From positions 1 to 51,642 of the forward strand of contig JAQCBR010000013.1 in assembly GCA_027621295.1 (NCBI GenBank): a stretch of DNA of 51,642 nt, in the 5' to 3' direction. Numbering within the stretch: position 1 is the stretch's first letter; every line of letters begins with the position of its first letter. Positions 1 to 51,642 of the stretch are shown here, in pieces. The position numbers and the translations under genes were made by a program. The notes under the pieces are model-generated. The model was not told the DNA's origin. It was given only the letters and a program-made list of their open reading frames with translations, and did no database searches. This stretch comes from Planctomycetota bacterium (GTDB taxonomy: Bacteria; Planctomycetota; UBA1135; UBA2386).

Positions 1-1
1 C

Positions 2-625
2 GAACGGTCGGCGGGGGACTTCGAGCAGAGCCTCGCGGTCTTCGCCTATGGCTACGGCCAGCTGATCGACCGGATCCGCGCGGCCGCGGGCGACGGGCTG
101 CGTGAGGTCGTGCTGGTCACGCCGCCGCCGTTCGAGCAGTTGGGCGCTCCGCTCCCGGACATGAGCACAGCGCAGGCGCGGCTCGCCGCGGTCTGCGAAG
201 CGATCGCGGCGCTCGCGGAGGACCGCGGACTCCGCTGCGCGGACCTGTTCGGCGCGATGACGCCGCCCGCCGGGACCCTGGTCCAGGGCGCGTCGCCCCG
301 CACGTCGAACGGCGTGCACCACACGGACAGCGGCTATCGGCGTGCAGCTTCGGGCCTCGTGACGGTGCTCGGCCTCGCCGCGCCCTCGGCGTGGACCGAC
401 CAGGGACCCGAGGTCGACGAGCTGCGAGCCGCGGTCGTGGAGAAGAACCGGCTGTTCTTCCACCGCTGGCGGCCGGCGAACGAGACCTACCTGTTCCTGT
501 TCCGGAAGCACGAACAGGGGCAGAACGCGAAGGAGATCCCGATGTTCGATCCGCTGATCGCCGAGGCAGAAGAGCGGGTCGAGGGTCTGCGTCGCGCGTG
601 CTTCGCGCAGAAGGGAGGGCGGTGA
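2..625 (+). CDS. SGNH/GDSL-family hydrolase, 5' end outside window
   Basis: The frame is open from the first bases of the window, so 207 C-terminal residues are seen and the start lies upstream. A Rossmann-like strand REVVLVTPPPFEQLG and the late NGVHHTDSGYRRAA segment resemble the C-terminal part of SGNH esterases; the H in or near that segment may be the catalytic His, but the GDS serine block is not in the window. The tail (FFHRWRPANETYLFLFRKH) is a signature I associate with planctomycete SGNH hydrolases encoded beside PVC dehydrogenases. The stop is 2 nt before the next start, so the two genes probably form an operon. Substrate unknown; an acyl or acetyl ester of a saccharide is plausible. 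Confidence 0.75.
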   Translation, partial: ERSAGDFEQSLAVFAYGYGQLIDRIRAAAGDGLREVVLVTPPPFEQLGAPLPDMSTAQARLAAVCEAIAALAEDRGLRCADLFGAMTPPAGTLVQGASPRTSNGVHHTDSGYRRAASGLVTVLGLAAPSAWTDQGPEVDELRAAVVEKNRLFFHRWRPANETYLFLFRKHEQGQNAKEIPMFDPLIAEAEERVEGLRRACFAQKGGR

Positions 626-627
626 CC

Positions 628-3600
628 ATGAGGACTCCGATGCAGGGTGCGCTCCGCGCGACGATTCTCCTCGCGGCCGCAGCCGCCGTCGCGGCGGACG
701 CGAGGGCGCAGCGCGGTCTCCGTGAGATCCCCGATCCCTCGGTCCAGGCGCAGCTCGATGCGTTCACGGTTGCCGAGGGCGCGCGGATCACGCTGTTCGC
801 CGCCGAGCCGCTCGTCCAGAAGCCGATCCACATGAACTGGGACGGTGACGGTCGGCTCTGGGTCGTCGGCAGCTCGACCTATCCGCACATCGAGCCGGGC
901 GAGAGCGAGGCGGATCGCGTCTACGTGGTCGAGGACACGGACGGCGACGGCAGGGCCGATCGCTCGACGGTGTTCGCGGACGACCTGCATATCCCGACCG
1001 CGGTGCTGCCAGGTGACGGCGGCGCCTACGTCGTGAACTCGACCGAGCTGCTGTTCCTGCAGGACACCGACGGCGACGGCAGCGCCGACCGGCGGGTCAC
1101 CGTGCTGTCGGGCTTCGGCACCGAGGACACGCACCACCTGGTGCACACGCTCCGCTGGGGTCCCGCGGGGCAGATGTGGTTCAACCAGTCGATCTACATC
1201 CACAGCCACGTCGAGACCCCGCACGGCGTGCGGCGGATGCTCGGTGGAGGGATGTGGCACTTCCGGACCGACACCCACGAGCTCGAGCCGTTCATGCTGG
1301 GCTTGGTCAACCCGTGGGGTCACGTGTTCGACGAGTGCGGTCAGAGCTTCATGACCGACGGTGCCGGCGGGCAGGGGATCAACTTCGTGTTCCCGCGCTC
1401 GGTCTTCGCGACTTCGCCCGGCGCGCGCCGCATCCTGCGTGGACTGAACCCCGGTCAGCCGAAGCACTGCGGGCTCGAGGTGCTCAGCGGCCGGCACGTG
1501 CCCGACGCGTGGCGTGGTGCGCTGCTCGCGCCGGACTTCCGCGGCAACCGCATCAACGCGTTCCGGCTGTCCGAGAACGGCACGTCGGCGTTCGCCTCGA
1601 CCCAGATCGACGACCTGCTGCAGTCGTCGCACCGCGCGTTCCGGCCGGTTGACGTGAAGATGGGCCCCGACGGCGCGGTCTACGTGGCCGACTGGTACAA
1701 CCCGATCATCCAGCACGGCGAGGTCGACTTCCGCGACGAGCGGCGTGACCACGAACACGGGCGGGTCTGGCGGATCGACTTCCCGGATCGCCCGCTCGTC
1801 GCGCGTCCGGAGATCGCGTCGGCAAGCGTCGAGCAGCTCGCGAAGCTGATCCATGCGCCCGAGGGTTGGACGCGGGAGCAGGCGACGGTCGAGCTGCGGC
1901 GCCGCGACCCGAACTCGGTCCAGGCAGCGCTCGCCCTGCCGACGGCCACGTCCGAGGACGGCGCAGACCCCGAACTCGAGGAGCTGCGCCGGATGTGGGC
2001 GCTCCAAGCGATCGACCGGTTCGATCCAGAGCTCGCCGAACGGCTGTCACGTTCGGAGGGTCACGAACGCGCCCCCGCCATCCGCGCGGCCGCGCTCCGC
2101 GCTCTCTACTACCGCGCGACGCAGCACGCGAGCGCGCGGGCGATCGCGGTGCGGGCCCTGGCCGACCCGCACCCGCGGGTTCGCCTCTGGGGGGTCAGCG
2201 TCCTCGCCCAGCTGCCCGATCTCGACACCGTGCCGCTCGCGGTCCGGGCGCTCGACGGGATCGAGGCACCGGACGACTTCCTCGACTTCGCCGTCTGGTC
2301 GATCTGCCGCGAGCACCGCGCACGCTGGGCAGCGCAGCTCCGAGAGGGCCAGATCTTCGACACGCCGCGGCAGCTGCTGTTCGCGGTCCGCGCCGCCGAA
2401 GAGGCTGCCGGCGTCGGTCCGGTGCTCGCGTCGCTCCAGGCGGGAGCGTTCGAAGGCCGGGATCGCGCGCTCGCCGCGGACCTCGTGGCGCGCGTCGGCA
2501 GCGAGGCGGAACTCGAATCGCTCTTCACTCTCGCACTCGACGACGCAACTCCGCCCGCGGATCGAGGCGCCTACCTGGGCGCTCTGGTCGAAGCCAACCG
2601 CCTGCGCGGTGCCGGCCCCGCGGGCGACAGGCAGCGCGTCCTCGCGCTCCTGTCCGCGGACGCGGGCCCGGCCTTCGGGCGCGCGGCCGCCCTCGCCGGT
2701 GCCTGGAAGATCGAGGCTGCCCGCCCCGTGCTCGAGGCGCGGTTCCGCGAGGACGGCTCGGGGGCGCTGGCGAAGGCGTGTCTCGACGGGCTCGTCGCGC
2801 TCGGCGGTCGTCGCACGGCGTCGTTCCTGCGCGAGCTGGCCGGAGACCGCGCGGTCGATTCCCGGATCCGTCAGCGCGCGGCGATCGGCTGCGTCCGCGC
2901 GGCTCCCGAGGTCGGCGCTGCGGCCGCGCTCGACGTGCTCCGCGACGCGCCGGATGACGCCGTGGCGTCGGAGATCTTCGACGCGGTTCTCGCGCAGGAG
3001 CAGGCGGCGGGGCGGTTCGCCGCGCTCGTCGCGGCTCTCGAGCCAGGTGCGCTGCCGCGAGCGATCGGCGTGGTCGGCGCCCAGCGGATCAGCACGGCGC
3101 CGAAGAAGCCGGACGGGCTCGCCGTCGCGCTCGAGCGCGCGACGAATGCGCTGCCGATCCCGGCCGTGTTCGACGGCGAGGCGCTCGACCGCTTCGTCCT
3201 GGCCGTCGCCGAGCGGGGCGATCCGGCGCGCGGCGAGGCGATCTACCGGCGAGCCGCGCTGCAGTGCCAGGTCTGCCATGCGATCGGCGGGGCCGGCGGC
3301 GTCGTCGGGCCGGACCTGATCTCGATCGGGGCGAGTGCGCCCGTCGACTACCTCGTCGAGTCCCTGCTCGAGCCCAGCAAGAAGATCAAGGAGGGCTACC
3401 ACACGGCGCTCCTGACGACGCGCGACGGCACGAACCACGTCGGCGCGATCGTGCGCGAGTCGGACGACGAGGTCGTGCTGCGAGATCCTGCGGGCCAGGA
3501 GCGCAAGCTCGCGCGCCGCGACGTGACGTCGCGGACGATGAGCCCGGTATCGCTGATGCCGGCCGGTCTGACCGCCAGCCTGAGCGGGGACGAACTCGCC

Positions 3601-4113
3601 GACCTCGTGCGGTTCCTGTCGGAGTTGGGTCGGGACGGCGCCTACCGCGTGCCGCAGAACCGCTACGTCCGTGCGTTCGAATTGCTCGAGCCGAACGAGC
3701 GGACCCGCGACGCGCTCGGCCACTACGGGCCTTCGTACTTCGCAGCCGTCCGGCCGGAGGACGCGTACCGGAAGACCTACGCGCGCGTCGATGGCAGCCT
3801 GCCGCTCGGCGAGTTCCCCGAGGTCGTGGGCCGCGGCCGCGACCGCTTCCGCGTCGCGCGCGTGATGCTCGAGGTCCACCAGGGCGGGCGCGTCCCGCTG
3901 CGCATCGAGGGCGAGCTCGCGAAGCTCCAGCTGTTCGCCGACGAGGTCCAGGTATCGCTGCCAGACGACGGCAGCACGGCGCGCGTCGAGGTGGAGCTGG
4001 CGGAGGGCCCGCACCGGCTGGTCGTGGTCGGACTGCCGGGTGTGGACGTCGACGGGAGCTTCCGCATCGAGTTGGTCGGTACTGCCGAACAGGTGTCGGC
4101 GTCGACGCGCTGA
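628..4113 (+). CDS. PVC-type membrane-bound dehydrogenase with HEAT-like repeats and haem c domain
   Basis: 1161 aa. The open frame extends upstream, but ATG 628 is chosen because a GGGAGGG ribosome site lies at 613-619 and the protein then begins with a signal peptide ending near DARAQ. Order: beta-propeller dehydrogenase-like domain (about 40-400) with Asp-rich DTDGDG loops that look calcium-binding; alpha-helical HEAT-like repeats (about 410-840); haem attachment C880-Q-V-C883-H884; then a roughly 160-residue tail of mixed character. This matches the Planctomycetes-Verrucomicrobia families TIGR02604/TIGR02603, thought to be periplasmic dehydrogenases passing electrons to their own cytochrome c. 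Substrate unknown, possibly a sugar or alcohol. It lies directly downstream of an SGNH hydrolase. Confidence 0.9.
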   Translation: MRTPMQGALRATILLAAAAAVAADARAQRGLREIPDPSVQAQLDAFTVAEGARITLFAAEPLVQKPIHMNWDGDGRLWVVGSSTYPHIEPGESEADRVYVVEDTDGDGRADRSTVFADDLHIPTAVLPGDGGAYVVNSTELLFLQDTDGDGSADRRVTVLSGFGTEDTHHLVHTLRWGPAGQMWFNQSIYIHSHVETPHGVRRMLGGGMWHFRTDTHELEPFMLGLVNPWGHVFDECGQSFMTDGAGGQGINFVFPRSVFATSPGARRILRGLNPGQPKHCGLEVLSGRHVPDAWRGALLAPDFRGNRINAFRLSENGTSAFASTQIDDLLQSSHRAFRPVDVKMGPDGAVYVADWYNPIIQHGEVDFRDERRDHEHGRVWRIDFPDRPLVARPEIASASVEQLAKLIHAPEGWTREQATVELRRRDPNSVQAALALPTATSEDGADPELEELRRMWALQAIDRFDPELAERLSRSEGHERAPAIRAAALRALYYRATQHASARAIAVRALADPHPRVRLWGVSVLAQLPDLDTVPLAVRALDGIEAPDDFLDFAVWSICREHRARWAAQLREGQIFDTPRQLLFAVRAAEEAAGVGPVLASLQAGAFEGRDRALAADLVARVGSEAELESLFTLALDDATPPADRGAYLGALVEANRLRGAGPAGDRQRVLALLSADAGPAFGRAAALAGAWKIEAARPVLEARFREDGSGALAKACLDGLVALGGRRTASFLRELAGDRAVDSRIRQRAAIGCVRAAPEVGAAAALDVLRDAPDDAVASEIFDAVLAQEQAAGRFAALVAALEPGALPRAIGVVGAQRISTAPKKPDGLAVALERATNALPIPAVFDGEALDRFVLAVAERGDPARGEAIYRRAALQCQVCHAIGGAGGVVGPDLISIGASAPVDYLVESLLEPSKKIKEGYHTALLTTRDGTNHVGAIVRESDDEVVLRDPAGQERKLARRDVTSRTMSPVSLMPAGLTASLSGDELADLVRFLSELGRDGAYRVPQNRYVRAFELLEPNERTRDALGHYGPSYFAAVRPEDAYRKTYARVDGSLPLGEFPEVVGRGRDRFRVARVMLEVHQGGRVPLRIEGELAKLQLFADEVQVSLPDDGSTARVEVELAEGPHRLVVVGLPGVDVDGSFRIELVGTAEQVSASTR

Positions 4114-4168
4114 CGCTCTGCGACGGATCGGTTTGCGGTCGGCAGCATTCTGTCGAGTCGATCGCAAC

Positions 4169-4197
4169 CGTTCGTCGTGCGCGTCACACAACGAACG
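4169..4197 (+). terminator. Imperfect hairpin after PVC dehydrogenase 1
   Basis: Arms CGTTCGT (4169-4175) and ACGAACG (4191-4197) pair perfectly; after one mismatch, GTG (4177-4179) pairs with CAC (4187-4189). It lies 55 bp after the stop. No T-tract follows, so it may instead be a regulatory dyad for the downstream regulator gene. Confidence 0.35.
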
Positions 4198-4234
4198 CGA
4201 GGAGAACGTGTGTGAGCCGTGGAACGTGCGCGGC

Positions 4235-4240
4235 TACGCT
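4235..4240 (+). promoter_or_regulatory. Candidate -10 element TACGCT
   Basis: TACGCT ends 14 nt before ATG 4255, and no Shine-Dalgarno is visible. The same hexamer occurs on the minus strand at 30753-30758. It predicts a transcript with a leader of about 8 nt. Confidence 0.4.
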
Positions 4241-4254
4241 CGCGAGTTCGATCC

Positions 4255-5457
4255 ATGCCGCTGGAAGCCGTCGCACCAACCCTTGCCGGACTCGAGATCG
4301 CCCTCGCGGGCCGATTCGCGTCGATGACGCGCGCGGAGGTCGTCGAGATCGTCGGGGCACGGGGCGGTCGGTTCGTCGAAGTCCCCACGGCATCGACGCA
4401 TCGGCTCGTCGTCGGACTCGAGGGGTGCGCTCTTCGACGCGACGGACAGCCGGTCCGAAGCCTCGCCGTAGCGCGTCGCCTCCAGGACGAAGGGGCCAAG
4501 CTGCGGATCGTGGACGAGGCGGAGTTCCTCGCCGAAGCCGGTCTCAGCGGCAGGGTCCATCCGCTCGGCGGGCTCTACACGATCGGGCAGCTCAGCCGGA
4601 TGCTCGACGTCCCGACCGGGCGCCTCAGGGCCTGGGTGCGGAGCGGGCTGATCCGGCCGCAGCGATGCGTGCGCCGGCTCTGCTGGTTCGACTTCCCGTC
4701 GGTCAGCGCCGCCAAGTCGATCCAGCAGCTCGTCGACCGGGGCGTGTCCGTCTCGGGAATCGAGCGGGGCCTGCGCCAGCTCGGCGACTGGCTGCCGGCC
4801 GATGCGGCGGAGCGCACGCTGCGCCAGCTCCAGTCCTTCGGTCGTCGCGCGCCGATGGTGTTCCGGCTGGACGACGGGCAGCTCGTGGAGGCGAACGGCC
4901 AGCTGCACCTGCCGTTCGTCGACGTCACGCCGCAGAGCGCGTGGACGACGGGGCTCGAGTCCCACGCCCACCGGGTGCGGTCACCGCAGCACTGGTTCGC
5001 GTGCGGTATCGAGGCGGAGGACGCGGGGCGCTACCAGGAGGCCGAGGAGCACTACCTGCGCTCCCTGCAGGCGGGCGGCGCCAAGCCCGAGACCAACTTC
5101 AACCTCGGCAACGTGCTGCTCTCGCTCGAGCGTCCTGCAGAGGCGGTCCAACGCTTCTCCTGTGCCGTCGAGCTCGACCCCGACTACGTAGAGGCCTGGA
5201 ACAACCTTGGCAACGCGCTCGCGGACGTCGGTCGCTACGGCCCTGCGATCCGTGCGTACAAGCGGGCGCTCGACATCGAGCCCGACTACGTCGACGCGCA
5301 CTTCAACCTCGCCGAGACCTGCCACCAGGTCCGTCGCTACCGCGAGGCGAAGACGCACTGGCTCGCATACTTGAGCCATGCGCGCGGGCCCTCGGACCGC
5401 GCGTATGCGGAGAGGATGCTCGCCGAGTGCGAGCGGCACGCGGGCCGCGACGGCTGA
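4255..5457 (+). CDS. BRCT-MerR-TPR fusion protein, putative regulator
   Basis: 400 aa from ATG 4255; GTG 4219 is an in-frame alternative, but the extra residues are Arg-rich and unlike a domain. Residues 8-95 read as a BRCT domain (LAGLEIALAGRF, ARGGRF, THRLVVG). Residues 107-173 read as a MerR-type winged helix (YTIGQLSRMLDVPTGRLRAW). After a linker, residues about 246-383 carry TPR units (EAWNNLGNALADVGRYGPAI). A DNA-binding module with a phosphopeptide- or DNA-end-binding module and protein-interaction repeats suggests a cytoplasmic regulator or scaffold, but no partner is known. It sits between two PVC dehydrogenases and could regulate them; that is only context. No signal peptide. Confidence 0.8.
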   Translation: MPLEAVAPTLAGLEIALAGRFASMTRAEVVEIVGARGGRFVEVPTASTHRLVVGLEGCALRRDGQPVRSLAVARRLQDEGAKLRIVDEAEFLAEAGLSGRVHPLGGLYTIGQLSRMLDVPTGRLRAWVRSGLIRPQRCVRRLCWFDFPSVSAAKSIQQLVDRGVSVSGIERGLRQLGDWLPADAAERTLRQLQSFGRRAPMVFRLDDGQLVEANGQLHLPFVDVTPQSAWTTGLESHAHRVRSPQHWFACGIEAEDAGRYQEAEEHYLRSLQAGGAKPETNFNLGNVLLSLERPAEAVQRFSCAVELDPDYVEAWNNLGNALADVGRYGPAIRAYKRALDIEPDYVDAHFNLAETCHQVRRYREAKTHWLAYLSHARGPSDRAYAERMLAECERHAGRDG

Positions 5458-5489
5458 AGGCCCTCGCGGGCGTGGGCGCCTCGAGCCGC

Positions 5490-5495
5490 TAGAGT
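5490..5495 (+). promoter_or_regulatory. Candidate -10 element TAGAGT
   Basis: TAGAGT lies in the gap before PVC dehydrogenase 2. A start about 7 nt downstream would give a leader near 80 nt before ATG 5582. Its form matches the TA(C/G)ACT hexamers elsewhere in the window, but not their 6-7 nt spacing to a start codon. Confidence 0.35.
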
Positions 5496-5581
5496 CGTGG
5501 CGCGAGGGGCGGACTCGGGCACGAGGACGCTGCGCCGACCCGGCCCTTCACACGCCAAGGCTGGCAGCCCGAGGTTCCACG

Positions 5582-8500
5582 ATGCTCGAAGCCATCTTCG
5601 TTGCCCTCTCTGCGGCTCCGCAGGAGCCGACCGACCTGACGTCACGCTTCGCGGTCCCGGAGGGCATGCGCGTCACGCGCTTCGCCGAGTCGCCCCAGCT
5701 CTACAACCCGACGGCGATCGACATCGACGATCGGAACCGGGTCTGGGTTGCCGAGGGCGTCAACTACCGCAAGGGCGGCGGGCGCAACCCCGGTCGGGAG
5801 CATCCGGACGGCGAGCGGATCGTGATCCTCGAGGATGCCGACGGCGACGGCATCGCGGAGTCGTCGAAGGTCTTCGTCGAGGACCCGGACCTGCTCGTCC
5901 CGCTCGGGATCGCGGTGATCGGCGATGCGGTCTACGTGTCCTGCTCTCCTTCGCTGATCCGCTACCGCGACACCGACGGCGATGACCGCGCCGACCAGAA
6001 GACCATCCTGCTGACGGGCTTCGGCGGCCGGGACCACGACCACGGCCTGCACTCGGTCGTCGCCGGTCCGGACGGGCGCCTGTGGTTCAACGCCGGCAAC
6101 GAAGGCCCGCACACCGTGACCGACCGCGACGGCTTCACGCTGCGGACGGGGCGCGTGTCGGATGACGGCCGGACGTGGGTGCAGGGAGTCGTGCTCCGCG
6201 TCGACGAGGACGGCGGGGGGCTGGCGCCCATCGCGCACAACTTCCGGAATCCCTACGAGGTCGCGATCGACGCGTTCGGGGATCTCTGGCAGTCCGACAA
6301 CGATGACGACGGCAACGCGTGCTGCCGGACGCTGTGGGTGATGCCCGGTGGGGACCACGGCTACACCGGCGACGACGGGCGCCGCAACTGGCGGCGGGAC
6401 CTGCGCGGCGACCAGGACGTGTGGGCCGCGCACTGGCACCAGGACGATCCCGGGGTCGTGCCCGCCGGGCACCGCAACGGGGCCGGCGGCCCGACCGGCG
6501 TCTGCGTCTACGAAGAGGGGCTTCTGCCGCCACGGTTCCGCGGCGCGGTGCTGAACGCCGACGCGGGGCGAGGCGTGGTCTACGTCCACCATCCGAAGGC
6601 CGACGGGTCGGGCTTCGGGTTCGAGGTGGAGACCCTGATCTCCGCGCGCGCGGACAGCGACGGCCGACCCGCGCGCTGGTTCCGACCGAGCGACGTCGCG
6701 GTCGGGGCGGACGGCGCGATCTACGTCGCGGACTGGTACGACCCCAACGTCGGCGGCCACGGCGCCGGCGACCGCGAGGCCTACGGCCGGGTGCTCCGCA
6801 TCGCGCCCGAAGGCCGTGCATCGGGTTCCATCACCCCTGCGGACCCGCTGGCGGCGCTGCACGCACCCTCCGTGCACGCGCGCCACGCGGCGTGGCGCTG
6901 GGCGCGGGAGACCGACGCAGCCGATGCGCTGTCTCGCCTCACCGACGCATGGGCCGACGAGTCCGACGCGATTCGCAGGGCTCGGCTGACGTGGCTGCTC
7001 GCGGCCGTGGAAGGTGGTCGTGCCCTCGTCGAGGAAGCGATGGAGAGCGCGGCGGAGCCGCGTCTCCGGATCGCCGCCGCGCGTGCGCTGGCTGCGGCGG
7101 GCAGCGACGTCGTGGCGTTGGCGGCTGCGATGGCTGCTGATCCAGAACCCGCGGTCCGCCGCGAGGCCGCGCTGATGCTGCGTGACGTCGCGTGGGAGGA
7201 CGACCACGACGTGCTGCTCGCGCTCGCGCGAGCCCACGTCGCCGGGGACCGTTTCGGTCTCGAAGCTCTCGGGCTCGCCGCCGAAGGCGCCGAGGAGCAG
7301 CTCTTCGCGGCGCTCCTCGCCGAGCGCGGCGAGACGCCCACCTCGTGGGGACCTGCGTTCGCGGAGGTCGCATGGCGCCTCCATCCCACGTCGGCGGTCC
7401 AGGCTTTCCTCGCGCGGGCCCTCGCTGCGGAGCTGACCGAGGCAGAACAGCTGGCCGCAGTGTCTGCACTCGCGTCCGTGCGCGACGCGCGCGCTGCCGA
7501 GGCCGTGCTGACCATCACCGAAGCGGCGCCGTCCGAGCGCGTCCGCGCGCATGCGGTCGCGTGGCTCGGCCGCCGGGTCGAGGGCGACTGGTCCGATGAC
7601 CGTCTCCGGGCGCGTCTCGGTGCGATGAGTCGCGACGGCGCCGAGCAGGCGTACTCGTCCGGCGTGCTGCGTCGCGGCGCGCTCGAGTCCTTCGACATCG
7701 AGGTGACCGGGGCCCGCCGTGTGTGGCTGATCGCGCAGGACGGCGGCGACGGCTACTCGCACGACTGGGCGACCTGGGGCGAAGTGGAGCTCGTCGGCGA
7801 CGACGGCGCAGCTCCGCTCGCCGATCTCGGCTGGGTGCGGGCGACCACGGGCTGGGGACAGGTCCGCAAGAACCAGAACTGCGGCGGCGGCCCGCTCCGC
7901 GTTCGCGGGCGGGAGTTCGCGCACGGGATCGGCACGCACGCGGTGTCCGAGATCGTGTTCCGTCTGCCGGACGGAGTCCGCCGCCTGCGCGGATACGTCG
8001 GCCCGGACGACGGCGGCACCGAGCAGTCCGGGAGCGCGAGCTCGGTCTCGTTCGAGATCTGGGTCGAGCGGCCGGAGGATCGTTCGGCCTTCCTCGCGGA
8101 CCGTGCGCTGGTGGCGGACGCAACCCAGCCGGTCGAACGACGCGCGGAGGCGGCGGCCCGGCTGGTCGGAGACCCCGAGGGGGCTCTGGCGCTGGTCGGG
8201 ATGCAGCGTGAAGGCCAGCTGCCCGTGCCGATCCGGGATGCGGTCGCCGAGCCGCTCCGCCGGCATGCGGATCTGGGTGTCCGCGTCCTCGCCGCGCGCG
8301 CGTTCGCGCGTGAGGGGAGCGCGGTGCTCCGGTTCGCGCCGATCGAGGAGCTGGCGGGGCGAGAGGGCGACGCAGCGCGTGGCCGTGAGGTCTTCTTCGG
8401 CGCGAAGGGTGCCTGCGCGGCGTGCCACCGCTACGGCGACGAGGGGCGTGATCTCGGCCCCGAGCTGACGCGCATCCGTGAGAAGCTCGATGCCCGCGGG

Positions 8501-8782
8501 CTCCTCGCCAACATCCTCGATCCGAGCGCCGCGATCGCGTTCGGCTACGAGACCTGGTGGATCGAGAAGACCGACGGAACGTCGCTGTTCGGCTTCCTGC
8601 TCGCGGATGGTCCGACCCTCGTGCTCAAGGATGCGGGCGGCGCGACGCACGTGGTTCCCGCGACGGACGTGCGGAAGCGCACCGCGCAGCCGGTATCGCT
8701 GATGCCCGACACGATCGCCCTCGGACTCGAGGAGCAGGAGCTCGTCGACCTGGTGCGCTTCCTGCTGGAACCGCCGCGCTGA
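5582..8782 (+). CDS. PVC-type membrane-bound dehydrogenase with NPCBM domain and haem c site
   Basis: 1066 aa. ATG 5582 gives a short N-terminal export signal (MLEAIFVALSAAPQ), like that of the sulfatase at 23112. Order: beta-propeller dehydrogenase-like domain (about 20-400) with DADGDG and DTDGDD loops; HEAT-like helices (about 410-690); an NPCBM-like carbohydrate-binding domain (about 700-828; GREFAHGIGTHA is typical); more helices; cytochrome motif C945-A-A-C948-H949 with a Planctomycetes haem-binding tail. Family TIGR02604/TIGR02603, as for the protein at 628, but the inserted NPCBM suggests it acts on or near a polysaccharide. It probably transfers electrons to its own haem in the periplasm. 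It ends in a hairpin shared with the convergent exporter operon. Confidence 0.9.
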   Translation: MLEAIFVALSAAPQEPTDLTSRFAVPEGMRVTRFAESPQLYNPTAIDIDDRNRVWVAEGVNYRKGGGRNPGREHPDGERIVILEDADGDGIAESSKVFVEDPDLLVPLGIAVIGDAVYVSCSPSLIRYRDTDGDDRADQKTILLTGFGGRDHDHGLHSVVAGPDGRLWFNAGNEGPHTVTDRDGFTLRTGRVSDDGRTWVQGVVLRVDEDGGGLAPIAHNFRNPYEVAIDAFGDLWQSDNDDDGNACCRTLWVMPGGDHGYTGDDGRRNWRRDLRGDQDVWAAHWHQDDPGVVPAGHRNGAGGPTGVCVYEEGLLPPRFRGAVLNADAGRGVVYVHHPKADGSGFGFEVETLISARADSDGRPARWFRPSDVAVGADGAIYVADWYDPNVGGHGAGDREAYGRVLRIAPEGRASGSITPADPLAALHAPSVHARHAAWRWARETDAADALSRLTDAWADESDAIRRARLTWLLAAVEGGRALVEEAMESAAEPRLRIAAARALAAAGSDVVALAAAMAADPEPAVRREAALMLRDVAWEDDHDVLLALARAHVAGDRFGLEALGLAAEGAEEQLFAALLAERGETPTSWGPAFAEVAWRLHPTSAVQAFLARALAAELTEAEQLAAVSALASVRDARAAEAVLTITEAAPSERVRAHAVAWLGRRVEGDWSDDRLRARLGAMSRDGAEQAYSSGVLRRGALESFDIEVTGARRVWLIAQDGGDGYSHDWATWGEVELVGDDGAAPLADLGWVRATTGWGQVRKNQNCGGGPLRVRGREFAHGIGTHAVSEIVFRLPDGVRRLRGYVGPDDGGTEQSGSASSVSFEIWVERPEDRSAFLADRALVADATQPVERRAEAAARLVGDPEGALALVGMQREGQLPVPIRDAVAEPLRRHADLGVRVLAARAFAREGSAVLRFAPIEELAGREGDAARGREVFFGAKGACAACHRYGDEGRDLGPELTRIREKLDARGLLANILDPSAAIAFGYETWWIEKTDGTSLFGFLLADGPTLVLKDAGGATHVVPATDVRKRTAQPVSLMPDTIALGLEEQELVDLVRFLLEPPR

Positions 8783-8795
8783 TCGGGGTCAGCGC
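8776..8795. terminator. Bidirectional hairpin containing both stop codons
   Basis: Arms GCGCTGA (8776-8782) and TCAGCGC (8789-8795) with a 6-nt loop. The plus-strand TGA and the minus-strand TGA each form the inner end of an arm, so one dyad serves two convergent genes. There is no T-tract. Confidence 0.55.
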
Positions 8796-10051
8796 CCCGA
8801 AGGCTCGACGACGCGGCGTCCGTCCTCGATGAGGCGACTCGGGTAGAGGACGACGCGGTCTCCTGGTTCGAGGCCGGCCAGGATCTCCGCATGCTGTGCG
8901 TCGAGCAGCCCGAGCTCGACCGACGTGATCCGACTACGCCCGTCGGAGTCGAGGCGGTGGACGGCCCAGTCGCCCCGATGGCGGAAGAGGCTCGAGGCCG
9001 GCGCGCGAACCGCTCGATCGCTGGAGCGGTCCAGCTCGACCGCGATCTCGAGGTGGTAGCCGTCCCCGAGCCGGGGCCAATCGCCGACAGGCGCCAGTAG
9101 GACGTCGACGCGCTGCTCCTCGATGCCGAGCGCAGAGATGACTGTGTCCGCGCGTGGTTCGACCATCAGCACCTGTGCGTCCAGCGGGAGATCGACGTCT
9201 GCGCCGAACCCGGGTGCGGTTCCGATCCGCGCAGGCATGCCTGCGCGGAAGCGGAGCGCGTCGTGGCTCAGGAACGCAGCGCGGATCTCGATCTCGCGCG
9301 GGTCCCCGACCTCCAGCAACGCCTGTCCCGCCGTGACGGGTCGGCCTGACTCCTCGAACACCCGGAGCACGCGGCCGTCCACAGGCGCAACGAGCGCCAG
9401 ATCACGGCCCGGCTCCGGAGCAGGATCAGGCCCGTTCTCGAGCGTTCGGCCCTCCTCGAGCTCGAGTTCGGCGGCGCGTCCGAGGTGCTGCGCAGCGTCG
9501 AGCTCTGCCTCCTTCGCGTCGCGGGCGCGCTCGGCGATCGTCGCGGCTGCGTGCAATCGCTCGACCTCCTCGTCGGCCGCGATGTTGGCGGCCGCCATCT
9601 GCTCGGCGCGATGGAGCTCTCGCCACGCGAGCGTGCAGCGTGCCTCGGCTTCACCGAGCGCTGCGCGCGCAGCGTCGATGCGTGCGACCGCGGCCGCGAG
9701 TTCGGCCTCGAGCACGGCACGGCGTCTTCGATCGACGAAGACCGGGTCGGCGGGCATGAGGACCGCGACCACCGTCGCGCCGCCGTGCACGATGTCTCCC
9801 ACGCGGAGGCGGGGCCTCAGCAGCACGCCGTCCCGCGGCGCGTGCACCGTGTACCGATCCCGGACCCGCGTCCGACCTTCTTCACGCACGGTGACCGAGA
9901 CCGGCCCGCGGTCCACCGCGCCGATCTCGGACAGGATCGGCTCCGGCTCGAGCAGCTCGACGATGCCGAGAGTGGCCAGCGCGACCACGCCGAGCAGAGC
10001 CATGGCTCGCAGGTAGGGCCGTCTGCGGCGCTTCGGGACAGATGTGTTCAT
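8789..10051 (-). CDS. HlyD/MacA-like membrane-fusion (periplasmic adaptor) protein
   Basis: 420 aa from ATG 10051, which overlaps the upstream permease stop as ATGA. Arg/Lys-rich start and one N-terminal membrane anchor (about 12-35), then a beta/lipoyl half (YTVHAPRDGVLLRPRLRVGD), a long alpha-helical coiled-coil hairpin rich in Ala/Glu (about 105-215), the second lipoyl half (ALVAPVDGRVLRVFEESG) and beta-barrel C-terminus. This is the standard adaptor design linking an inner-membrane pump to an outer-membrane channel. With the permease and ATPase it makes a MacAB/DevBCA-type ABC exporter or lipoprotein/envelope transporter. No TolC-like gene is in the window. Substrate unknown. Confidence 0.85.
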   Translation of the reverse strand: MNTSVPKRRRRPYLRAMALLGVVALATLGIVELLEPEPILSEIGAVDRGPVSVTVREEGRTRVRDRYTVHAPRDGVLLRPRLRVGDIVHGGATVVAVLMPADPVFVDRRRRAVLEAELAAAVARIDAARAALGEAEARCTLAWRELHRAEQMAAANIAADEEVERLHAAATIAERARDAKEAELDAAQHLGRAAELELEEGRTLENGPDPAPEPGRDLALVAPVDGRVLRVFEESGRPVTAGQALLEVGDPREIEIRAAFLSHDALRFRAGMPARIGTAPGFGADVDLPLDAQVLMVEPRADTVISALGIEEQRVDVLLAPVGDWPRLGDGYHLEIAVELDRSSDRAVRAPASSLFRHRGDWAVHRLDSDGRSRITSVELGLLDAQHAEILAGLEPGDRVVLYPSRLIEDGRRVVEPSGR

Positions 10052-12417
10052 GACAGCTCCGCGTCGAGGATCTCCAGCGGGTCGAGTCGCTTCAGCGCAC
10101 GCCACGCGACGACCGCTGCGAGCAGGGCAGCGGAGAGGGTGGTCGCGACGGCGAGTGCCGTGCACCAAGGAGCGACGACCGCAGGAATGCGGATCTCCTC
10201 GGTGGCGAGGCTCTCGACCAGCGCCTTGGCGCCGGCGTGCCCGAGGAAGACCCCGAGCGGCAGCGAGGCGGCGAGCACGATCACCTGCTCACCGAGCAGC
10301 AGCGTGAGCAGCTCCGCGTCGCGGAACCCGAGGAACCGGAGCGTGGCGAGTTCACGGGATCGTTCGCCGAACTGCACGCGGGCGAAGCTGTGCAGCACGC
10401 CGAACGCCATCACGAGCGACGCGCCGACCTGGATCACGAGCGAAGTCCCGACGTGCTGGTCGAGGATCTCGTCGAAGGAGCGGATGCCGTGTTCACGCTC
10501 CCAGGAGCCGACGAAGACGGGGGCGTCACGGATCGCCTCTCGGAGCTCGGGCAGAAGGTCCTGGTCCGGCACGCGGAGCAGCGCTGTGTCGAACGTCGGT
10601 CCCTCACCCAGGCTGCGTCCGAGGGACTCGAGTTCCATCGTCGCGCCGCGACCGAGGTACGTGGTCGAGACGCGCGTGACGTCCGCGCGGAACTGTGTCC
10701 GTCGCCGTTCCCGGACTTCCACGACCACTGCGTCACCCTCTCGGACGTCGAGCTCCGCGGCCAGGGAAGCGTCCAGCTCGATGCCCGTCGTCGCGCGGGG
10801 AGCGATTCCGGAGCCCGGGTCGATGGACACGGACAGCGTCGCGTCCCTCGGCACGCCGACGAGCGTCGTGTCCAGCACCTTGCTCCCCGCGCGAATACGG
10901 ACCGGAACCGTCCGGCGGGGCTCAGCCGCGATCACTCCGGGCAGTCTCTCGACCGCGTGCCCAGCGTTCGTTTCCCGTGGACTCATCAGCGGGACCACCA
11001 CGTCCGCGCGGGAGACGAAGCCGAACTGCAGCTCGAGTGCCGAGCGGATCGCGCCATACGCGAAGCTGCCGAGGATCACGAGCGCCGCCGCCGCGGCCGT
11101 GCCCAGGGTTGCTGCCGCCGCCCGGCCGGGCCGCCGCAGCAGGCTCCTCGCCACACTTCGGAGCTGCGGTGACAGCCGTGCGAGGGCTCCGGTGCGTTCG
11201 AGCATCGTGGCTCGGAATCGGGTGGGCGCTGGCGGTCTCATTCCCTCGGCGGGGGACAGCGCAGCGATCCGGCGCAGGGCGAGCGCCGTTCCGGATGCGG
11301 CGGCCGCTGCCGTGACGCCGAGCGCGAGGAGCACTTCGCTGGCCGGCAGGTGCAGCTCGAGTGCTGGGAGCCGGAAGTAGTCGAGGTAGAGCGTGCAGAG
11401 TGCGTTCCCGATGCCGATGGCGAGCGGCAGTCCGACGAGGAAGCCGACTCCGGTGGCAGCGATCCCCAGCATCGCGAAGTGCCGGGCGAGGTCCCGGACG
11501 CGGTATCCGAGCGCCAGCAGGGCCGCGGCCTGGGCGCGCTGGCTCGCCACAGCGCGTCCGAGAACGATGTGGAGCAGGAACGCGGCGACCGCCAGGAAGC
11601 CGAGGGGGACGATCGTGCCGAAGACCCGGAGCTGCTCGAGCTCGCTGCGGACGAACGCCTCGCTCGGCTGGTCCTCACGGCGGACCGCTGCCACGCATCC
11701 GAAGCGCTCGAGCGCTGCCTCCACTGCCCCCGCCTGTGCGGGCGTGGAACCCGGCTTGGCACAGGCGAGCAGCACCTCGTTGCACGCCCCGCGGAGGTCG
11801 GCCGCGTGCTGCACGGTCTCGAACCCGGCGAAGACCACGCCGAAGCGGGCGTCGTCCGGCAACGCGCTCCCGGGCGGTGCGACGAACGTGAACTCGGGAG
11901 ACAGTGCGGTACCGACCACGCGGTAGGCGGTGCGCCGGCCTTCGATCGTCAGGTCCAGCGTGCCGCCGGGCTCGAGCTGGTGCGCTCGGGCGAACGGCTC
12001 GTGCGCCAAGACCTCGTGACGGCTCCTGGGCAGGCGTCCGCTGCGGAGGAGGACCGCGTTCAGGCCGCGCTCGGGCTCACGGGGCAGCGAGACCAGCGAC
12101 ACTGTCACAGGAGCGTCGCTGTTCGCGATCTCCGCGCGTCCTCCGATGACCACGCGTGGCTCCACTTCGCGCACGCCGGCGATCGAGCGGAGTCCGTCCG
12201 CCACCCAGAGCGGCGCGCGGACGAACCGCGCGGTGAGGTCTGCGAGGCGCTGACTCTCGACTTCCAGGGCGCGTGCCCGGGCCAGGCTTCCATGGGTGGC
12301 GCGGAGACCGGTGTGCACCGCCACGCCCACCGCGACGACCGCGGCCACGGCGGCCAGCTGTCCGGCCGACAGCCGCACGTCTCGCCAGGTCTTGCGCCAG
12401 AGCGATCGCATCGGCAC
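10048..12417 (-). CDS. FtsX-like ABC transporter permease
   Basis: 789 aa. GTG 12417 follows the ATPase TAG with no gap; ATG 12411 is an equally possible start two codons later. Double-FtsX layout: TM1 near residues 20-40 (QLAAVAAVVAVGVAVHTGL), a large periplasmic region, three TMs near 270-400, a second TM/periplasmic unit and a final three-TM FtsX block (about 640-780) with the VQFGERSRELATLRFLGF coupling segment. This is the DevC/MacB/LolCE-like 'mechanotransmission' permease type, probably exporting or extracting a substrate at the cytoplasmic membrane rather than importing. Middle gene of a three-gene operon. Confidence 0.88.
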   Translation of the reverse strand: MPMRSLWRKTWRDVRLSAGQLAAVAAVVAVGVAVHTGLRATHGSLARARALEVESQRLADLTARFVRAPLWVADGLRSIAGVREVEPRVVIGGRAEIANSDAPVTVSLVSLPREPERGLNAVLLRSGRLPRSRHEVLAHEPFARAHQLEPGGTLDLTIEGRRTAYRVVGTALSPEFTFVAPPGSALPDDARFGVVFAGFETVQHAADLRGACNEVLLACAKPGSTPAQAGAVEAALERFGCVAAVRREDQPSEAFVRSELEQLRVFGTIVPLGFLAVAAFLLHIVLGRAVASQRAQAAALLALGYRVRDLARHFAMLGIAATGVGFLVGLPLAIGIGNALCTLYLDYFRLPALELHLPASEVLLALGVTAAAAASGTALALRRIAALSPAEGMRPPAPTRFRATMLERTGALARLSPQLRSVARSLLRRPGRAAAATLGTAAAAALVILGSFAYGAIRSALELQFGFVSRADVVVPLMSPRETNAGHAVERLPGVIAAEPRRTVPVRIRAGSKVLDTTLVGVPRDATLSVSIDPGSGIAPRATTGIELDASLAAELDVREGDAVVVEVRERRRTQFRADVTRVSTTYLGRGATMELESLGRSLGEGPTFDTALLRVPDQDLLPELREAIRDAPVFVGSWEREHGIRSFDEILDQHVGTSLVIQVGASLVMAFGVLHSFARVQFGERSRELATLRFLGFRDAELLTLLLGEQVIVLAASLPLGVFLGHAGAKALVESLATEEIRIPAVVAPWCTALAVATTLSAALLAAVVAWRALKRLDPLEILDAELS

Positions 12418-13170
12418 CTACCAGGAGACCTCTGCGGGCGCGCGGCGCTCGGCGTGGACGTCGATCGCACGGACCGCGCCGTCGGCCAGATGAACGACGC
12501 GGTCCGCGAGCGCGGCGATCGCGGTGTTGTGCGTGATCAGCACGGTGCTGGTGGCGAGCTCCTCCTGTGTGCGCACGATTGCGGCGAGGACCTGACGCCC
12601 GGTGGCCACGTCGAGCGATCCGGTCGGTTCGTCGCAGAGCAGCAGCGTCGGCCGCTTCGCAATCGCTCGTGCGATCGCGACGCGCTGCTGCTCGCCGCCC
12701 GACAGCTGGGCCGGGAAGTGGTCCATCCGCGCCTCGAGCCCGACGAGGGCGAGCGCCTCCTCGGGCGTCATCGGCGACTCGGCGATGTCGGTGACGAGCT
12801 GCACGTTCTCGCGCGCGGTGAGGCTCGGCAGCAGGTTGTAGAACTGGAACACGAAGCCCACGTGCTCCCGCCGGAATCGGGTCCGCTCGGCGGGCGCGGC
12901 GCGCGCGAGATCCCGGCCGCCGAACCAGACCGATCCTGTGGTCGGCAGATCGAGACAGCCGAGCACGTTCATCAGCGTGGACTTGCCGCTGCCGGACGGG
13001 CCCAGAAGCACCGTGCACTCGTCGCGTCTCAGCTCGAGGTCGACGCCGCGCAGCGCGCGCACGAGGACCTCGCCCATCTGGTAGCTGCGCGTCACGCCCT
13101 CGAGTCGGACCACCGGCTCGCCGGCGCGATGCTCGAGCGGGTCGAGTGTCGCCTGGGTTTCCACGGCCAT
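12418..13170 (-). CDS. MacB/LolD-type ABC transporter ATPase
   Basis: 250 aa from ATG 13170. Walker [11 protein letters not shown]-loop in [12 protein letters not shown], signature [14 protein letters not shown], Walker [13 protein letters not shown] and H-switch ITHN are all present, so it should be active. The FNLLPSLTA(R)EN type is characteristic of ATPases that pair with FtsX permeases. First gene of the exporter operon; its TAG stop touches the permease start. The start is well supported because the ABC domain begins within the first 25 residues. Confidence 0.93.
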
Positions 13171-13278
13171 CGCACGCCCGATCAGGCGGGCGGCGCGTGC
13201 CCCCGACCGGTGCGGTGTCGGAACGATCCGGCGCTCGGCGGCCTTTCGGCGCGGTCAGCGGGCGAGCGGGGCAATGAG

Positions 13279-13296
13279 CCCGGGCGGCTGTCCGGG
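13279..13296 (-). terminator. Weak hairpin downstream of GNAT gene
   Basis: Arms CCCGG (13279-13283) and CCGGG (13292-13296) sit 5 bp beyond the GNAT stop on the minus strand. The stem is only 5 bp and no T-run follows. Confidence 0.3.
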
Positions 13297-13301
13297 AATC
13301 G

Positions 13302-14279
13302 TCAGAAGCGGAGCACGAATGCTGACTGCGTCTCCGACCCCTCGGCCCAGCGCCGCATGTAGGGCATCTCCGGCCCCATGTCGAAACGCTCGACGCCGTC
13401 TTCGCACAGCCACAGCAGCATCTGGTCCTGGAGCAGGTTTCCGATCGACAGGTCGAACCAGGCCTCGTCGAAGCTGAACTGCTGGCCGCGGTAGACCGTC
13501 CCGGCGATGCCGCCGAACGCGAAGCCGACGTCTTGGTCACGGGCCCGCGCGAAGACGGCGCGCGCCGCGCCGGTGGCCGCGAGCCGCTCGAGCAGGAGCA
13601 GGTAGAAGTCGTGCGAGTCTCGACCTCCGATGCCGTGGCCCTCTCGACCCTTCCAGCTCCGCCTGTCGACCTCGAGCATCCGTCGGTAGGCAGCCTGGGC
13701 TTCCGCCGCGGTCTCGGGCGCACAGCGCTCGAACGTCACGCCCTGCGAGCTCGCCCGACGTCGGCACCGCCCCGCGTCGCGCCGGAAGTTCGCGCTGCGC
13801 CGCGACCAGTAGCCGTCGTAGCCGCCGCGGAGCGACGCCTGGACCATCTTGGTGTCGGAGATGTGCACGACGGCCTGGTCGCGGGTGCGGCTGACGAGAT
13901 CGAGCAACATCCACATCGCATCGGGGTCCGAGCGTTGGAGGCCGCTGATCAGGACCGAGGACACGATCCGATGGAGCTCCCGCACGAGGTCGAGCAGCAG
14001 CTCCTCGGCGCCGACGCCGAGCAGCGGGCAGCCGAACATCCAGCCCCTGTCGAGCGGGCCGAGGAACGGCGCATATCCCTCGTCCTGGTGCAGCGCGAAC
14101 GCGGCGATGCGCTCGTCGTCGCCGCGGATGTAGAGACGAGCGTCGGCTTGGAACGCCTCGTGACAGCTCCTCTGCCATGCGGGCCCACTCGCCAGCGGAT
14201 CCGCGCTCCGGGATTCCTGGGCCAGGCGCGCCCAGCGCGCGTCCTCGTCCGTGGCTCCGCTGTGCATGGGCTCTCCCAT
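13302..14279 (-). CDS. GNAT acyltransferase, BioF2/FemAB-like
   Basis: 325 aa from ATG 14279. The layout is a degenerate N-terminal GNAT lobe (AFQADARLYIRGDDERIAAFALH) and a C-terminal acetyltransferase lobe (ARAVFARARDQDVGFAFGGIAG, then WFDLSIGNLLQDQMLLWLCEDGVERFDMG), as in the Acetyltransf_6 family. Members of this family transfer acyl or aminoacyl groups in envelope polysaccharide and peptidoglycan-type synthesis, but the substrate here is unknown. No signal peptide, so cytoplasmic. It is divergent from the 98-aa gene; a TATGCT -10 candidate lies 11 nt before the ATG. Confidence 0.8.
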   Translation of the reverse strand: MGEPMHSGATDEDARWARLAQESRSADPLASGPAWQRSCHEAFQADARLYIRGDDERIAAFALHQDEGYAPFLGPLDRGWMFGCPLLGVGAEELLLDLVRELHRIVSSVLISGLQRSDPDAMWMLLDLVSRTRDQAVVHISDTKMVQASLRGGYDGYWSRRSANFRRDAGRCRRRASSQGVTFERCAPETAAEAQAAYRRMLEVDRRSWKGREGHGIGGRDSHDFYLLLLERLAATGAARAVFARARDQDVGFAFGGIAGTVYRGQQFSFDEAWFDLSIGNLLQDQMLLWLCEDGVERFDMGPEMPYMRRWAEGSETQSAFVLRF

Positions 14280-14290
14280 CGCGTCGCGCG

Positions 14291-14296
14291 AGCATA
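14291..14296 (-). promoter_or_regulatory. Candidate -10 element TATGCT for GNAT gene
   Basis: On the minus strand TATGCT ends 11 nt before ATG 14279. The same 11-nt spacing occurs with TACGCT before ATG 30741. This predicts a leader of about 5 nt. Confidence 0.5.
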
Positions 14297-14349
14297 GCCA
14301 ACGCCCGAGCCGACGAAGACGAGCGCGGTCCGGGCGTGCCGGGGTTGGT

Positions 14350-14355
14350 TACACT
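14350..14355 (+). promoter_or_regulatory. Candidate leaderless -10 element TACACT
   Basis: TACACT ends exactly 6 nt before GTG 14362 and no Shine-Dalgarno is present, so transcription should begin at or next to the start codon. Confidence 0.6.
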
Positions 14356-14361
14356 GCCGCC

Positions 14362-14658
14362 GTGGACATCGAGACGTTCGAAGCGAGCCTCACCCGGTCG
14401 GAGCCACCGCGTGGGCTGACGCCCGCGCTCTGCGGCGTCTGGCACGCGCTCCGCGGCTCGTGGGATGCGGCGCACGACGCGGTGCAGTCGGATGACCCGG
14501 CCTGCTCCTGGGTCCACGCGGCGCTGCACCGGGAGGAGGGCGATCTCGGCAACGCCGGCTACTGGTACCGGCTCGCCCGGCGCCCGATCGGGCGGGGTGA
14601 GATGGCCGCGGAGTACCGGGCGATCGCGGCCGAGCTTCTCGAGCGCGGAGCGGACTGA
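14362..14658 (+). CDS. Conserved small protein of unknown function
   Basis: 98 aa from GTG 14362, chosen because TACACT lies 6 nt upstream and the N-terminal MDIETFEASL is a plausible helix. The core (GVWHALRGSWDAAHDAVQ, WVHAALHREEGDLGNAGYWYRLA) is the pattern of a small all-helical TPR-like family that I recognise from planctomycetes and proteobacteria but that has no assigned function. Cytoplasmic by lack of signal or membrane segments. It is divergent from the GNAT gene with an 82-bp shared promoter region. Confidence 0.78.
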   Translation: MDIETFEASLTRSEPPRGLTPALCGVWHALRGSWDAAHDAVQSDDPACSWVHAALHREEGDLGNAGYWYRLARRPIGRGEMAAEYRAIAAELLERGAD

Positions 14659-14718
14659 CCGCGCCTCAGGTCGGCGGAGAGCCCGTGGAGCGCTCGCCCC
14701 CGGGCCCTCGCACCCCGA

Positions 14719-16047
14719 TCAGAAGTTCATCTGCACCTGGATGCCCAGGCGCTGCTCGTCCTGCACGTCGTCGTAGGGCGCGACGCGCGTGTTGGTGCGA
14801 CGGAACGTGTGCGAGAAGAACAGCGTGAACTCGACCGCGCGCTCCGGCGAGTACTCGAAGCCGAAGTCGAGCTCGTTCACGTGCGCCTGCGGCGCGTTGG
14901 TCCCGAACTTCCGACCGCCGTCGAAGTAGTTCCAGCGTACGAAGGGGAAGACCGTCAGGTTGCCTTCGTTGTAGCGGTAGTTCGCCTGGATGTAGCCGCC
15001 CTGCAGCGACTCGCTCGTGATGCTCGTGCCGTCGTCGCTGAGCGTCGGGCCACGGCCCCAGTTCCATTCAGCCTCGAGGCCGATCGGCTGCGGGTACCAG
15101 ACTGCGGTGACGCCGATGCGCTCGTCGCGCACGCCGTCCGGGTTGTCGTACGTCGGCGTGACGTCCTGACCTCCGATCTCCACTTCGCTGGTCTTGGGCA
15201 CGTAGCGTCCCTGGTAGCCCATGACGCCGAGCTCGAAGAACTGGCCGCTGTCGAGCTTGAACGGGTAGTTCAGGCGCATGACCCAGTGGAGCTCGCCGTT
15301 CTTGTCCGAGCGGTTCAGGCCCTGGCCGGAGTAGGGGCCGAAGCCGAACACGCCGTAGTCCCCCGAGCCCTTCAGGCCGGTGGACGTGAGCTCGCGGTAG
15401 CGGTCACGTGCCTCGCGAGGTGCCCAGTAGAAGAACGCGCCGAAGTCACGCTCGCCCTCAGCCGCCGAGTTGATGCCGTCGGGCCGCTCGAGCGGAGCGC
15501 GGTTCGAGCTCGACTGCATGTTGACCCAGCCGAACGGGACCTTCGACACACCGGGCCGGATGCGAAACTCCTTCTTGTCGTCGAAGGCGATGTCCGCGTA
15601 GTAGTCGCGCATCTGCACCGAGTAGTCGGGCGCTCCCGTCGACGCGGCGAAGTCGGACTGCACGTAGACGTAGACGCGCTCGCTGACGTCGCCGAACAGG
15701 ATCACGCGGCCGCGACGGAGCACGAAGGTCTCGGCCTCGCTCGCGCTCTTGTCCGCCGGCACGAACAGGTCAGGGTCGTTGTCGTCGTCGAAGAGGCTCG
15801 TGTAGCGGAACTGGCCGTAGCCGCGGAACCGGAGCTTGTCGTACCAGCGGTTCTGCCCGGCCGAGTTGGCCTGGAGGGTTGCACGCAGCTCCTCGAGTTC
15901 GGAGTCGCGCTCCTCGAGGCGGGACTCCAGTCGCTGGAGACGCTGCTCGAGGGACAGTCCCTGGGGGTCTTGGGGTGAGGACTCCTGGGCCTGCAGTTGC
16001 AGACAGACCAGGAGCGGGAAAGCGGTGCAGAGAGGGAGGTTCTTCAC
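14719..16047 (-). CDS. Phosphate-selective porin O/P-like outer-membrane protein
   Basis: 442 aa from GTG 16047, which has a GGAG ribosome site 6 nt upstream and gives a short signal peptide (KNLPLCTAFPLLVCLQLQAQ). A coiled coil (about 30-65, LEQRLQRLESRLEERDSELE) precedes a beta-barrel: alternating strands such as RFRGYGQFRYTSLF and ETFVLRRGRVILFGDV, and a C-terminal Phe (QVQMNF) as in outer-membrane proteins. This is the OprO/OprP architecture: a periplasmic coiled coil that trimerises plus an anion-selective barrel. PHO-box-like repeats upstream support a role in phosphate or polyphosphate uptake. The family also contains unspecific porins, so the ion is inferred. Confidence 0.85.
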   Translation of the reverse strand: MKNLPLCTAFPLLVCLQLQAQESSPQDPQGLSLEQRLQRLESRLEERDSELEELRATLQANSAGQNRWYDKLRFRGYGQFRYTSLFDDDNDPDLFVPADKSASEAETFVLRRGRVILFGDVSERVYVYVQSDFAASTGAPDYSVQMRDYYADIAFDDKKEFRIRPGVSKVPFGWVNMQSSSNRAPLERPDGINSAAEGERDFGAFFYWAPREARDRYRELTSTGLKGSGDYGVFGFGPYSGQGLNRSDKNGELHWVMRLNYPFKLDSGQFFELGVMGYQGRYVPKTSEVEIGGQDVTPTYDNPDGVRDERIGVTAVWYPQPIGLEAEWNWGRGPTLSDDGTSITSESLQGGYIQANYRYNEGNLTVFPFVRWNYFDGGRKFGTNAPQAHVNELDFGFEYSPERAVEFTLFFSHTFRRTNTRVAPYDDVQDEQRLGIQVQMNF

Positions 16048-16057
16048 GGGACACTCC

Positions 16058-16078
16058 GAATCCGGTGACGGCGGATCC
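16058..16078 (-). promoter_or_regulatory. 5' leader hairpin A of porin (loop shared with hairpin B)
   Basis: Stem 16058-16064 pairs with 16072-16078 (one mismatch, 16059/16077) around the 7-nt loop 16065-16071, GTGACGG on the plus strand. The base of the stem touches the porin GGAG ribosome site, so folding could affect initiation. Confidence 0.5.
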
Positions 16079-16094
16079 AAAGGGGAGGCGCCCA

Positions 16095-16115
16095 GGCTTC
16101 GGTGACGGCGAAGCC
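16095..16115 (-). promoter_or_regulatory. 5' leader hairpin B of porin
   Basis: Perfect 7-bp stem GGCTTCG / CGAAGCC around the loop GTGACGG, identical to that of hairpin A, including the two closing base pairs, while the outer stems differ in sequence. Confidence 0.5.
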
Positions 16116-16125
16116 AAGGCTGTGA

Positions 16126-16184
16126 ATCTGATGAAGCGAGGGTGAAGTTTCGGTGTGTAAAGACAGGATCAAGGGAGGGTGAAG
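16126..16184 (-). promoter_or_regulatory. PHO-box-like array of 11-bp direct repeats
   Basis: Read on the minus strand from 16184 down, five units start with CTTCACC, CTTGATC, CTTTACA, then after a 4-nt gap CTTCACC and CTTCATC. Within each block the units repeat every 11 bp, with a 4-nt spacer after each 7-mer. PhoB/PhoP-type response regulators bind 11-bp direct repeats of this kind (GTTCACC units in Streptomyces, CTGTCAT in enterics). It lies about 80 bp upstream of the porin start. Confidence 0.6.
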
Positions 16185-16235
16185 ATGGTCGGCAGGTCCT
16201 CCTCGCGCACCTCGCCCCTCGGCACCTACTTGCCC

Positions 16236-16252
16236 GCAACAGTCGCTGTTGC
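16236..16252. promoter_or_regulatory. Perfect inverted repeat, possible operator
   Basis: GCAACAG and CTGTTGC, 7-bp arms with a 3-bp centre, in the middle of the divergent region. It fits a site for a dimeric regulator. No regulator is identified. Confidence 0.4.
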
Positions 16253-16461
16253 AGCGTCTTGTGGCGCTTCGACCGCCTTGATCCGGTCTTGGCCGAGATG
16301 GCGTGAGCCCTGATCTTTTCTTCATGTGGCGCCGAGGTCCGCGCTGCGGCGGCCCGCATTCGCCGGAGGCGCGGTGCGCGGCTGGGCGTTTCTCCCGCCC
16401 CCGTCCCGACATCGCGATCGGGTCGGCTTCAGCCGGTCCTGGCCCCCGGCGCCGATCCAGC

Positions 16462-16467
16462 GATCAT
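16462..16467 (+). promoter_or_regulatory. Weak candidate -10 GATCAT before selenoprotein gene
   Basis: GATCAT ends 6 nt before ATG 16474, the same spacing as the TACACT elements. It matches TAnnnT only at A2 and T6. No Shine-Dalgarno is visible. Confidence 0.35.
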
Positions 16468-16473
16468 GCGCGG

Positions 16474-16812
16474 ATGATCACCATCGAACGCGCCTACATG
16501 CGCAAGGGTTGAACGTCGTGCACCAAGGCGGGGAGTTTCCTCGCCGGCAAGGCCGAGATCGCCGAGACCGTCGACGCCAAGAAGGTCCCCGTCGGGCCCG
16601 ATGACCTCACGCCCTGGTTCCGGGGCCGCAAGCGCTTGCTCGTCGCCAAGGGCAAGAAGTGCGAGGAGTTCGCGCTCGCGAAGCTGAACGTCGAGGAGCG
16701 CGCCGCAAAGGTGCTCGGCCCGTCAGGCAAGCTTCGGGCGCCGACGCTGCTGGTCGGTGACGCGGTCGTCGTGGGCTTCCACGACGACGCCTACCGCGCG
16801 ATCTTCGGCTGA
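16474..16812 (+). CDS. Candidate selenoprotein, Spx/ArsC-like thioredoxin fold (in-frame TGA = Sec13)
   Basis: 112 residues if TGA 16510-16512 is read as selenocysteine. The N-terminus MITIERAYMRKG is followed by U13-T-S-C16-T-K-A, which matches the C-T-S-C-R-K-A redox motif of Spx/ArsC-like proteins with U in place of the first Cys. Downstream, KKCEEFALAKL and RAPTLLVGDAVVVGFHDDAY carry the thioredoxin-fold cis-Pro (P90) and the final strand-helix. Codon use after the TGA is fully coding-like up to TGA 16810-16812. A hairpin 14 nt after the TGA meets bacterial SECIS rules. Probably a cytoplasmic thiol/selenol reductase. Conventional calling would report only a 12-codon stub. Alternative: a pseudogene with TGC changed to TGA. 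Confidence 0.82.
16527..16545 (+). promoter_or_regulatory. Bacterial SECIS-like hairpin
   Basis: Stem GGCGGGG (16527-16533) and CCTCGCC (16539-16545), 7 pairs including one G-U, loop AGUUU. The loop begins 21 nt after the UGA and has G at its second position, as in known bacterial SECIS elements recognised by SelB. Confidence 0.75.
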
Positions 16813-16839
16813 CCTCGGGTCCGTGAAGGGCCCGAGGTC
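16811..16839. terminator. Strong hairpin between convergent genes
   Basis: 12-bp stem: nine perfect pairs (GACCTCGGG / CCCGAGGTC), one G-U and two G-C pairs, with loop GTGAA. It begins inside the selenoprotein stop codon and can serve the convergent propeller gene too. Confidence 0.7.
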
Positions 16840-16852
16840 GACGGCGACTGCG

Positions 16853-18292
16853 TCAGTCGTCGACCCGCACCGTGGCCGCGTTCGTCCACGTGATGCGGCC
16901 GGTCACGCCGGACAGCCCCTGGAAGGCGCCGACCGCACCCAGCAGGTTCGGGTTGTTCGGCAGCACGAGGCTCGTCCGGTGGATCGCGGTCGGCCAGATC
17001 GGCGCCAGGGTGAACAGCGCCGGGTTGCCGAGCGTCATGCTCGAGTCGATGCCCGGAATCGTCACCGGGCTCCCGCCCGGCGTGCCGATCAGGAGCGCGA
17101 CCAGGTCGCCGGGCTGTTCGAGCCAGAGGTCCATCTCGAGAGTGCCACCCGGTGCGACCGTGTCCGGGGCGGTGATGCCCGGCGTGTAGACGAAGCCGTC
17201 GACGAGTTCGGCGGGGGCGATCGCGTTGTCGACCGACACCGTCACCGGTCCCGGCACGCCCGCCGGCGCCGTGCAGCGGATCGTCGTGTCGTCGACGAGC
17301 GTCACCTGGGTCGCGGGAACGCCGCCGAAGCGCACTCCGGTCACCGAGCTGTTCGCGAAGAAGCGCCCGCGGATCTCGACCGTGCCCGGCCCGCGCCATG
17401 TTCCGGCCGGAGGCAGGACCTCATCGACGTTGGGGCCGAGTTCGGGGACGAACGCCACGTACACGCCGCTCGTGGAGGACCCGGGAATCACCGACTGCAC
17501 GCGGTTGAGGTTCGTGTCGGTCAGCAGCACGTCGCCGAAGCGGCTGCCGGCGACGATGCGGCCATCCGGAGCCGCCTCGACGTCGTAGAGGTTGCTGCCG
17601 CCGGTCTGGAGCTGGGCGAGCGCCGTCTGTGCGTCCGGCGTGTAGCGGGTGATCGTCCCGTTCCAGTCGGCGATCACGAGCTCGCCGTTCGGCAGGCTGG
17701 TGATGCCGCGCGAGTCGAACAGGCCGGGCAACACGTAGGTCGCCGTGACCTGCAGCGTCTCGGGGTCGATCACGCGGATGCCGGACCGCGGGGAGCCGTC
17801 CTCGAGCGCGAAGACCCGGCCGTCGAGGCCGGCGCTGATCTCACCCACACCCCGCCCGGGGATCTGGACCGCGGTCGACGTGAAGCTGGGCAGCTCGATG
17901 CGCAGCGACTTCGTGAACAGGTAGGAGCCGGTCAGCGTCAGGTCCCCGTCGCTGACGTTGCCGAGGAATGCGGCGACCGGGTGCTGCTCCCAGGTCCCGG
18001 CGATCGGGTCGTAGGTGGCGATCGAGCCCGGGTTGAGGAGTCCGGTGATCAGCACGTGCGCGCGGCCCGTCACGTCGACGACCACGTCGACGACGTCGTA
18101 GCGGCCGCCGCCCGGGGGCAGCGGAACCTGGAGGACGCGGATCACCTGGAGGGTCTGGTCGAGCTCGTAGAGCCGGCCGGCCGTCGAGGCGAGGATGTTG
18201 CCCGGGGTGAACGCCTGGGCCCGCGCGTCGGCGACGGTGCAGGCGAGGGCGGTCAGCGCGGCGAGGGCGAGGGATAGGCGGGGCGTCGGCAT
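16853..18292 (-). CDS. Secreted beta-propeller protein with IPT/TIG domain
   Basis: 479 aa from ATG 18292 with signal peptide ending near ADARAQ. Residues about 30-290 contain repeated blade-like segments (GRLYELDQTLQVIRVL, NGELVIADWNGTITRYTPD, DGRIVAGSRFGDVLLTD) of a YVTN/NHL-type propeller. Residues about 293-370 form an IPT/TIG immunoglobulin-like domain (VEIRGRFFANSSVTGVRFGG). The last 100 residues are another beta domain. Proteins like this are abundant in marine planctomycetes, and their function is not known. It is convergent with the selenoprotein gene and divergent from the mod operon. Confidence 0.75.
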   Translation of the reverse strand: MPTPRLSLALAALTALACTVADARAQAFTPGNILASTAGRLYELDQTLQVIRVLQVPLPPGGGRYDVVDVVVDVTGRAHVLITGLLNPGSIATYDPIAGTWEQHPVAAFLGNVSDGDLTLTGSYLFTKSLRIELPSFTSTAVQIPGRGVGEISAGLDGRVFALEDGSPRSGIRVIDPETLQVTATYVLPGLFDSRGITSLPNGELVIADWNGTITRYTPDAQTALAQLQTGGSNLYDVEAAPDGRIVAGSRFGDVLLTDTNLNRVQSVIPGSSTSGVYVAFVPELGPNVDEVLPPAGTWRGPGTVEIRGRFFANSSVTGVRFGGVPATQVTLVDDTTIRCTAPAGVPGPVTVSVDNAIAPAELVDGFVYTPGITAPDTVAPGGTLEMDLWLEQPGDLVALLIGTPGGSPVTIPGIDSSMTLGNPALFTLAPIWPTAIHRTSLVLPNNPNLLGAVGAFQGLSGVTGRITWTNAATVRVDD

Positions 18293-18322
18293 GGAAGGAG
18301 GGACCGGTCGGGGTACGGGCCG

Positions 18323-18339
18323 GGCAGGTTAGCCCTGCC
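18323..18339 (-). promoter_or_regulatory. Dyad overlapping TAACCT in the propeller/mod intergenic region
   Basis: GGCAGG and CCTGCC arms with a 5-bp centre. On the minus strand it contains TAACCT, a possible -10 for the propeller gene, so it could be an operator. Confidence 0.3.
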
Positions 18340-18360
18340 ACGCCCCGGCGACCACGTCCG

Positions 18361-18379
18361 GATCCGTAGACGGCGGATC
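18361..18379 (+). promoter_or_regulatory. Dyad upstream of mod operon
   Basis: GATCCG (18361-18366) and CGGATC (18374-18379) with a 7-bp centre, about 90 bp before the regulator start. A candidate operator for molybdate autoregulation, which is inference only. Confidence 0.3.
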
Positions 18380-18471
18380 TGCTCCGGCTCGTTTCGTGCG
18401 GTCAGAATGCTGCACAGACAAGGATTCAGGTGGTAGAAAGCCGCATACGCGCGCTTCGCGAATCTCTGCCC

Positions 18472-18909
18472 ATGCCCAGCTACCGCCTCGGACAGGCCGC
18501 CCGCATCCTCGGAGTCAGCGTCGACACCGTCCGCCGCCACGTCGACAGGGGCGAGCTGGCCGCAGCGCGGACCCCAGGAGGTCACCGCCTCGTCGACGGT
18601 GCCGACCTCGCCCGCTTCGTCGAGGCGCTCGACCGGCAGGCCGAGGCCGAGGGTTCGTCGTCCGCGCGCAACCACCTGCTCGGCATCGTCACCCGCGTCG
18701 TCAAGGACCGGGTCGCCGCCCAGGTCGAGCTGCGCTGCGGGCCGTTCCGGATCGTGTCGCTGATCACCGCCGAGTCGGTCGATGCGCTCGGCATCGAGCC
18801 CGGGATGCTGATGAACGCGGTGGTCAAGGCGACGAACGTCGTCGTCGAGCGGGCCGAGGTGCCGGCCCCGGTCGCGCCGCACGGGGACGAAGTGGAGGCC
18901 GGGGCTTGA
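18472..18909 (+). CDS. MerR-type HTH protein with Mop/TOBE molybdate-binding domain
   Basis: 145 aa from ATG 18472; GTG 18430 with AAGGA 5 nt upstream is a real alternative giving 14 more residues. Residues 1-52 are a MerR/excisionase-like helix-turn-helix (YRLGQAARILGVSVDTVRRH, TPGGHRLV). Residues 63-128 are a Mop/TOBE domain (NHLLGIVTRVVKDRVAAQVEL, GIEPGMLMNAVVKATNVVV) that binds molybdate or tungstate oxyanions. This is a ModE-like design with a different DNA-binding module, and the position in front of modABC supports a molybdate-responsive regulator. Its TGA overlaps the modA start (TTGA), suggesting translational coupling. Confidence 0.85.
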   Translation: MPSYRLGQAARILGVSVDTVRRHVDRGELAAARTPGGHRLVDGADLARFVEALDRQAEAEGSSSARNHLLGIVTRVVKDRVAAQVELRCGPFRIVSLITAESVDALGIEPGMLMNAVVKATNVVVERAEVPAPVAPHGDEVEAGA

Positions 18910-19655
18910 GCCTCTGCCGTGCGATCGGGGTCGTGGTCCTCGTGCTGACGCTCGGCTGCGTGCCGCGCGGCAGCGCCGACGGGCGGGTCCTCGTCTTCGC
19001 CGCGGCGTCGCTCGGCGAAGCTTTCACGGAGATCGCGGCTCGCTTCGAGGCTGAGCATCCGGACCTCGCGGTCGACCTGCACCTCGCGGGCACGTCGCGG
19101 CTCGCGTTCCAGATCGGTGAGGGCGCGCCTGCGGACGTCTTCGCGTCGGCCGACGCCGAGAACATGGACCGGGTCGTCGGCTGCAGCGCGGTGGTCGACG
19201 GACCACACGTGTTCGCGCAGAACGAGCTGGCGATCGTGGTCCGGCGCGGCAACCCGCGGCACGTGGACGGTCTCGCCGACTTCGCGCGGAGCGACCTGCG
19301 CCTCGCGATCTGCGGTCCCGAGGTGCCTGCGGGGAGATACGCGCGGGAAGCGCTCGGCCGGGCGGGCGTCGAAGCGCGGCCCGTCTCGGACGAACCGCAC
19401 GTGAAGGCCGTGGTCGCCAAGGTCAGTCTCGGCGAGGTGGATGCCGGCCTCGTCTACCGCACCGACGTCGCCGCTGCCGGGGACGGCGTCGAGGGAATCG
19501 ACCTCCCGGACGCCCAACAGGTCGTCGCGGTCTACCCGATCGCAGCGCTCGGAGCGGGGGACGCAAGGCCCGCCGCGGCGCGGGCGTTCGTCGCATTCGT
19601 GCTCGGGGCGGAGGGGCGCGCCGTGCTCACCGAGCGGGGATTCCTGCTGCCGTGA
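18906..19655 (+). CDS. modA: Molybdate ABC transporter substrate-binding lipoprotein ModA
   Basis: 249 aa from TTG 18906, overlapping the previous stop. Only this start gives the signal sequence ending in lipobox LTLGC, so it is a membrane-anchored lipoprotein. LVFAAASLGEAFTEIAARFE is the classic ModA opening, followed by GEGAPADVFASAD, ELAIVVRRGNP and the AGLVYRTDV segment. It binds molybdate (or tungstate) outside the membrane and delivers it to ModB. GTG of modB overlaps its TGA. Confidence 0.93.
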   Translation: MSLCRAIGVVVLVLTLGCVPRGSADGRVLVFAAASLGEAFTEIAARFEAEHPDLAVDLHLAGTSRLAFQIGEGAPADVFASADAENMDRVVGCSAVVDGPHVFAQNELAIVVRRGNPRHVDGLADFARSDLRLAICGPEVPAGRYAREALGRAGVEARPVSDEPHVKAVVAKVSLGEVDAGLVYRTDVAAAGDGVEGIDLPDAQQVVAVYPIAALGAGDARPAAARAFVAFVLGAEGRAVLTERGFLLP

Positions 19656-20443
19656 CCGAGAGATCCCAGCCGCTGCCGCGCGGAGTCCGGGCACTGGCCG
19701 GCATCGCCGCCGTGCTCCTCCTGCTGCCCCTGATCGGGCTCTGGTCCCGCGCGCCGTGGAGCGAGCTCACAGCGCAGGCGACGCAGCCGGAGGTCCTCGA
19801 CGCGCTCTGGCTGTCGCTCGGCTGTTCGGCTGCGGCCACGGTCTGCACGTTCGTCCTCGGACTGCCGCTCGCGATCTGGATGGACGGCCCGCCCTCCGGA
19901 CTTCGGACCGCGGTGCGCGTCCTGGTCACGCTGCCGATGGTGCTGCCGCCAGTCGTCGGCGGCGTCGCGCTGCTGTTCGCGTTCGGTCGGAACGGCCTCG
20001 TCGGCGCGCCGCTGGCCGACTGGTTCGGCGTCTCGCTGCCGTTCACCGAGGCGGGCGTCGTGCTCGCCGAGGCGTACATCGCGTTGCCGTTCTTCGTGCT
20101 CGCGGCCGAGGGAGGGCTTCGCGCGATGGACCGCCGCTACGTCGACGCCGCCGCGACGCTCGGCGCGTCGCCGTGGCGCACGCTCGTGTCGGTCACGCTG
20201 CCGATGATCGCGCCTTCGCTCCGGGCAGGTCTCCTGCTCGCCTGGGCGCGCGCGCTCGGCGAGTTCGGCGCGACGATCACGTTCGCCGGCAACCTCGCGG
20301 GCCGGACCCGCACGATGCCGCTCGAGGTCTACGCCGCGCTCGAGACGAGCCCCGAGGCGGCGAGCGTGCTCAGCGTGCTCCTCGTCCTCTTCTCCGGCGG
20401 CGTGCTGTTCACGCTGCGCCACCACTGGTTCCCGGTCCGATGA
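19652..20443 (+). CDS. modB: Molybdate ABC transporter permease ModB
   Basis: 263 aa from GTG 19652, overlapping the modA stop by 4 bp. About six membrane helices; conserved ABC-importer permease loop with EARTIGAS-like YVDAAATLGASPWRTLVSVTLP and GEFGATITFAGN, typical of ModB/CysU-type permeases. It forms the membrane channel with ModC. ATG of modC overlaps its TGA. Confidence 0.93.
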   Translation: MTERSQPLPRGVRALAGIAAVLLLLPLIGLWSRAPWSELTAQATQPEVLDALWLSLGCSAAATVCTFVLGLPLAIWMDGPPSGLRTAVRVLVTLPMVLPPVVGGVALLFAFGRNGLVGAPLADWFGVSLPFTEAGVVLAEAYIALPFFVLAAEGGLRAMDRRYVDAAATLGASPWRTLVSVTLPMIAPSLRAGLLLAWARALGEFGATITFAGNLAGRTRTMPLEVYAALETSPEAASVLSVLLVLFSGGVLFTLRHHWFPVR

Positions 20444-21489
20444 GACTCCGCGCCGACATCGAACGGAGGATCGGGACGCTCGATCTCCGCGTGGCCCTCG
20501 ACCTCGGCCCGGACGAGACCGTGGCGCTCGTCGGGCCGAACGGGGCCGGCAAGACCACGCTGCTGCGGGTGCTGGCTGGCCTGCTCGGGGTCGACCGTGG
20601 GAAGGTGCAGCTCGGGGACACGGTCCTCGACGCCGGTCCCGGGGCTGCCTTCGTTCCGCCGCAGGAGCGTCGGGTCGGCTACGTGTTCCAGGACCACCTG
20701 CTGTTCCCCGGCATGAGCGTCCTCGACAACGTCGCGTTCGGACCGAGGAGCCGCAGAGCGACGCGTCGTGACGCGCGAAGCAGCGCGCAGACCTGGCTCG
20801 AGCGGGTCGGGCTCGGCGACCTCGCGGCCGCGCGTCCGGCCGCGCTGTCGGGCGGACAGGCCCAACGCATCGCACTCGCCCGCGCGCTCGCGGCCGAGCC
20901 GCGGATGCTGCTGCTCGACGAGCCGCTCGCCGCCGTCGACGCGACTGCACGCACGACGCTCCGCCGCGAACTCAGGGAGCTGCTCGCCGCGTTCGACGGC
21001 GTCCGCGTCCTCGTCGTCCATTCGATCGACGACGCGCTGGCGCTCGCCGATCGGCTGCTCGTGCTGGAGGACGGCCGCATCGTCCAGTCCGGCACGCTGC
21101 CCGAGCTCGTCGCCCGCCCCGCCTCGCGCTACGTCGCCGACCTCGTCGGCATCAACGGGTTCCTGGGGCACTGCACCGCGGGCGTCGTCGACGTCGCGGG
21201 CGCGAAGCTCGTCGTCGCGCACGCCGAGGACGGTCCGGTCCACGTGACCTTCCATCCGCGCGCGGTCTCGGTGTTCCGCGAGCGCCCGTCGGGCTCCCCG
21301 CGCAACGTCTGGTCCGCGCCGATCGTGTCGGTGGAGCCCGCGCTCGAACGCGTCCGACTGCAGGTCGGAGGCCCACTGCCGATCGTCGCGGAGATCACGC
21401 CCCGCGCGGCAGCGGAGCTCAGGCTCGCCGAAGGCGGCGACGTCTGGATCGCGGTGAAGGCGACCGAGATCGCGGTGTCGACCGCGTAG
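20440..21489 (+). CDS. modC: Molybdate ABC transporter ATPase ModC
   Basis: 349 aa from ATG 20440. Walker A GPNGAGKTT near residue 32, signature LSGGQAQRIALARA, Walker B LLLDEPLAAVD and switch HSIDDA are intact. A C-terminal TOBE/Mop-like domain (about 285-345, WSAPIVSVEPALERVRLQV) is typical of ModC and may bind oxyanion for feedback. Last gene of the mod operon; a stem-loop overlaps its TAG. Confidence 0.93.
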   Translation: MRLRADIERRIGTLDLRVALDLGPDETVALVGPNGAGKTTLLRVLAGLLGVDRGKVQLGDTVLDAGPGAAFVPPQERRVGYVFQDHLLFPGMSVLDNVAFGPRSRRATRRDARSSAQTWLERVGLGDLAAARPAALSGGQAQRIALARALAAEPRMLLLDEPLAAVDATARTTLRRELRELLAAFDGVRVLVVHSIDDALALADRLLVLEDGRIVQSGTLPELVARPASRYVADLVGINGFLGHCTAGVVDVAGAKLVVAHAEDGPVHVTFHPRAVSVFRERPSGSPRNVWSAPIVSVEPALERVRLQVGGPLPIVAEITPRAAAELRLAEGGDVWIAVKATEIAVSTA

Positions 21490-21495
21490 CGGTCG
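21479..21495 (+). terminator. Hairpin over modC stop codon
   Basis: CGACCGC and GCGGTCG arms (7 bp) with loop GTA; the TAG stop lies in loop and stem. No T-run. Confidence 0.45.
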
Positions 21496-21511
21496 CGCGC
21501 CGTTCCTCCGG

Positions 21512-22939
21512 TCACTGGATCCGCATGAACTCCTGCAGCGCGACCACTTCGGCCTCCAGCTTCCGCTCGGTCTCCCGACGCGGTGCGAGCTGCCTCTCGA
21601 TCGACTCGATGTGTTGCCGGAGTGACGAGATGTTCAGCGAGCGGTTGATGCGGTTCGAGCGCGCCTCGGCTGCGAGGTCGCGCTTGCTCTGCTCCAGCGC
21701 AGCCAGCCGTTCGGCCGTGCCGCTCTTGTGTTGCAGGAGTTCACGGCGCGCCGACCTGAGTCGCTTCTCGATGATCGGGAGTGGCGACACGAGATAGAGA
21801 GTCTCGCCGGCGCGCATGCGCACCACGTAGTCCCGAACCCGCTTTCGAAGCGCGCCGAGCTGCGAGGAGGTTGCCCCCCGCGCCATGCGAGAGAGGTCCG
21901 AGAGAACCGCCGAGCTGTCGTAGTCGCGCGGATCGGTGCGCATCTCGTCGAGCTCCGCTGCGGTCGTCATCTCCAGGAAGGTCTCGAAGTGCTCGATGGC
22001 CTTCTGCCGGTCGAAGACCTGGCCGCCGGGTGACGCATGGGCTTCGCCGAGGAAGTACTGGAGCGTCGGGTTGTCCGGTTGGAGTGCGAGCATCTCCTTC
22101 AGCAGCGGCACCATCTTCCCGGGCTCGCGTCGCTCCCGGTGGTAGCCGTGCTTCTCCATCAGGTCCTGGAACTTCGAGTCGACGCGCTCGTCCGACATGC
22201 GGCGGGCGGTGTTGCCGACGATCAGGTTCAGGCGCTTGCCGCCCTCCAGGTCGAGGATGTAGCCGAAGACCTGCAGGCGGAGCGCGCGGGCCGGATCGTC
22301 GCCCTGCGACCCGAGCATCTGGAAGAGCACGTCGAGTCGGTCCCAGACCTCTCCGGTCCTGTCCGCGGCGACCAGGTCGTCGAAGCGGGACAGGAAGGTC
22401 TGGAACGCTTCGATCGCGCGCCGCGCGTCGAACCCTTCGTGGTCCGAGCCGTAGAACTCTCCGGCCAAGTAGTCGACGGTGGGGTCGCCGGGGATCTCAC
22501 GCGCGAGCCTCTCGAGCAGCGGTCCGATCGCCTCCGGCTCGCCGCGCTCGCGGTGGATCTGGATCTGGTCGAGCAGGTCCATCGGCGCCGTGCTCGCGGC
22601 GATGATCGGTCCACCCCGGTGGCGCTGGATCAGCGCTCGAAGCGCGGCGCGTTCCAGTCCGTCGGGCAGCTGTCCAGCCAGCTGTTCGCCAGCTTCGACC
22701 GCTTCTTCGTGCTCTCCCTCGGCGAGCAGGAGGTCGAAGCGAGCCCGCAGCACGGTGAGCGATGGGTTCGGCGCATTCGCCATCGAACGCAGGACTCGCA
22801 GCGCGGGCTCGATCCGTCCACCCTGGACGAGCAGCGTCACCTGCCGGAGTGCTCTCTCGGAGTCCTGGCCAGCGGCCGGGATGACGAAGACTGCGGCTGC
22901 TCCCAGAACGGGCGGCAGGAAACGGGTTCCGAGCGCCAT
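21512..22939 (-). CDS. Exported TPR-like protein with C-terminal coiled coil, function unknown
   Basis: 475 aa from ATG 22939, preceded by GAGGAGAG (22946-22953), one of the few clear ribosome sites in the window. Signal peptide ends near VIPAAGQ. Helical repeats with TPR/Sel1 character fill about 25-370 (RVLRSMANAPNPSLTVLRARF, AIEHFETFLEMTTAAELDEM). The end is a basic-acidic coiled coil (about 400-470, AERLAALEQSKRDLAAEARS). Probably periplasmic. No enzyme motif is seen. Confidence 0.65.
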   Translation of the reverse strand: MALGTRFLPPVLGAAAVFVIPAAGQDSERALRQVTLLVQGGRIEPALRVLRSMANAPNPSLTVLRARFDLLLAEGEHEEAVEAGEQLAGQLPDGLERAALRALIQRHRGGPIIAASTAPMDLLDQIQIHRERGEPEAIGPLLERLAREIPGDPTVDYLAGEFYGSDHEGFDARRAIEAFQTFLSRFDDLVAADRTGEVWDRLDVLFQMLGSQGDDPARALRLQVFGYILDLEGGKRLNLIVGNTARRMSDERVDSKFQDLMEKHGYHRERREPGKMVPLLKEMLALQPDNPTLQYFLGEAHASPGGQVFDRQKAIEHFETFLEMTTAAELDEMRTDPRDYDSSAVLSDLSRMARGATSSQLGALRKRVRDYVVRMRAGETLYLVSPLPIIEKRLRSARRELLQHKSGTAERLAALEQSKRDLAAEARSNRINRSLNISSLRQHIESIERQLAPRRETERKLEAEVVALQEFMRIQ

Positions 22940-23099
22940 GGATGACTCTCCTCGATGCGGCGGACCGCCAGCGCTCGGGGCGCTCCGATCCAAGCCTCTC
23001 TTCCTCCGAAAACGAGCGTCCCATGGTGCAACCAGTCTGCAGATGCGTCCAGCACACCTGAGTCTGCGCCTCGGGAGCGATCCGGAGGCGGACGGTCGC

Positions 23100-23105
23100 T
23101 ACCGT
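23100..23105 (+). promoter_or_regulatory. Candidate leaderless -10 TACCGT
   Basis: Ends 6 nt before ATG 23112 of the sulfatase; no Shine-Dalgarno. Confidence 0.5.
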
Positions 23106-23111
23106 GCCCGG

Positions 23112-24620
23112 ATGCTCGCTCTCGGATTCCTGCTCGCTGCGCTCGCTCCCCAGAACGTCGTGCGCCCCCCGAACATCGTCGTCGTCCTTGCCGACGATCT
23201 GGGATACGGCGACGTGACGGTGAACAACGCGGAGTCGCTGATCCCGACGCCGCGCCTCGAGGAGCTGGCGGCGGGCGGGCTCCGGTGCACGGACGCGCAC
23301 TCGCCGGACGCGGTGTGCACGCCGACGCGCTACGGGATCCTGACCGGTCGCTACGCGTGGCGGACCTGGCTCAAGCGCAACGTGGTGGGCGGCTACACGC
23401 CGCCGCTGATCGAGACCGACCGACCGACGCTGCCGAAGACGCTTACCGCCGCCGGCTACCGCACCGGCTGCTTCGGCAAGTGGCACCTGGGCCTCGGCTG
23501 GACGCGGTCGAACGGGTTCGTCGGCACCGCGGACAACGCGCAGCAGAACTTCCGAGGCACTTGGCAGGACGGGAAGCCGGAGGACGGGATGAACGTCGAC
23601 TTCACGGCGCCGATCCAGGGTGGACCTGTCGCGCTCGGCTTCGACACGGCGTTCTTCACCGCTGCCTGCCCGACGATCGACGGACCGTTCACCTACATCC
23701 GCGACGACCGCGTGACCGCGATCCCGGACCACATGATCCGGGTGAACCGCGATGCCGGGCCGGACCTCTTCCCGCGTCCGGGCTGGATCGCGCCGGGCTT
23801 CGTGCTCGAGGACGTGGACCCGACGTTCACGCGCGAGGCGATCGCGTTCATGGAACGGAGCGTCGCGGACGACGCCGAGAAGCCGTTCTTCGTCTACCTC
23901 GCGCTGTCGTCGCCGCACGCGCCGTGGCTCCCGCCGACGTTCGCGCAGGGGCGCAGCGAGGAGGGGCCTCGCGGCGACCTCGTCTGGCTCGCCGACTGGT
24001 GCCTCGGCCAGGTGATGGACGCGCTCGACCGCCTCGGCGTGGCCGACGACACGCTCGTCGTCTTCACCTCGGACAACGGGCCGCGCCACGGCGCGAACGA
24101 GCACCGTTCGGCCGGGGAGCTCCGCGGCTACAAGTCGCACATCTGGGAGGGCGGCCACCGCGTGCCCTTCGTCGCGCGCTGGCCAGGCCATGTGCCGCCG
24201 GGCACGACGAGCGCCGAGCCGATCGAGCTGACCGACCTCTACGCGACCTGCGCGGCTCTCGCGGGCACGGCTCTTCCCGACGGCGCAGCGCCCGACAGCT
24301 ACGACGTGTCCACAGCTCTGCTCGGCTCCCGCGCCACCGATGCCCCACCGATCCGCGAGGCCGTCGTCTCCCACTCGATGCACGGCGTCTTCGCGATCCG
24401 CCAGGGCCGCTACAAGCTGATCGAGGGCACGAAGACCTCCGGCGGCTGGGTCGAGCCGTCCGGCCGCCCCGCCGAGCCCGGCGCGCCGGGCCAGCTCTAC
24501 GACCTGACCGCCGACCTCGGCGAGCAGCGGGACCTCTTCGAAGAGAGGCCGGAAGTCGTCGCGAAGCTGCAGGCTCTGCTCGACCGCTACCGGGAGCAGG
24601 GCTTCACGGTCGCGCGCTGA
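23112..24620 (+). CDS. Sulfatase (arylsulfatase-type, family S1)
   Basis: 502 aa from ATG 23112, which gives a short export signal (MLALGFLLAALAPQ) and is positioned 6 nt after a TACCGT. The frame is open far upstream, but that part is antisense to the previous gene. Metal-binding D28-D29 (VVLADDLGYG), the formylglycine motif C69-T-P-T-R, FGKWHLG, and TSDNGPRHG near residue 320 are all present, so it should be active after Cys-to-formylglycine maturation. It hydrolyses a sulfate ester outside the cytoplasm, probably on a polysaccharide. It is convergent with the ABC importer permease; its stop codon lies in a shared hairpin. Confidence 0.92.
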   Translation: MLALGFLLAALAPQNVVRPPNIVVVLADDLGYGDVTVNNAESLIPTPRLEELAAGGLRCTDAHSPDAVCTPTRYGILTGRYAWRTWLKRNVVGGYTPPLIETDRPTLPKTLTAAGYRTGCFGKWHLGLGWTRSNGFVGTADNAQQNFRGTWQDGKPEDGMNVDFTAPIQGGPVALGFDTAFFTAACPTIDGPFTYIRDDRVTAIPDHMIRVNRDAGPDLFPRPGWIAPGFVLEDVDPTFTREAIAFMERSVADDAEKPFFVYLALSSPHAPWLPPTFAQGRSEEGPRGDLVWLADWCLGQVMDALDRLGVADDTLVVFTSDNGPRHGANEHRSAGELRGYKSHIWEGGHRVPFVARWPGHVPPGTTSAEPIELTDLYATCAALAGTALPDGAAPDSYDVSTALLGSRATDAPPIREAVVSHSMHGVFAIRQGRYKLIEGTKTSGGWVEPSGRPAEPGAPGQLYDLTADLGEQRDLFEERPEVVAKLQALLDRYREQGFTVAR

Positions 24621-24635
24621 CCAGAGCGTCAGCGC
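24614..24635. terminator. Bidirectional hairpin containing both stop codons
   Basis: GCGCTGA (24614-24620) and TCAGCGC (24629-24635) with an 8-nt loop, the same arms as at 8776-8795. Confidence 0.55.
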
Positions 24636-25405
24636 ATCCAGGCACGCAGCAGGAACCGGCTCGCGACGCTGACCGCGAAGAACAGCCCGAAGCCGACGGC
24701 GGCCGCGAGCAGCACGCAGACGAACACGCGGTCGACCTGGAACGACTTGAGTGCGGTCGTGATCTGCAGGCCGAGCGGGGAACTCTCACCGCCGACGCCG
24801 GCGAGGAACTCGCCCGTGATCGCGCCAATGGTCGCGAGGCCGGCCGCGATGCGGAGGCCGGTGACGATGGACGGGACCGCGGAGGGCAGCGCGAGCTTCC
24901 ACCAGAGCTGGAAGCGGGTCGCGCCGAGCACGGTGAACAGCTCCTCGTGGCTCGGGTCGCGGCTGCGGAGGCCGGCCAGCGTGTTGGCGACGACCGGGAA
25001 CACCGCGACGACGACCGCACTGGCGACCACCGCTGGCCGGCCGTAGCCGAACCACACGACGAGCAGCGGCGCGATCGCGATCAGCGGGACCATCTGGAAC
25101 AGCAGCGTCAGCGGGTAGACCGCTTGCTCGATCTGCCGCGACCAGGACAGAGCGCTCGCGAACAGGACGCCGAAGACCGTTGCGATCCCGAAGCCGAGTG
25201 CCGTGCTGAACGCGGTGTCCGCGCAGCCGCGCAGGAACGTGCCGGGCTCCGCGGCGAACGCCTGGGCGACGCCGAGAGGCGACGGCAGCAGGTAGTCCGG
25301 GATCCCGAAGCCCGACTTCAGGGCGGCCCAGGCGGCGATCGCCAGCACGACGACGGCCAGTGGGCCGACGACGGAGCCTGACTGCGAGGGCCCGTTCGCC
25401 GTCAT
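24629..25405 (-). CDS. ABC transporter permease, SsuC/TauC/ThiX type
   Basis: 258 aa from ATG 25405, overlapping the ATPase stop as ATGA. Six predicted helices; FQMVPLIAIAPLLVVWFGYG and the EAA-like loop EELFTVLGATRFQLWWKLAL are hallmarks of the BPD_transp_1 permeases for sulfonates, taurine, nitrate or thiamine precursors. It works with the ATPase at 25402 and the binding lipoprotein at 26201. The substrate cannot be decided from the permease. Confidence 0.9.
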   Translation of the reverse strand: MTANGPSQSGSVVGPLAVVVLAIAAWAALKSGFGIPDYLLPSPLGVAQAFAAEPGTFLRGCADTAFSTALGFGIATVFGVLFASALSWSRQIEQAVYPLTLLFQMVPLIAIAPLLVVWFGYGRPAVVASAVVVAVFPVVANTLAGLRSRDPSHEELFTVLGATRFQLWWKLALPSAVPSIVTGLRIAAGLATIGAITGEFLAGVGGESSPLGLQITTALKSFQVDRVFVCVLLAAAVGFGLFFAVSVASRFLLRAWMR

Positions 25406-26160
25406 CGCCGCGCCTCCGCGATCGCGCCGTACAGCGCCTCCGAAGCCGCACGGACGACGTCGTTGAACGCCGGATCGGTGAACGACGAAGGCCCCCGCGA
25501 ACCCGCCGGCGTCTCGAGGTCGGCGACGATCCGTGCGGGCCTGGGGGAGAAGACCAGGACCCGTTCCGCCAGGAACACCGCTTCGGGCAGCGAGTGCGTG
25601 ACGAGGACGGTCGTCACGCGGCGCTCCTCGAAGAGCCGACGCAGCGCCTCGTCCAGCTCGTGCCGCGTCACCTCGTCCAGAGCGCCGAACGGCTCGTCGA
25701 GGAGCAGCAGACCAGGGTCGGCGACGAGCGCGCGGGCGAGCGCCGCGCGCATCTTCATGCCGCCCGAGAGCTGGTGCGGATGACGATCGGCCGCTTCGTC
25801 GAGCTGGACCCAGCGCAGTGCGTCGGCCGCGCGAGCGTGCCGCTCCTCGCGCGGCACGTCGCGGAGCTCCAGCGGCAGCGCGACGTTGTCCAGCACGCTG
25901 CGCCAGCCGAGGAGCCGCGGCTCCTGGAAGCAGAAGCCGATGCCGCCAGCGTTCCGCTCGACGCGCCCGCGGTCGGGCTGCTCGAGCCCGCCGAGGATCC
26001 GCAGCAGCGTGGTCTTGCCGCAGCCGGACGGACCGACGAGCGCGGTGAACGATCCGGCGCCGAGCTCGAACGAGGTCGGTGCGACGGCGTGCACCGGCCC
26101 GAAGGACCGTGACACGTCCGCAACCCGGACGGCAGGACTGGCGCTGTTGGGGGAGGACAC
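25402..26160 (-). CDS. ABC transporter ATPase, SsuB/TauB/ThiZ type
   Basis: 252 aa from GTG 26160. Walker A GPSGCGKTT, Q-loop CFQEPRLLGW (characteristic of the SsuB/TauB/NrtD group), signature LSGGMKMRAALARA, Walker B LLLDEPFGALD and VTHSLPEA are intact. First gene of a two-gene minus-strand unit. It is divergent from its likely binding protein by 40 bp. Confidence 0.92.
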   Translation of the reverse strand: MSSPNSASPAVRVADVSRSFGPVHAVAPTSFELGAGSFTALVGPSGCGKTTLLRILGGLEQPDRGRVERNAGGIGFCFQEPRLLGWRSVLDNVALPLELRDVPREERHARAADALRWVQLDEAADRHPHQLSGGMKMRAALARALVADPGLLLLDEPFGALDEVTRHELDEALRRLFEERRVTTVLVTHSLPEAVFLAERVLVFSPRPARIVADLETPAGSRGPSSFTDPAFNDVVRAASEALYGAIAEARR

Positions 26161-26188
26161 GGCGTCGCGGACTCGTCGCGCGGCACCT

Positions 26189-26194
26189 TACACT
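26189..26194 (+). promoter_or_regulatory. Candidate leaderless -10 TACACT
   Basis: Ends exactly 6 nt before ATG 26201; no Shine-Dalgarno. Identical in sequence and spacing to 14350-14355. Confidence 0.6.
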
Positions 26195-26200
26195 CCGCGC

Positions 26201-27220
26201 ATGACGCCCGCGCGCTCCCTTCGACGACTCCCACCCTCGACACGCCTGCGCGCGTGGCTGGGTCTCGCTGCCTCGCTCACCCTGCTGGTCGTGGCTGGCT
26301 GCGCCCCGAAGGACGAGGCGCTCCGCCTCCAGCTGAACTGGGTCGCCGAGCCGGAGTTCGGCGGGTTCTTCGCGGCCGAGCAGCGGGGGCTCTTCGCGAA
26401 GGAAGGCATAGCCGTCGAGCTGATCCAGGGCGGTGCGGGCATTCCCGCCGCCCAGCTCGTCGCGTCGGGCAAGGTCGAGTTCGCGGTCGTCGCCGCGAAC
26501 CAGATGCTCGAGCTGAACGAGAAGGGCGGGGACCTCGTCGCGCTGTTCGCGTCGTTCCAGGGCAACCCGATGGGGATCATGGTCCACGAGTCGTCGCCCT
26601 GGCAGAGCCTCGAGGAGCTGTGGATGTCCGAGGCGACGATCTCGTTCGAGGAGGGGCTCGCCGACTTCGCGTGGCTCTCGAAGCGCTTCCCCGGCGGCAA
26701 GCGCAAGATCGTTCCCTACTCGTCGAACCTCGCGCTGTTCGCGGCCGATGCCTCGCTCGCGTCCCAGTGCTTCTTCACGTCCGAGCCCGTGTCGCTCGAG
26801 CTGCAGGGGACGAAGACGCGCGTGTTCATGATCGGGGAGTCCGGCTACGACCCGTACAACGTCATCGTCTGCGCGCGTCGGGACTTCGTCGCAGGCCACG
26901 CGGACGCCTGCCGGGCCCTGGTCCGTGCGCTCGCGGCCGGCTGGCGTGCTTACCTCGACGAGCCGGGGCCGGTGAACGAGGCGATGACGAAGATGAATCC
27001 CGCGATGTCCCGCGCGGCGATGGACCGCGCCGAGGAGGTGCAGCGCGGGCTCGTCGAGAACGACGACACGGCCCGACTCGGCATCGGATGCATGACGGCG
27101 GACCGCTGGGCCGAGACGATCGGCCAGCTGCGCGAGGTCGGGCGGCTCAGCGGCGCGCCGGATCCCGCGGCGCAGTTCGTGTGGGACTCGGCGTCAGCTG
27201 CGGGCGAGTCCGGTCGATGA
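26201..27220 (+). CDS. NMT1/THI5-like ABC substrate-binding lipoprotein
   Basis: 339 aa from ATG 26201. A basic N-terminus and lipobox VVAGC make it a membrane-anchored lipoprotein. LQLNWVAEPEFGGFFAAEQ and GLFAKEGIAVELIQGGAG are the opening of the NMT1/SsuA superfamily, which binds HMP/thiamine precursors, aliphatic sulfonates, taurine or nitrate. FTSEPVSLE and the later YDPYNVIVCARRDFV are also typical. Two sulfatases flank the transporter, which favours a sulfur compound, but similarity to ThiY-like pyrimidine binders is at least as strong, so the substrate is left open. Divergent from its ATPase and permease. Confidence 0.88.
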   Translation: MTPARSLRRLPPSTRLRAWLGLAASLTLLVVAGCAPKDEALRLQLNWVAEPEFGGFFAAEQRGLFAKEGIAVELIQGGAGIPAAQLVASGKVEFAVVAANQMLELNEKGGDLVALFASFQGNPMGIMVHESSPWQSLEELWMSEATISFEEGLADFAWLSKRFPGGKRKIVPYSSNLALFAADASLASQCFFTSEPVSLELQGTKTRVFMIGESGYDPYNVIVCARRDFVAGHADACRALVRALAAGWRAYLDEPGPVNEAMTKMNPAMSRAAMDRAEEVQRGLVENDDTARLGIGCMTADRWAETIGQLREVGRLSGAPDPAAQFVWDSASAAGESGR

Positions 27221-27236
27221 ATAGCCAGGCACGGCG

Positions 27237-29090
27237 TCAGCCGTCGGCGCGCTCGATCAGGATCTGGTAGGGGCCGCCGCGCTCTTCTTTCTCGCCTTCG
27301 TGCAGCGTGCACCAGAGCGCGAAGGTCGCGCCGGGGGTGAAGCCAGTCACCTCGTCGAACACGACCTGACGCGAATCGTCCGGGATCTTCGCGGAGTGAG
27401 GCGCGGGCACGTCGGTCGTGTCACCCCAGACGCCGAGTTCGGCGCGCGACGCGTTCGCGTTCGGCATCATCGTCGCCGTGACCTTCCAAGGCCCGGCGTC
27501 CTCGAACCGGACCATCCACACCCCGTTCTGGCCCCATCCGTTGCCCGCGACGGGACGCCAGTCCTGGCGGGTCAGCACGACGCGCTCGGCACCGTCGCCG
27601 CCGATCCGGATCGGCTTCGGCCACCAGTGCTTCCTGGCGGCCTCGGGGTCTGCGGGAGGCATCGCCGCACCCGCCACGTCCTCGAACCACGCGCGGTAGG
27701 TCGCGGTCATGCGCTCGACGATCTCCGGACGCTCGACGGCGAGGTCCTGCTGCTCGTAGGGATCGACCGCGAGGTCGAACAGCTGCGGCTTCCACTCGGG
27801 CGGGGTGTCACGCTCCTGGCCTGCGTTCGTGACCTGGGCGAGCTTGTAGCGGCCGTGGCGGATCGCGACGTGGTGCCCGTAGACCGGGAAGTCGCCGCGG
27901 TGCCACTGGAGGACCAGCGGGCGATCCATCGTTCCGTCGGCAGCGCCTTCCTCGCCGCGCAGCAGCGGCAGGATGTTGGTTCCGTCGAGTACGTGCCCGA
28001 CCGGCGCGGCCACTCCGCACGCGGCGAGGATCGTCGGCACGAGGTCGAGGTGCGCGCCGTAGCCTTCCTCGACGACGCGCGGTTCGAGGGCAGCCGGCCA
28101 TCGCGCGAAGAACGGGCTGCGGATCCCGCCCTCGTGGACGTTGCCCTTGGAGCCGCGGAGTCCGGCGTTGAAGCGGCGCCCCTGTGGACCGTTGTCACAG
28201 AAGAAGAACAGCAGCGTGTTCTCGGCGAGACCTGCCGACTCGAGGAACGCGTCGAGCTTCCCCATGTTCTGGTCGATGTTCTCGACCATCGCGTAGAGCC
28301 GCGCGAGCTTGTCCGGGTCGGTGAACGTCGCTTTCCAGCCCGGCTCTTCCGCGAAGGTGGCGGGAGACAGGTCGGACGCCGCGTAGTGCGCGCGCAGGTC
28401 CTCCGGCACGTCGTGCAGAGGGGTGTGCGGGGCGTTCGGCGTGATCGCGCAGAAGAACGGCCTGTCCGCGTCGCGGCACTCGGCCATCCATCGCATCGCG
28501 CCGTCGAAGTAGATGTCGGTGCAGTAGCCGTCGAACTTCCGGTCCTCGCCCTGGTCGGCGAGCACGGGATCCGTGTAGTCGCCTTCGGCGCCGAGCGGGT
28601 CCGAAGGTTGGCCGATGCCGCCGCCGCGGTGCACGACCGACCGCTCGAAGCCCTGGTCGATCGGTCGCATCGGCGCGCAGTCGCCGAGGTGCCACTTGCC
28701 GAAGATCCCGGTCGCGATGCCGGCGCCCTGGAGCATCTCGGCGATCGTCAGCGCGTCGGGGTCGAGCATCGCCCGGCCCCGGTAGGTGTCGATCGCCGTG
28801 CTGCGCTGCGGGTAGCGCCCGGTGAACAGCGACGCTCGCGTCGGCGTGCACACCGGGTGCACGTAGAACTGGCGGACCTGGACACTCTCCTTCGCGAGCG
28901 CGTCGAGGTTCGGCGTGCGGAGCACCGGGTTGCCGTGCATCGACAGGTCGCCGAAGCCCTGGTCGTCGGTCATCACGACGATGACGTTCGGGCGCTTCGC
29001 ATCCTGCGCGGACAGGGGTCCGGAGGCGCAACCAAGGGCGGCAAGGATCACGCCCGCCACAGCGGGGACACGTCGGGCCAGGGCCAGCAT
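27237..29090 (-). CDS. Sulfatase lipoprotein (family S1, arylsulfatase A-like)
   Basis: 617 aa from ATG 29090. Lipobox LAALGC (C21) predicts a lipoprotein. NVIVVMTDDQGFGD supplies metal ligands; formylglycine motif C81-T-P-T-R; FGKWHLGD; late DNGPQGRRFNAGLRGSKGN. The C-terminal 120 residues (from about 500) are an extra beta domain (VWMVRFEDAGPWKVTATM) common in planctomycete arylsulfatases. It hydrolyses sulfate esters at the cell surface. It faces the importer's binding protein at the 3' end; upstream on the same strand is a small membrane-protein gene 63 bp away. Confidence 0.92.
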   Translation of the reverse strand: MLALARRVPAVAGVILAALGCASGPLSAQDAKRPNVIVVMTDDQGFGDLSMHGNPVLRTPNLDALAKESVQVRQFYVHPVCTPTRASLFTGRYPQRSTAIDTYRGRAMLDPDALTIAEMLQGAGIATGIFGKWHLGDCAPMRPIDQGFERSVVHRGGGIGQPSDPLGAEGDYTDPVLADQGEDRKFDGYCTDIYFDGAMRWMAECRDADRPFFCAITPNAPHTPLHDVPEDLRAHYAASDLSPATFAEEPGWKATFTDPDKLARLYAMVENIDQNMGKLDAFLESAGLAENTLLFFFCDNGPQGRRFNAGLRGSKGNVHEGGIRSPFFARWPAALEPRVVEEGYGAHLDLVPTILAACGVAAPVGHVLDGTNILPLLRGEEGAADGTMDRPLVLQWHRGDFPVYGHHVAIRHGRYKLAQVTNAGQERDTPPEWKPQLFDLAVDPYEQQDLAVERPEIVERMTATYRAWFEDVAGAAMPPADPEAARKHWWPKPIRIGGDGAERVVLTRQDWRPVAGNGWGQNGVWMVRFEDAGPWKVTATMMPNANASRAELGVWGDTTDVPAPHSAKIPDDSRQVVFDEVTGFTPGATFALWCTLHEGEKEERGGPYQILIERADG

Positions 29091-29153
29091 GGTTGCAGAG
29101 CCTCGCCGATCGGGCAGGGCGGGCCAAGCGGACACTGCGGGAGGGGTCGCTGT

Positions 29154-29747
29154 TCAGCGGAACCGGTCGAGGTCCGCGTGAGCGATCCGGTAGCCGCGAC
29201 GCCACGCCCAGGCGGCCGCGCAGGCTGAGGCGACGCAGAGCGACCACGCGACGAGGCCGGGTGGGACGTCCGACGCGGCCCCGAACGAACGCCCGGTGAT
29301 CCGCAGTTCGAGCGGGTCGCCGATCCGCGTGTCCGCGAAGCGCTGCCGCGTCACGTCGATCCAGATGCGGTCTTCCCAAGCATCGAAGTGCGTGACCGAG
29401 CTCGGATACTTCGCCGCAGCGGCCGTTCTGTCCCAGAGCTCTGCGGTGTCCGCGTCGAGCCCGGCCGGCCTGCGCGCGAACAGCCGATACCAGGTCGAAC
29501 CGCCAGACCCCGGATCGGGCTCGAGCACGTGCTTCTCGGAGACCGTGGTCCGCACGAGGACGCCCTCTTCCACGAGTTCCGCGACCCGATTCGTCTCCGA
29601 GTGGATGAGGAAGCCGAGCAGCCCGGTCACGAACGTGAAGAACCACCCGACCATCGCCCAGGGCTTCGCCGCGCGCCGCCGGCGGCTCATCGCCGCGGTG
29701 GTCTCAGCGTCGTGGGGGTTCAGGCTCTGCAGATACCTCCGGAGCAC
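29154..29747 (-). CDS. Two-TM membrane protein, DUF3592-like
   Basis: 197 aa from GTG 29747. TAGAAG lies 6 nt upstream, a partial match to the leaderless pattern. TM1 about 30-50 (AMVGWFFTFVTGLLGFLIH) and TM2 about 163-182 (PGLVAWSLCVASACAAAWAW) flank an extracytoplasmic domain with WYRLFARR and IWIDVTRQRFAD. This arrangement resembles DUF3592. Function unknown. It may be cotranscribed with the sulfatase downstream. Confidence 0.65.
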   Translation of the reverse strand: MLRRYLQSLNPHDAETTAAMSRRRRAAKPWAMVGWFFTFVTGLLGFLIHSETNRVAELVEEGVLVRTTVSEKHVLEPDPGSGGSTWYRLFARRPAGLDADTAELWDRTAAAAKYPSSVTHFDAWEDRIWIDVTRQRFADTRIGDPLELRITGRSFGAASDVPPGLVAWSLCVASACAAAWAWRRGYRIAHADLDRFR

Positions 29748-29757
29748 GGGGATCTTC

Positions 29758-29763
29758 TACACT
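29758..29763 (+). promoter_or_regulatory. Candidate -10 TACACT
   Basis: A perfect TACACT, but no start codon follows at 6-7 nt. A transcript from about 29770 would have a leader near 38 nt before TTG 29808. Confidence 0.4.
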
Positions 29764-29807
29764 CCCCGCAGTCGACGCTGGCCATCTCCATCCCACAGAC
29801 GATCAGG

Positions 29808-30119
29808 TTGAGTCCCCCAGAGCAGAGCTCCAGCACGCGTCGGCTGGCTCGCGTCGCAGTCCGCGTCGCGGTCGCCGCGCTCCTGCTGCAGCTCCTCGGG
29901 CTCGTGCTCTGCGCGAAGCACGTCACCCATCTCCTCGAGCCCGGCATGGACTTGGTCGCAAGGCTGTTCCCGGACGACTGGTTCGTGATGGGGAACATCC
30001 TGTTCGGCCTCTTCCTGATCCTGTTCGCGGCAGCGATCTATGCTGCGGGGGTCGGAATCGCGTGCGCGGCAGCCGTGGAGCTCGTGCGCAGACTGCGACG
30101 CGGCCAGCTCAACTCGTAG
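29808..30119 (+). CDS. Small two-TM membrane protein, function unknown
   Basis: About 103 aa if TTG 29808 is the start; no ATG or GTG is available at the N-terminus, so the start is uncertain (CTG 29778 is the other option). Helix 1 (VAVRVAVAALLLQLLGLVLC) and helix 2 (ILFGLFLILFAAAIYAAGVG) bracket a short loop; the tail is basic (ELVRRLRRGQ). The last 11 bp overlap the convergent gene. No family recognised. Confidence 0.55.
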   Translation: MSPPEQSSSTRRLARVAVRVAVAALLLQLLGLVLCAKHVTHLLEPGMDLVARLFPDDWFVMGNILFGLFLILFAAAIYAAGVGIACAAAVELVRRLRRGQLNS

Positions 30120-30741
30120 CGGCAGGCCCGGCGCCCGTGTCGAAGCCCGCATTGCCGACGATCCGCTCGATCTCCTCCGCGGACTGGCTGCGCACCTTGC
30201 GCGCGAGTCCCGCCAGCAGGAACGGCGGCCACAGCAGGTGCACCGCCTGCACCATCTGGAGGACCTGCCATCGCACGTGCTCGTCGGGGCTCTGAGCGAC
30301 CCAGGTCCGCAGCACGAAGTACAGACCGACCGTGACGACCAAGCCCAGGACGCAGACCGCCGTCGCGATCCGGAGCAGTGGTCCTTCGCCGACGATGCCG
30401 TACGTGACCCGCGTGCGCGGACCTTCATCCGCGAGGCGCACGAGGCCCCGGTGGCGCTGGGGTCCCCGCGTGACCTCCCACGCGATCTCCTGGTCGTCCG
30501 CACGCGTGATCCGGGCGAGGCTCAGCGGCGACAGCTGTTGGGCCCGCGACAGCGCGTCGACCAGGGCATCGCGGACGGCGGACGTGGGCGCAGCGACCAC
30601 GCATTCTCCGGCGCGCGGCTCGCGCAGGAGCCGCAGCGTCACCCGGGTGAACCGGGCGCCGGCGAACCACGCGCCCATCGCCAAGCCGGCCAGCACGTCG
30701 AGCCAGAGCCCGGCCTCGTCGATTGTGAGCTCCGCGACCAT
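30109..30741 (-). CDS. Membrane protein, function unknown
   Basis: 210 aa from ATG 30741, or 213 from GTG 30750. TACGCT lies 11 nt before the ATG, matching the spacing at the GNAT gene, so the ATG is preferred. TMs near 12-30, 125-147 (IATAVCVLGLVVTVGLYFVL) and about 165-185. A soluble middle domain (ALSRAQQLSPLSLARITRAD) precedes the second helix. No family recognised. Tail-to-tail overlap of 11 bp with the preceding small gene. Confidence 0.6.
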   Translation of the reverse strand: MVAELTIDEAGLWLDVLAGLAMGAWFAGARFTRVTLRLLREPRAGECVVAAPTSAVRDALVDALSRAQQLSPLSLARITRADDQEIAWEVTRGPQRHRGLVRLADEGPRTRVTYGIVGEGPLLRIATAVCVLGLVVTVGLYFVLRTWVAQSPDEHVRWQVLQMVQAVHLLWPPFLLAGLARKVRSQSAEEIERIVGNAGFDTGAGPAATS

Positions 30742-30752
30742 CTCGGGCACCG

Positions 30753-30758
30753 AGCGTA
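30753..30758 (-). promoter_or_regulatory. Candidate -10 TACGCT
   Basis: On the minus strand, 11 nt before ATG 30741 and 2 nt before GTG 30750. Confidence 0.45.
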
Positions 30759-30798
30759 GCGCGGCTGACAGTCTGCCGGGGCTCCGGAGCCTGCGCGC

Positions 30799-31815
30799 CT
30801 AGATCGGCGCGTCGCGGCGTGGGGCCGTGCCGATGACCAGCGACATGCTCGGCGTTCTCCGCGTGTCCCCGCGGCGTTGCAGCACGCGATGCAGCGTCGG
30901 CCTCAGACCGAAGACCCGGGCGAACCGACCGGGCATCACGCACAGGGAGTCCGAGTCGAGGGTCAGCTCGTGCCAGTGGTGGCCGTCGCAGTACTCCGTC
31001 CGGACCGAGTCGTGGATGCTGGTGATCGCCGCGAAGAACTTCGAGTCGACGTGGGGGGCGCCGACCAGCGAGTAGTCCGGCTCTGTCTCCCTGTCGGGGT
31101 TGGGAGAGAACACGCGGTTCAGTTGCGCGAACGCCGTGCCAAGACCCGGGATCGTGCTCGCCATCCCGTAGAGATCGGCGATGACCGGGAGTCGGAACAG
31201 ACCTCGGGCACCGGCCTTCGCCCGATCGGCGCGGAGGCCCCAGCGCGCGAGGCGCGAGTCGGTGAGCAGCGCCGCCTCCAGCAGGTCGCAGATGCGCTCC
31301 GCGTCCTCCGGGCTGTCGAAGTAGCGGATGCACTGGAGCGTCGTGTCCGCCGGTCCGGTTCGGCCGCCTTCGGGAAGGATCGCATCGTGGATCAACGATG
31401 CGATCGCGAGCGCTGTCCGCTGCGCGCGCTGCTCCGCGGGGTCGTCACTCCCTGCGATGTGGTCTGCCTCGATCCGCCACCGGCGGCCGACGTAGTTGAT
31501 CTCGCCCGGGCGCGCGAACAGGACGTTTCCGACTCCGTGATGGACGGGCCCCTTGCCGGGCCGCGCGGTGGCCGCGAGTCGCTGCACGCTGTCGTGCCAG
31601 GGGAGGCTGCGGCGCTCGGCCGAGAAGACCAGGTCGTGCCACAGCTCGTCGAGCTGAGAGACCGCCGTCACACGAACCACCGATGCGCCAGAACGGAACA
31701 GCGCGTGCAGGGTTCCGGCGCCGAGATCCGCGGCCGCAACCTCGGGAATCGGGTCGAGTGGCCCGGGGGCGAGACGACCCGTTCCGGATCGGATCGCCGT
31801 GAAGGAGGTGGACAT
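30799..31815 (-). CDS. 2-oxoglutarate/Fe(II) oxygenase-like protein (isopenicillin N synthase superfamily)
   Basis: 338 aa from ATG 31815; the frame extends 16 codons to GTG 31863. The C-terminal jelly roll carries H255-x-D257 (GAPHVDSKFFAA), H309 (TLHRVLQRRG) and about 10 residues later R-T-P-S-M-S, the usual HxD...H...RxS layout for Fe(II) and 2-oxoglutarate. The N-terminal half is less clear but holds the spacing typical of the DIOX family. Cytoplasmic. Substrate unknown. Neighbours give no clue. Confidence 0.7.
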   Translation of the reverse strand: MSTSFTAIRSGTGRLAPGPLDPIPEVAAADLGAGTLHALFRSGASVVRVTAVSQLDELWHDLVFSAERRSLPWHDSVQRLAATARPGKGPVHHGVGNVLFARPGEINYVGRRWRIEADHIAGSDDPAEQRAQRTALAIASLIHDAILPEGGRTGPADTTLQCIRYFDSPEDAERICDLLEAALLTDSRLARWGLRADRAKAGARGLFRLPVIADLYGMASTIPGLGTAFAQLNRVFSPNPDRETEPDYSLVGAPHVDSKFFAAITSIHDSVRTEYCDGHHWHELTLDSDSLCVMPGRFARVFGLRPTLHRVLQRRGDTRRTPSMSLVIGTAPRRDAPI

Positions 31816-32059
31816 GAGCGGCGAGCGAGACGAGAGGACCCTCCCAGGACTTCCAGTAGCCACATACGTTCCGTGCCCTCGTTGCGGACAACAAATCCAG
31901 CGGCGCCGAGCGGATTCACCTCCCCGAGATCCCCTCGGTTCTGGAGCGCCGCACAGCGCTTGCGCCGCCGTGTGTCGAGCCCGGGATTCTCGCCAGATCC
32001 GGAGGTCGCATGCGGTCCCTGGGCCCGGGTGCCGGATGGGTGGGGACCGGTCTTCGCCG
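31816..32059. other. 244-bp intergenic region
   Basis: Upstream of the oxygenase and downstream of the sigma fusion, both on the minus strand. On the plus strand a strong AAGGAGGT (31802-31809) sits before ATG 31814, but the reading frame that follows has poor GC3 and runs into the antisense of the sigma fusion. No promoter is obvious. Confidence 0.5.
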
Positions 32060-35000
32060 CTACCTTCCCTCGACCTCGCGAAGCTCCACGTCGAGGACGA
32101 GTGCGCCCTCGACCGGGACGCGGATGGTCTGCGTGGCGCGATACGTGGTGCTGGTCGACTTGTTGGTGTGGATCACGTCGAAGGACCAGGCGCCGGGCGG
32201 GATCGACTCGAGGTCGTAGGAGCCGTTCGGCTTCATCACGATCTCCTGGATCGACGCGGGTCCCTGGTCGGTGGGTGATGGGTCACCGATGCGGGTGAAG
32301 GTCAACAGCAGCCAGTCGGGGCCAGGCAGAAGCTCGCCTGCGGCGGAGCGCATGGTCACGGAGCCGAGGACGTCGGCGCCGCCGGCGGACTGGAGTTCGA
32401 CGCGGGTCGTGGTGTTCTCGGCGAGCTCGACCGTGACCGCGGCACGCACCGACGCGAACTTCGTGAACGCACGCCCGGACGAGTCGGACGTCGTGAGCTC
32501 GACCACGTGTGTGCCGACGCCCAGGTGGTCGACGCGGAAGCGCCCGTCTGCGTCGGTGGTTGCGGTGCGTGTGGCTCCCTTGGTCTCGCCGGTTGCCGGG
32601 CGGATCTGGATCCGCGCCTTCGGCAGCCCGCGTCCGGCTGCATCCCGTGCGATGCCTTCGATGCTCGAGCCGGCCGACATCACGACCTCGATCACCTGAT
32701 CCTCGCTCCGGGCCTGGACGAACAGGCGCTCGCGGTGGCTGCCCCACTCGTCGTCGGTGACGAGAAGTTCGACCGGGCCGGGGACGAGGTAGGGCAGGGT
32801 GAACGAGCCGTCGGACGTCGTGCGGACCTTGTTGTTGGCAGCCGTCTTCGCAGAGGCGTCCGGGGCGCCGGTCGGCACCGCCGTCGGGCGACACTCGACG
32901 TAGGCACCGATGATCGGCGCGCCGTCCGGCGTGACGACGCGACCCCGGAGGGTGGCGCCGGTGACCAGCGCGATCACACGGTCGGTCGGCTGCGCCCGGT
33001 AGCGCGCCACCAGGTTGTCCGCGCGCGCGACGGTGTAACCCTCGGCACGGATCTCGACGTTCGCCGTGTAGCCATCGACCAGGGGCGCGTCGCCGGTGTC
33101 CCAGCTGCCGTCGGTGCTCGAGATCACCCGTCCGGCGAACCAATCGGCAGGAAGACCGGCTCTCGCTCCGCCCACACCGAGCTCACCCTTGCCGCCCTTC
33201 GTCGGCCTCTGACCGTCGGGCAGGAATCGCACCGAGAAGACCCGGATCGGCTCGTTGGACCGCGCGTCGACCACCGTGGCGGCGATCCTGGCTGCCGGGT
33301 CGAGGACGACGTCGATCGGCGCGGGAGGCAGCTGGCCTGCGGCGAAGTCGAGCCAGCGCGGCAGGTGGCCCCCGGCGGTCACCGTGATGCCGAAACCACC
33401 CTGCGGCACGCCGCGGACGAGGAACTCGCCGCCGGGCGGGGCGTCGAGCTCGCGGATCGGCAGCTGGTGGATGTGCAGCGACAACGACGCGTCCTCGAGA
33501 GACTCGCCCGCCGCCGAGCGCGCGATCACCCGGAGCTCGTGACCCTGCAGGAGCGTGGCGTCGAACTGCAGCGGCTCGGCTCTTGGAACGGAGACCTCCT
33601 CGATCAGCGGCGCGAAGTCCTCGTGGAACACGGCCAGCGTGTTGGGCCCGGGATGGACGGCCTCGATCGAGTAGCGCCCGTCGCCATCGGTCGTCGTGCC
33701 GGCGAGCTCCCGCACCGGCTGCTTCTTCGAGATGCCGAGCCGACCGACATGGACGTGGGCATCGGGGACCGGGTTGCCGGCCACATCGACGATGACACCG
33801 TGGACGCCCGAACCGCGGCGCATGACGAGGAACAGCCTGGGTTCCACCGAGCCGTCGGCCGCGCTCATCGAATCGATGTCGATCTGGTTGAACTGGACGA
33901 TGAACCCCTCGGCTTTGGCCCGGACGATGCGCTTGTCATCCTCGATCGAGAGGTCAGGGATCACGAACCGCCCCGCCGCATCGGTCAGGATGGTCCGCTC
34001 GCACGGGCGGAACGTGTCGATCCGCGCGCCCTCGATCGGCTGCTTGCCCTCGTCGATCACCAGTCCATGGACCGCGAGTCCAGGAACGAGGCGGACCACG
34101 AACTCGATCGAGGACTCGCCCGGAAGGACTTCTCGGGTTTCGGTCCGGAGAGCGAATCCGGGCGCTCTCACGGTGAGCTGGAGCGACCGTGACCGCTCGG
34201 CGGGCGAGACCGGCATGTCGAACGAGAACGTGCCCTCCGAGCCGGTGCGAGCCGCCTGTCGCGCGACGTTCGGCTCGAAGTCTCCCCACCAGGCTTCGAC
34301 GTCCACACCGCCGATCGATGCCCCGGCGTCCGTCAGGACCTTGCCCTCCACGCGCAACGGAGGGAGTGCGTTGGCGACGCGATCGACGGCCCCCGTGGGT
34401 GGGACTGCAGTGCGGCTCGGGACGGGGGGCTCGGCGGCCGCATCACGTTCGAATGCGCGTGCTTGGACCGGCGCGGTGGCGGCGACCGCAGCCTCCGGCG
34501 AGTGGGGCGGCGTCGGAGCGACCCGGTCCGTGGCCCGGTCGGGAATCGAGACGGTGACGCCCGCGACGAGGAGCAGGGCTGCAGCCAGTATCAGCTTCTT
34601 CTTCATGGCGAGAGAGAGGGCGCTGGCGGTCGTCAGCGTCGTGGCTGGTGGAAGGTGTTCGAGGCCGAGCGGGCTGCCGATGGACGGGCCCCAGGCGAGT
34701 GGAGCGAGCGCGGGAAGCCACTCCTCGCGGCCTCCGCATCGCTCGTCCATCCGTCGGCGGAGCTGGGAGGTGGCGCGGTGGAGCCGCGTGCGGATGGTGA
34801 CTTCGGACACTCCCTCCAGCGCCGCAGCCTCCTGCGAGGTCAGGCCCTCGAGGTAGCAGCGTGCGATCGCGTCCCGGTAGATCGGGTCGAGGGTCTGCAC
34901 CTGTCCGAGCAGGTCCTGGACGAGAGCGATCCGCCCGCTCGGGTCGTCGCCACGCTCCGGCCGTGCGGCAGCGCGTTCGTGTCCCACCCGACGACGGTCG

Positions 35001-35224
35001 GCTCGCGCACGCTCGCGGCTGCGGTTCCGGACGAAGCCCCGCATCCACGCCAGGACGCCTGCACCCTGCGGCGGCGGTTCGGTCTTCCCCGAGAGTGCGC
35101 GGACCCAGACGTCCTGGACGATGTCTTCCGCCTCGGTCGGATCGCCGCACAGGCCCCGCGCCAGCCGGCGCAGCGCGACCGTGTGTTCGCGGATCTCGTC
35201 GGCGTCTTCTTCGGGTCGGGTCAT
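32060..35224 (-). CDS. ECF sigma factor fused to TM helix and carboxypeptidase-regulatory-like repeats
   Basis: 1054 aa from ATG 35224 (ATG 35254 is possible). Residues 10-45 hold sigma region 2 (RLARGLCGDPTEAEDIVQDV) and about 115-165 region 4 (SQEAAALEGVSEVTIRTRLH). A Pro/Leu-rich linker leads to M207-K-K-K and a hydrophobic helix (to about 229). The rest, about 800 residues, is beta-sandwich repeats of the CarboxypepD_reg/Cna-B type (GRFVIPDL, GRYSIEAV, GSFTLPYL, GRFRVDHL). Read as one protein, it is a membrane-tethered sigma factor with an extracytoplasmic domain. No stop separates the halves, but internal ATG 34606 could start a separate exported protein. Confidence 0.82.
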   Translation of the reverse strand: MTRPEEDADEIREHTVALRRLARGLCGDPTEAEDIVQDVWVRALSGKTEPPPQGAGVLAWMRGFVRNRSRERARADRRRVGHERAAARPERGDDPSGRIALVQDLLGQVQTLDPIYRDAIARCYLEGLTSQEAAALEGVSEVTIRTRLHRATSQLRRRMDERCGGREEWLPALAPLAWGPSIGSPLGLEHLPPATTLTTASALSLAMKKKLILAAALLLVAGVTVSIPDRATDRVAPTPPHSPEAAVAATAPVQARAFERDAAAEPPVPSRTAVPPTGAVDRVANALPPLRVEGKVLTDAGASIGGVDVEAWWGDFEPNVARQAARTGSEGTFSFDMPVSPAERSRSLQLTVRAPGFALRTETREVLPGESSIEFVVRLVPGLAVHGLVIDEGKQPIEGARIDTFRPCERTILTDAAGRFVIPDLSIEDDKRIVRAKAEGFIVQFNQIDIDSMSAADGSVEPRLFLVMRRGSGVHGVIVDVAGNPVPDAHVHVGRLGISKKQPVRELAGTTTDGDGRYSIEAVHPGPNTLAVFHEDFAPLIEEVSVPRAEPLQFDATLLQGHELRVIARSAAGESLEDASLSLHIHQLPIRELDAPPGGEFLVRGVPQGGFGITVTAGGHLPRWLDFAAGQLPPAPIDVVLDPAARIAATVVDARSNEPIRVFSVRFLPDGQRPTKGGKGELGVGGARAGLPADWFAGRVISSTDGSWDTGDAPLVDGYTANVEIRAEGYTVARADNLVARYRAQPTDRVIALVTGATLRGRVVTPDGAPIIGAYVECRPTAVPTGAPDASAKTAANNKVRTTSDGSFTLPYLVPGPVELLVTDDEWGSHRERLFVQARSEDQVIEVVMSAGSSIEGIARDAAGRGLPKARIQIRPATGETKGATRTATTDADGRFRVDHLGVGTHVVELTTSDSSGRAFTKFASVRAAVTVELAENTTTRVELQSAGGADVLGSVTMRSAAGELLPGPDWLLLTFTRIGDPSPTDQGPASIQEIVMKPNGSYDLESIPPGAWSFDVIHTNKSTSTTYRATQTIRVPVEGALVLDVELREVEGR

Positions 35225-35506
35225 CGCGCGAGAGCGTCGCTCTGCGTGGGACATGGCCCGCGGCGAGGCGGGCGTTCCGAAGAATCCTGCCACTTTCTGG
35301 CGAGGCGGTCGCGTGGGCGGGGGGTTGTTGCCGCGCAAGCCTTGGACTGGGCGAGCGTCGCATCAGGACGCGGAGCCATGGGGCCTGCCTCCCGACCGAC
35401 CGAACCCGGCGATCTGGCACGTAGGCGAGCGGCGCCGTTATCGTCACGGGTGGGCGCTGCACGCGTGTAAGGGGGGAGGCGCCGGAGAACGTCCAACAGA
35501 ACACCC
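35225..35506. other. 282-bp divergent intergenic region
   Basis: Between the sigma fusion and the coiled-coil lipoprotein. On the plus strand TATCGT (35439-35444) is a possible -10 for the lipoprotein, giving a leader of about 56 nt. On the minus strand GGAAC in GATTCTTCGGAACGC resembles an ECF -35 for autoregulation, without a clear -10. Nothing else is seen. Confidence 0.4.
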
Positions 35507-36706
35507 ATGCTGCCTCCAAGATCGCTCCCAGCTCTCTTCCTCTCGGCCTGTCTCGCGGTCGGCTGTGACCAGTCGGCAGCCGGCGAGGTCGGCTCCGGCA
35601 GCGAGCAGGGAGAACGAGCCGCGCCGACGCTCGGGGCCGCGGTGGAGGAAGCGAGACAGACGCTCGGAGCGATTCTCGCGCCGGCTTCCGAGGCGTTCGG
35701 GATGCTGCGCGAGGATGCCGTTCGCGATGGGACGATGACTGGCGGGTTCCTGAAGGCGGTCCGATGGACCAGCGTGGATGACCTGCTCGACGAGGTGCTC
35801 GTGCACCTGGGGGGCGTAGGGGCTGGTGCTTCGCGCGAGCGCATCCGGCAGCTCGACACCGAGATCGAGGAGCGCCTCCGCCGTGTTGCCGAAGTGAGGG
35901 AGGCGCTCCTGACCGCGAAGCCCGAGCAGCGACAGGGCGTGGTCGACGGGCTCCTCGCTTCCTCGCGAGAGGATCTGGAGACCGAACTCTCGGATCACCA
36001 GAAGCGAGTCACCGAGCTACAGAGCCGGAGCGAGGCCGAGCGGAGCCGCTTCGTCCAGCAGATGCGTGACCTGGGCCTGGACTTCGATGAAGGAAAGGCC
36101 GACACGCTGCTCGCCACCGCGACCGGCGATGACTTCGTCGAGCTGTGTGTCGTGGTCAGCACGTTGCGCGACGTCGTGGTCGAACTCCAGGCGCTGGCTT
36201 CGCAGTCGGGTCGGGCCGAGTCGGCCCAGCGCTACTACGGCGTCTACATCGTGTTGCTCAAGGCTGTGGAGCGTCTCCACGCGGACTTCGTCCGGAGGAT
36301 CGAAGAGAGCCTGCTGCCCCGATTGGATGAGCTGGCCGCCCGAGCAGAGGAGCTGATCGGCCAGATCGAGGTGGTCATCGCCAATGGCGGCGATGCAGCA
36401 CTGGGTCGCAAGAACCAGGAAGCGAACCGGCTGACCCTCCGGGCGATCGGCGTGTATCGGGCATTCCTCGAGAAGCAGGCCGTATCGGTCCGGCAGCGCA
36501 TCGCCGCGGTTGCGTCGGCATTGATCGACGCGGAAACGACCTACGCGACCATGGAGATCTCCGCCGAGGTCGCAGCGATGATCCGGGACGGCCTCCAGAT
36601 CTTGAAGTCGCTCGAGCAGCTGCAGCTTCCACCGTTCACCGGTTTCGAGAACCAGGACCTCCGCGCTGAGCTCGACCGGTTGACCGTGCAGCTCGGCAAG
36701 GGCTAG
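35507..36706 (+). CDS. Coiled-coil lipoprotein, function unknown
   Basis: 399 aa from ATG 35507. Lipobox LAVGC (C20) predicts a lipoprotein. The remainder is almost wholly helical, with coiled-coil stretches (RQLDTEIEERLRRVAEVREA, EDLETELSDHQKRVTELQSR, RLDELAARAEELIGQIEVVI). No enzymatic motif and no family recognised. Divergent from the sigma-factor fusion, so it may be a target or partner of it; that is context only. Confidence 0.65.
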   Translation: MLPPRSLPALFLSACLAVGCDQSAAGEVGSGSEQGERAAPTLGAAVEEARQTLGAILAPASEAFGMLREDAVRDGTMTGGFLKAVRWTSVDDLLDEVLVHLGGVGAGASRERIRQLDTEIEERLRRVAEVREALLTAKPEQRQGVVDGLLASSREDLETELSDHQKRVTELQSRSEAERSRFVQQMRDLGLDFDEGKADTLLATATGDDFVELCVVVSTLRDVVVELQALASQSGRAESAQRYYGVYIVLLKAVERLHADFVRRIEESLLPRLDELAARAEELIGQIEVVIANGGDAALGRKNQEANRLTLRAIGVYRAFLEKQAVSVRQRIAAVASALIDAETTYATMEISAEVAAMIRDGLQILKSLEQLQLPPFTGFENQDLRAELDRLTVQLGKG

Positions 36707-36719
36707 GTGGGCGTGTGCG

Positions 36720-36788
36720 CCGGTCCATCCCGGTGCGGCTGTCGGTTGCTGCCTGCGCGCCGGCGACTTGCGTCGTCTCGTGGACCGG
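36720..36788 (+). repeat. Inverted repeat arms upstream of FAD oxidoreductase
   Basis: CCGGTCCA (36720-36727) and TGGACCGG (36781-36788), perfect 8-bp arms 53 bp apart, the second ending just before the TAGACT promoter element. Possibly chance. Confidence 0.25.
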
Positions 36789-36794
36789 AGTGAC

Positions 36795-36800
36795 TAGACT
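36795..36800 (+). promoter_or_regulatory. Candidate leaderless -10 TAGACT
   Basis: Ends exactly 6 nt before GTG 36807, which is followed directly by ATG. No Shine-Dalgarno. Confidence 0.6.
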
Positions 36801-36806
36801 GCTCGC

Positions 36807-39104
36807 GTGATGAAGTTCGGAGAACGGTTCCGGTCCGGGCTGTCCGCCCTCGCGCTGTGTTCGGCCGTGATGCTCGGCGTGGCGTCGCCTTCCGCGCGCG
36901 CGCAGGAGCTCGTCCTCGTCGAAGCCGAGTCCTTCGACGACCTCGGCGGCTGGGTCCTCGACCAGCAGTTCATGGACCTGATGGGATCGCCTTACCTGCT
37001 CGCGCACGGGATGGGGCGGCCGGTCGAGGATGCGGCGACGAGCGTGACGCTGCCGGGTGCCGGCCGCTACCGGCTCTGGGTGCGCACGCGGGACTGGGTG
37101 GCGCCCTGGGGCGTCGAGGGGGCACCCGGGCGCTTCCAGGTGCTGATCGACGGCGAGCCGTCCGGCGTGACGTTCGGGACCGAGGGCGAGCCGTGGCAAT
37201 GGCAGGATGGCGGCCTGGTCGACGTCTCTGCCGGCTCGGTCCAGGTCACCCTCCACGACCTGACCGGCTTCGAAGGCCGCTGCGACGCGGTGCTGCTCGC
37301 GCGGGACCTGGGCTTCCGGCCGCCGGACGACGCGGACGAGCTGGCCCGGTTCCGCCGTCAGGTTCGCGGCCTCGCGATGGAACCCGTCGACGCGGGCGCG
37401 TTCGACCTGGTCGTCGTCGGCGGTGGCGTCGCCGGCACGGCGGCCGCGGTCACCGCGGCGCGGCAGGGGCTCTCGGTCGCGCTGATCCAGGACCGTCCGG
37501 TGCTCGGCGGCAACTCGAGCTCGGAGGTCCGCGTCTGGCCCGAGGGCCACGTCAACCAGATGCCCTACCCGCGGATCGGCGACGTGGTGATGGAGCTCGT
37601 GCCCGAGAAGCGCAAGGACTCGAAGAACGCCCAAGGGCCGCACGTCTTCGACGACGACCGCAAGATCCGCGTGGCGCGGGCCGAGCCGAACCTGACGCTG
37701 TTCCTCGAGAACCGGATGAACCGCGTCGAGGTGGACGGCGGCCGGGTCATCGCAGTGGCGGCCGAGCACGTGCGGACGGGCGTCCGCGCACGGATCGCCG
37801 GGCGATGGTTCGCGGACTGCACCGGGGACGGCACCCTCGGCTTCCTCGCCGGAGCCGACTTCGAGCAGACGGACGAGGGCCACATGGGGGCCAGCAACCT
37901 GTGGAACATCCGCTGCCTCTGCGATGACCTCGAGCCGCTGTCGTCCGAGATGCAGGAGGCGGTCGACGACGCGGCGTTCCCGCGGGTGCCTTGGGCGGTC
38001 GACCTGAGCGACAAGCCGTTCCCCGGCCGCGACTGGGGCAAGACCGTGCCCGAGCGCAGCAACGGCCCGATCTCGATCGGCAACTGGTACTGGGAGAACG
38101 GCTTCGACCGCGACCCGATCGCGGACATGGAGCGCATCCGCGACCAGAACTTCCGCGCGATGTACGGAGCCTGGGACGCGATCAAGAACGTCGAGGGTCG
38201 CTACCCCGCGCACCGGCTCAACTGGGTCGCCTACATCGCCGGCAAGCGCGAGTCACGCCGGCTGATGGGCGACGTGCTCGTGACGGCCGAAGACCTGCGC
38301 ACCAACCGCAAGTGGGAGGACGGTTGCTTCCCGTGCACGTGGGGGATCGACACGCACCACCCCGACACGCGCTACGCCGAAGGGCACGACGGCGACGAGT
38401 TCATCGCCGACTTCACGCGCGGCAAGGGCTACGAATACGAGCGCCCGTACTGGGTGCCCTACCGATCGCTCTACAGTCGGAACGTGCCGAACCTCTTCAT
38501 GGCCGGGCGCGACATCAGCGTCACGCACGAGGCGCTGGGCGCTGTGCGCGTGATGAAGACGACCGGCGCGATGGGTGAGATCGTCGGCCTCGCGGCCTCG
38601 ATCTGCGCGGAGGAGGACTGCGATCCCCGCGACGTCTACGCCGCGCACTGGGACGACATGACGGCGCGGATGCGCGTCGGGGCAGGACGGGTGCCGACCG
38701 TGGCTCCGCGCGCCGACGGCTCGATTGCGCTCCAGAGCAGGTCAGCACGCATCCACGGCACCTCGCTGCGCTACGAGGACGACCAGGACTGCCTCGGCTA
38801 CTGGCGGGTCCGCGACGACCACCCGGAGTGGGCGTTCGAATGGGCAAAGCCCGGCCGGGCGACGCTCAAGCTCACCTACGCCTGCGTGCCGACCGAGGCC
38901 GGCTCGACGATCGAGGTCCGGATCGACGGCCGCAGCGCCGCCGAGTGGACGCTGGTGCCGACAGGCGGCTGGACCGACTACCTCACGGTCGAGCTCGACG
39001 CGGTCGAGCTGGCGGCAGGCGCCCACCGCCTCTCGGTCCACGGGGACAAGGAGGCGGGGCCGCTGATGAAGCTCCGCGCGATCGAGCTCGCGCCGGTTCG
39101 CTGA
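36807..39104 (+). CDS. Secreted FAD-dependent oxidoreductase (FAD_oxidored family)
   Basis: 765 aa from GTG 36807 (ATG 36810 next). Signal peptide ends near SARAQ. Residues 30-190 are a beta domain of carbohydrate-binding or xanthan-lyase-like type (LVLVEAESFDDLGGW). The Rossmann dinucleotide site (LVVVGGGVAGTAAAVTAARQ) starts near residue 203, followed by LGGNSSSEVRVWPEG and a late FMAGRDISVTHEALGAVRVM, as in PF12831 proteins. C-terminal beta domain from about 630. Probably a periplasmic FAD enzyme acting on a saccharide or derivative. Export of a folded flavoprotein would suggest Tat, but no clear RR motif is seen. Confidence 0.85.
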   Translation: MMKFGERFRSGLSALALCSAVMLGVASPSARAQELVLVEAESFDDLGGWVLDQQFMDLMGSPYLLAHGMGRPVEDAATSVTLPGAGRYRLWVRTRDWVAPWGVEGAPGRFQVLIDGEPSGVTFGTEGEPWQWQDGGLVDVSAGSVQVTLHDLTGFEGRCDAVLLARDLGFRPPDDADELARFRRQVRGLAMEPVDAGAFDLVVVGGGVAGTAAAVTAARQGLSVALIQDRPVLGGNSSSEVRVWPEGHVNQMPYPRIGDVVMELVPEKRKDSKNAQGPHVFDDDRKIRVARAEPNLTLFLENRMNRVEVDGGRVIAVAAEHVRTGVRARIAGRWFADCTGDGTLGFLAGADFEQTDEGHMGASNLWNIRCLCDDLEPLSSEMQEAVDDAAFPRVPWAVDLSDKPFPGRDWGKTVPERSNGPISIGNWYWENGFDRDPIADMERIRDQNFRAMYGAWDAIKNVEGRYPAHRLNWVAYIAGKRESRRLMGDVLVTAEDLRTNRKWEDGCFPCTWGIDTHHPDTRYAEGHDGDEFIADFTRGKGYEYERPYWVPYRSLYSRNVPNLFMAGRDISVTHEALGAVRVMKTTGAMGEIVGLAASICAEEDCDPRDVYAAHWDDMTARMRVGAGRVPTVAPRADGSIALQSRSARIHGTSLRYEDDQDCLGYWRVRDDHPEWAFEWAKPGRATLKLTYACVPTEAGSTIEVRIDGRSAAEWTLVPTGGWTDYLTVELDAVELAAGAHRLSVHGDKEAGPLMKLRAIELAPVR

Positions 39105-39122
39105 GCCTCGCGCGAGACGGAA

Positions 39123-41018
39123 TCAGTCCCGCTTGCCGCCGGCCTTCGCCTCGTGCTCCTCGAGCACGCGGCGCGCCTGATCGACGCGGCGGCGTTCGTC
39201 CTCCTGGCGGAGCACGCTGCGGATGTGGTTCATCTGCGCGCGGTCGGGGCGTTGCCCCATCTTCTCGTCGATCACGCCGAGCGGGACGTCGAGCATGTCC
39301 CAGTCGTCGCTGCGCTGGGTCGCGAACGGCAGGTCGAGGTTGCTCATCGCCTGGAGGTTGGCGAGCGGGTTGCGGCCCCAGGCGTAGCGGAAGTGGACGG
39401 GCGCCGGCACGAGGGGGCTCGTCAGCACGAGCTGCTTGCGATCGAGGCGGGGCTGGTCCCGATTGTCCTTGCCGACCTCCAGGTAGGCGACGTCGGCGGG
39501 CTGGAAGCGGCGGTCCTCACCCGCGATCGCGAAGCCCGTGATCGCACCGTCCTCGGGGTCGCTCACCTCGGCGTCGAGCTGCAGGTGGAGCGCGCCGTCC
39601 TTGGCTTCCATGCCGAGCAGCTTCGGCGGTTCCCAGCGCAGCTCGCGCCCGAACCCGTACTCGGTCGCCAGCGCCCAGCGCGCGATCCGCTCGCCGGCCG
39701 GCAGCTTGACCTGCGGGTGATACCAGCGACGCCGCAGGTCGTACGTGCTCGCGAAGCCGATGTTCTCGTCGCCGGCGTCCCGCATCCGGCGGAACAGCTC
39801 GTACTGGACCGCGCGGATGTAGATGCCGGTGTTGAGCATGTTCTCGACGTAGTTGTCGAGCGTCTGCGGATAGCCGTCGGTGCACAGCGACAGGATGCCG
39901 AACGGCAGCTCGGGATCGCCGAAGGCCGTGCGCCACGACTCGATCATCGCGGGCAACACGTCCATGTACATCGCGACGCCGGGCATCCCGTCGAACGCGT
40001 TGTTGTAGCCCTGGTGGAAGATCACGCCCTTCACCGACAGGCCTGCCAGCGGCGCGATCATCCCGGCGTAGCAGCTGCCCGGCAGGTTGTGATCGGCGAT
40101 CGGTCCGGGCTTGAGGTCGGTCGGCGCCTCGCGCTGGTCGGCTGGGATCTCCTGCCCCTGTTCGGTCATCCGCGCGATGCGGTCCTGGTGCTGCTTGACG
40201 CGGTTCGCGAGGTCCTGCTCCGCGTTCCACTCGGCGATGCGCTGGTCCCAGTCGGCGAGCTTGGCCTCCACGGTCGCGCTCTCCATCGCGCGGAGCACCG
40301 AGTCGGGCGTCCAGGTCTCGGCGGTCGTGCCGCCACGCGAAGCGTCGATCACGCCGATCGGCACCTGGGCCGCCATGTGGACGCGGCGCGCGAACGCCCA
40401 GCCGATCGCCGACAGCTCGCGGACGACTTCGGGCGAGCACACGTCCCAGTCGCCCTTGCGGAAGTGGCGGCCGAACCAGTCGCTCCACTCGTGGAGCCGC
40501 GCGAAGCCCTTCGTGACCTCCGGCCCCTCGCCCTGGGGCACGGTCAGGATCCGGATCTCGGGGTAGTTGGCGGAGACGATCTCGAGGTTGCCGTTCTCGA
40601 CCTTCGCGACCTCGAACTCCATGTTGCTCTGCCCGCCGAGCACCCAGACGTCGCCGACGAGGATGTCCTCGAGGACGAGCTCGGCGCCCTGACCCTGGAC
40701 GGTCATCCGCGTCGGCTCCGAGCTCGCAGGTCGGGCGCCGAGTACGGCCTTCCAAGCGCGGTCCGCGCCCGCCTTCGCAGTGACCGTCTCGTCGCCGAAG
40801 ATCACGCGCACCGTCGCGCCCGGATCTGCCCAACCCCAGACCGCGATCGGCTTGTCCCGCTGCACGACCATGTGCGACTGGAACAGGTTGCTGACGCAGA
40901 GCCCGTCCGCGATCGCAGGAACGTCGACGACGTCCTCGCGCGGCATGCGCTGGGCCGGAGCGGCGGCCGACAGCGCCAGAAGGGTGACGAGAGGGAGAGC
41001 GAGAGCTGGCGTTCGCAT
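39123..41018 (-). CDS. Sialate O-acetylesterase-like SGNH hydrolase
   Basis: 631 aa from ATG 41018, with signal peptide ending near SAAAPAQ. A beta domain (LFQSHMVVQRDKPIAVWGWA) precedes the catalytic region; GGQSNMEFEVAK carries the nucleophile S131. This is the SASA/SIAE family, which removes O-acetyl groups from sialic acid or, in planctomycetes and Bacteroidetes, more often from plant or algal polysaccharides. A charged C-terminal tail (RRRVDQARRVLEEHEAKAGG) is unusual. A perfect 25-bp palindrome touches its start codon. Confidence 0.88.
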   Translation of the reverse strand: MRTPALALPLVTLLALSAAAPAQRMPREDVVDVPAIADGLCVSNLFQSHMVVQRDKPIAVWGWADPGATVRVIFGDETVTAKAGADRAWKAVLGARPASSEPTRMTVQGQGAELVLEDILVGDVWVLGGQSNMEFEVAKVENGNLEIVSANYPEIRILTVPQGEGPEVTKGFARLHEWSDWFGRHFRKGDWDVCSPEVVRELSAIGWAFARRVHMAAQVPIGVIDASRGGTTAETWTPDSVLRAMESATVEAKLADWDQRIAEWNAEQDLANRVKQHQDRIARMTEQGQEIPADQREAPTDLKPGPIADHNLPGSCYAGMIAPLAGLSVKGVIFHQGYNNAFDGMPGVAMYMDVLPAMIESWRTAFGDPELPFGILSLCTDGYPQTLDNYVENMLNTGIYIRAVQYELFRRMRDAGDENIGFASTYDLRRRWYHPQVKLPAGERIARWALATEYGFGRELRWEPPKLLGMEAKDGALHLQLDAEVSDPEDGAITGFAIAGEDRRFQPADVAYLEVGKDNRDQPRLDRKQLVLTSPLVPAPVHFRYAWGRNPLANLQAMSNLDLPFATQRSDDWDMLDVPLGVIDEKMGQRPDRAQMNHIRSVLRQEDERRRVDQARRVLEEHEAKAGGKRD

Positions 41019-41043
41019 GCGGTGCGGGTCGGACCCGCACCGC
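41019..41043. repeat. Perfect 25-bp palindrome next to start codon
   Basis: Two 12-bp arms with a 1-bp centre, beginning GCGGTGCGGGTC; every position pairs. It occupies half of the 49-bp gap between the di-haem oxidoreductase stop and the esterase ATG. It could be a terminator for the former, an operator, or a translation-controlling hairpin for the latter. Confidence 0.7.
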
Positions 41044-41067
41044 CCCAACCGGAGCGACCGGGTCCCG

Positions 41068-43896
41068 TCAGAGGGAGCGGAGGAACGCGACCACGGCAGC
41101 GCGGTCGGCGGCCGTCAGGCTACGGAAAGCCTGCTTCGCGGTCTCGCCTTCGCCGCCGTGCCAGAGGATCGCTTCTTCGAGCGTCCGGGCCCGACCGTCG
41201 TGGAGGTAGGCCTCGCCGCCCGCGACGTCGGCCGTGTGGCCGATGCCCCAGAGCGGCGTGGTGCGCCACTCGGAGCCGGTCGCGTCGCCGTCGCCCATGT
41301 TGTCCGCGAGGCCCGGCCCCATGTCGTGGAGCAGGAGGTCGGTGTAGGGACGGATCGTCTGGCCGCGGAGTTCGCCGTAGGGGTGAGTGGTGCCGGTCCG
41401 GAGCTCCGGGACGTGGCAGGCGACACATCCCATCGAGGCGAACACCTGCTCGCCGCGCAGCGCGGCCGCGTCGGTCAAGCTCCGCCGTGCGGGAACGCCG
41501 AGAAGCGCCGCGTAGCGGGCCATGCGGTCGAGCTCGGTCGGCGTGACCTCGGCGGGGCTCGGGGACGTCTCGCCGTCGAGCACGGGCATCAGGTCGGAGG
41601 CGATGCCCATGTCGTGGTTGAGGGCCGTGGCGACCTGGTCGATGACCGACGCGCGCTGGGCCTTGGTGCCGATGCGTCCGGCCTTGGGCTGGACGCTGGC
41701 CAGCTCGGTCGCGGTCGCGAGGCGTCCGGAGATTCCGTCGCTGTCCGCATCACACGGGTCGTGGCGGACCAGCAGCGTGGCCTCGTCGATCGCCTCGAGG
41801 AGGCCCGTGCCGATCAGCGGCGGGGCGTTGCGGACCGAGAAGAACTGCGGGTTCGCACCCTCGAACACGTAGCGCGGCGCGCGGAGTTCGTAGGTCGTGC
41901 CGTCGGCGTAGGTGCCGGGGAACAGGTCGTAGCCGTCGAGGCGCGCGAGGCCCTCGGAGTTGGCGCCTCCACCCCCTCCTCCGCCACCGCCGCCCTGCGG
42001 CAGCGACGAGACGCGGAACCAGTTGAGGTTGAAGCCCCCGACGTTCGCGTTGAGGCCGAAGACGTGCGAGCCGGCGGTCATGAACACGTCGGTCGTGACC
42101 GTCTGCCAGGTCTGGGCACCACCCGTCGCCGGGATCGGGATGCGGCTGTGGATGATCGCGCCGCCGGACTCCTCGAACGCGAGGATGCCGCCGCTCGATG
42201 CACTCGCGACCCGTAGCTCGACGCGGTAGAGCGCGTCGGCCGGCAGCGTGACCGGCTGGTTCGCGAAGGACATCCAGTCGCGGGTGTCGATCGACGTGAC
42301 GTTCAGCCCGCCCCCGACGTCCTGCGTGGGTTCGGTCTGCACGCCGCTCATCGCGACGTAGGACTCGGCCTCGATGCGGGTGTCCACGCCGCCCGAGCCC
42401 GAGCCTGAGCCCATGCTCGGCTGCAGGACTTCCCCGAGCGTTGGGTGGGGCGTGCCGCGCGCGTCGGTGCCGACGCGGACGACGGCGCGGGTCAGCGGCT
42501 CGCCGACGGCAGGCGGCAGCGAACGGCCGTTGCCGACGTGGCAGGCGACGCAGCTCGCCGCGATGAACTTCGGACCGAGTTGGCCCGCGTGCGCGGCGAA
42601 CGTCGGGTTGCCGGGCTCCGAGTGTGCGCCGGTGCTGAAGTCGGTGTGGTGCAGGCGACGGCCGAGCACGAACTCGTGGCCGCTCGCGGGCGCCACGTTG
42701 CCGGCCATCTGCTTGAAGCGGTGCTGCGGTTCGCCCGAGTAGTGGTAGGGCAGCGTGGTGTCGCCGCCGAGGCGGGCGACCGCCGGCAGCGGGAACGAGT
42801 CGAACGAGGCGGCCGCCCGCTGTGCGGGAGTGGTCGCCTCTTCCTTCGCCTTCGCGTACCAGGGCTGGACGCCCTCGCCGACCACGTAGAGGAACGCGGT
42901 CCCGTAGTAGTTCGCGCGTCCGTTGCGCGGCGCCGCCAGGAACTGGCTGAGCTCGACCTCCATCCGGTCGCCGACCTGCAGCGGCCGGTACTCGGGGATC
43001 TTCTGCGTGATCGTCGCCTCGTAGAGGTACTCGGTCTCGCCCGGGTAGCGCGTCGACGGGCTGGTCGAGATCAGCGTCACGCCGGTCCCCGGGGGCGTCG
43101 ACATGTTGTTGTGGTAGACGGCGACCGACGGCTGGTTCGCGTAGAAGGTCCGGAACTCGGCCGGGTTCAGCCGGTCGTGCGTCATGAACCGGAACCGGAC
43201 CGTGCTGCCGCCGCGGCCGACCGTGTCGACGATCTCGAGCTCGGCGATCCGCTGCTCCCAGTAGAAGGGCAGCCAGTGGTCGTACGCCCGGAACGGGATG
43301 CCGTTGACGATGTCCTCGCGCGCGTGGCGGTCGCGGGCGCGGTCGGCGAGGAAGGTCGTGCGTGAGGTCGGCGTGTCGACGACGACGTCGGGTTCCTTCG
43401 GGATGCCCGGCGGGTAGAGCGCGGTGATGCCGAGCTGTGATCCACAGCCCGTGGCGCCGACCGCGAGCTCGAGGTCGTTGTCGCTCCAGTAGAGCGACGC
43501 GGTGCCCAGGTCGATGTCGAAGGCCTGCACGTCGAAGGGCAGCGCCAGGAGGGCCGGGTCGTTCGGCAGCCGCAGCGTCAGCCCGGCGCCCGTCGGGGTC
43601 GGGGAGGCCCAGGGCGCGAGCGCGAGGATCTGGTTCGTCGCGATACGCACCGCACCGAAGGTCCGGAGCCCGGGGATCGGCCAGGCGCTGGTTCCGGCCG
43701 CGTGGCCGGTGATCGCGAACCAGCCGAGGTGGCCATTTGCCGCGCCGCCGTGGTCGACGCTGAGCTCGAGCGCCCGACCGAGCTGGGGCGGCTCGACCAT
43801 CGAGACGGTGCGGCCGGTCTGCGCCCGGGTGTCGCGGCATGCGGTGGCCCAACCGGCCAGCACGCAGAGAAGGACGCGGAGGCCGGGCCGTTGCAT
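41068..43896 (-). CDS. Di-haem oxidoreductase (DHOR family) with internal CBM6
   Basis: 942 aa from ATG 43896; the longer frame upstream is not coding-like. The export signal is RVLLCVLAGWATAC, with cleavage or lipidation near C. Two CxxCH sites, C449-V-A-C452-H453 and C824-V-A-C827-H828, belong to the di-haem oxidoreductase/peroxidase-like family (DUF1111). Between them lie a CBM6-like carbohydrate-binding domain (about 503-635, TRIEAESYVAMSGVQ) and a ten-glycine linker (about 634-643). The N-terminal 300 residues are beta-rich. Probably a periplasmic oxidase or electron carrier docked on polysaccharide. The electron donor and acceptor are unknown. Confidence 0.85.
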   Translation of the reverse strand: MQRPGLRVLLCVLAGWATACRDTRAQTGRTVSMVEPPQLGRALELSVDHGGAANGHLGWFAITGHAAGTSAWPIPGLRTFGAVRIATNQILALAPWASPTPTGAGLTLRLPNDPALLALPFDVQAFDIDLGTASLYWSDNDLELAVGATGCGSQLGITALYPPGIPKEPDVVVDTPTSRTTFLADRARDRHAREDIVNGIPFRAYDHWLPFYWEQRIAELEIVDTVGRGGSTVRFRFMTHDRLNPAEFRTFYANQPSVAVYHNNMSTPPGTGVTLISTSPSTRYPGETEYLYEATITQKIPEYRPLQVGDRMEVELSQFLAAPRNGRANYYGTAFLYVVGEGVQPWYAKAKEEATTPAQRAAASFDSFPLPAVARLGGDTTLPYHYSGEPQHRFKQMAGNVAPASGHEFVLGRRLHHTDFSTGAHSEPGNPTFAAHAGQLGPKFIAASCVACHVGNGRSLPPAVGEPLTRAVVRVGTDARGTPHPTLGEVLQPSMGSGSGSGGVDTRIEAESYVAMSGVQTEPTQDVGGGLNVTSIDTRDWMSFANQPVTLPADALYRVELRVASASSGGILAFEESGGAIIHSRIPIPATGGAQTWQTVTTDVFMTAGSHVFGLNANVGGFNLNWFRVSSLPQGGGGGGGGGGANSEGLARLDGYDLFPGTYADGTTYELRAPRYVFEGANPQFFSVRNAPPLIGTGLLEAIDEATLLVRHDPCDADSDGISGRLATATELASVQPKAGRIGTKAQRASVIDQVATALNHDMGIASDLMPVLDGETSPSPAEVTPTELDRMARYAALLGVPARRSLTDAAALRGEQVFASMGCVACHVPELRTGTTHPYGELRGQTIRPYTDLLLHDMGPGLADNMGDGDATGSEWRTTPLWGIGHTADVAGGEAYLHDGRARTLEEAILWHGGEGETAKQAFRSLTAADRAAVVAFLRSL

Positions 43897-44187
43897 GGGC
43901 CCACAGTGCTGCACCCCGTGGTCGACGGATAGTCCCGTTCCCGCGAACGTCGGAGATGTAACGCGGGGTGGCATCGGGCCATCCCCAAGCCGCCATGGCA
44001 TCGGAAGAGAGGGGAGTAGGCGATCGGGCGCCGCCGGGACCGGCGGCGGACACGGCTCACCCGAAGTCGCTCCCTCTGTCGGATTCAAAGGTAGGGGCTA
44101 TCAAGAGGATTGGCCAAGACGTTGGATGTTCCTGGCCGGTGCCGCCAGACTCGGGCAAACCGGCTCTCACCCACCGCGAAACCTGTC
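43897..44187. other. 291-bp divergent intergenic region
   Basis: Holds the 44029-44048 hairpin and TATCAA (44099-44104). The in-frame TTG 44110 allows a longer SulP N-terminus, but the third-position GC of 44110-44187 is low. On the minus strand CACTGT ends 6 nt before ATG 43896, a poor -10. Confidence 0.45.
44029..44048 (+). promoter_or_regulatory. Strong GC hairpin in SulP upstream region
   Basis: CGCCGCCGG and CCGGCGGCG, 9-bp arms with a 2-nt centre (8 pairs with a 4-nt loop in RNA), about 140 bp before the SulP start. Leader or operator function is possible. Confidence 0.4.
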
Positions 44188-45726
44188 TTGAACCCATCCC
44201 CCGAGCGCGGCTCGAAACTCCGCGGCGACCTCTTCGGCGGGATCACCGCCGGCATCATCGCGCTGCCCCTGGCGCTCGCCTTCGGGGTGTCGTCCGGGCT
44301 CGGCGCCGAGTACGGGCTCTACGGAGCGATCCTCGTCGGCTTCTTCGCGTCGCTCCTCGGTGGGACGGCCGTGCAGATCAGCGGGCCGACGGGGCCGATG
44401 ACCGTCGTCACTGCGGTTGCGGTCAAGGAACTGATCGCCGTCACGGGCAGCGTCGAGGGCGCGCTGCCGGCGCTGGTCGCGACGTTCGTGCTGGCCGGGC
44501 TGATGCAGGTCGGGATGGGGCTGACCGGGATCGGCGCGCTGATCAAGTTCATCCCCTACCCCGTGGTCTCGGGGTTCATGAGCGGCATCGGCGTCATCAT
44601 CGTGCTGCTGCAGCTCTTCCCCGCGATCGGCAAGGTCTCTCCCGCCGGCGGGCCGCTCGGGGTGGTGCAGGGGCTGGGGGCCTGGCCCGTCGACATGAAT
44701 GTCGCCGCCCTCGCGCTCACCGCCGGCACGATCGCGATCATCTACCTGCTGCCGAGGCTGACGAAGGCGGTGCCCAGCCCGCTCGTCGCGCTGCTCGCTC
44801 TCTCGGTCGTCGCCACGGGGCTCGGCCCGCAGGTCCCGGTCATCGGCGACATTCCGACCGGGTTCCCGACCCTGCACGCGACCAGCGTGTTCGGCGTCGA
44901 TCCGGCCCTCTCGATGACGGTGATCGAGTTCGCTGCGACGCTGGCCGCACTCGGCGCGATCGACTCGCTGCTGACCTCGGTCGTCGCGGACAACCTGACG
45001 GGGACGCGACACGACAGCAACCGCGAGCTGATCGGGCAGGGCATCGGCAACGCGGTCGCGGGGGCCTTCGCCGGTCTCCCGGGCGCCGGTGCGACCATGC
45101 GGACGGTGGTCAACGTCCAGGCTGGCGGCCGGACACGGCTTTCCGGAGCGGTCCACTCGCTGCTCCTGCTCGCCATCCTCCTCGGGCTCGGCGCGTACGC
45201 CGCCTACATCCCCAAGGCCGTTCTCGCCGGCATCCTGATCACCGTCGGCATCGGCATCCTCGACTTCCGGGGGCTCCGCCACGTCCGTCGCGTGCCGCGC
45301 GCGGATGCGGCGGTGATGATCTCGGTCCTCGTCGTGACGGTGTTCGTCGACCTCCTGGTCGCCGTCGGCATCGGCATGGTGATGGCGTCGGTGCTCTTCA
45401 TGCGGCGGATGGCGGAGATCGTCGAGGACGGGGTCGAGCTCGAGCGAGCCGCATGTGCGGAGCCCGATCGCGTTGCCGGCGAAGAGGAGCTTCCCGCAGG
45501 GTTCAGCGATCGCGTGCTCATCAAGACGATCCGCGGCCCGGTGTTCTTCGGCTTCGCCAAGGCGTTCCAGCAGCGCCTGCAGGAGCTTCCCGAAGTGGAC
45601 GTCGTGGTCCTACGGCTACGGCACGTGCCCTTCATCGACCAGACCGGCGTCTACGCGCTCGAGGAGGCGGTACGGGGTCTGCAGCAGCGCGGCGTCCGGA
45701 CGCTCGTCACCGGTCTGCGCGCGTAG
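44188..45726 (+). CDS. SulP-family anion transporter, STAS domain cut by in-frame TAG
   Basis: 512 aa from TTG 44188; TTG 44110 is an alternative. RGDLFGGITAGIIALPLALA, ISGPTGPMTVV and LGAIDSLLTSVVADNLTG are classic SulP (sulfate, bicarbonate or dicarboxylate permease) motifs, with 10-14 membrane helices. A cytoplasmic STAS domain begins near residue 425 (VLIKTIRGPVFFGFAKAF). TAG 45724-45726 ends the frame in the middle of STAS, right after TLVTGLRA, although the same frame continues coding-like for 45 codons. The transported anion is not decided. Transport could survive loss of the tail, but STAS-dependent folding or regulation may not. Confidence 0.82.
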   Translation: MNPSPERGSKLRGDLFGGITAGIIALPLALAFGVSSGLGAEYGLYGAILVGFFASLLGGTAVQISGPTGPMTVVTAVAVKELIAVTGSVEGALPALVATFVLAGLMQVGMGLTGIGALIKFIPYPVVSGFMSGIGVIIVLLQLFPAIGKVSPAGGPLGVVQGLGAWPVDMNVAALALTAGTIAIIYLLPRLTKAVPSPLVALLALSVVATGLGPQVPVIGDIPTGFPTLHATSVFGVDPALSMTVIEFAATLAALGAIDSLLTSVVADNLTGTRHDSNRELIGQGIGNAVAGAFAGLPGAGATMRTVVNVQAGGRTRLSGAVHSLLLLAILLGLGAYAAYIPKAVLAGILITVGIGILDFRGLRHVRRVPRADAAVMISVLVVTVFVDLLVAVGIGMVMASVLFMRRMAEIVEDGVELERAACAEPDRVAGEEELPAGFSDRVLIKTIRGPVFFGFAKAFQQRLQELPEVDVVVLRLRHVPFIDQTGVYALEEAVRGLQQRGVRTLVTGLRA

Positions 45727-45864
45727 CCCCACGACCTGCTGCGACGGCTGCGGGTGGTGCCCGACCTGATCGCGGAAGAGCAGGTCTTCGACAGTCTCTC
45801 CGACGCCCTCACCGGCCTCGGGGCGTCGACTGCGGAGCTGCGGTCGGCTGCTGTCAGCGCGTGA
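45727..45864 (+). pseudogene. Stranded C-terminal STAS segment after in-frame TAG
   Basis: 45 codons in the SulP frame after the TAG, ending at TGA 45862-45864. PHDLLRRLRVVPDLIAEEQV reads as the normal last helices of a SulP STAS domain, and third positions are G/C-rich as in coding sequence. Either a recent nonsense change (CAG to TAG would restore Q), a sequencing error, or readthrough. Confidence 0.7.
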
Positions 45865-47731
45865 CCGGGTCCGACTCCGGCGGCGCGTTCCCACCCGGCA
45901 CGAACCGGACGACGAGGCTCACCTCGCTCGACGCAGGGATCTCGACGTCGAACGCCAGCATCGACGTGCCGGGGTTGGCCGCATCGAAGTCCGCGGGCGG
46001 CGTCGCGGTGTCGACCCGCCGGAAGGTCGCTCCCGGCGGCGAGAGCAGCTGGACCGCGAGCTTCTCCCCGTCCTGGGTCAGCACCGCCTGCTTCTCACCG
46101 AGCTCCGCGACGTCCGCCCGTGTGATCATGCCCCAGCGCACCGTGTTCGCGCGGGCGCCGGCGACGAGCTCGTCCTGGACGGTCACCGAGCGGTCCGTGT
46201 GCAGCTCGAAGCGACGGCGAGCGGCGGCCAGCTGCCGAGCGTAGACCGGGCCGAGATCGACGGTCGTGTGGTCGTCGGTGGACTCGAGGATCGCGCCGAA
46301 GCCCGCGACCCGCTGCTTCTGTCCGTCCACGACCAGCGTGCTGTGCGAGAGGTTGTTGAGCCGGAACACGTCCCAGCGTTTTCCGCCCTGGCCGCGGTCC
46401 CAGAGCTGGATGCCGCGCGACTCGAGGCTGTGGTAGTTCTGCGACCCGAGGTCGATCGCCCAGCGGACGCCGTCGGCTTCGAGCACGAAGGAGCCGATGT
46501 CCATGTGTCCGTGGTTCGCGCTCGGTGAGCCCGCCTTGATCCCGAGGTAGAGGTCGTCGTCGCCCCAGCCGGTGCGGTGGGTCGCGATCGGTGTCGTTCC
46601 TGCGGCGACGAAGTGCCGCGGCGGATCATCCTCGTCGTCGCGGGCGTCCGGTGACCACAGCAGCAGAAAGGGCAGGAGCCGGTTGCGGTCGTCCGCGGCG
46701 GGGGCGTAGCGGCCGAGCAGCGCGCCCAGGTCGCGGCGCTGGGAGCGGAGCAGCCACGGCATTTCGCGCTCGCGCGCGAACCACGCGAGCGTCGGTGACA
46801 GGCTGCGGCCTTCACCGCCGTCCGAGTAGTTGAAGTAGAGGCCGGACGGTCCGGTCACGTGCAGCATGTAGTCCGACGACGCCAGGAAGCCCTCGGCGTC
46901 GCGGAGCCCGAAGTCCGTGCCGAGCGCCGAGCGCAGCGCCTCGATCAGCAGCACGTTGAAGCTGGTGCCGTACTCCCAGTAGCTCGGACCCTCGGGATAG
47001 GCGCCGTCCGGCGCGTATTCGCCCATCGCGCGCGGCAGGTTGTCGAGCGCGCGCGCCAAGATCTGCGCGGCGAGCTCCGGCTCGTGCTCGAGCACCGCGA
47101 GTGCGCCGAGCGTCAGGCCGCCGTGGCAGACGGGGTTCCAGTTGTTGTCGGTCTCGACCCACCAGCCGCCTTTCTGGGACGGACGCAGGCCGTTGTCGAT
47201 GATGCCCTTCCGGATGGTCGCGCGCCCGTCCGGCGTCAGCGCGTCGTAGAGCCAGTCGTAGCCGAGCGCGAGCGCTGCGGTCATCTCGGCGACGTCGAGG
47301 AAGTGGCTCGGGTTCCAGTCCGCGAAACCGGCCGCCGTCACCATCTCCAGCTCGGCGCGCGCCGCGTAGCGCTCGTCCCCGGTCATCCGGTGGAGGAACG
47401 CGAGTGCTGTCACGCGCTTGAGCACGGTGCGCGACACGCCGAGGAGGCGGCGGCCGACCTGGATGCGTTCCACGGGCTCGGCGCCGAGGGTCGCGTCGGC
47501 GCTGGCTGCGAGGTGGAGGTAGACCTGTTCGAGGTCCTGGTCCGCGCCCAGCCTCCTGCGGACCACGGCCTCGTCGCCCTCGGCCCACAGGAGCCGCGGG
47601 TGCGGGGCCCGGGCCGCGCGTGCGAGGAGGTCTGGAAGGGCCTCGGGTCCGGGCGGGGGGACGGTCGCACACGCGGTGACGCCGAACAACGCGAACGCCC
47701 ACGCGGCCCGGACTTGCTGCGGCTGCGCCAT
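45854..47731 (-). CDS. Heparinase II/III-like polysaccharide lyase, exported
   Basis: 625 aa from ATG 47731, where TAGACT lies 7 nt upstream. Signal sequence AAWAFALFGVTACATVPPPG, with C19 or C-A-T as a possible lipidation site. An alpha/alpha-toroid (about 40-370; DNNWNPVCHGGLTLGAL, GYDWLYDAL) is followed by the beta-sandwich lyase domain with ANHGHMDIGSFVLEADG near residue 410, typical of PF07940. It should cleave uronate-containing or related polysaccharide by beta-elimination in the periplasm. Its end overlaps the stranded SulP tail by 11 bp. Confidence 0.85.
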   Translation of the reverse strand: MAQPQQVRAAWAFALFGVTACATVPPPGPEALPDLLARAARAPHPRLLWAEGDEAVVRRRLGADQDLEQVYLHLAASADATLGAEPVERIQVGRRLLGVSRTVLKRVTALAFLHRMTGDERYAARAELEMVTAAGFADWNPSHFLDVAEMTAALALGYDWLYDALTPDGRATIRKGIIDNGLRPSQKGGWWVETDNNWNPVCHGGLTLGALAVLEHEPELAAQILARALDNLPRAMGEYAPDGAYPEGPSYWEYGTSFNVLLIEALRSALGTDFGLRDAEGFLASSDYMLHVTGPSGLYFNYSDGGEGRSLSPTLAWFAREREMPWLLRSQRRDLGALLGRYAPAADDRNRLLPFLLLWSPDARDDEDDPPRHFVAAGTTPIATHRTGWGDDDLYLGIKAGSPSANHGHMDIGSFVLEADGVRWAIDLGSQNYHSLESRGIQLWDRGQGGKRWDVFRLNNLSHSTLVVDGQKQRVAGFGAILESTDDHTTVDLGPVYARQLAAARRRFELHTDRSVTVQDELVAGARANTVRWGMITRADVAELGEKQAVLTQDGEKLAVQLLSPPGATFRRVDTATPPADFDAANPGTSMLAFDVEIPASSEVSLVVRFVPGGNAPPESDPVTR

Positions 47732-47738
47732 GGGCCGG

Positions 47739-47744
47739 AGTCTA
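47739..47744 (-). promoter_or_regulatory. Candidate leaderless -10 TAGACT
   Basis: On the minus strand it ends 7 nt before ATG 47731. Identical hexamer to 36795-36800. Confidence 0.55.
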
Positions 47745-47817
47745 TGCCCGAGGTCGCGCGGGGCGGAGCCGATCGGCGATTCCGGACGCTTCGGTGGAAC
47801 GCCCGCGCCGGGATCCG

Positions 47818-47823
47818 TAAGCG
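47818..47823 (+). promoter_or_regulatory. Weak leaderless -10 TAAGCG
   Basis: Ends 6 nt before ATG 47830. The final T of TAnnnT is missing, so weaker than the others. Confidence 0.35.
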
Positions 47824-47829
47824 GGGTGC

Positions 47830-49647
47830 ATGGGGCCCACGACCATTGCTCTCCATCGCCGTTCGCGGACCTTCCTCGCCGCCGCGGTCGCGCTGATGGC
47901 CCACGCGGGCACGACCGCGCAGCGCACCGAGAGCTGGACGCTCGAGGTCGGGGGCGTCGAGCGCACCGCGGTGGCGGTCCTGCCCGACGCGTCGCTCCGC
48001 GGGGCGGAGGACGCGACGCCGGCACCGCTGGTCTTCGCGTTCCACGGTCACGGTGGCCGTGCCCGCGGCTTCGCGCGGCGCTTCGCGATGCACGAGGCGT
48101 GGCCTGCGGCGATCGTGATCTACCCGCAGGGTCTGCCGACGCCGGGGATGACCGATCCGGAGGGGCGGCTCCCGGGTTGGGAGAATTATGCGGAGGACCA
48201 GGGCGGGCGCGACCTCGCGTTCTTCGACGCGCTGCTCGCCCGCGCGCGCGAGGTCGCCGTCGTCGACGACGCGCGGATCCACGTGACGGGCCACTCGAAC
48301 GGCGGTGGCTTCACCTACCTGCTGCTGAAGGAACGTGGCGCGGTGCTCGCGTCCGTGGCGCCGTCGGCTGCCGCGACGGGAAGGCGCAGCCTGTCTGGCC
48401 CGGGCGATGCGGGTGTGCCGGTCCTGCATGCCGGCGCGCCGGACGATCCGATCGTGAAGTGGGCGTGGCAGGACGCGACCGTGCAGATGCTGCGTCGGGC
48501 CCGCGGATGCGGCGACGCGGTCACGTGGGACGGAGACCCGCGCGTGCAGCGCTTCGCTGCGCCCGAGGGGGGCGACGTCCTGCTCTTCGAGCACGGGGGT
48601 GGGCATCGGCAGCACCCCGACTTCGCGCGGGTCGCGGCGGCGTTCTTCGCGGCCTACCCGCGCCGCGCGGCCGAGCCGGACGGCGGCATCGAGCCCGCTC
48701 CGCTCGCGCTGGAGCTCGGCGACGTGCGGCGCGTCTTCGACGGGGCGGAGCACCAGGCGTTCACGGACCTCGTGCGCTACGGCCCCAGGATGGTCCTCGT
48801 GTTCCGGGAAGCGTCCGCACACGTCGGTGGGAGCGAAGGCCGGGTCCGCGTGCTCGCGTCGACCGACGGCGTCGACTGGCAGACCCGCGCCCTGCTCACC
48901 GAGGACGGCATCGATCTGCGCGACCCCAAGGTCAGCGTGATGCCGACGGGCGAGCTGCTCGTGCTGATGGGGGGATCGCGGTACGTCGACGGCCGTCTGG
49001 TCGACCGGACGTCGAAGGTCCTGCGCTGGTCACCCGACGCGCCGCGCCGTTTCGAGATCGAGGACGCGGTGATCGACCCGTCCGTCGCGACGCCCACCGA
49101 CTGGCTGTGGCGCGTGACGTGGGTCGGAGACACCGGCTACGGAGTCGTCTACCAGCCGTCCGGCGAAGAGTGGCGGCAGCAGCTCGTGCGGACGACGGAC
49201 GGGCTCCGCTACGAGCACGTCGCGACGTGGCCGCTGACCGGGCGTCCGAGCGAGGCGACGATCCGCGCGCTCCCGGACGGTTCGCTGGTGGCCCTCGTCC
49301 GCAGGGACGGCGGGGACCGCACCGCTCGCATCGGTCGAGCCGCTCCGCCCTTCACGGACTGGGCCTTCGCCGAGCTCCCGGTCCACCTCGGAGGCCCCGA
49401 GCTCCTCGTCCTCGACGACGGGCGGATGCTCGCCGCCGGACGTCTGCACACGGATGAAGGGCCGCGCACGGCGATCGGCGAGGTGACGCTCGACGGCGGA
49501 TGGCGCGAGCTCTGCGTGCTCCCGTCCGGCGGCGACACGAGCTATCCGGGGATGCTCCTCGAAGGCGACCGCCTCCTCGTCTCGTACTACTCGAGCCACG
49601 AGGAGCGCACGTCGATCTACGTGGCGCGGCTCAGGCTCACGCGCTGA
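47830..49647 (+). CDS. Esterase (LpqC/feruloyl-esterase-like) fused to sialidase-like propeller
   Basis: 605 aa from ATG 47830, signal peptide ending near AGTTAQ. Residues 30-280 are an alpha/beta hydrolase of the polyhydroxybutyrate depolymerase/feruloyl esterase type: oxyanion-hole FHGHGG, nucleophile S156 in TGHSNGGGF, and the catalytic His probably in HGGGHRQHPD. Residues 300-605 read as a sialidase/BNR-like beta-propeller (RVLASTDGVDWQTRALLTED, ATIRALPDGSLVALVRRDGG). No clear sialidase catalytic arginine triad can be assigned, so the propeller may bind rather than cleave. Probably removes acyl groups from polysaccharide outside the cell. Confidence 0.8.
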   Translation: MGPTTIALHRRSRTFLAAAVALMAHAGTTAQRTESWTLEVGGVERTAVAVLPDASLRGAEDATPAPLVFAFHGHGGRARGFARRFAMHEAWPAAIVIYPQGLPTPGMTDPEGRLPGWENYAEDQGGRDLAFFDALLARAREVAVVDDARIHVTGHSNGGGFTYLLLKERGAVLASVAPSAAATGRRSLSGPGDAGVPVLHAGAPDDPIVKWAWQDATVQMLRRARGCGDAVTWDGDPRVQRFAAPEGGDVLLFEHGGGHRQHPDFARVAAAFFAAYPRRAAEPDGGIEPAPLALELGDVRRVFDGAEHQAFTDLVRYGPRMVLVFREASAHVGGSEGRVRVLASTDGVDWQTRALLTEDGIDLRDPKVSVMPTGELLVLMGGSRYVDGRLVDRTSKVLRWSPDAPRRFEIEDAVIDPSVATPTDWLWRVTWVGDTGYGVVYQPSGEEWRQQLVRTTDGLRYEHVATWPLTGRPSEATIRALPDGSLVALVRRDGGDRTARIGRAAPPFTDWAFAELPVHLGGPELLVLDDGRMLAAGRLHTDEGPRTAIGEVTLDGGWRELCVLPSGGDTSYPGMLLEGDRLLVSYYSSHEERTSIYVARLRLTR

Positions 49648-49676
49648 TCGGCGTCCGATCTGCGATGCTGTCCGGC

Positions 49677-50384
49677 ATGCAGGTCCCGCCCGAGGTCGAC
49701 GCCCCGATGCGAGCACGCGCACGTCGCAGTTGCTTGCTGGCCGCTCTGGCGCTGCTCGCAGGCTGTGGAACCCCGGTCGCCGACGCGACGGCCAAGGCTC
49801 CACGCGTCGACGCTGCGCACGCAGCGGCGCTCGTCCGTGCGCGGGTCTTCGCCGACACGCCGACGATGAACCCGTCCGTCGAGACGCCGGTCGTCGAGCG
49901 GACGCCGCCCGGGTGCTTCGAGGAGCTCCGTGTCCAGGTCTACGAAGTGACCGAGGGCGTGCGGCAGGGCCACGCGTTCCTGGTGGACGCGCACGGCGCG
50001 GTGCCGCTGTGCGGGGGTTTCGGCGGTCTGGGGCTGCACTCGTGCCATGTCGTCGACCTCGACCGGGACGGCGCGTCCGAGCTCGTCTTCGCCTGGTCGT
50101 GGGGCTCGGGCATCCACCGCACCGAGCTCGGCGCGGTCTGGCGCGAGGCCGGGCGCTTCGGGCGCGCCGAGGGTCGTGTCCGCTACGCGGGTGACCTCTT
50201 CCTGGAGCTGCAGGGCAGGTCCGAGATCGAGGTCTGGATCGGCGCGCACGGCACAGCGCCGGGAGAGTGGACGCCGGAAGCCCGGTTCGGGCGGCTCGTG
50301 TTCACGCGTTCGCCCGAGGGTGCTGTGCTCGAAGTGAAGCTCGCAGACCTGACCGACGAGCACGCGAAGCGCGTGATGCGCTGA
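49677..50384 (+). CDS. Lipoprotein with FG-GAP-like segment, function unknown
   Basis: 235 aa from ATG 49677; ATG 49707 is equally possible and gives a tighter signal (RARARRSCLLAALALLAGC). The lipobox LLAGC predicts a lipoprotein either way. HVVDLDRDGASELVFAW looks like an FG-GAP/VCBS calcium-binding strand. The rest is beta-rich with no recognised family. Its stop codon abuts that of the convergent lactonase in a palindrome. Confidence 0.65.
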   Translation: MQVPPEVDAPMRARARRSCLLAALALLAGCGTPVADATAKAPRVDAAHAAALVRARVFADTPTMNPSVETPVVERTPPGCFEELRVQVYEVTEGVRQGHAFLVDAHGAVPLCGGFGGLGLHSCHVVDLDRDGASELVFAWSWGSGIHRTELGAVWREAGRFGRAEGRVRYAGDLFLELQGRSEIEVWIGAHGTAPGEWTPEARFGRLVFTRSPEGAVLEVKLADLTDEHAKRVMR

Positions 50385-50391
50385 TCAGCGC
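50378..50391. terminator. Palindrome of abutting stop codons
   Basis: GCGCTGATCAGCGC: plus-strand TGA 50382-50384 and minus-strand TGA 50387-50385 touch. Same arms as at 8776 and 24614, but with no loop, so termination by this hairpin alone is doubtful. Confidence 0.35.
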
Positions 50392-51455
50392 GACCGCCGC
50401 ACGCCGCGCGCGTGCAGGCGGACGCGGACGAGCTCGCCGTCGGCGGTGATGTAGAGCGTGCGCCCGTCGTCCCCGAACGTGCAGTTGCTCGTCGGCCGGC
50501 CGGTCAGCAGCGTGCCGAGGTGGCGGCCGTCGGGGGTCAGCACCAGGACACCGCCCGGACCGGTCGCGAACAGGTTGCCGCGCTCGTCGACCGCGAGCCC
50601 GTCCGGCAGGCCAGGGCGCTCGCCGACCATAGGCGTCGCGTCGAAGTGGACTCGACCCTCGCCGAGCGTGCCGTCCTCCTGCACCGGGAACGCCATCCAC
50701 ACCGCACGCTTCGGATCCGAGTTGGCGACGTAGAGGGTCTTCTCGTCCGGCGAGAACGCGAGGCCGTTCGGCCGCGACATCTCCCTGGTCAGCAGCGTGA
50801 CGGTGCCGTCCGGCGTCCGGCGGTAGACCCCCTGGAAGTCGATCTCCTTCTCCGGGTCCTGCATCTTGCGGGTCAGGCCGTACGGCGGGTCGGTGAAGTA
50901 CAGGTCGCCGTTCTTCCGGAATGCCGCGTCGTTCGGGCTGTTGAGCCGCTTGCCGTCCCAGTGCGTGGCGAGCGGCACGTACTCCGCGCGCGGCGCCGAC
51001 AGCGGAGCGTTCATCCGCGCGACCTGGCGCAGACCGTGCTGGCAGAGCACGAGGTTCCCGTAAGGATCGAGCACGAGCCCGTTCGACCCCGGCTCGTCGG
51101 GCGCGATGTGGTTCGGCCGCGGGAGTGCGTCCAGGTAGCCGCTCTGCGGCAGGTAGACCGAGACGCCCTCCCCGGACTTCCATCGGTGAACACGGTTCGG
51201 CGGGATGTCGGAGAACAGCAGGTAGCCGCCGTCTTCGTCGACCCACACCGGACCCTCCGACCAGTCGAAGCCCTCGGCGATGATTTCGAGGCGCGCCATG
51301 GTCGGCACGAGCTCGGCGAGCGCCGGATCGAAGCTCTCGACGGCTCCGAGCGTGCCGAGCACGTCGGCGGGGTTGGGGACGAAGTCAGGTTCGAAGCTCG
51401 GCGCCGAGCAGCCGGCGACGGCGAGCGGGAGGGCGAGAGTGCGTAGCAGGTTCAT
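50385..51455 (-). CDS. SMP-30/gluconolactonase-like lipoprotein
   Basis: 356 aa from ATG 51455. Lipobox VAGCS (C16) predicts a lipoprotein. Six-bladed propeller with the family's metal-site segments: WSEGPVWVDEDGGYLLFSD (Glu ligand), LNSPNDAAFRKNGDLYFTD (Asn) and PDGLAVDERGNLFAT (Asp). Members hydrolyse sugar lactones such as gluconolactone in the periplasm, and in this neighbourhood the lactone could come from the FAD or PVC dehydrogenases. The substrate is inferred. Confidence 0.87.
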   Translation of the reverse strand: MNLLRTLALPLAVAGCSAPSFEPDFVPNPADVLGTLGAVESFDPALAELVPTMARLEIIAEGFDWSEGPVWVDEDGGYLLFSDIPPNRVHRWKSGEGVSVYLPQSGYLDALPRPNHIAPDEPGSNGLVLDPYGNLVLCQHGLRQVARMNAPLSAPRAEYVPLATHWDGKRLNSPNDAAFRKNGDLYFTDPPYGLTRKMQDPEKEIDFQGVYRRTPDGTVTLLTREMSRPNGLAFSPDEKTLYVANSDPKRAVWMAFPVQEDGTLGEGRVHFDATPMVGERPGLPDGLAVDERGNLFATGPGGVLVLTPDGRHLGTLLTGRPTSNCTFGDDGRTLYITADGELVRVRLHARGVRRSR

Positions 51456-51540
51456 GGCGCGGCGGATCTGTGGTGACTGACCCGCAGGACCATACCGCGC
51501 GCGCCCGGTGGGCTTCAGCAGGTGGGTGATCCGAGGACGG

Positions 51541-51642
51541 TCAGAACCCGGACTTCATCGTCCGGACCCATCTCTCCAGCGCCCGGTCGGCGACGCCCGG
51601 CGCGACCTTCTCCCTGAGCGCGAAGATCACCGCGTCGTAGCC
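51541..51642 (-). CDS. C-terminal fragment of an unidentified protein (continues outside window)
   Basis: The last 33 codons of a minus-strand gene, ending at TGA 51543-51541. The residues (DAVIFALREKVAPGVADRAL, then WVRTMKSGF) are helical and GC3 is coding-like. Too short to name; no stop is met before the window edge. Confidence 0.5.
   Translation of the reverse strand, partial: GYDAVIFALREKVAPGVADRALERWVRTMKSGF

Follow-up and report, generated by a model that had tools for sequence, protein, structure and literature searches.

An ArsC-like selenoprotein gene of the NF041106 family, with a predicted selenocysteine at codon 13, in a Planctomycetota genome

The window, that is, the whole stretch of 51,642 nucleotides analyzed here (contig JAQCBR010000013.1 of the Planctomycetota assembly GCA_027621295.1), very probably carries a selenoprotein gene of the NF041106 family, in which the TGA at codon 13 is read as selenocysteine (Sec) by SelA, SelB, SelD, and tRNA-Sec; a hairpin shortly after the TGA is the likely SECIS. 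With this gene, a widespread family of selenoproteins with a putative redox role gains a divergent planctomycete member. The features discussed below are as follows:

16474..16812, plus strand: ArsC-like selenoprotein gene (NF041106 family), 112 residues, predicted Sec at residue 13
16510..16512, plus strand: in-frame TGA at codon 13, predicted selenocysteine (U of UTSC), with TGA conserved in relatives
16519..16521, plus strand: TGC, Cys16, predicted resolving cysteine, invariant in an alignment of 26 sequences
16527..16545, plus strand: bacterial SECIS-like hairpin, with an 8-bp stem (16527-16534/16538-16545) and a GUU loop (16535-16537)
16741..16743, plus strand: Pro90 of the invariant LRAP, predicted cis-Pro, invariant in the same alignment
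14719-16359, minus strand: neighboring ORF, O/P porin gene
16853-18292, minus strand: neighboring ORF, TIG-domain gene

Reading Frame and Family Membership

The frame opens with ATG at 16474-16476, meets the internal TGA at 16510-16512, stays open through codons 14-112, and closes on the stop TGA at 16810-16812, which yields a 112-residue product with the motif UTSC; the sequence thus agrees with the earlier note in its start, its TGA at codon 13, the 99 codons that follow, and its stop. The same note held that a conventional gene caller would stay silent here for want of a later start, and indeed no in-frame Met occurs among codons 14-112, and the listing of ORFs of at least 80 amino acids contains none in this frame at 16474..16812. 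Ordinary gene calling would break the gene at codon 13. As a bare pattern, TGA-N6-TGC is not enriched above chance in the window, with 22 matches against 16.9 expected and 12 of 100 shuffles reaching 22. The UTSC frame stands out from chance because of homology, namely, its NF041106 score and an alignment to 25 TGA-bearing relatives that holds both upstream and downstream of the TGA.

With U written as C, the product matches the NCBIfam model NF041106, "ArsC family (seleno)protein", over its whole length at about 90.6 bits (cut-off 85), and it carries at its N-terminal redox site, as UTSC, the UxxC/CxxC motif that characterizes the family. In the six-frame genome search, the window copy reaches only 82.9 bits, below the same cut-off, because the TGA is counted there as a stop. 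All 26 members of the alignment match NF041106 at an E-value of 0.001 or better. Neither the Spx/MgsR model TIGR01617 (13.0 bits, cut-off 75.05) nor the Pfam ArsC model PF03960 (16.6 bits, gathering score 24) recognizes the product at its threshold. The earlier description of the protein as Spx/ArsC-like consequently holds as a resemblance, seen in the PDB profile and Foldseek searches described below, and fails as membership in Spx/MgsR or Pfam ArsC, for which the scores are below the cut-offs. Judged by sequence, the window gene is a member of a catalogued family, a sound find of an ordinary kind.

Selenocysteine Machinery

The machinery expected alongside a bacterial selenoprotein is complete in the same genome: selB (312.5 bits), selA (472.6 bits) and selD (350.4 bits), the latter two adjacent on contig C134, and a tRNA-Sec (80.1 bits) with the anticodon tca. 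The genome search for selA, selB, selC, and selD proposed in the earlier note is thereby answered, with all four present. Another above-cut-off match to the tRNA-Sec model (L010, 50.8 bits) was rejected, as ARAGORN assigns it to tRNA-Ser. The selD match (G000:C134:5161-6090) itself contains one in-frame TGA (GGT TGA GCC GCC AAG), so the SelD of this genome is probably a second selenoprotein.

Codon 13 Across Relatives

The genome search covered 61 genomes (the source genome and 60 relatives) at a threshold of E 0.001 for NF041106. Matches of E 0.001 or better occur in 30 genomes and exceed the cut-off in 25, and every one of the 25 above-cut-off relatives has a single TGA at the same codon. 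In the remaining 31 of the 61 no match was obtained, which makes the distribution of the family across this lineage patchy. Eight further matches among the 61 genomes lack the TGA and score 22.9-31.1 bits, far below the cut-off; the four of these that were read (L047-L050) look like separate ArsC/Spx-like proteins. In the alignment of 26 sequences, columns 13 (U) and 16 (C) and the run L87-R88-A89-P90 are invariant.

A genome_contigs scan confirmed at least 569 relatives, the best 80 of which were kept for codon reading. Codon 13 is TGA in 77 of these 80 and TGT or TGC in three (L106, L138, and L147). The best 80 of at least 569 loci span Planctomycetota, Deltaproteobacteria (Desulfuromonas and others), Gammaproteobacteria, Acidobacteria, Myxococcota, and others. 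Among them, the closest relative is L072, from a Planctomycetota metagenome-assembled genome, 66-67% identical to the window protein; over the stretch compared, its gene is identical to L045 of genome G013, which belongs to the same family as the source genome of the window. Both the TGA and a counterpart of the hairpin are present in this closest relative. The earlier note had staked its reading on conservation of Cys or Sec at codon 13, and these counts bear it out (TGA in 25 of 25; 77 TGA and 3 TGT/TGC among the best 80 of at least 569). Together with the machinery found in the genome, this conservation leaves its selenoprotein reading well supported. As a separate observation, one of the 77 TGA loci (L103) contains an extra in-frame TAG eight positions past the TGA, which may reflect assembly error, decay, or other decoding.

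At the protein level, 6790 relatives were found among the 7996 candidates scored, and 114 of the 120 matches listed have CxxC within their first 25 residues; these are not counted as Cys forms because U may be entered as C in the database. Searches of plasmids and of phages returned no match to the gene.

SECIS-Like Hairpin

The hairpin begins 14 nt, and its loop 22 nt, after the TGA, and the nearest relative forms seven of its eight pairs, one of which is changed from G-U to A-U. A control with uniform codon use was replaced by codon-usage and within-gene permutation controls, which are less favorable to the window. Under codon-usage resampling, 13 of 1000 sequences fold as well as the window hairpin alone, or 8 of 1000 if one of the first two loop bases must be G; under synonymous permutation within the gene, 250 of 5000 do so, and dinucleotide shuffles give z = -0.87. 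Taken alone, the window hairpin provides moderate support for a SECIS, while across the family the case for a SECIS directly downstream of the TGA, as expected of a selenoprotein, is stronger.

Over 103 Sec genes (including two duplicates), the mean permutation rank is 0.19, where 0.5 would be chance, and the rank is below 0.05 in 33 of the 103. After the duplicates were dropped (L072 = L045 and L098 = L038), the best hairpins of the 101 distinct Sec genes average -8.2 kcal/mol, against an average of -4.5 and a best of -5.1 kcal/mol after synonymous codons had been permuted within each gene (100 rounds). Of the 101, 61 have a stem of 6 bp or more whose loop starts 24-27 nt from the T of the TGA; the 100 permutation rounds gave 11.4 such genes on average and never more than 18. 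By this single-stem criterion, which is crude, 40 of the 101 have no hairpin there. Because the genes are related and the 24-27 nt range was chosen after earlier per-gene hairpin ranks had been seen, this statistic is not an independent-sample probability. Even so read, the position and strength of the family hairpin far exceed those of synonymous-codon permutations.

The loop contains GUU in 57 of the 61 position-matching genes, perhaps partly on account of the encoded residues, and the Cys forms have a mean hairpin rank of 0.47, near chance, in a sample of three that is too few. It is conceivable, if not quite probable, that the family has a near-fixed SECIS, a tight hairpin whose loop contains GUU and lies 21-24 nt past the TGA, which planctomycete, deltaproteobacterial, gammaproteobacterial, and acidobacterial members share and the Cys forms (n = 3) have lost. 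If true, this element would amount to a compact, naturally standardized Sec-insertion cassette. The window contains no Rfam match at gathering scores.

Alternative Readings

A Cys codon might have been recorded as TGA through sequencing or assembly error, or mutated to TGA in a decayed gene, and the draft state of the genome (279 contigs, 89.68% complete), the TGT/TGC codons at three of the best 80 of at least 569 loci, and the extra TAG at L103 would fit such an account. The same TGA nevertheless recurs at this codon in many assemblies, in all 25 relatives and in 77 of those best 80 loci, and it is shared with the closest relative along with the hairpin, in a genome that possesses the Sec machinery; error or decay is hence highly improbable. 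Equally improbable is that the TGA is read as another amino acid, such as Trp under code 4 or 25. Two of the 20 homologues fetched (P0002 and P0003), both close ones, do show Trp at this position instead of the Sec or Cys of their relatives, which is probably the work of a gene caller using a TGA=Trp code. Against Trp decoding, TGA is the stop codon of the window gene and of 21 of the 26 family members whose genes were read, so that TGA would need to serve as both sense and stop; moreover, the genome has tRNA-Sec(tca) with selA, selB, and selD, and the sense codons found at the site in DNA specify Cys.

The nature of the product, as distinct from its decoding as a selenoprotein, invites another comparison. 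An AlphaFold2 model with Cys replacing Sec was obtained at a pLDDT of 94.0 and a pTM of 0.85. In a PDB profile search, the protein matches 2m46 (E 2.7e-7) and solved Spx chains (E 2.2e-6), and Foldseek places Spx, or proteins annotated as such, at the top of its ranking. The matches to Spx, together with weak TIGR01617 matches in 6 of the 26 family members, would suit a transcription regulator of the Spx type, working by a Se-S switch, instead of an oxidoreductase. The window product falls short of the TIGR01617 cut-off as stated above, however, and the best Foldseek E-value is only 1.3e-3 at a TM of about 0.5, so a regulatory role of this kind is considered unlikely.

Predicted Function and Mechanism

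On the basis of its motif and predicted fold, the selenoprotein is likely a two-residue Sec/Cys thiol-disulfide oxidoreductase, and arsenate reduction is a possible candidate activity. The confident model of the Cys13 form and the ArsC/Spx-like chains that lead the PDB profile search fit the family assignment. Pro90 of LRAP is presumably the cis-Pro of the thioredoxin fold. In the proposed mechanism, SelB and Sec-tRNA would bind the hairpin at 16527-16545 and insert Sec at codon 13, and the product would fold as a small thioredoxin-fold oxidoreductase. The Sec13 selenolate would then attack an oxidized (disulfide-like) substrate, Cys16 would resolve the intermediate as a selenenylsulfide, and the latter would be reduced by cellular thiols or thioredoxin.

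Gene Neighborhood

Both adjoining ORFs lie on the minus strand, so there is no evident plus-strand operon partner adjacent to the selenoprotein gene. For 20 of the 25 relatives above the cut-off, flanking sequence was clustered with positions 9001-24000 of the window. A cluster drawn from eight sources proved to cover the antisense of the selenoprotein gene itself, and the neighbors recurring in three relatives each (e.g., a stretch in L060, L061, and L062) include none common to the window. The window itself contributes ABC-transporter matches (about 12421-13254 and 19405-21486) and two matches to L063 (window about 22473-23999). Overall, the gene context in these 20 relatives gave no function.

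Elsewhere in the window, an extracellular solute-binding protein (SBP_bac_11) is followed by an ABC ATPase with a TOBE domain (18396-21489, plus strand), a pair that we take to resemble a molybdate-type transporter. ARAGORN also reports a tRNA-Gly at 3609-3696 on the plus strand, which lies inside a long ORF (391-4113), is without Rfam confirmation at gathering scores, and may be false.

Comparison with Known Systems

The earlier suggestion that such a protein may be undescribed in this lineage does not stand at the level of the family, which is catalogued as NF041106 and appears in a table row of a 2026 review as "Arsenate reductase-like protein" with a UxxC motif (PMC13188914). A 2022 review gives the same name with COG1393 and UxxC, credited to the 2008 Global Ocean Sampling (GOS) paper (PMC9312934), and that selenoproteome in turn describes a UxxC "Arsenate reductase 2" under cd03032 (PMC2398784). 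Among the titles listed by a literature search combining Planctomycetes and selenoproteins, none is on this protein. Only the family-wide statistic on SECIS position goes slightly beyond the catalogue entry.

Among solved structures, 2m46, 1z3e, and 3gfk (Spx/ArsC-like) share profile similarity with the window protein over nearly its whole length, from which it differs in having a predicted Sec in place of the first Cys and in scoring below the Spx/MgsR and Pfam ArsC cut-offs. The GOS "Arsenate reductase 2" is likewise ArsC-like with UxxC and was placed in cd03032; by its description in PMC2398784, it is probably the same family as NF041106. The closest known system is NF041106 (ArsC_rel_Se_1) itself, with which the window gene shares a whole-length match above the cut-off, the UxxC motif, and Sec or Cys at the same site in relatives, and within which it is divergent, its identity to the 25 aligned relatives being 36-67%.
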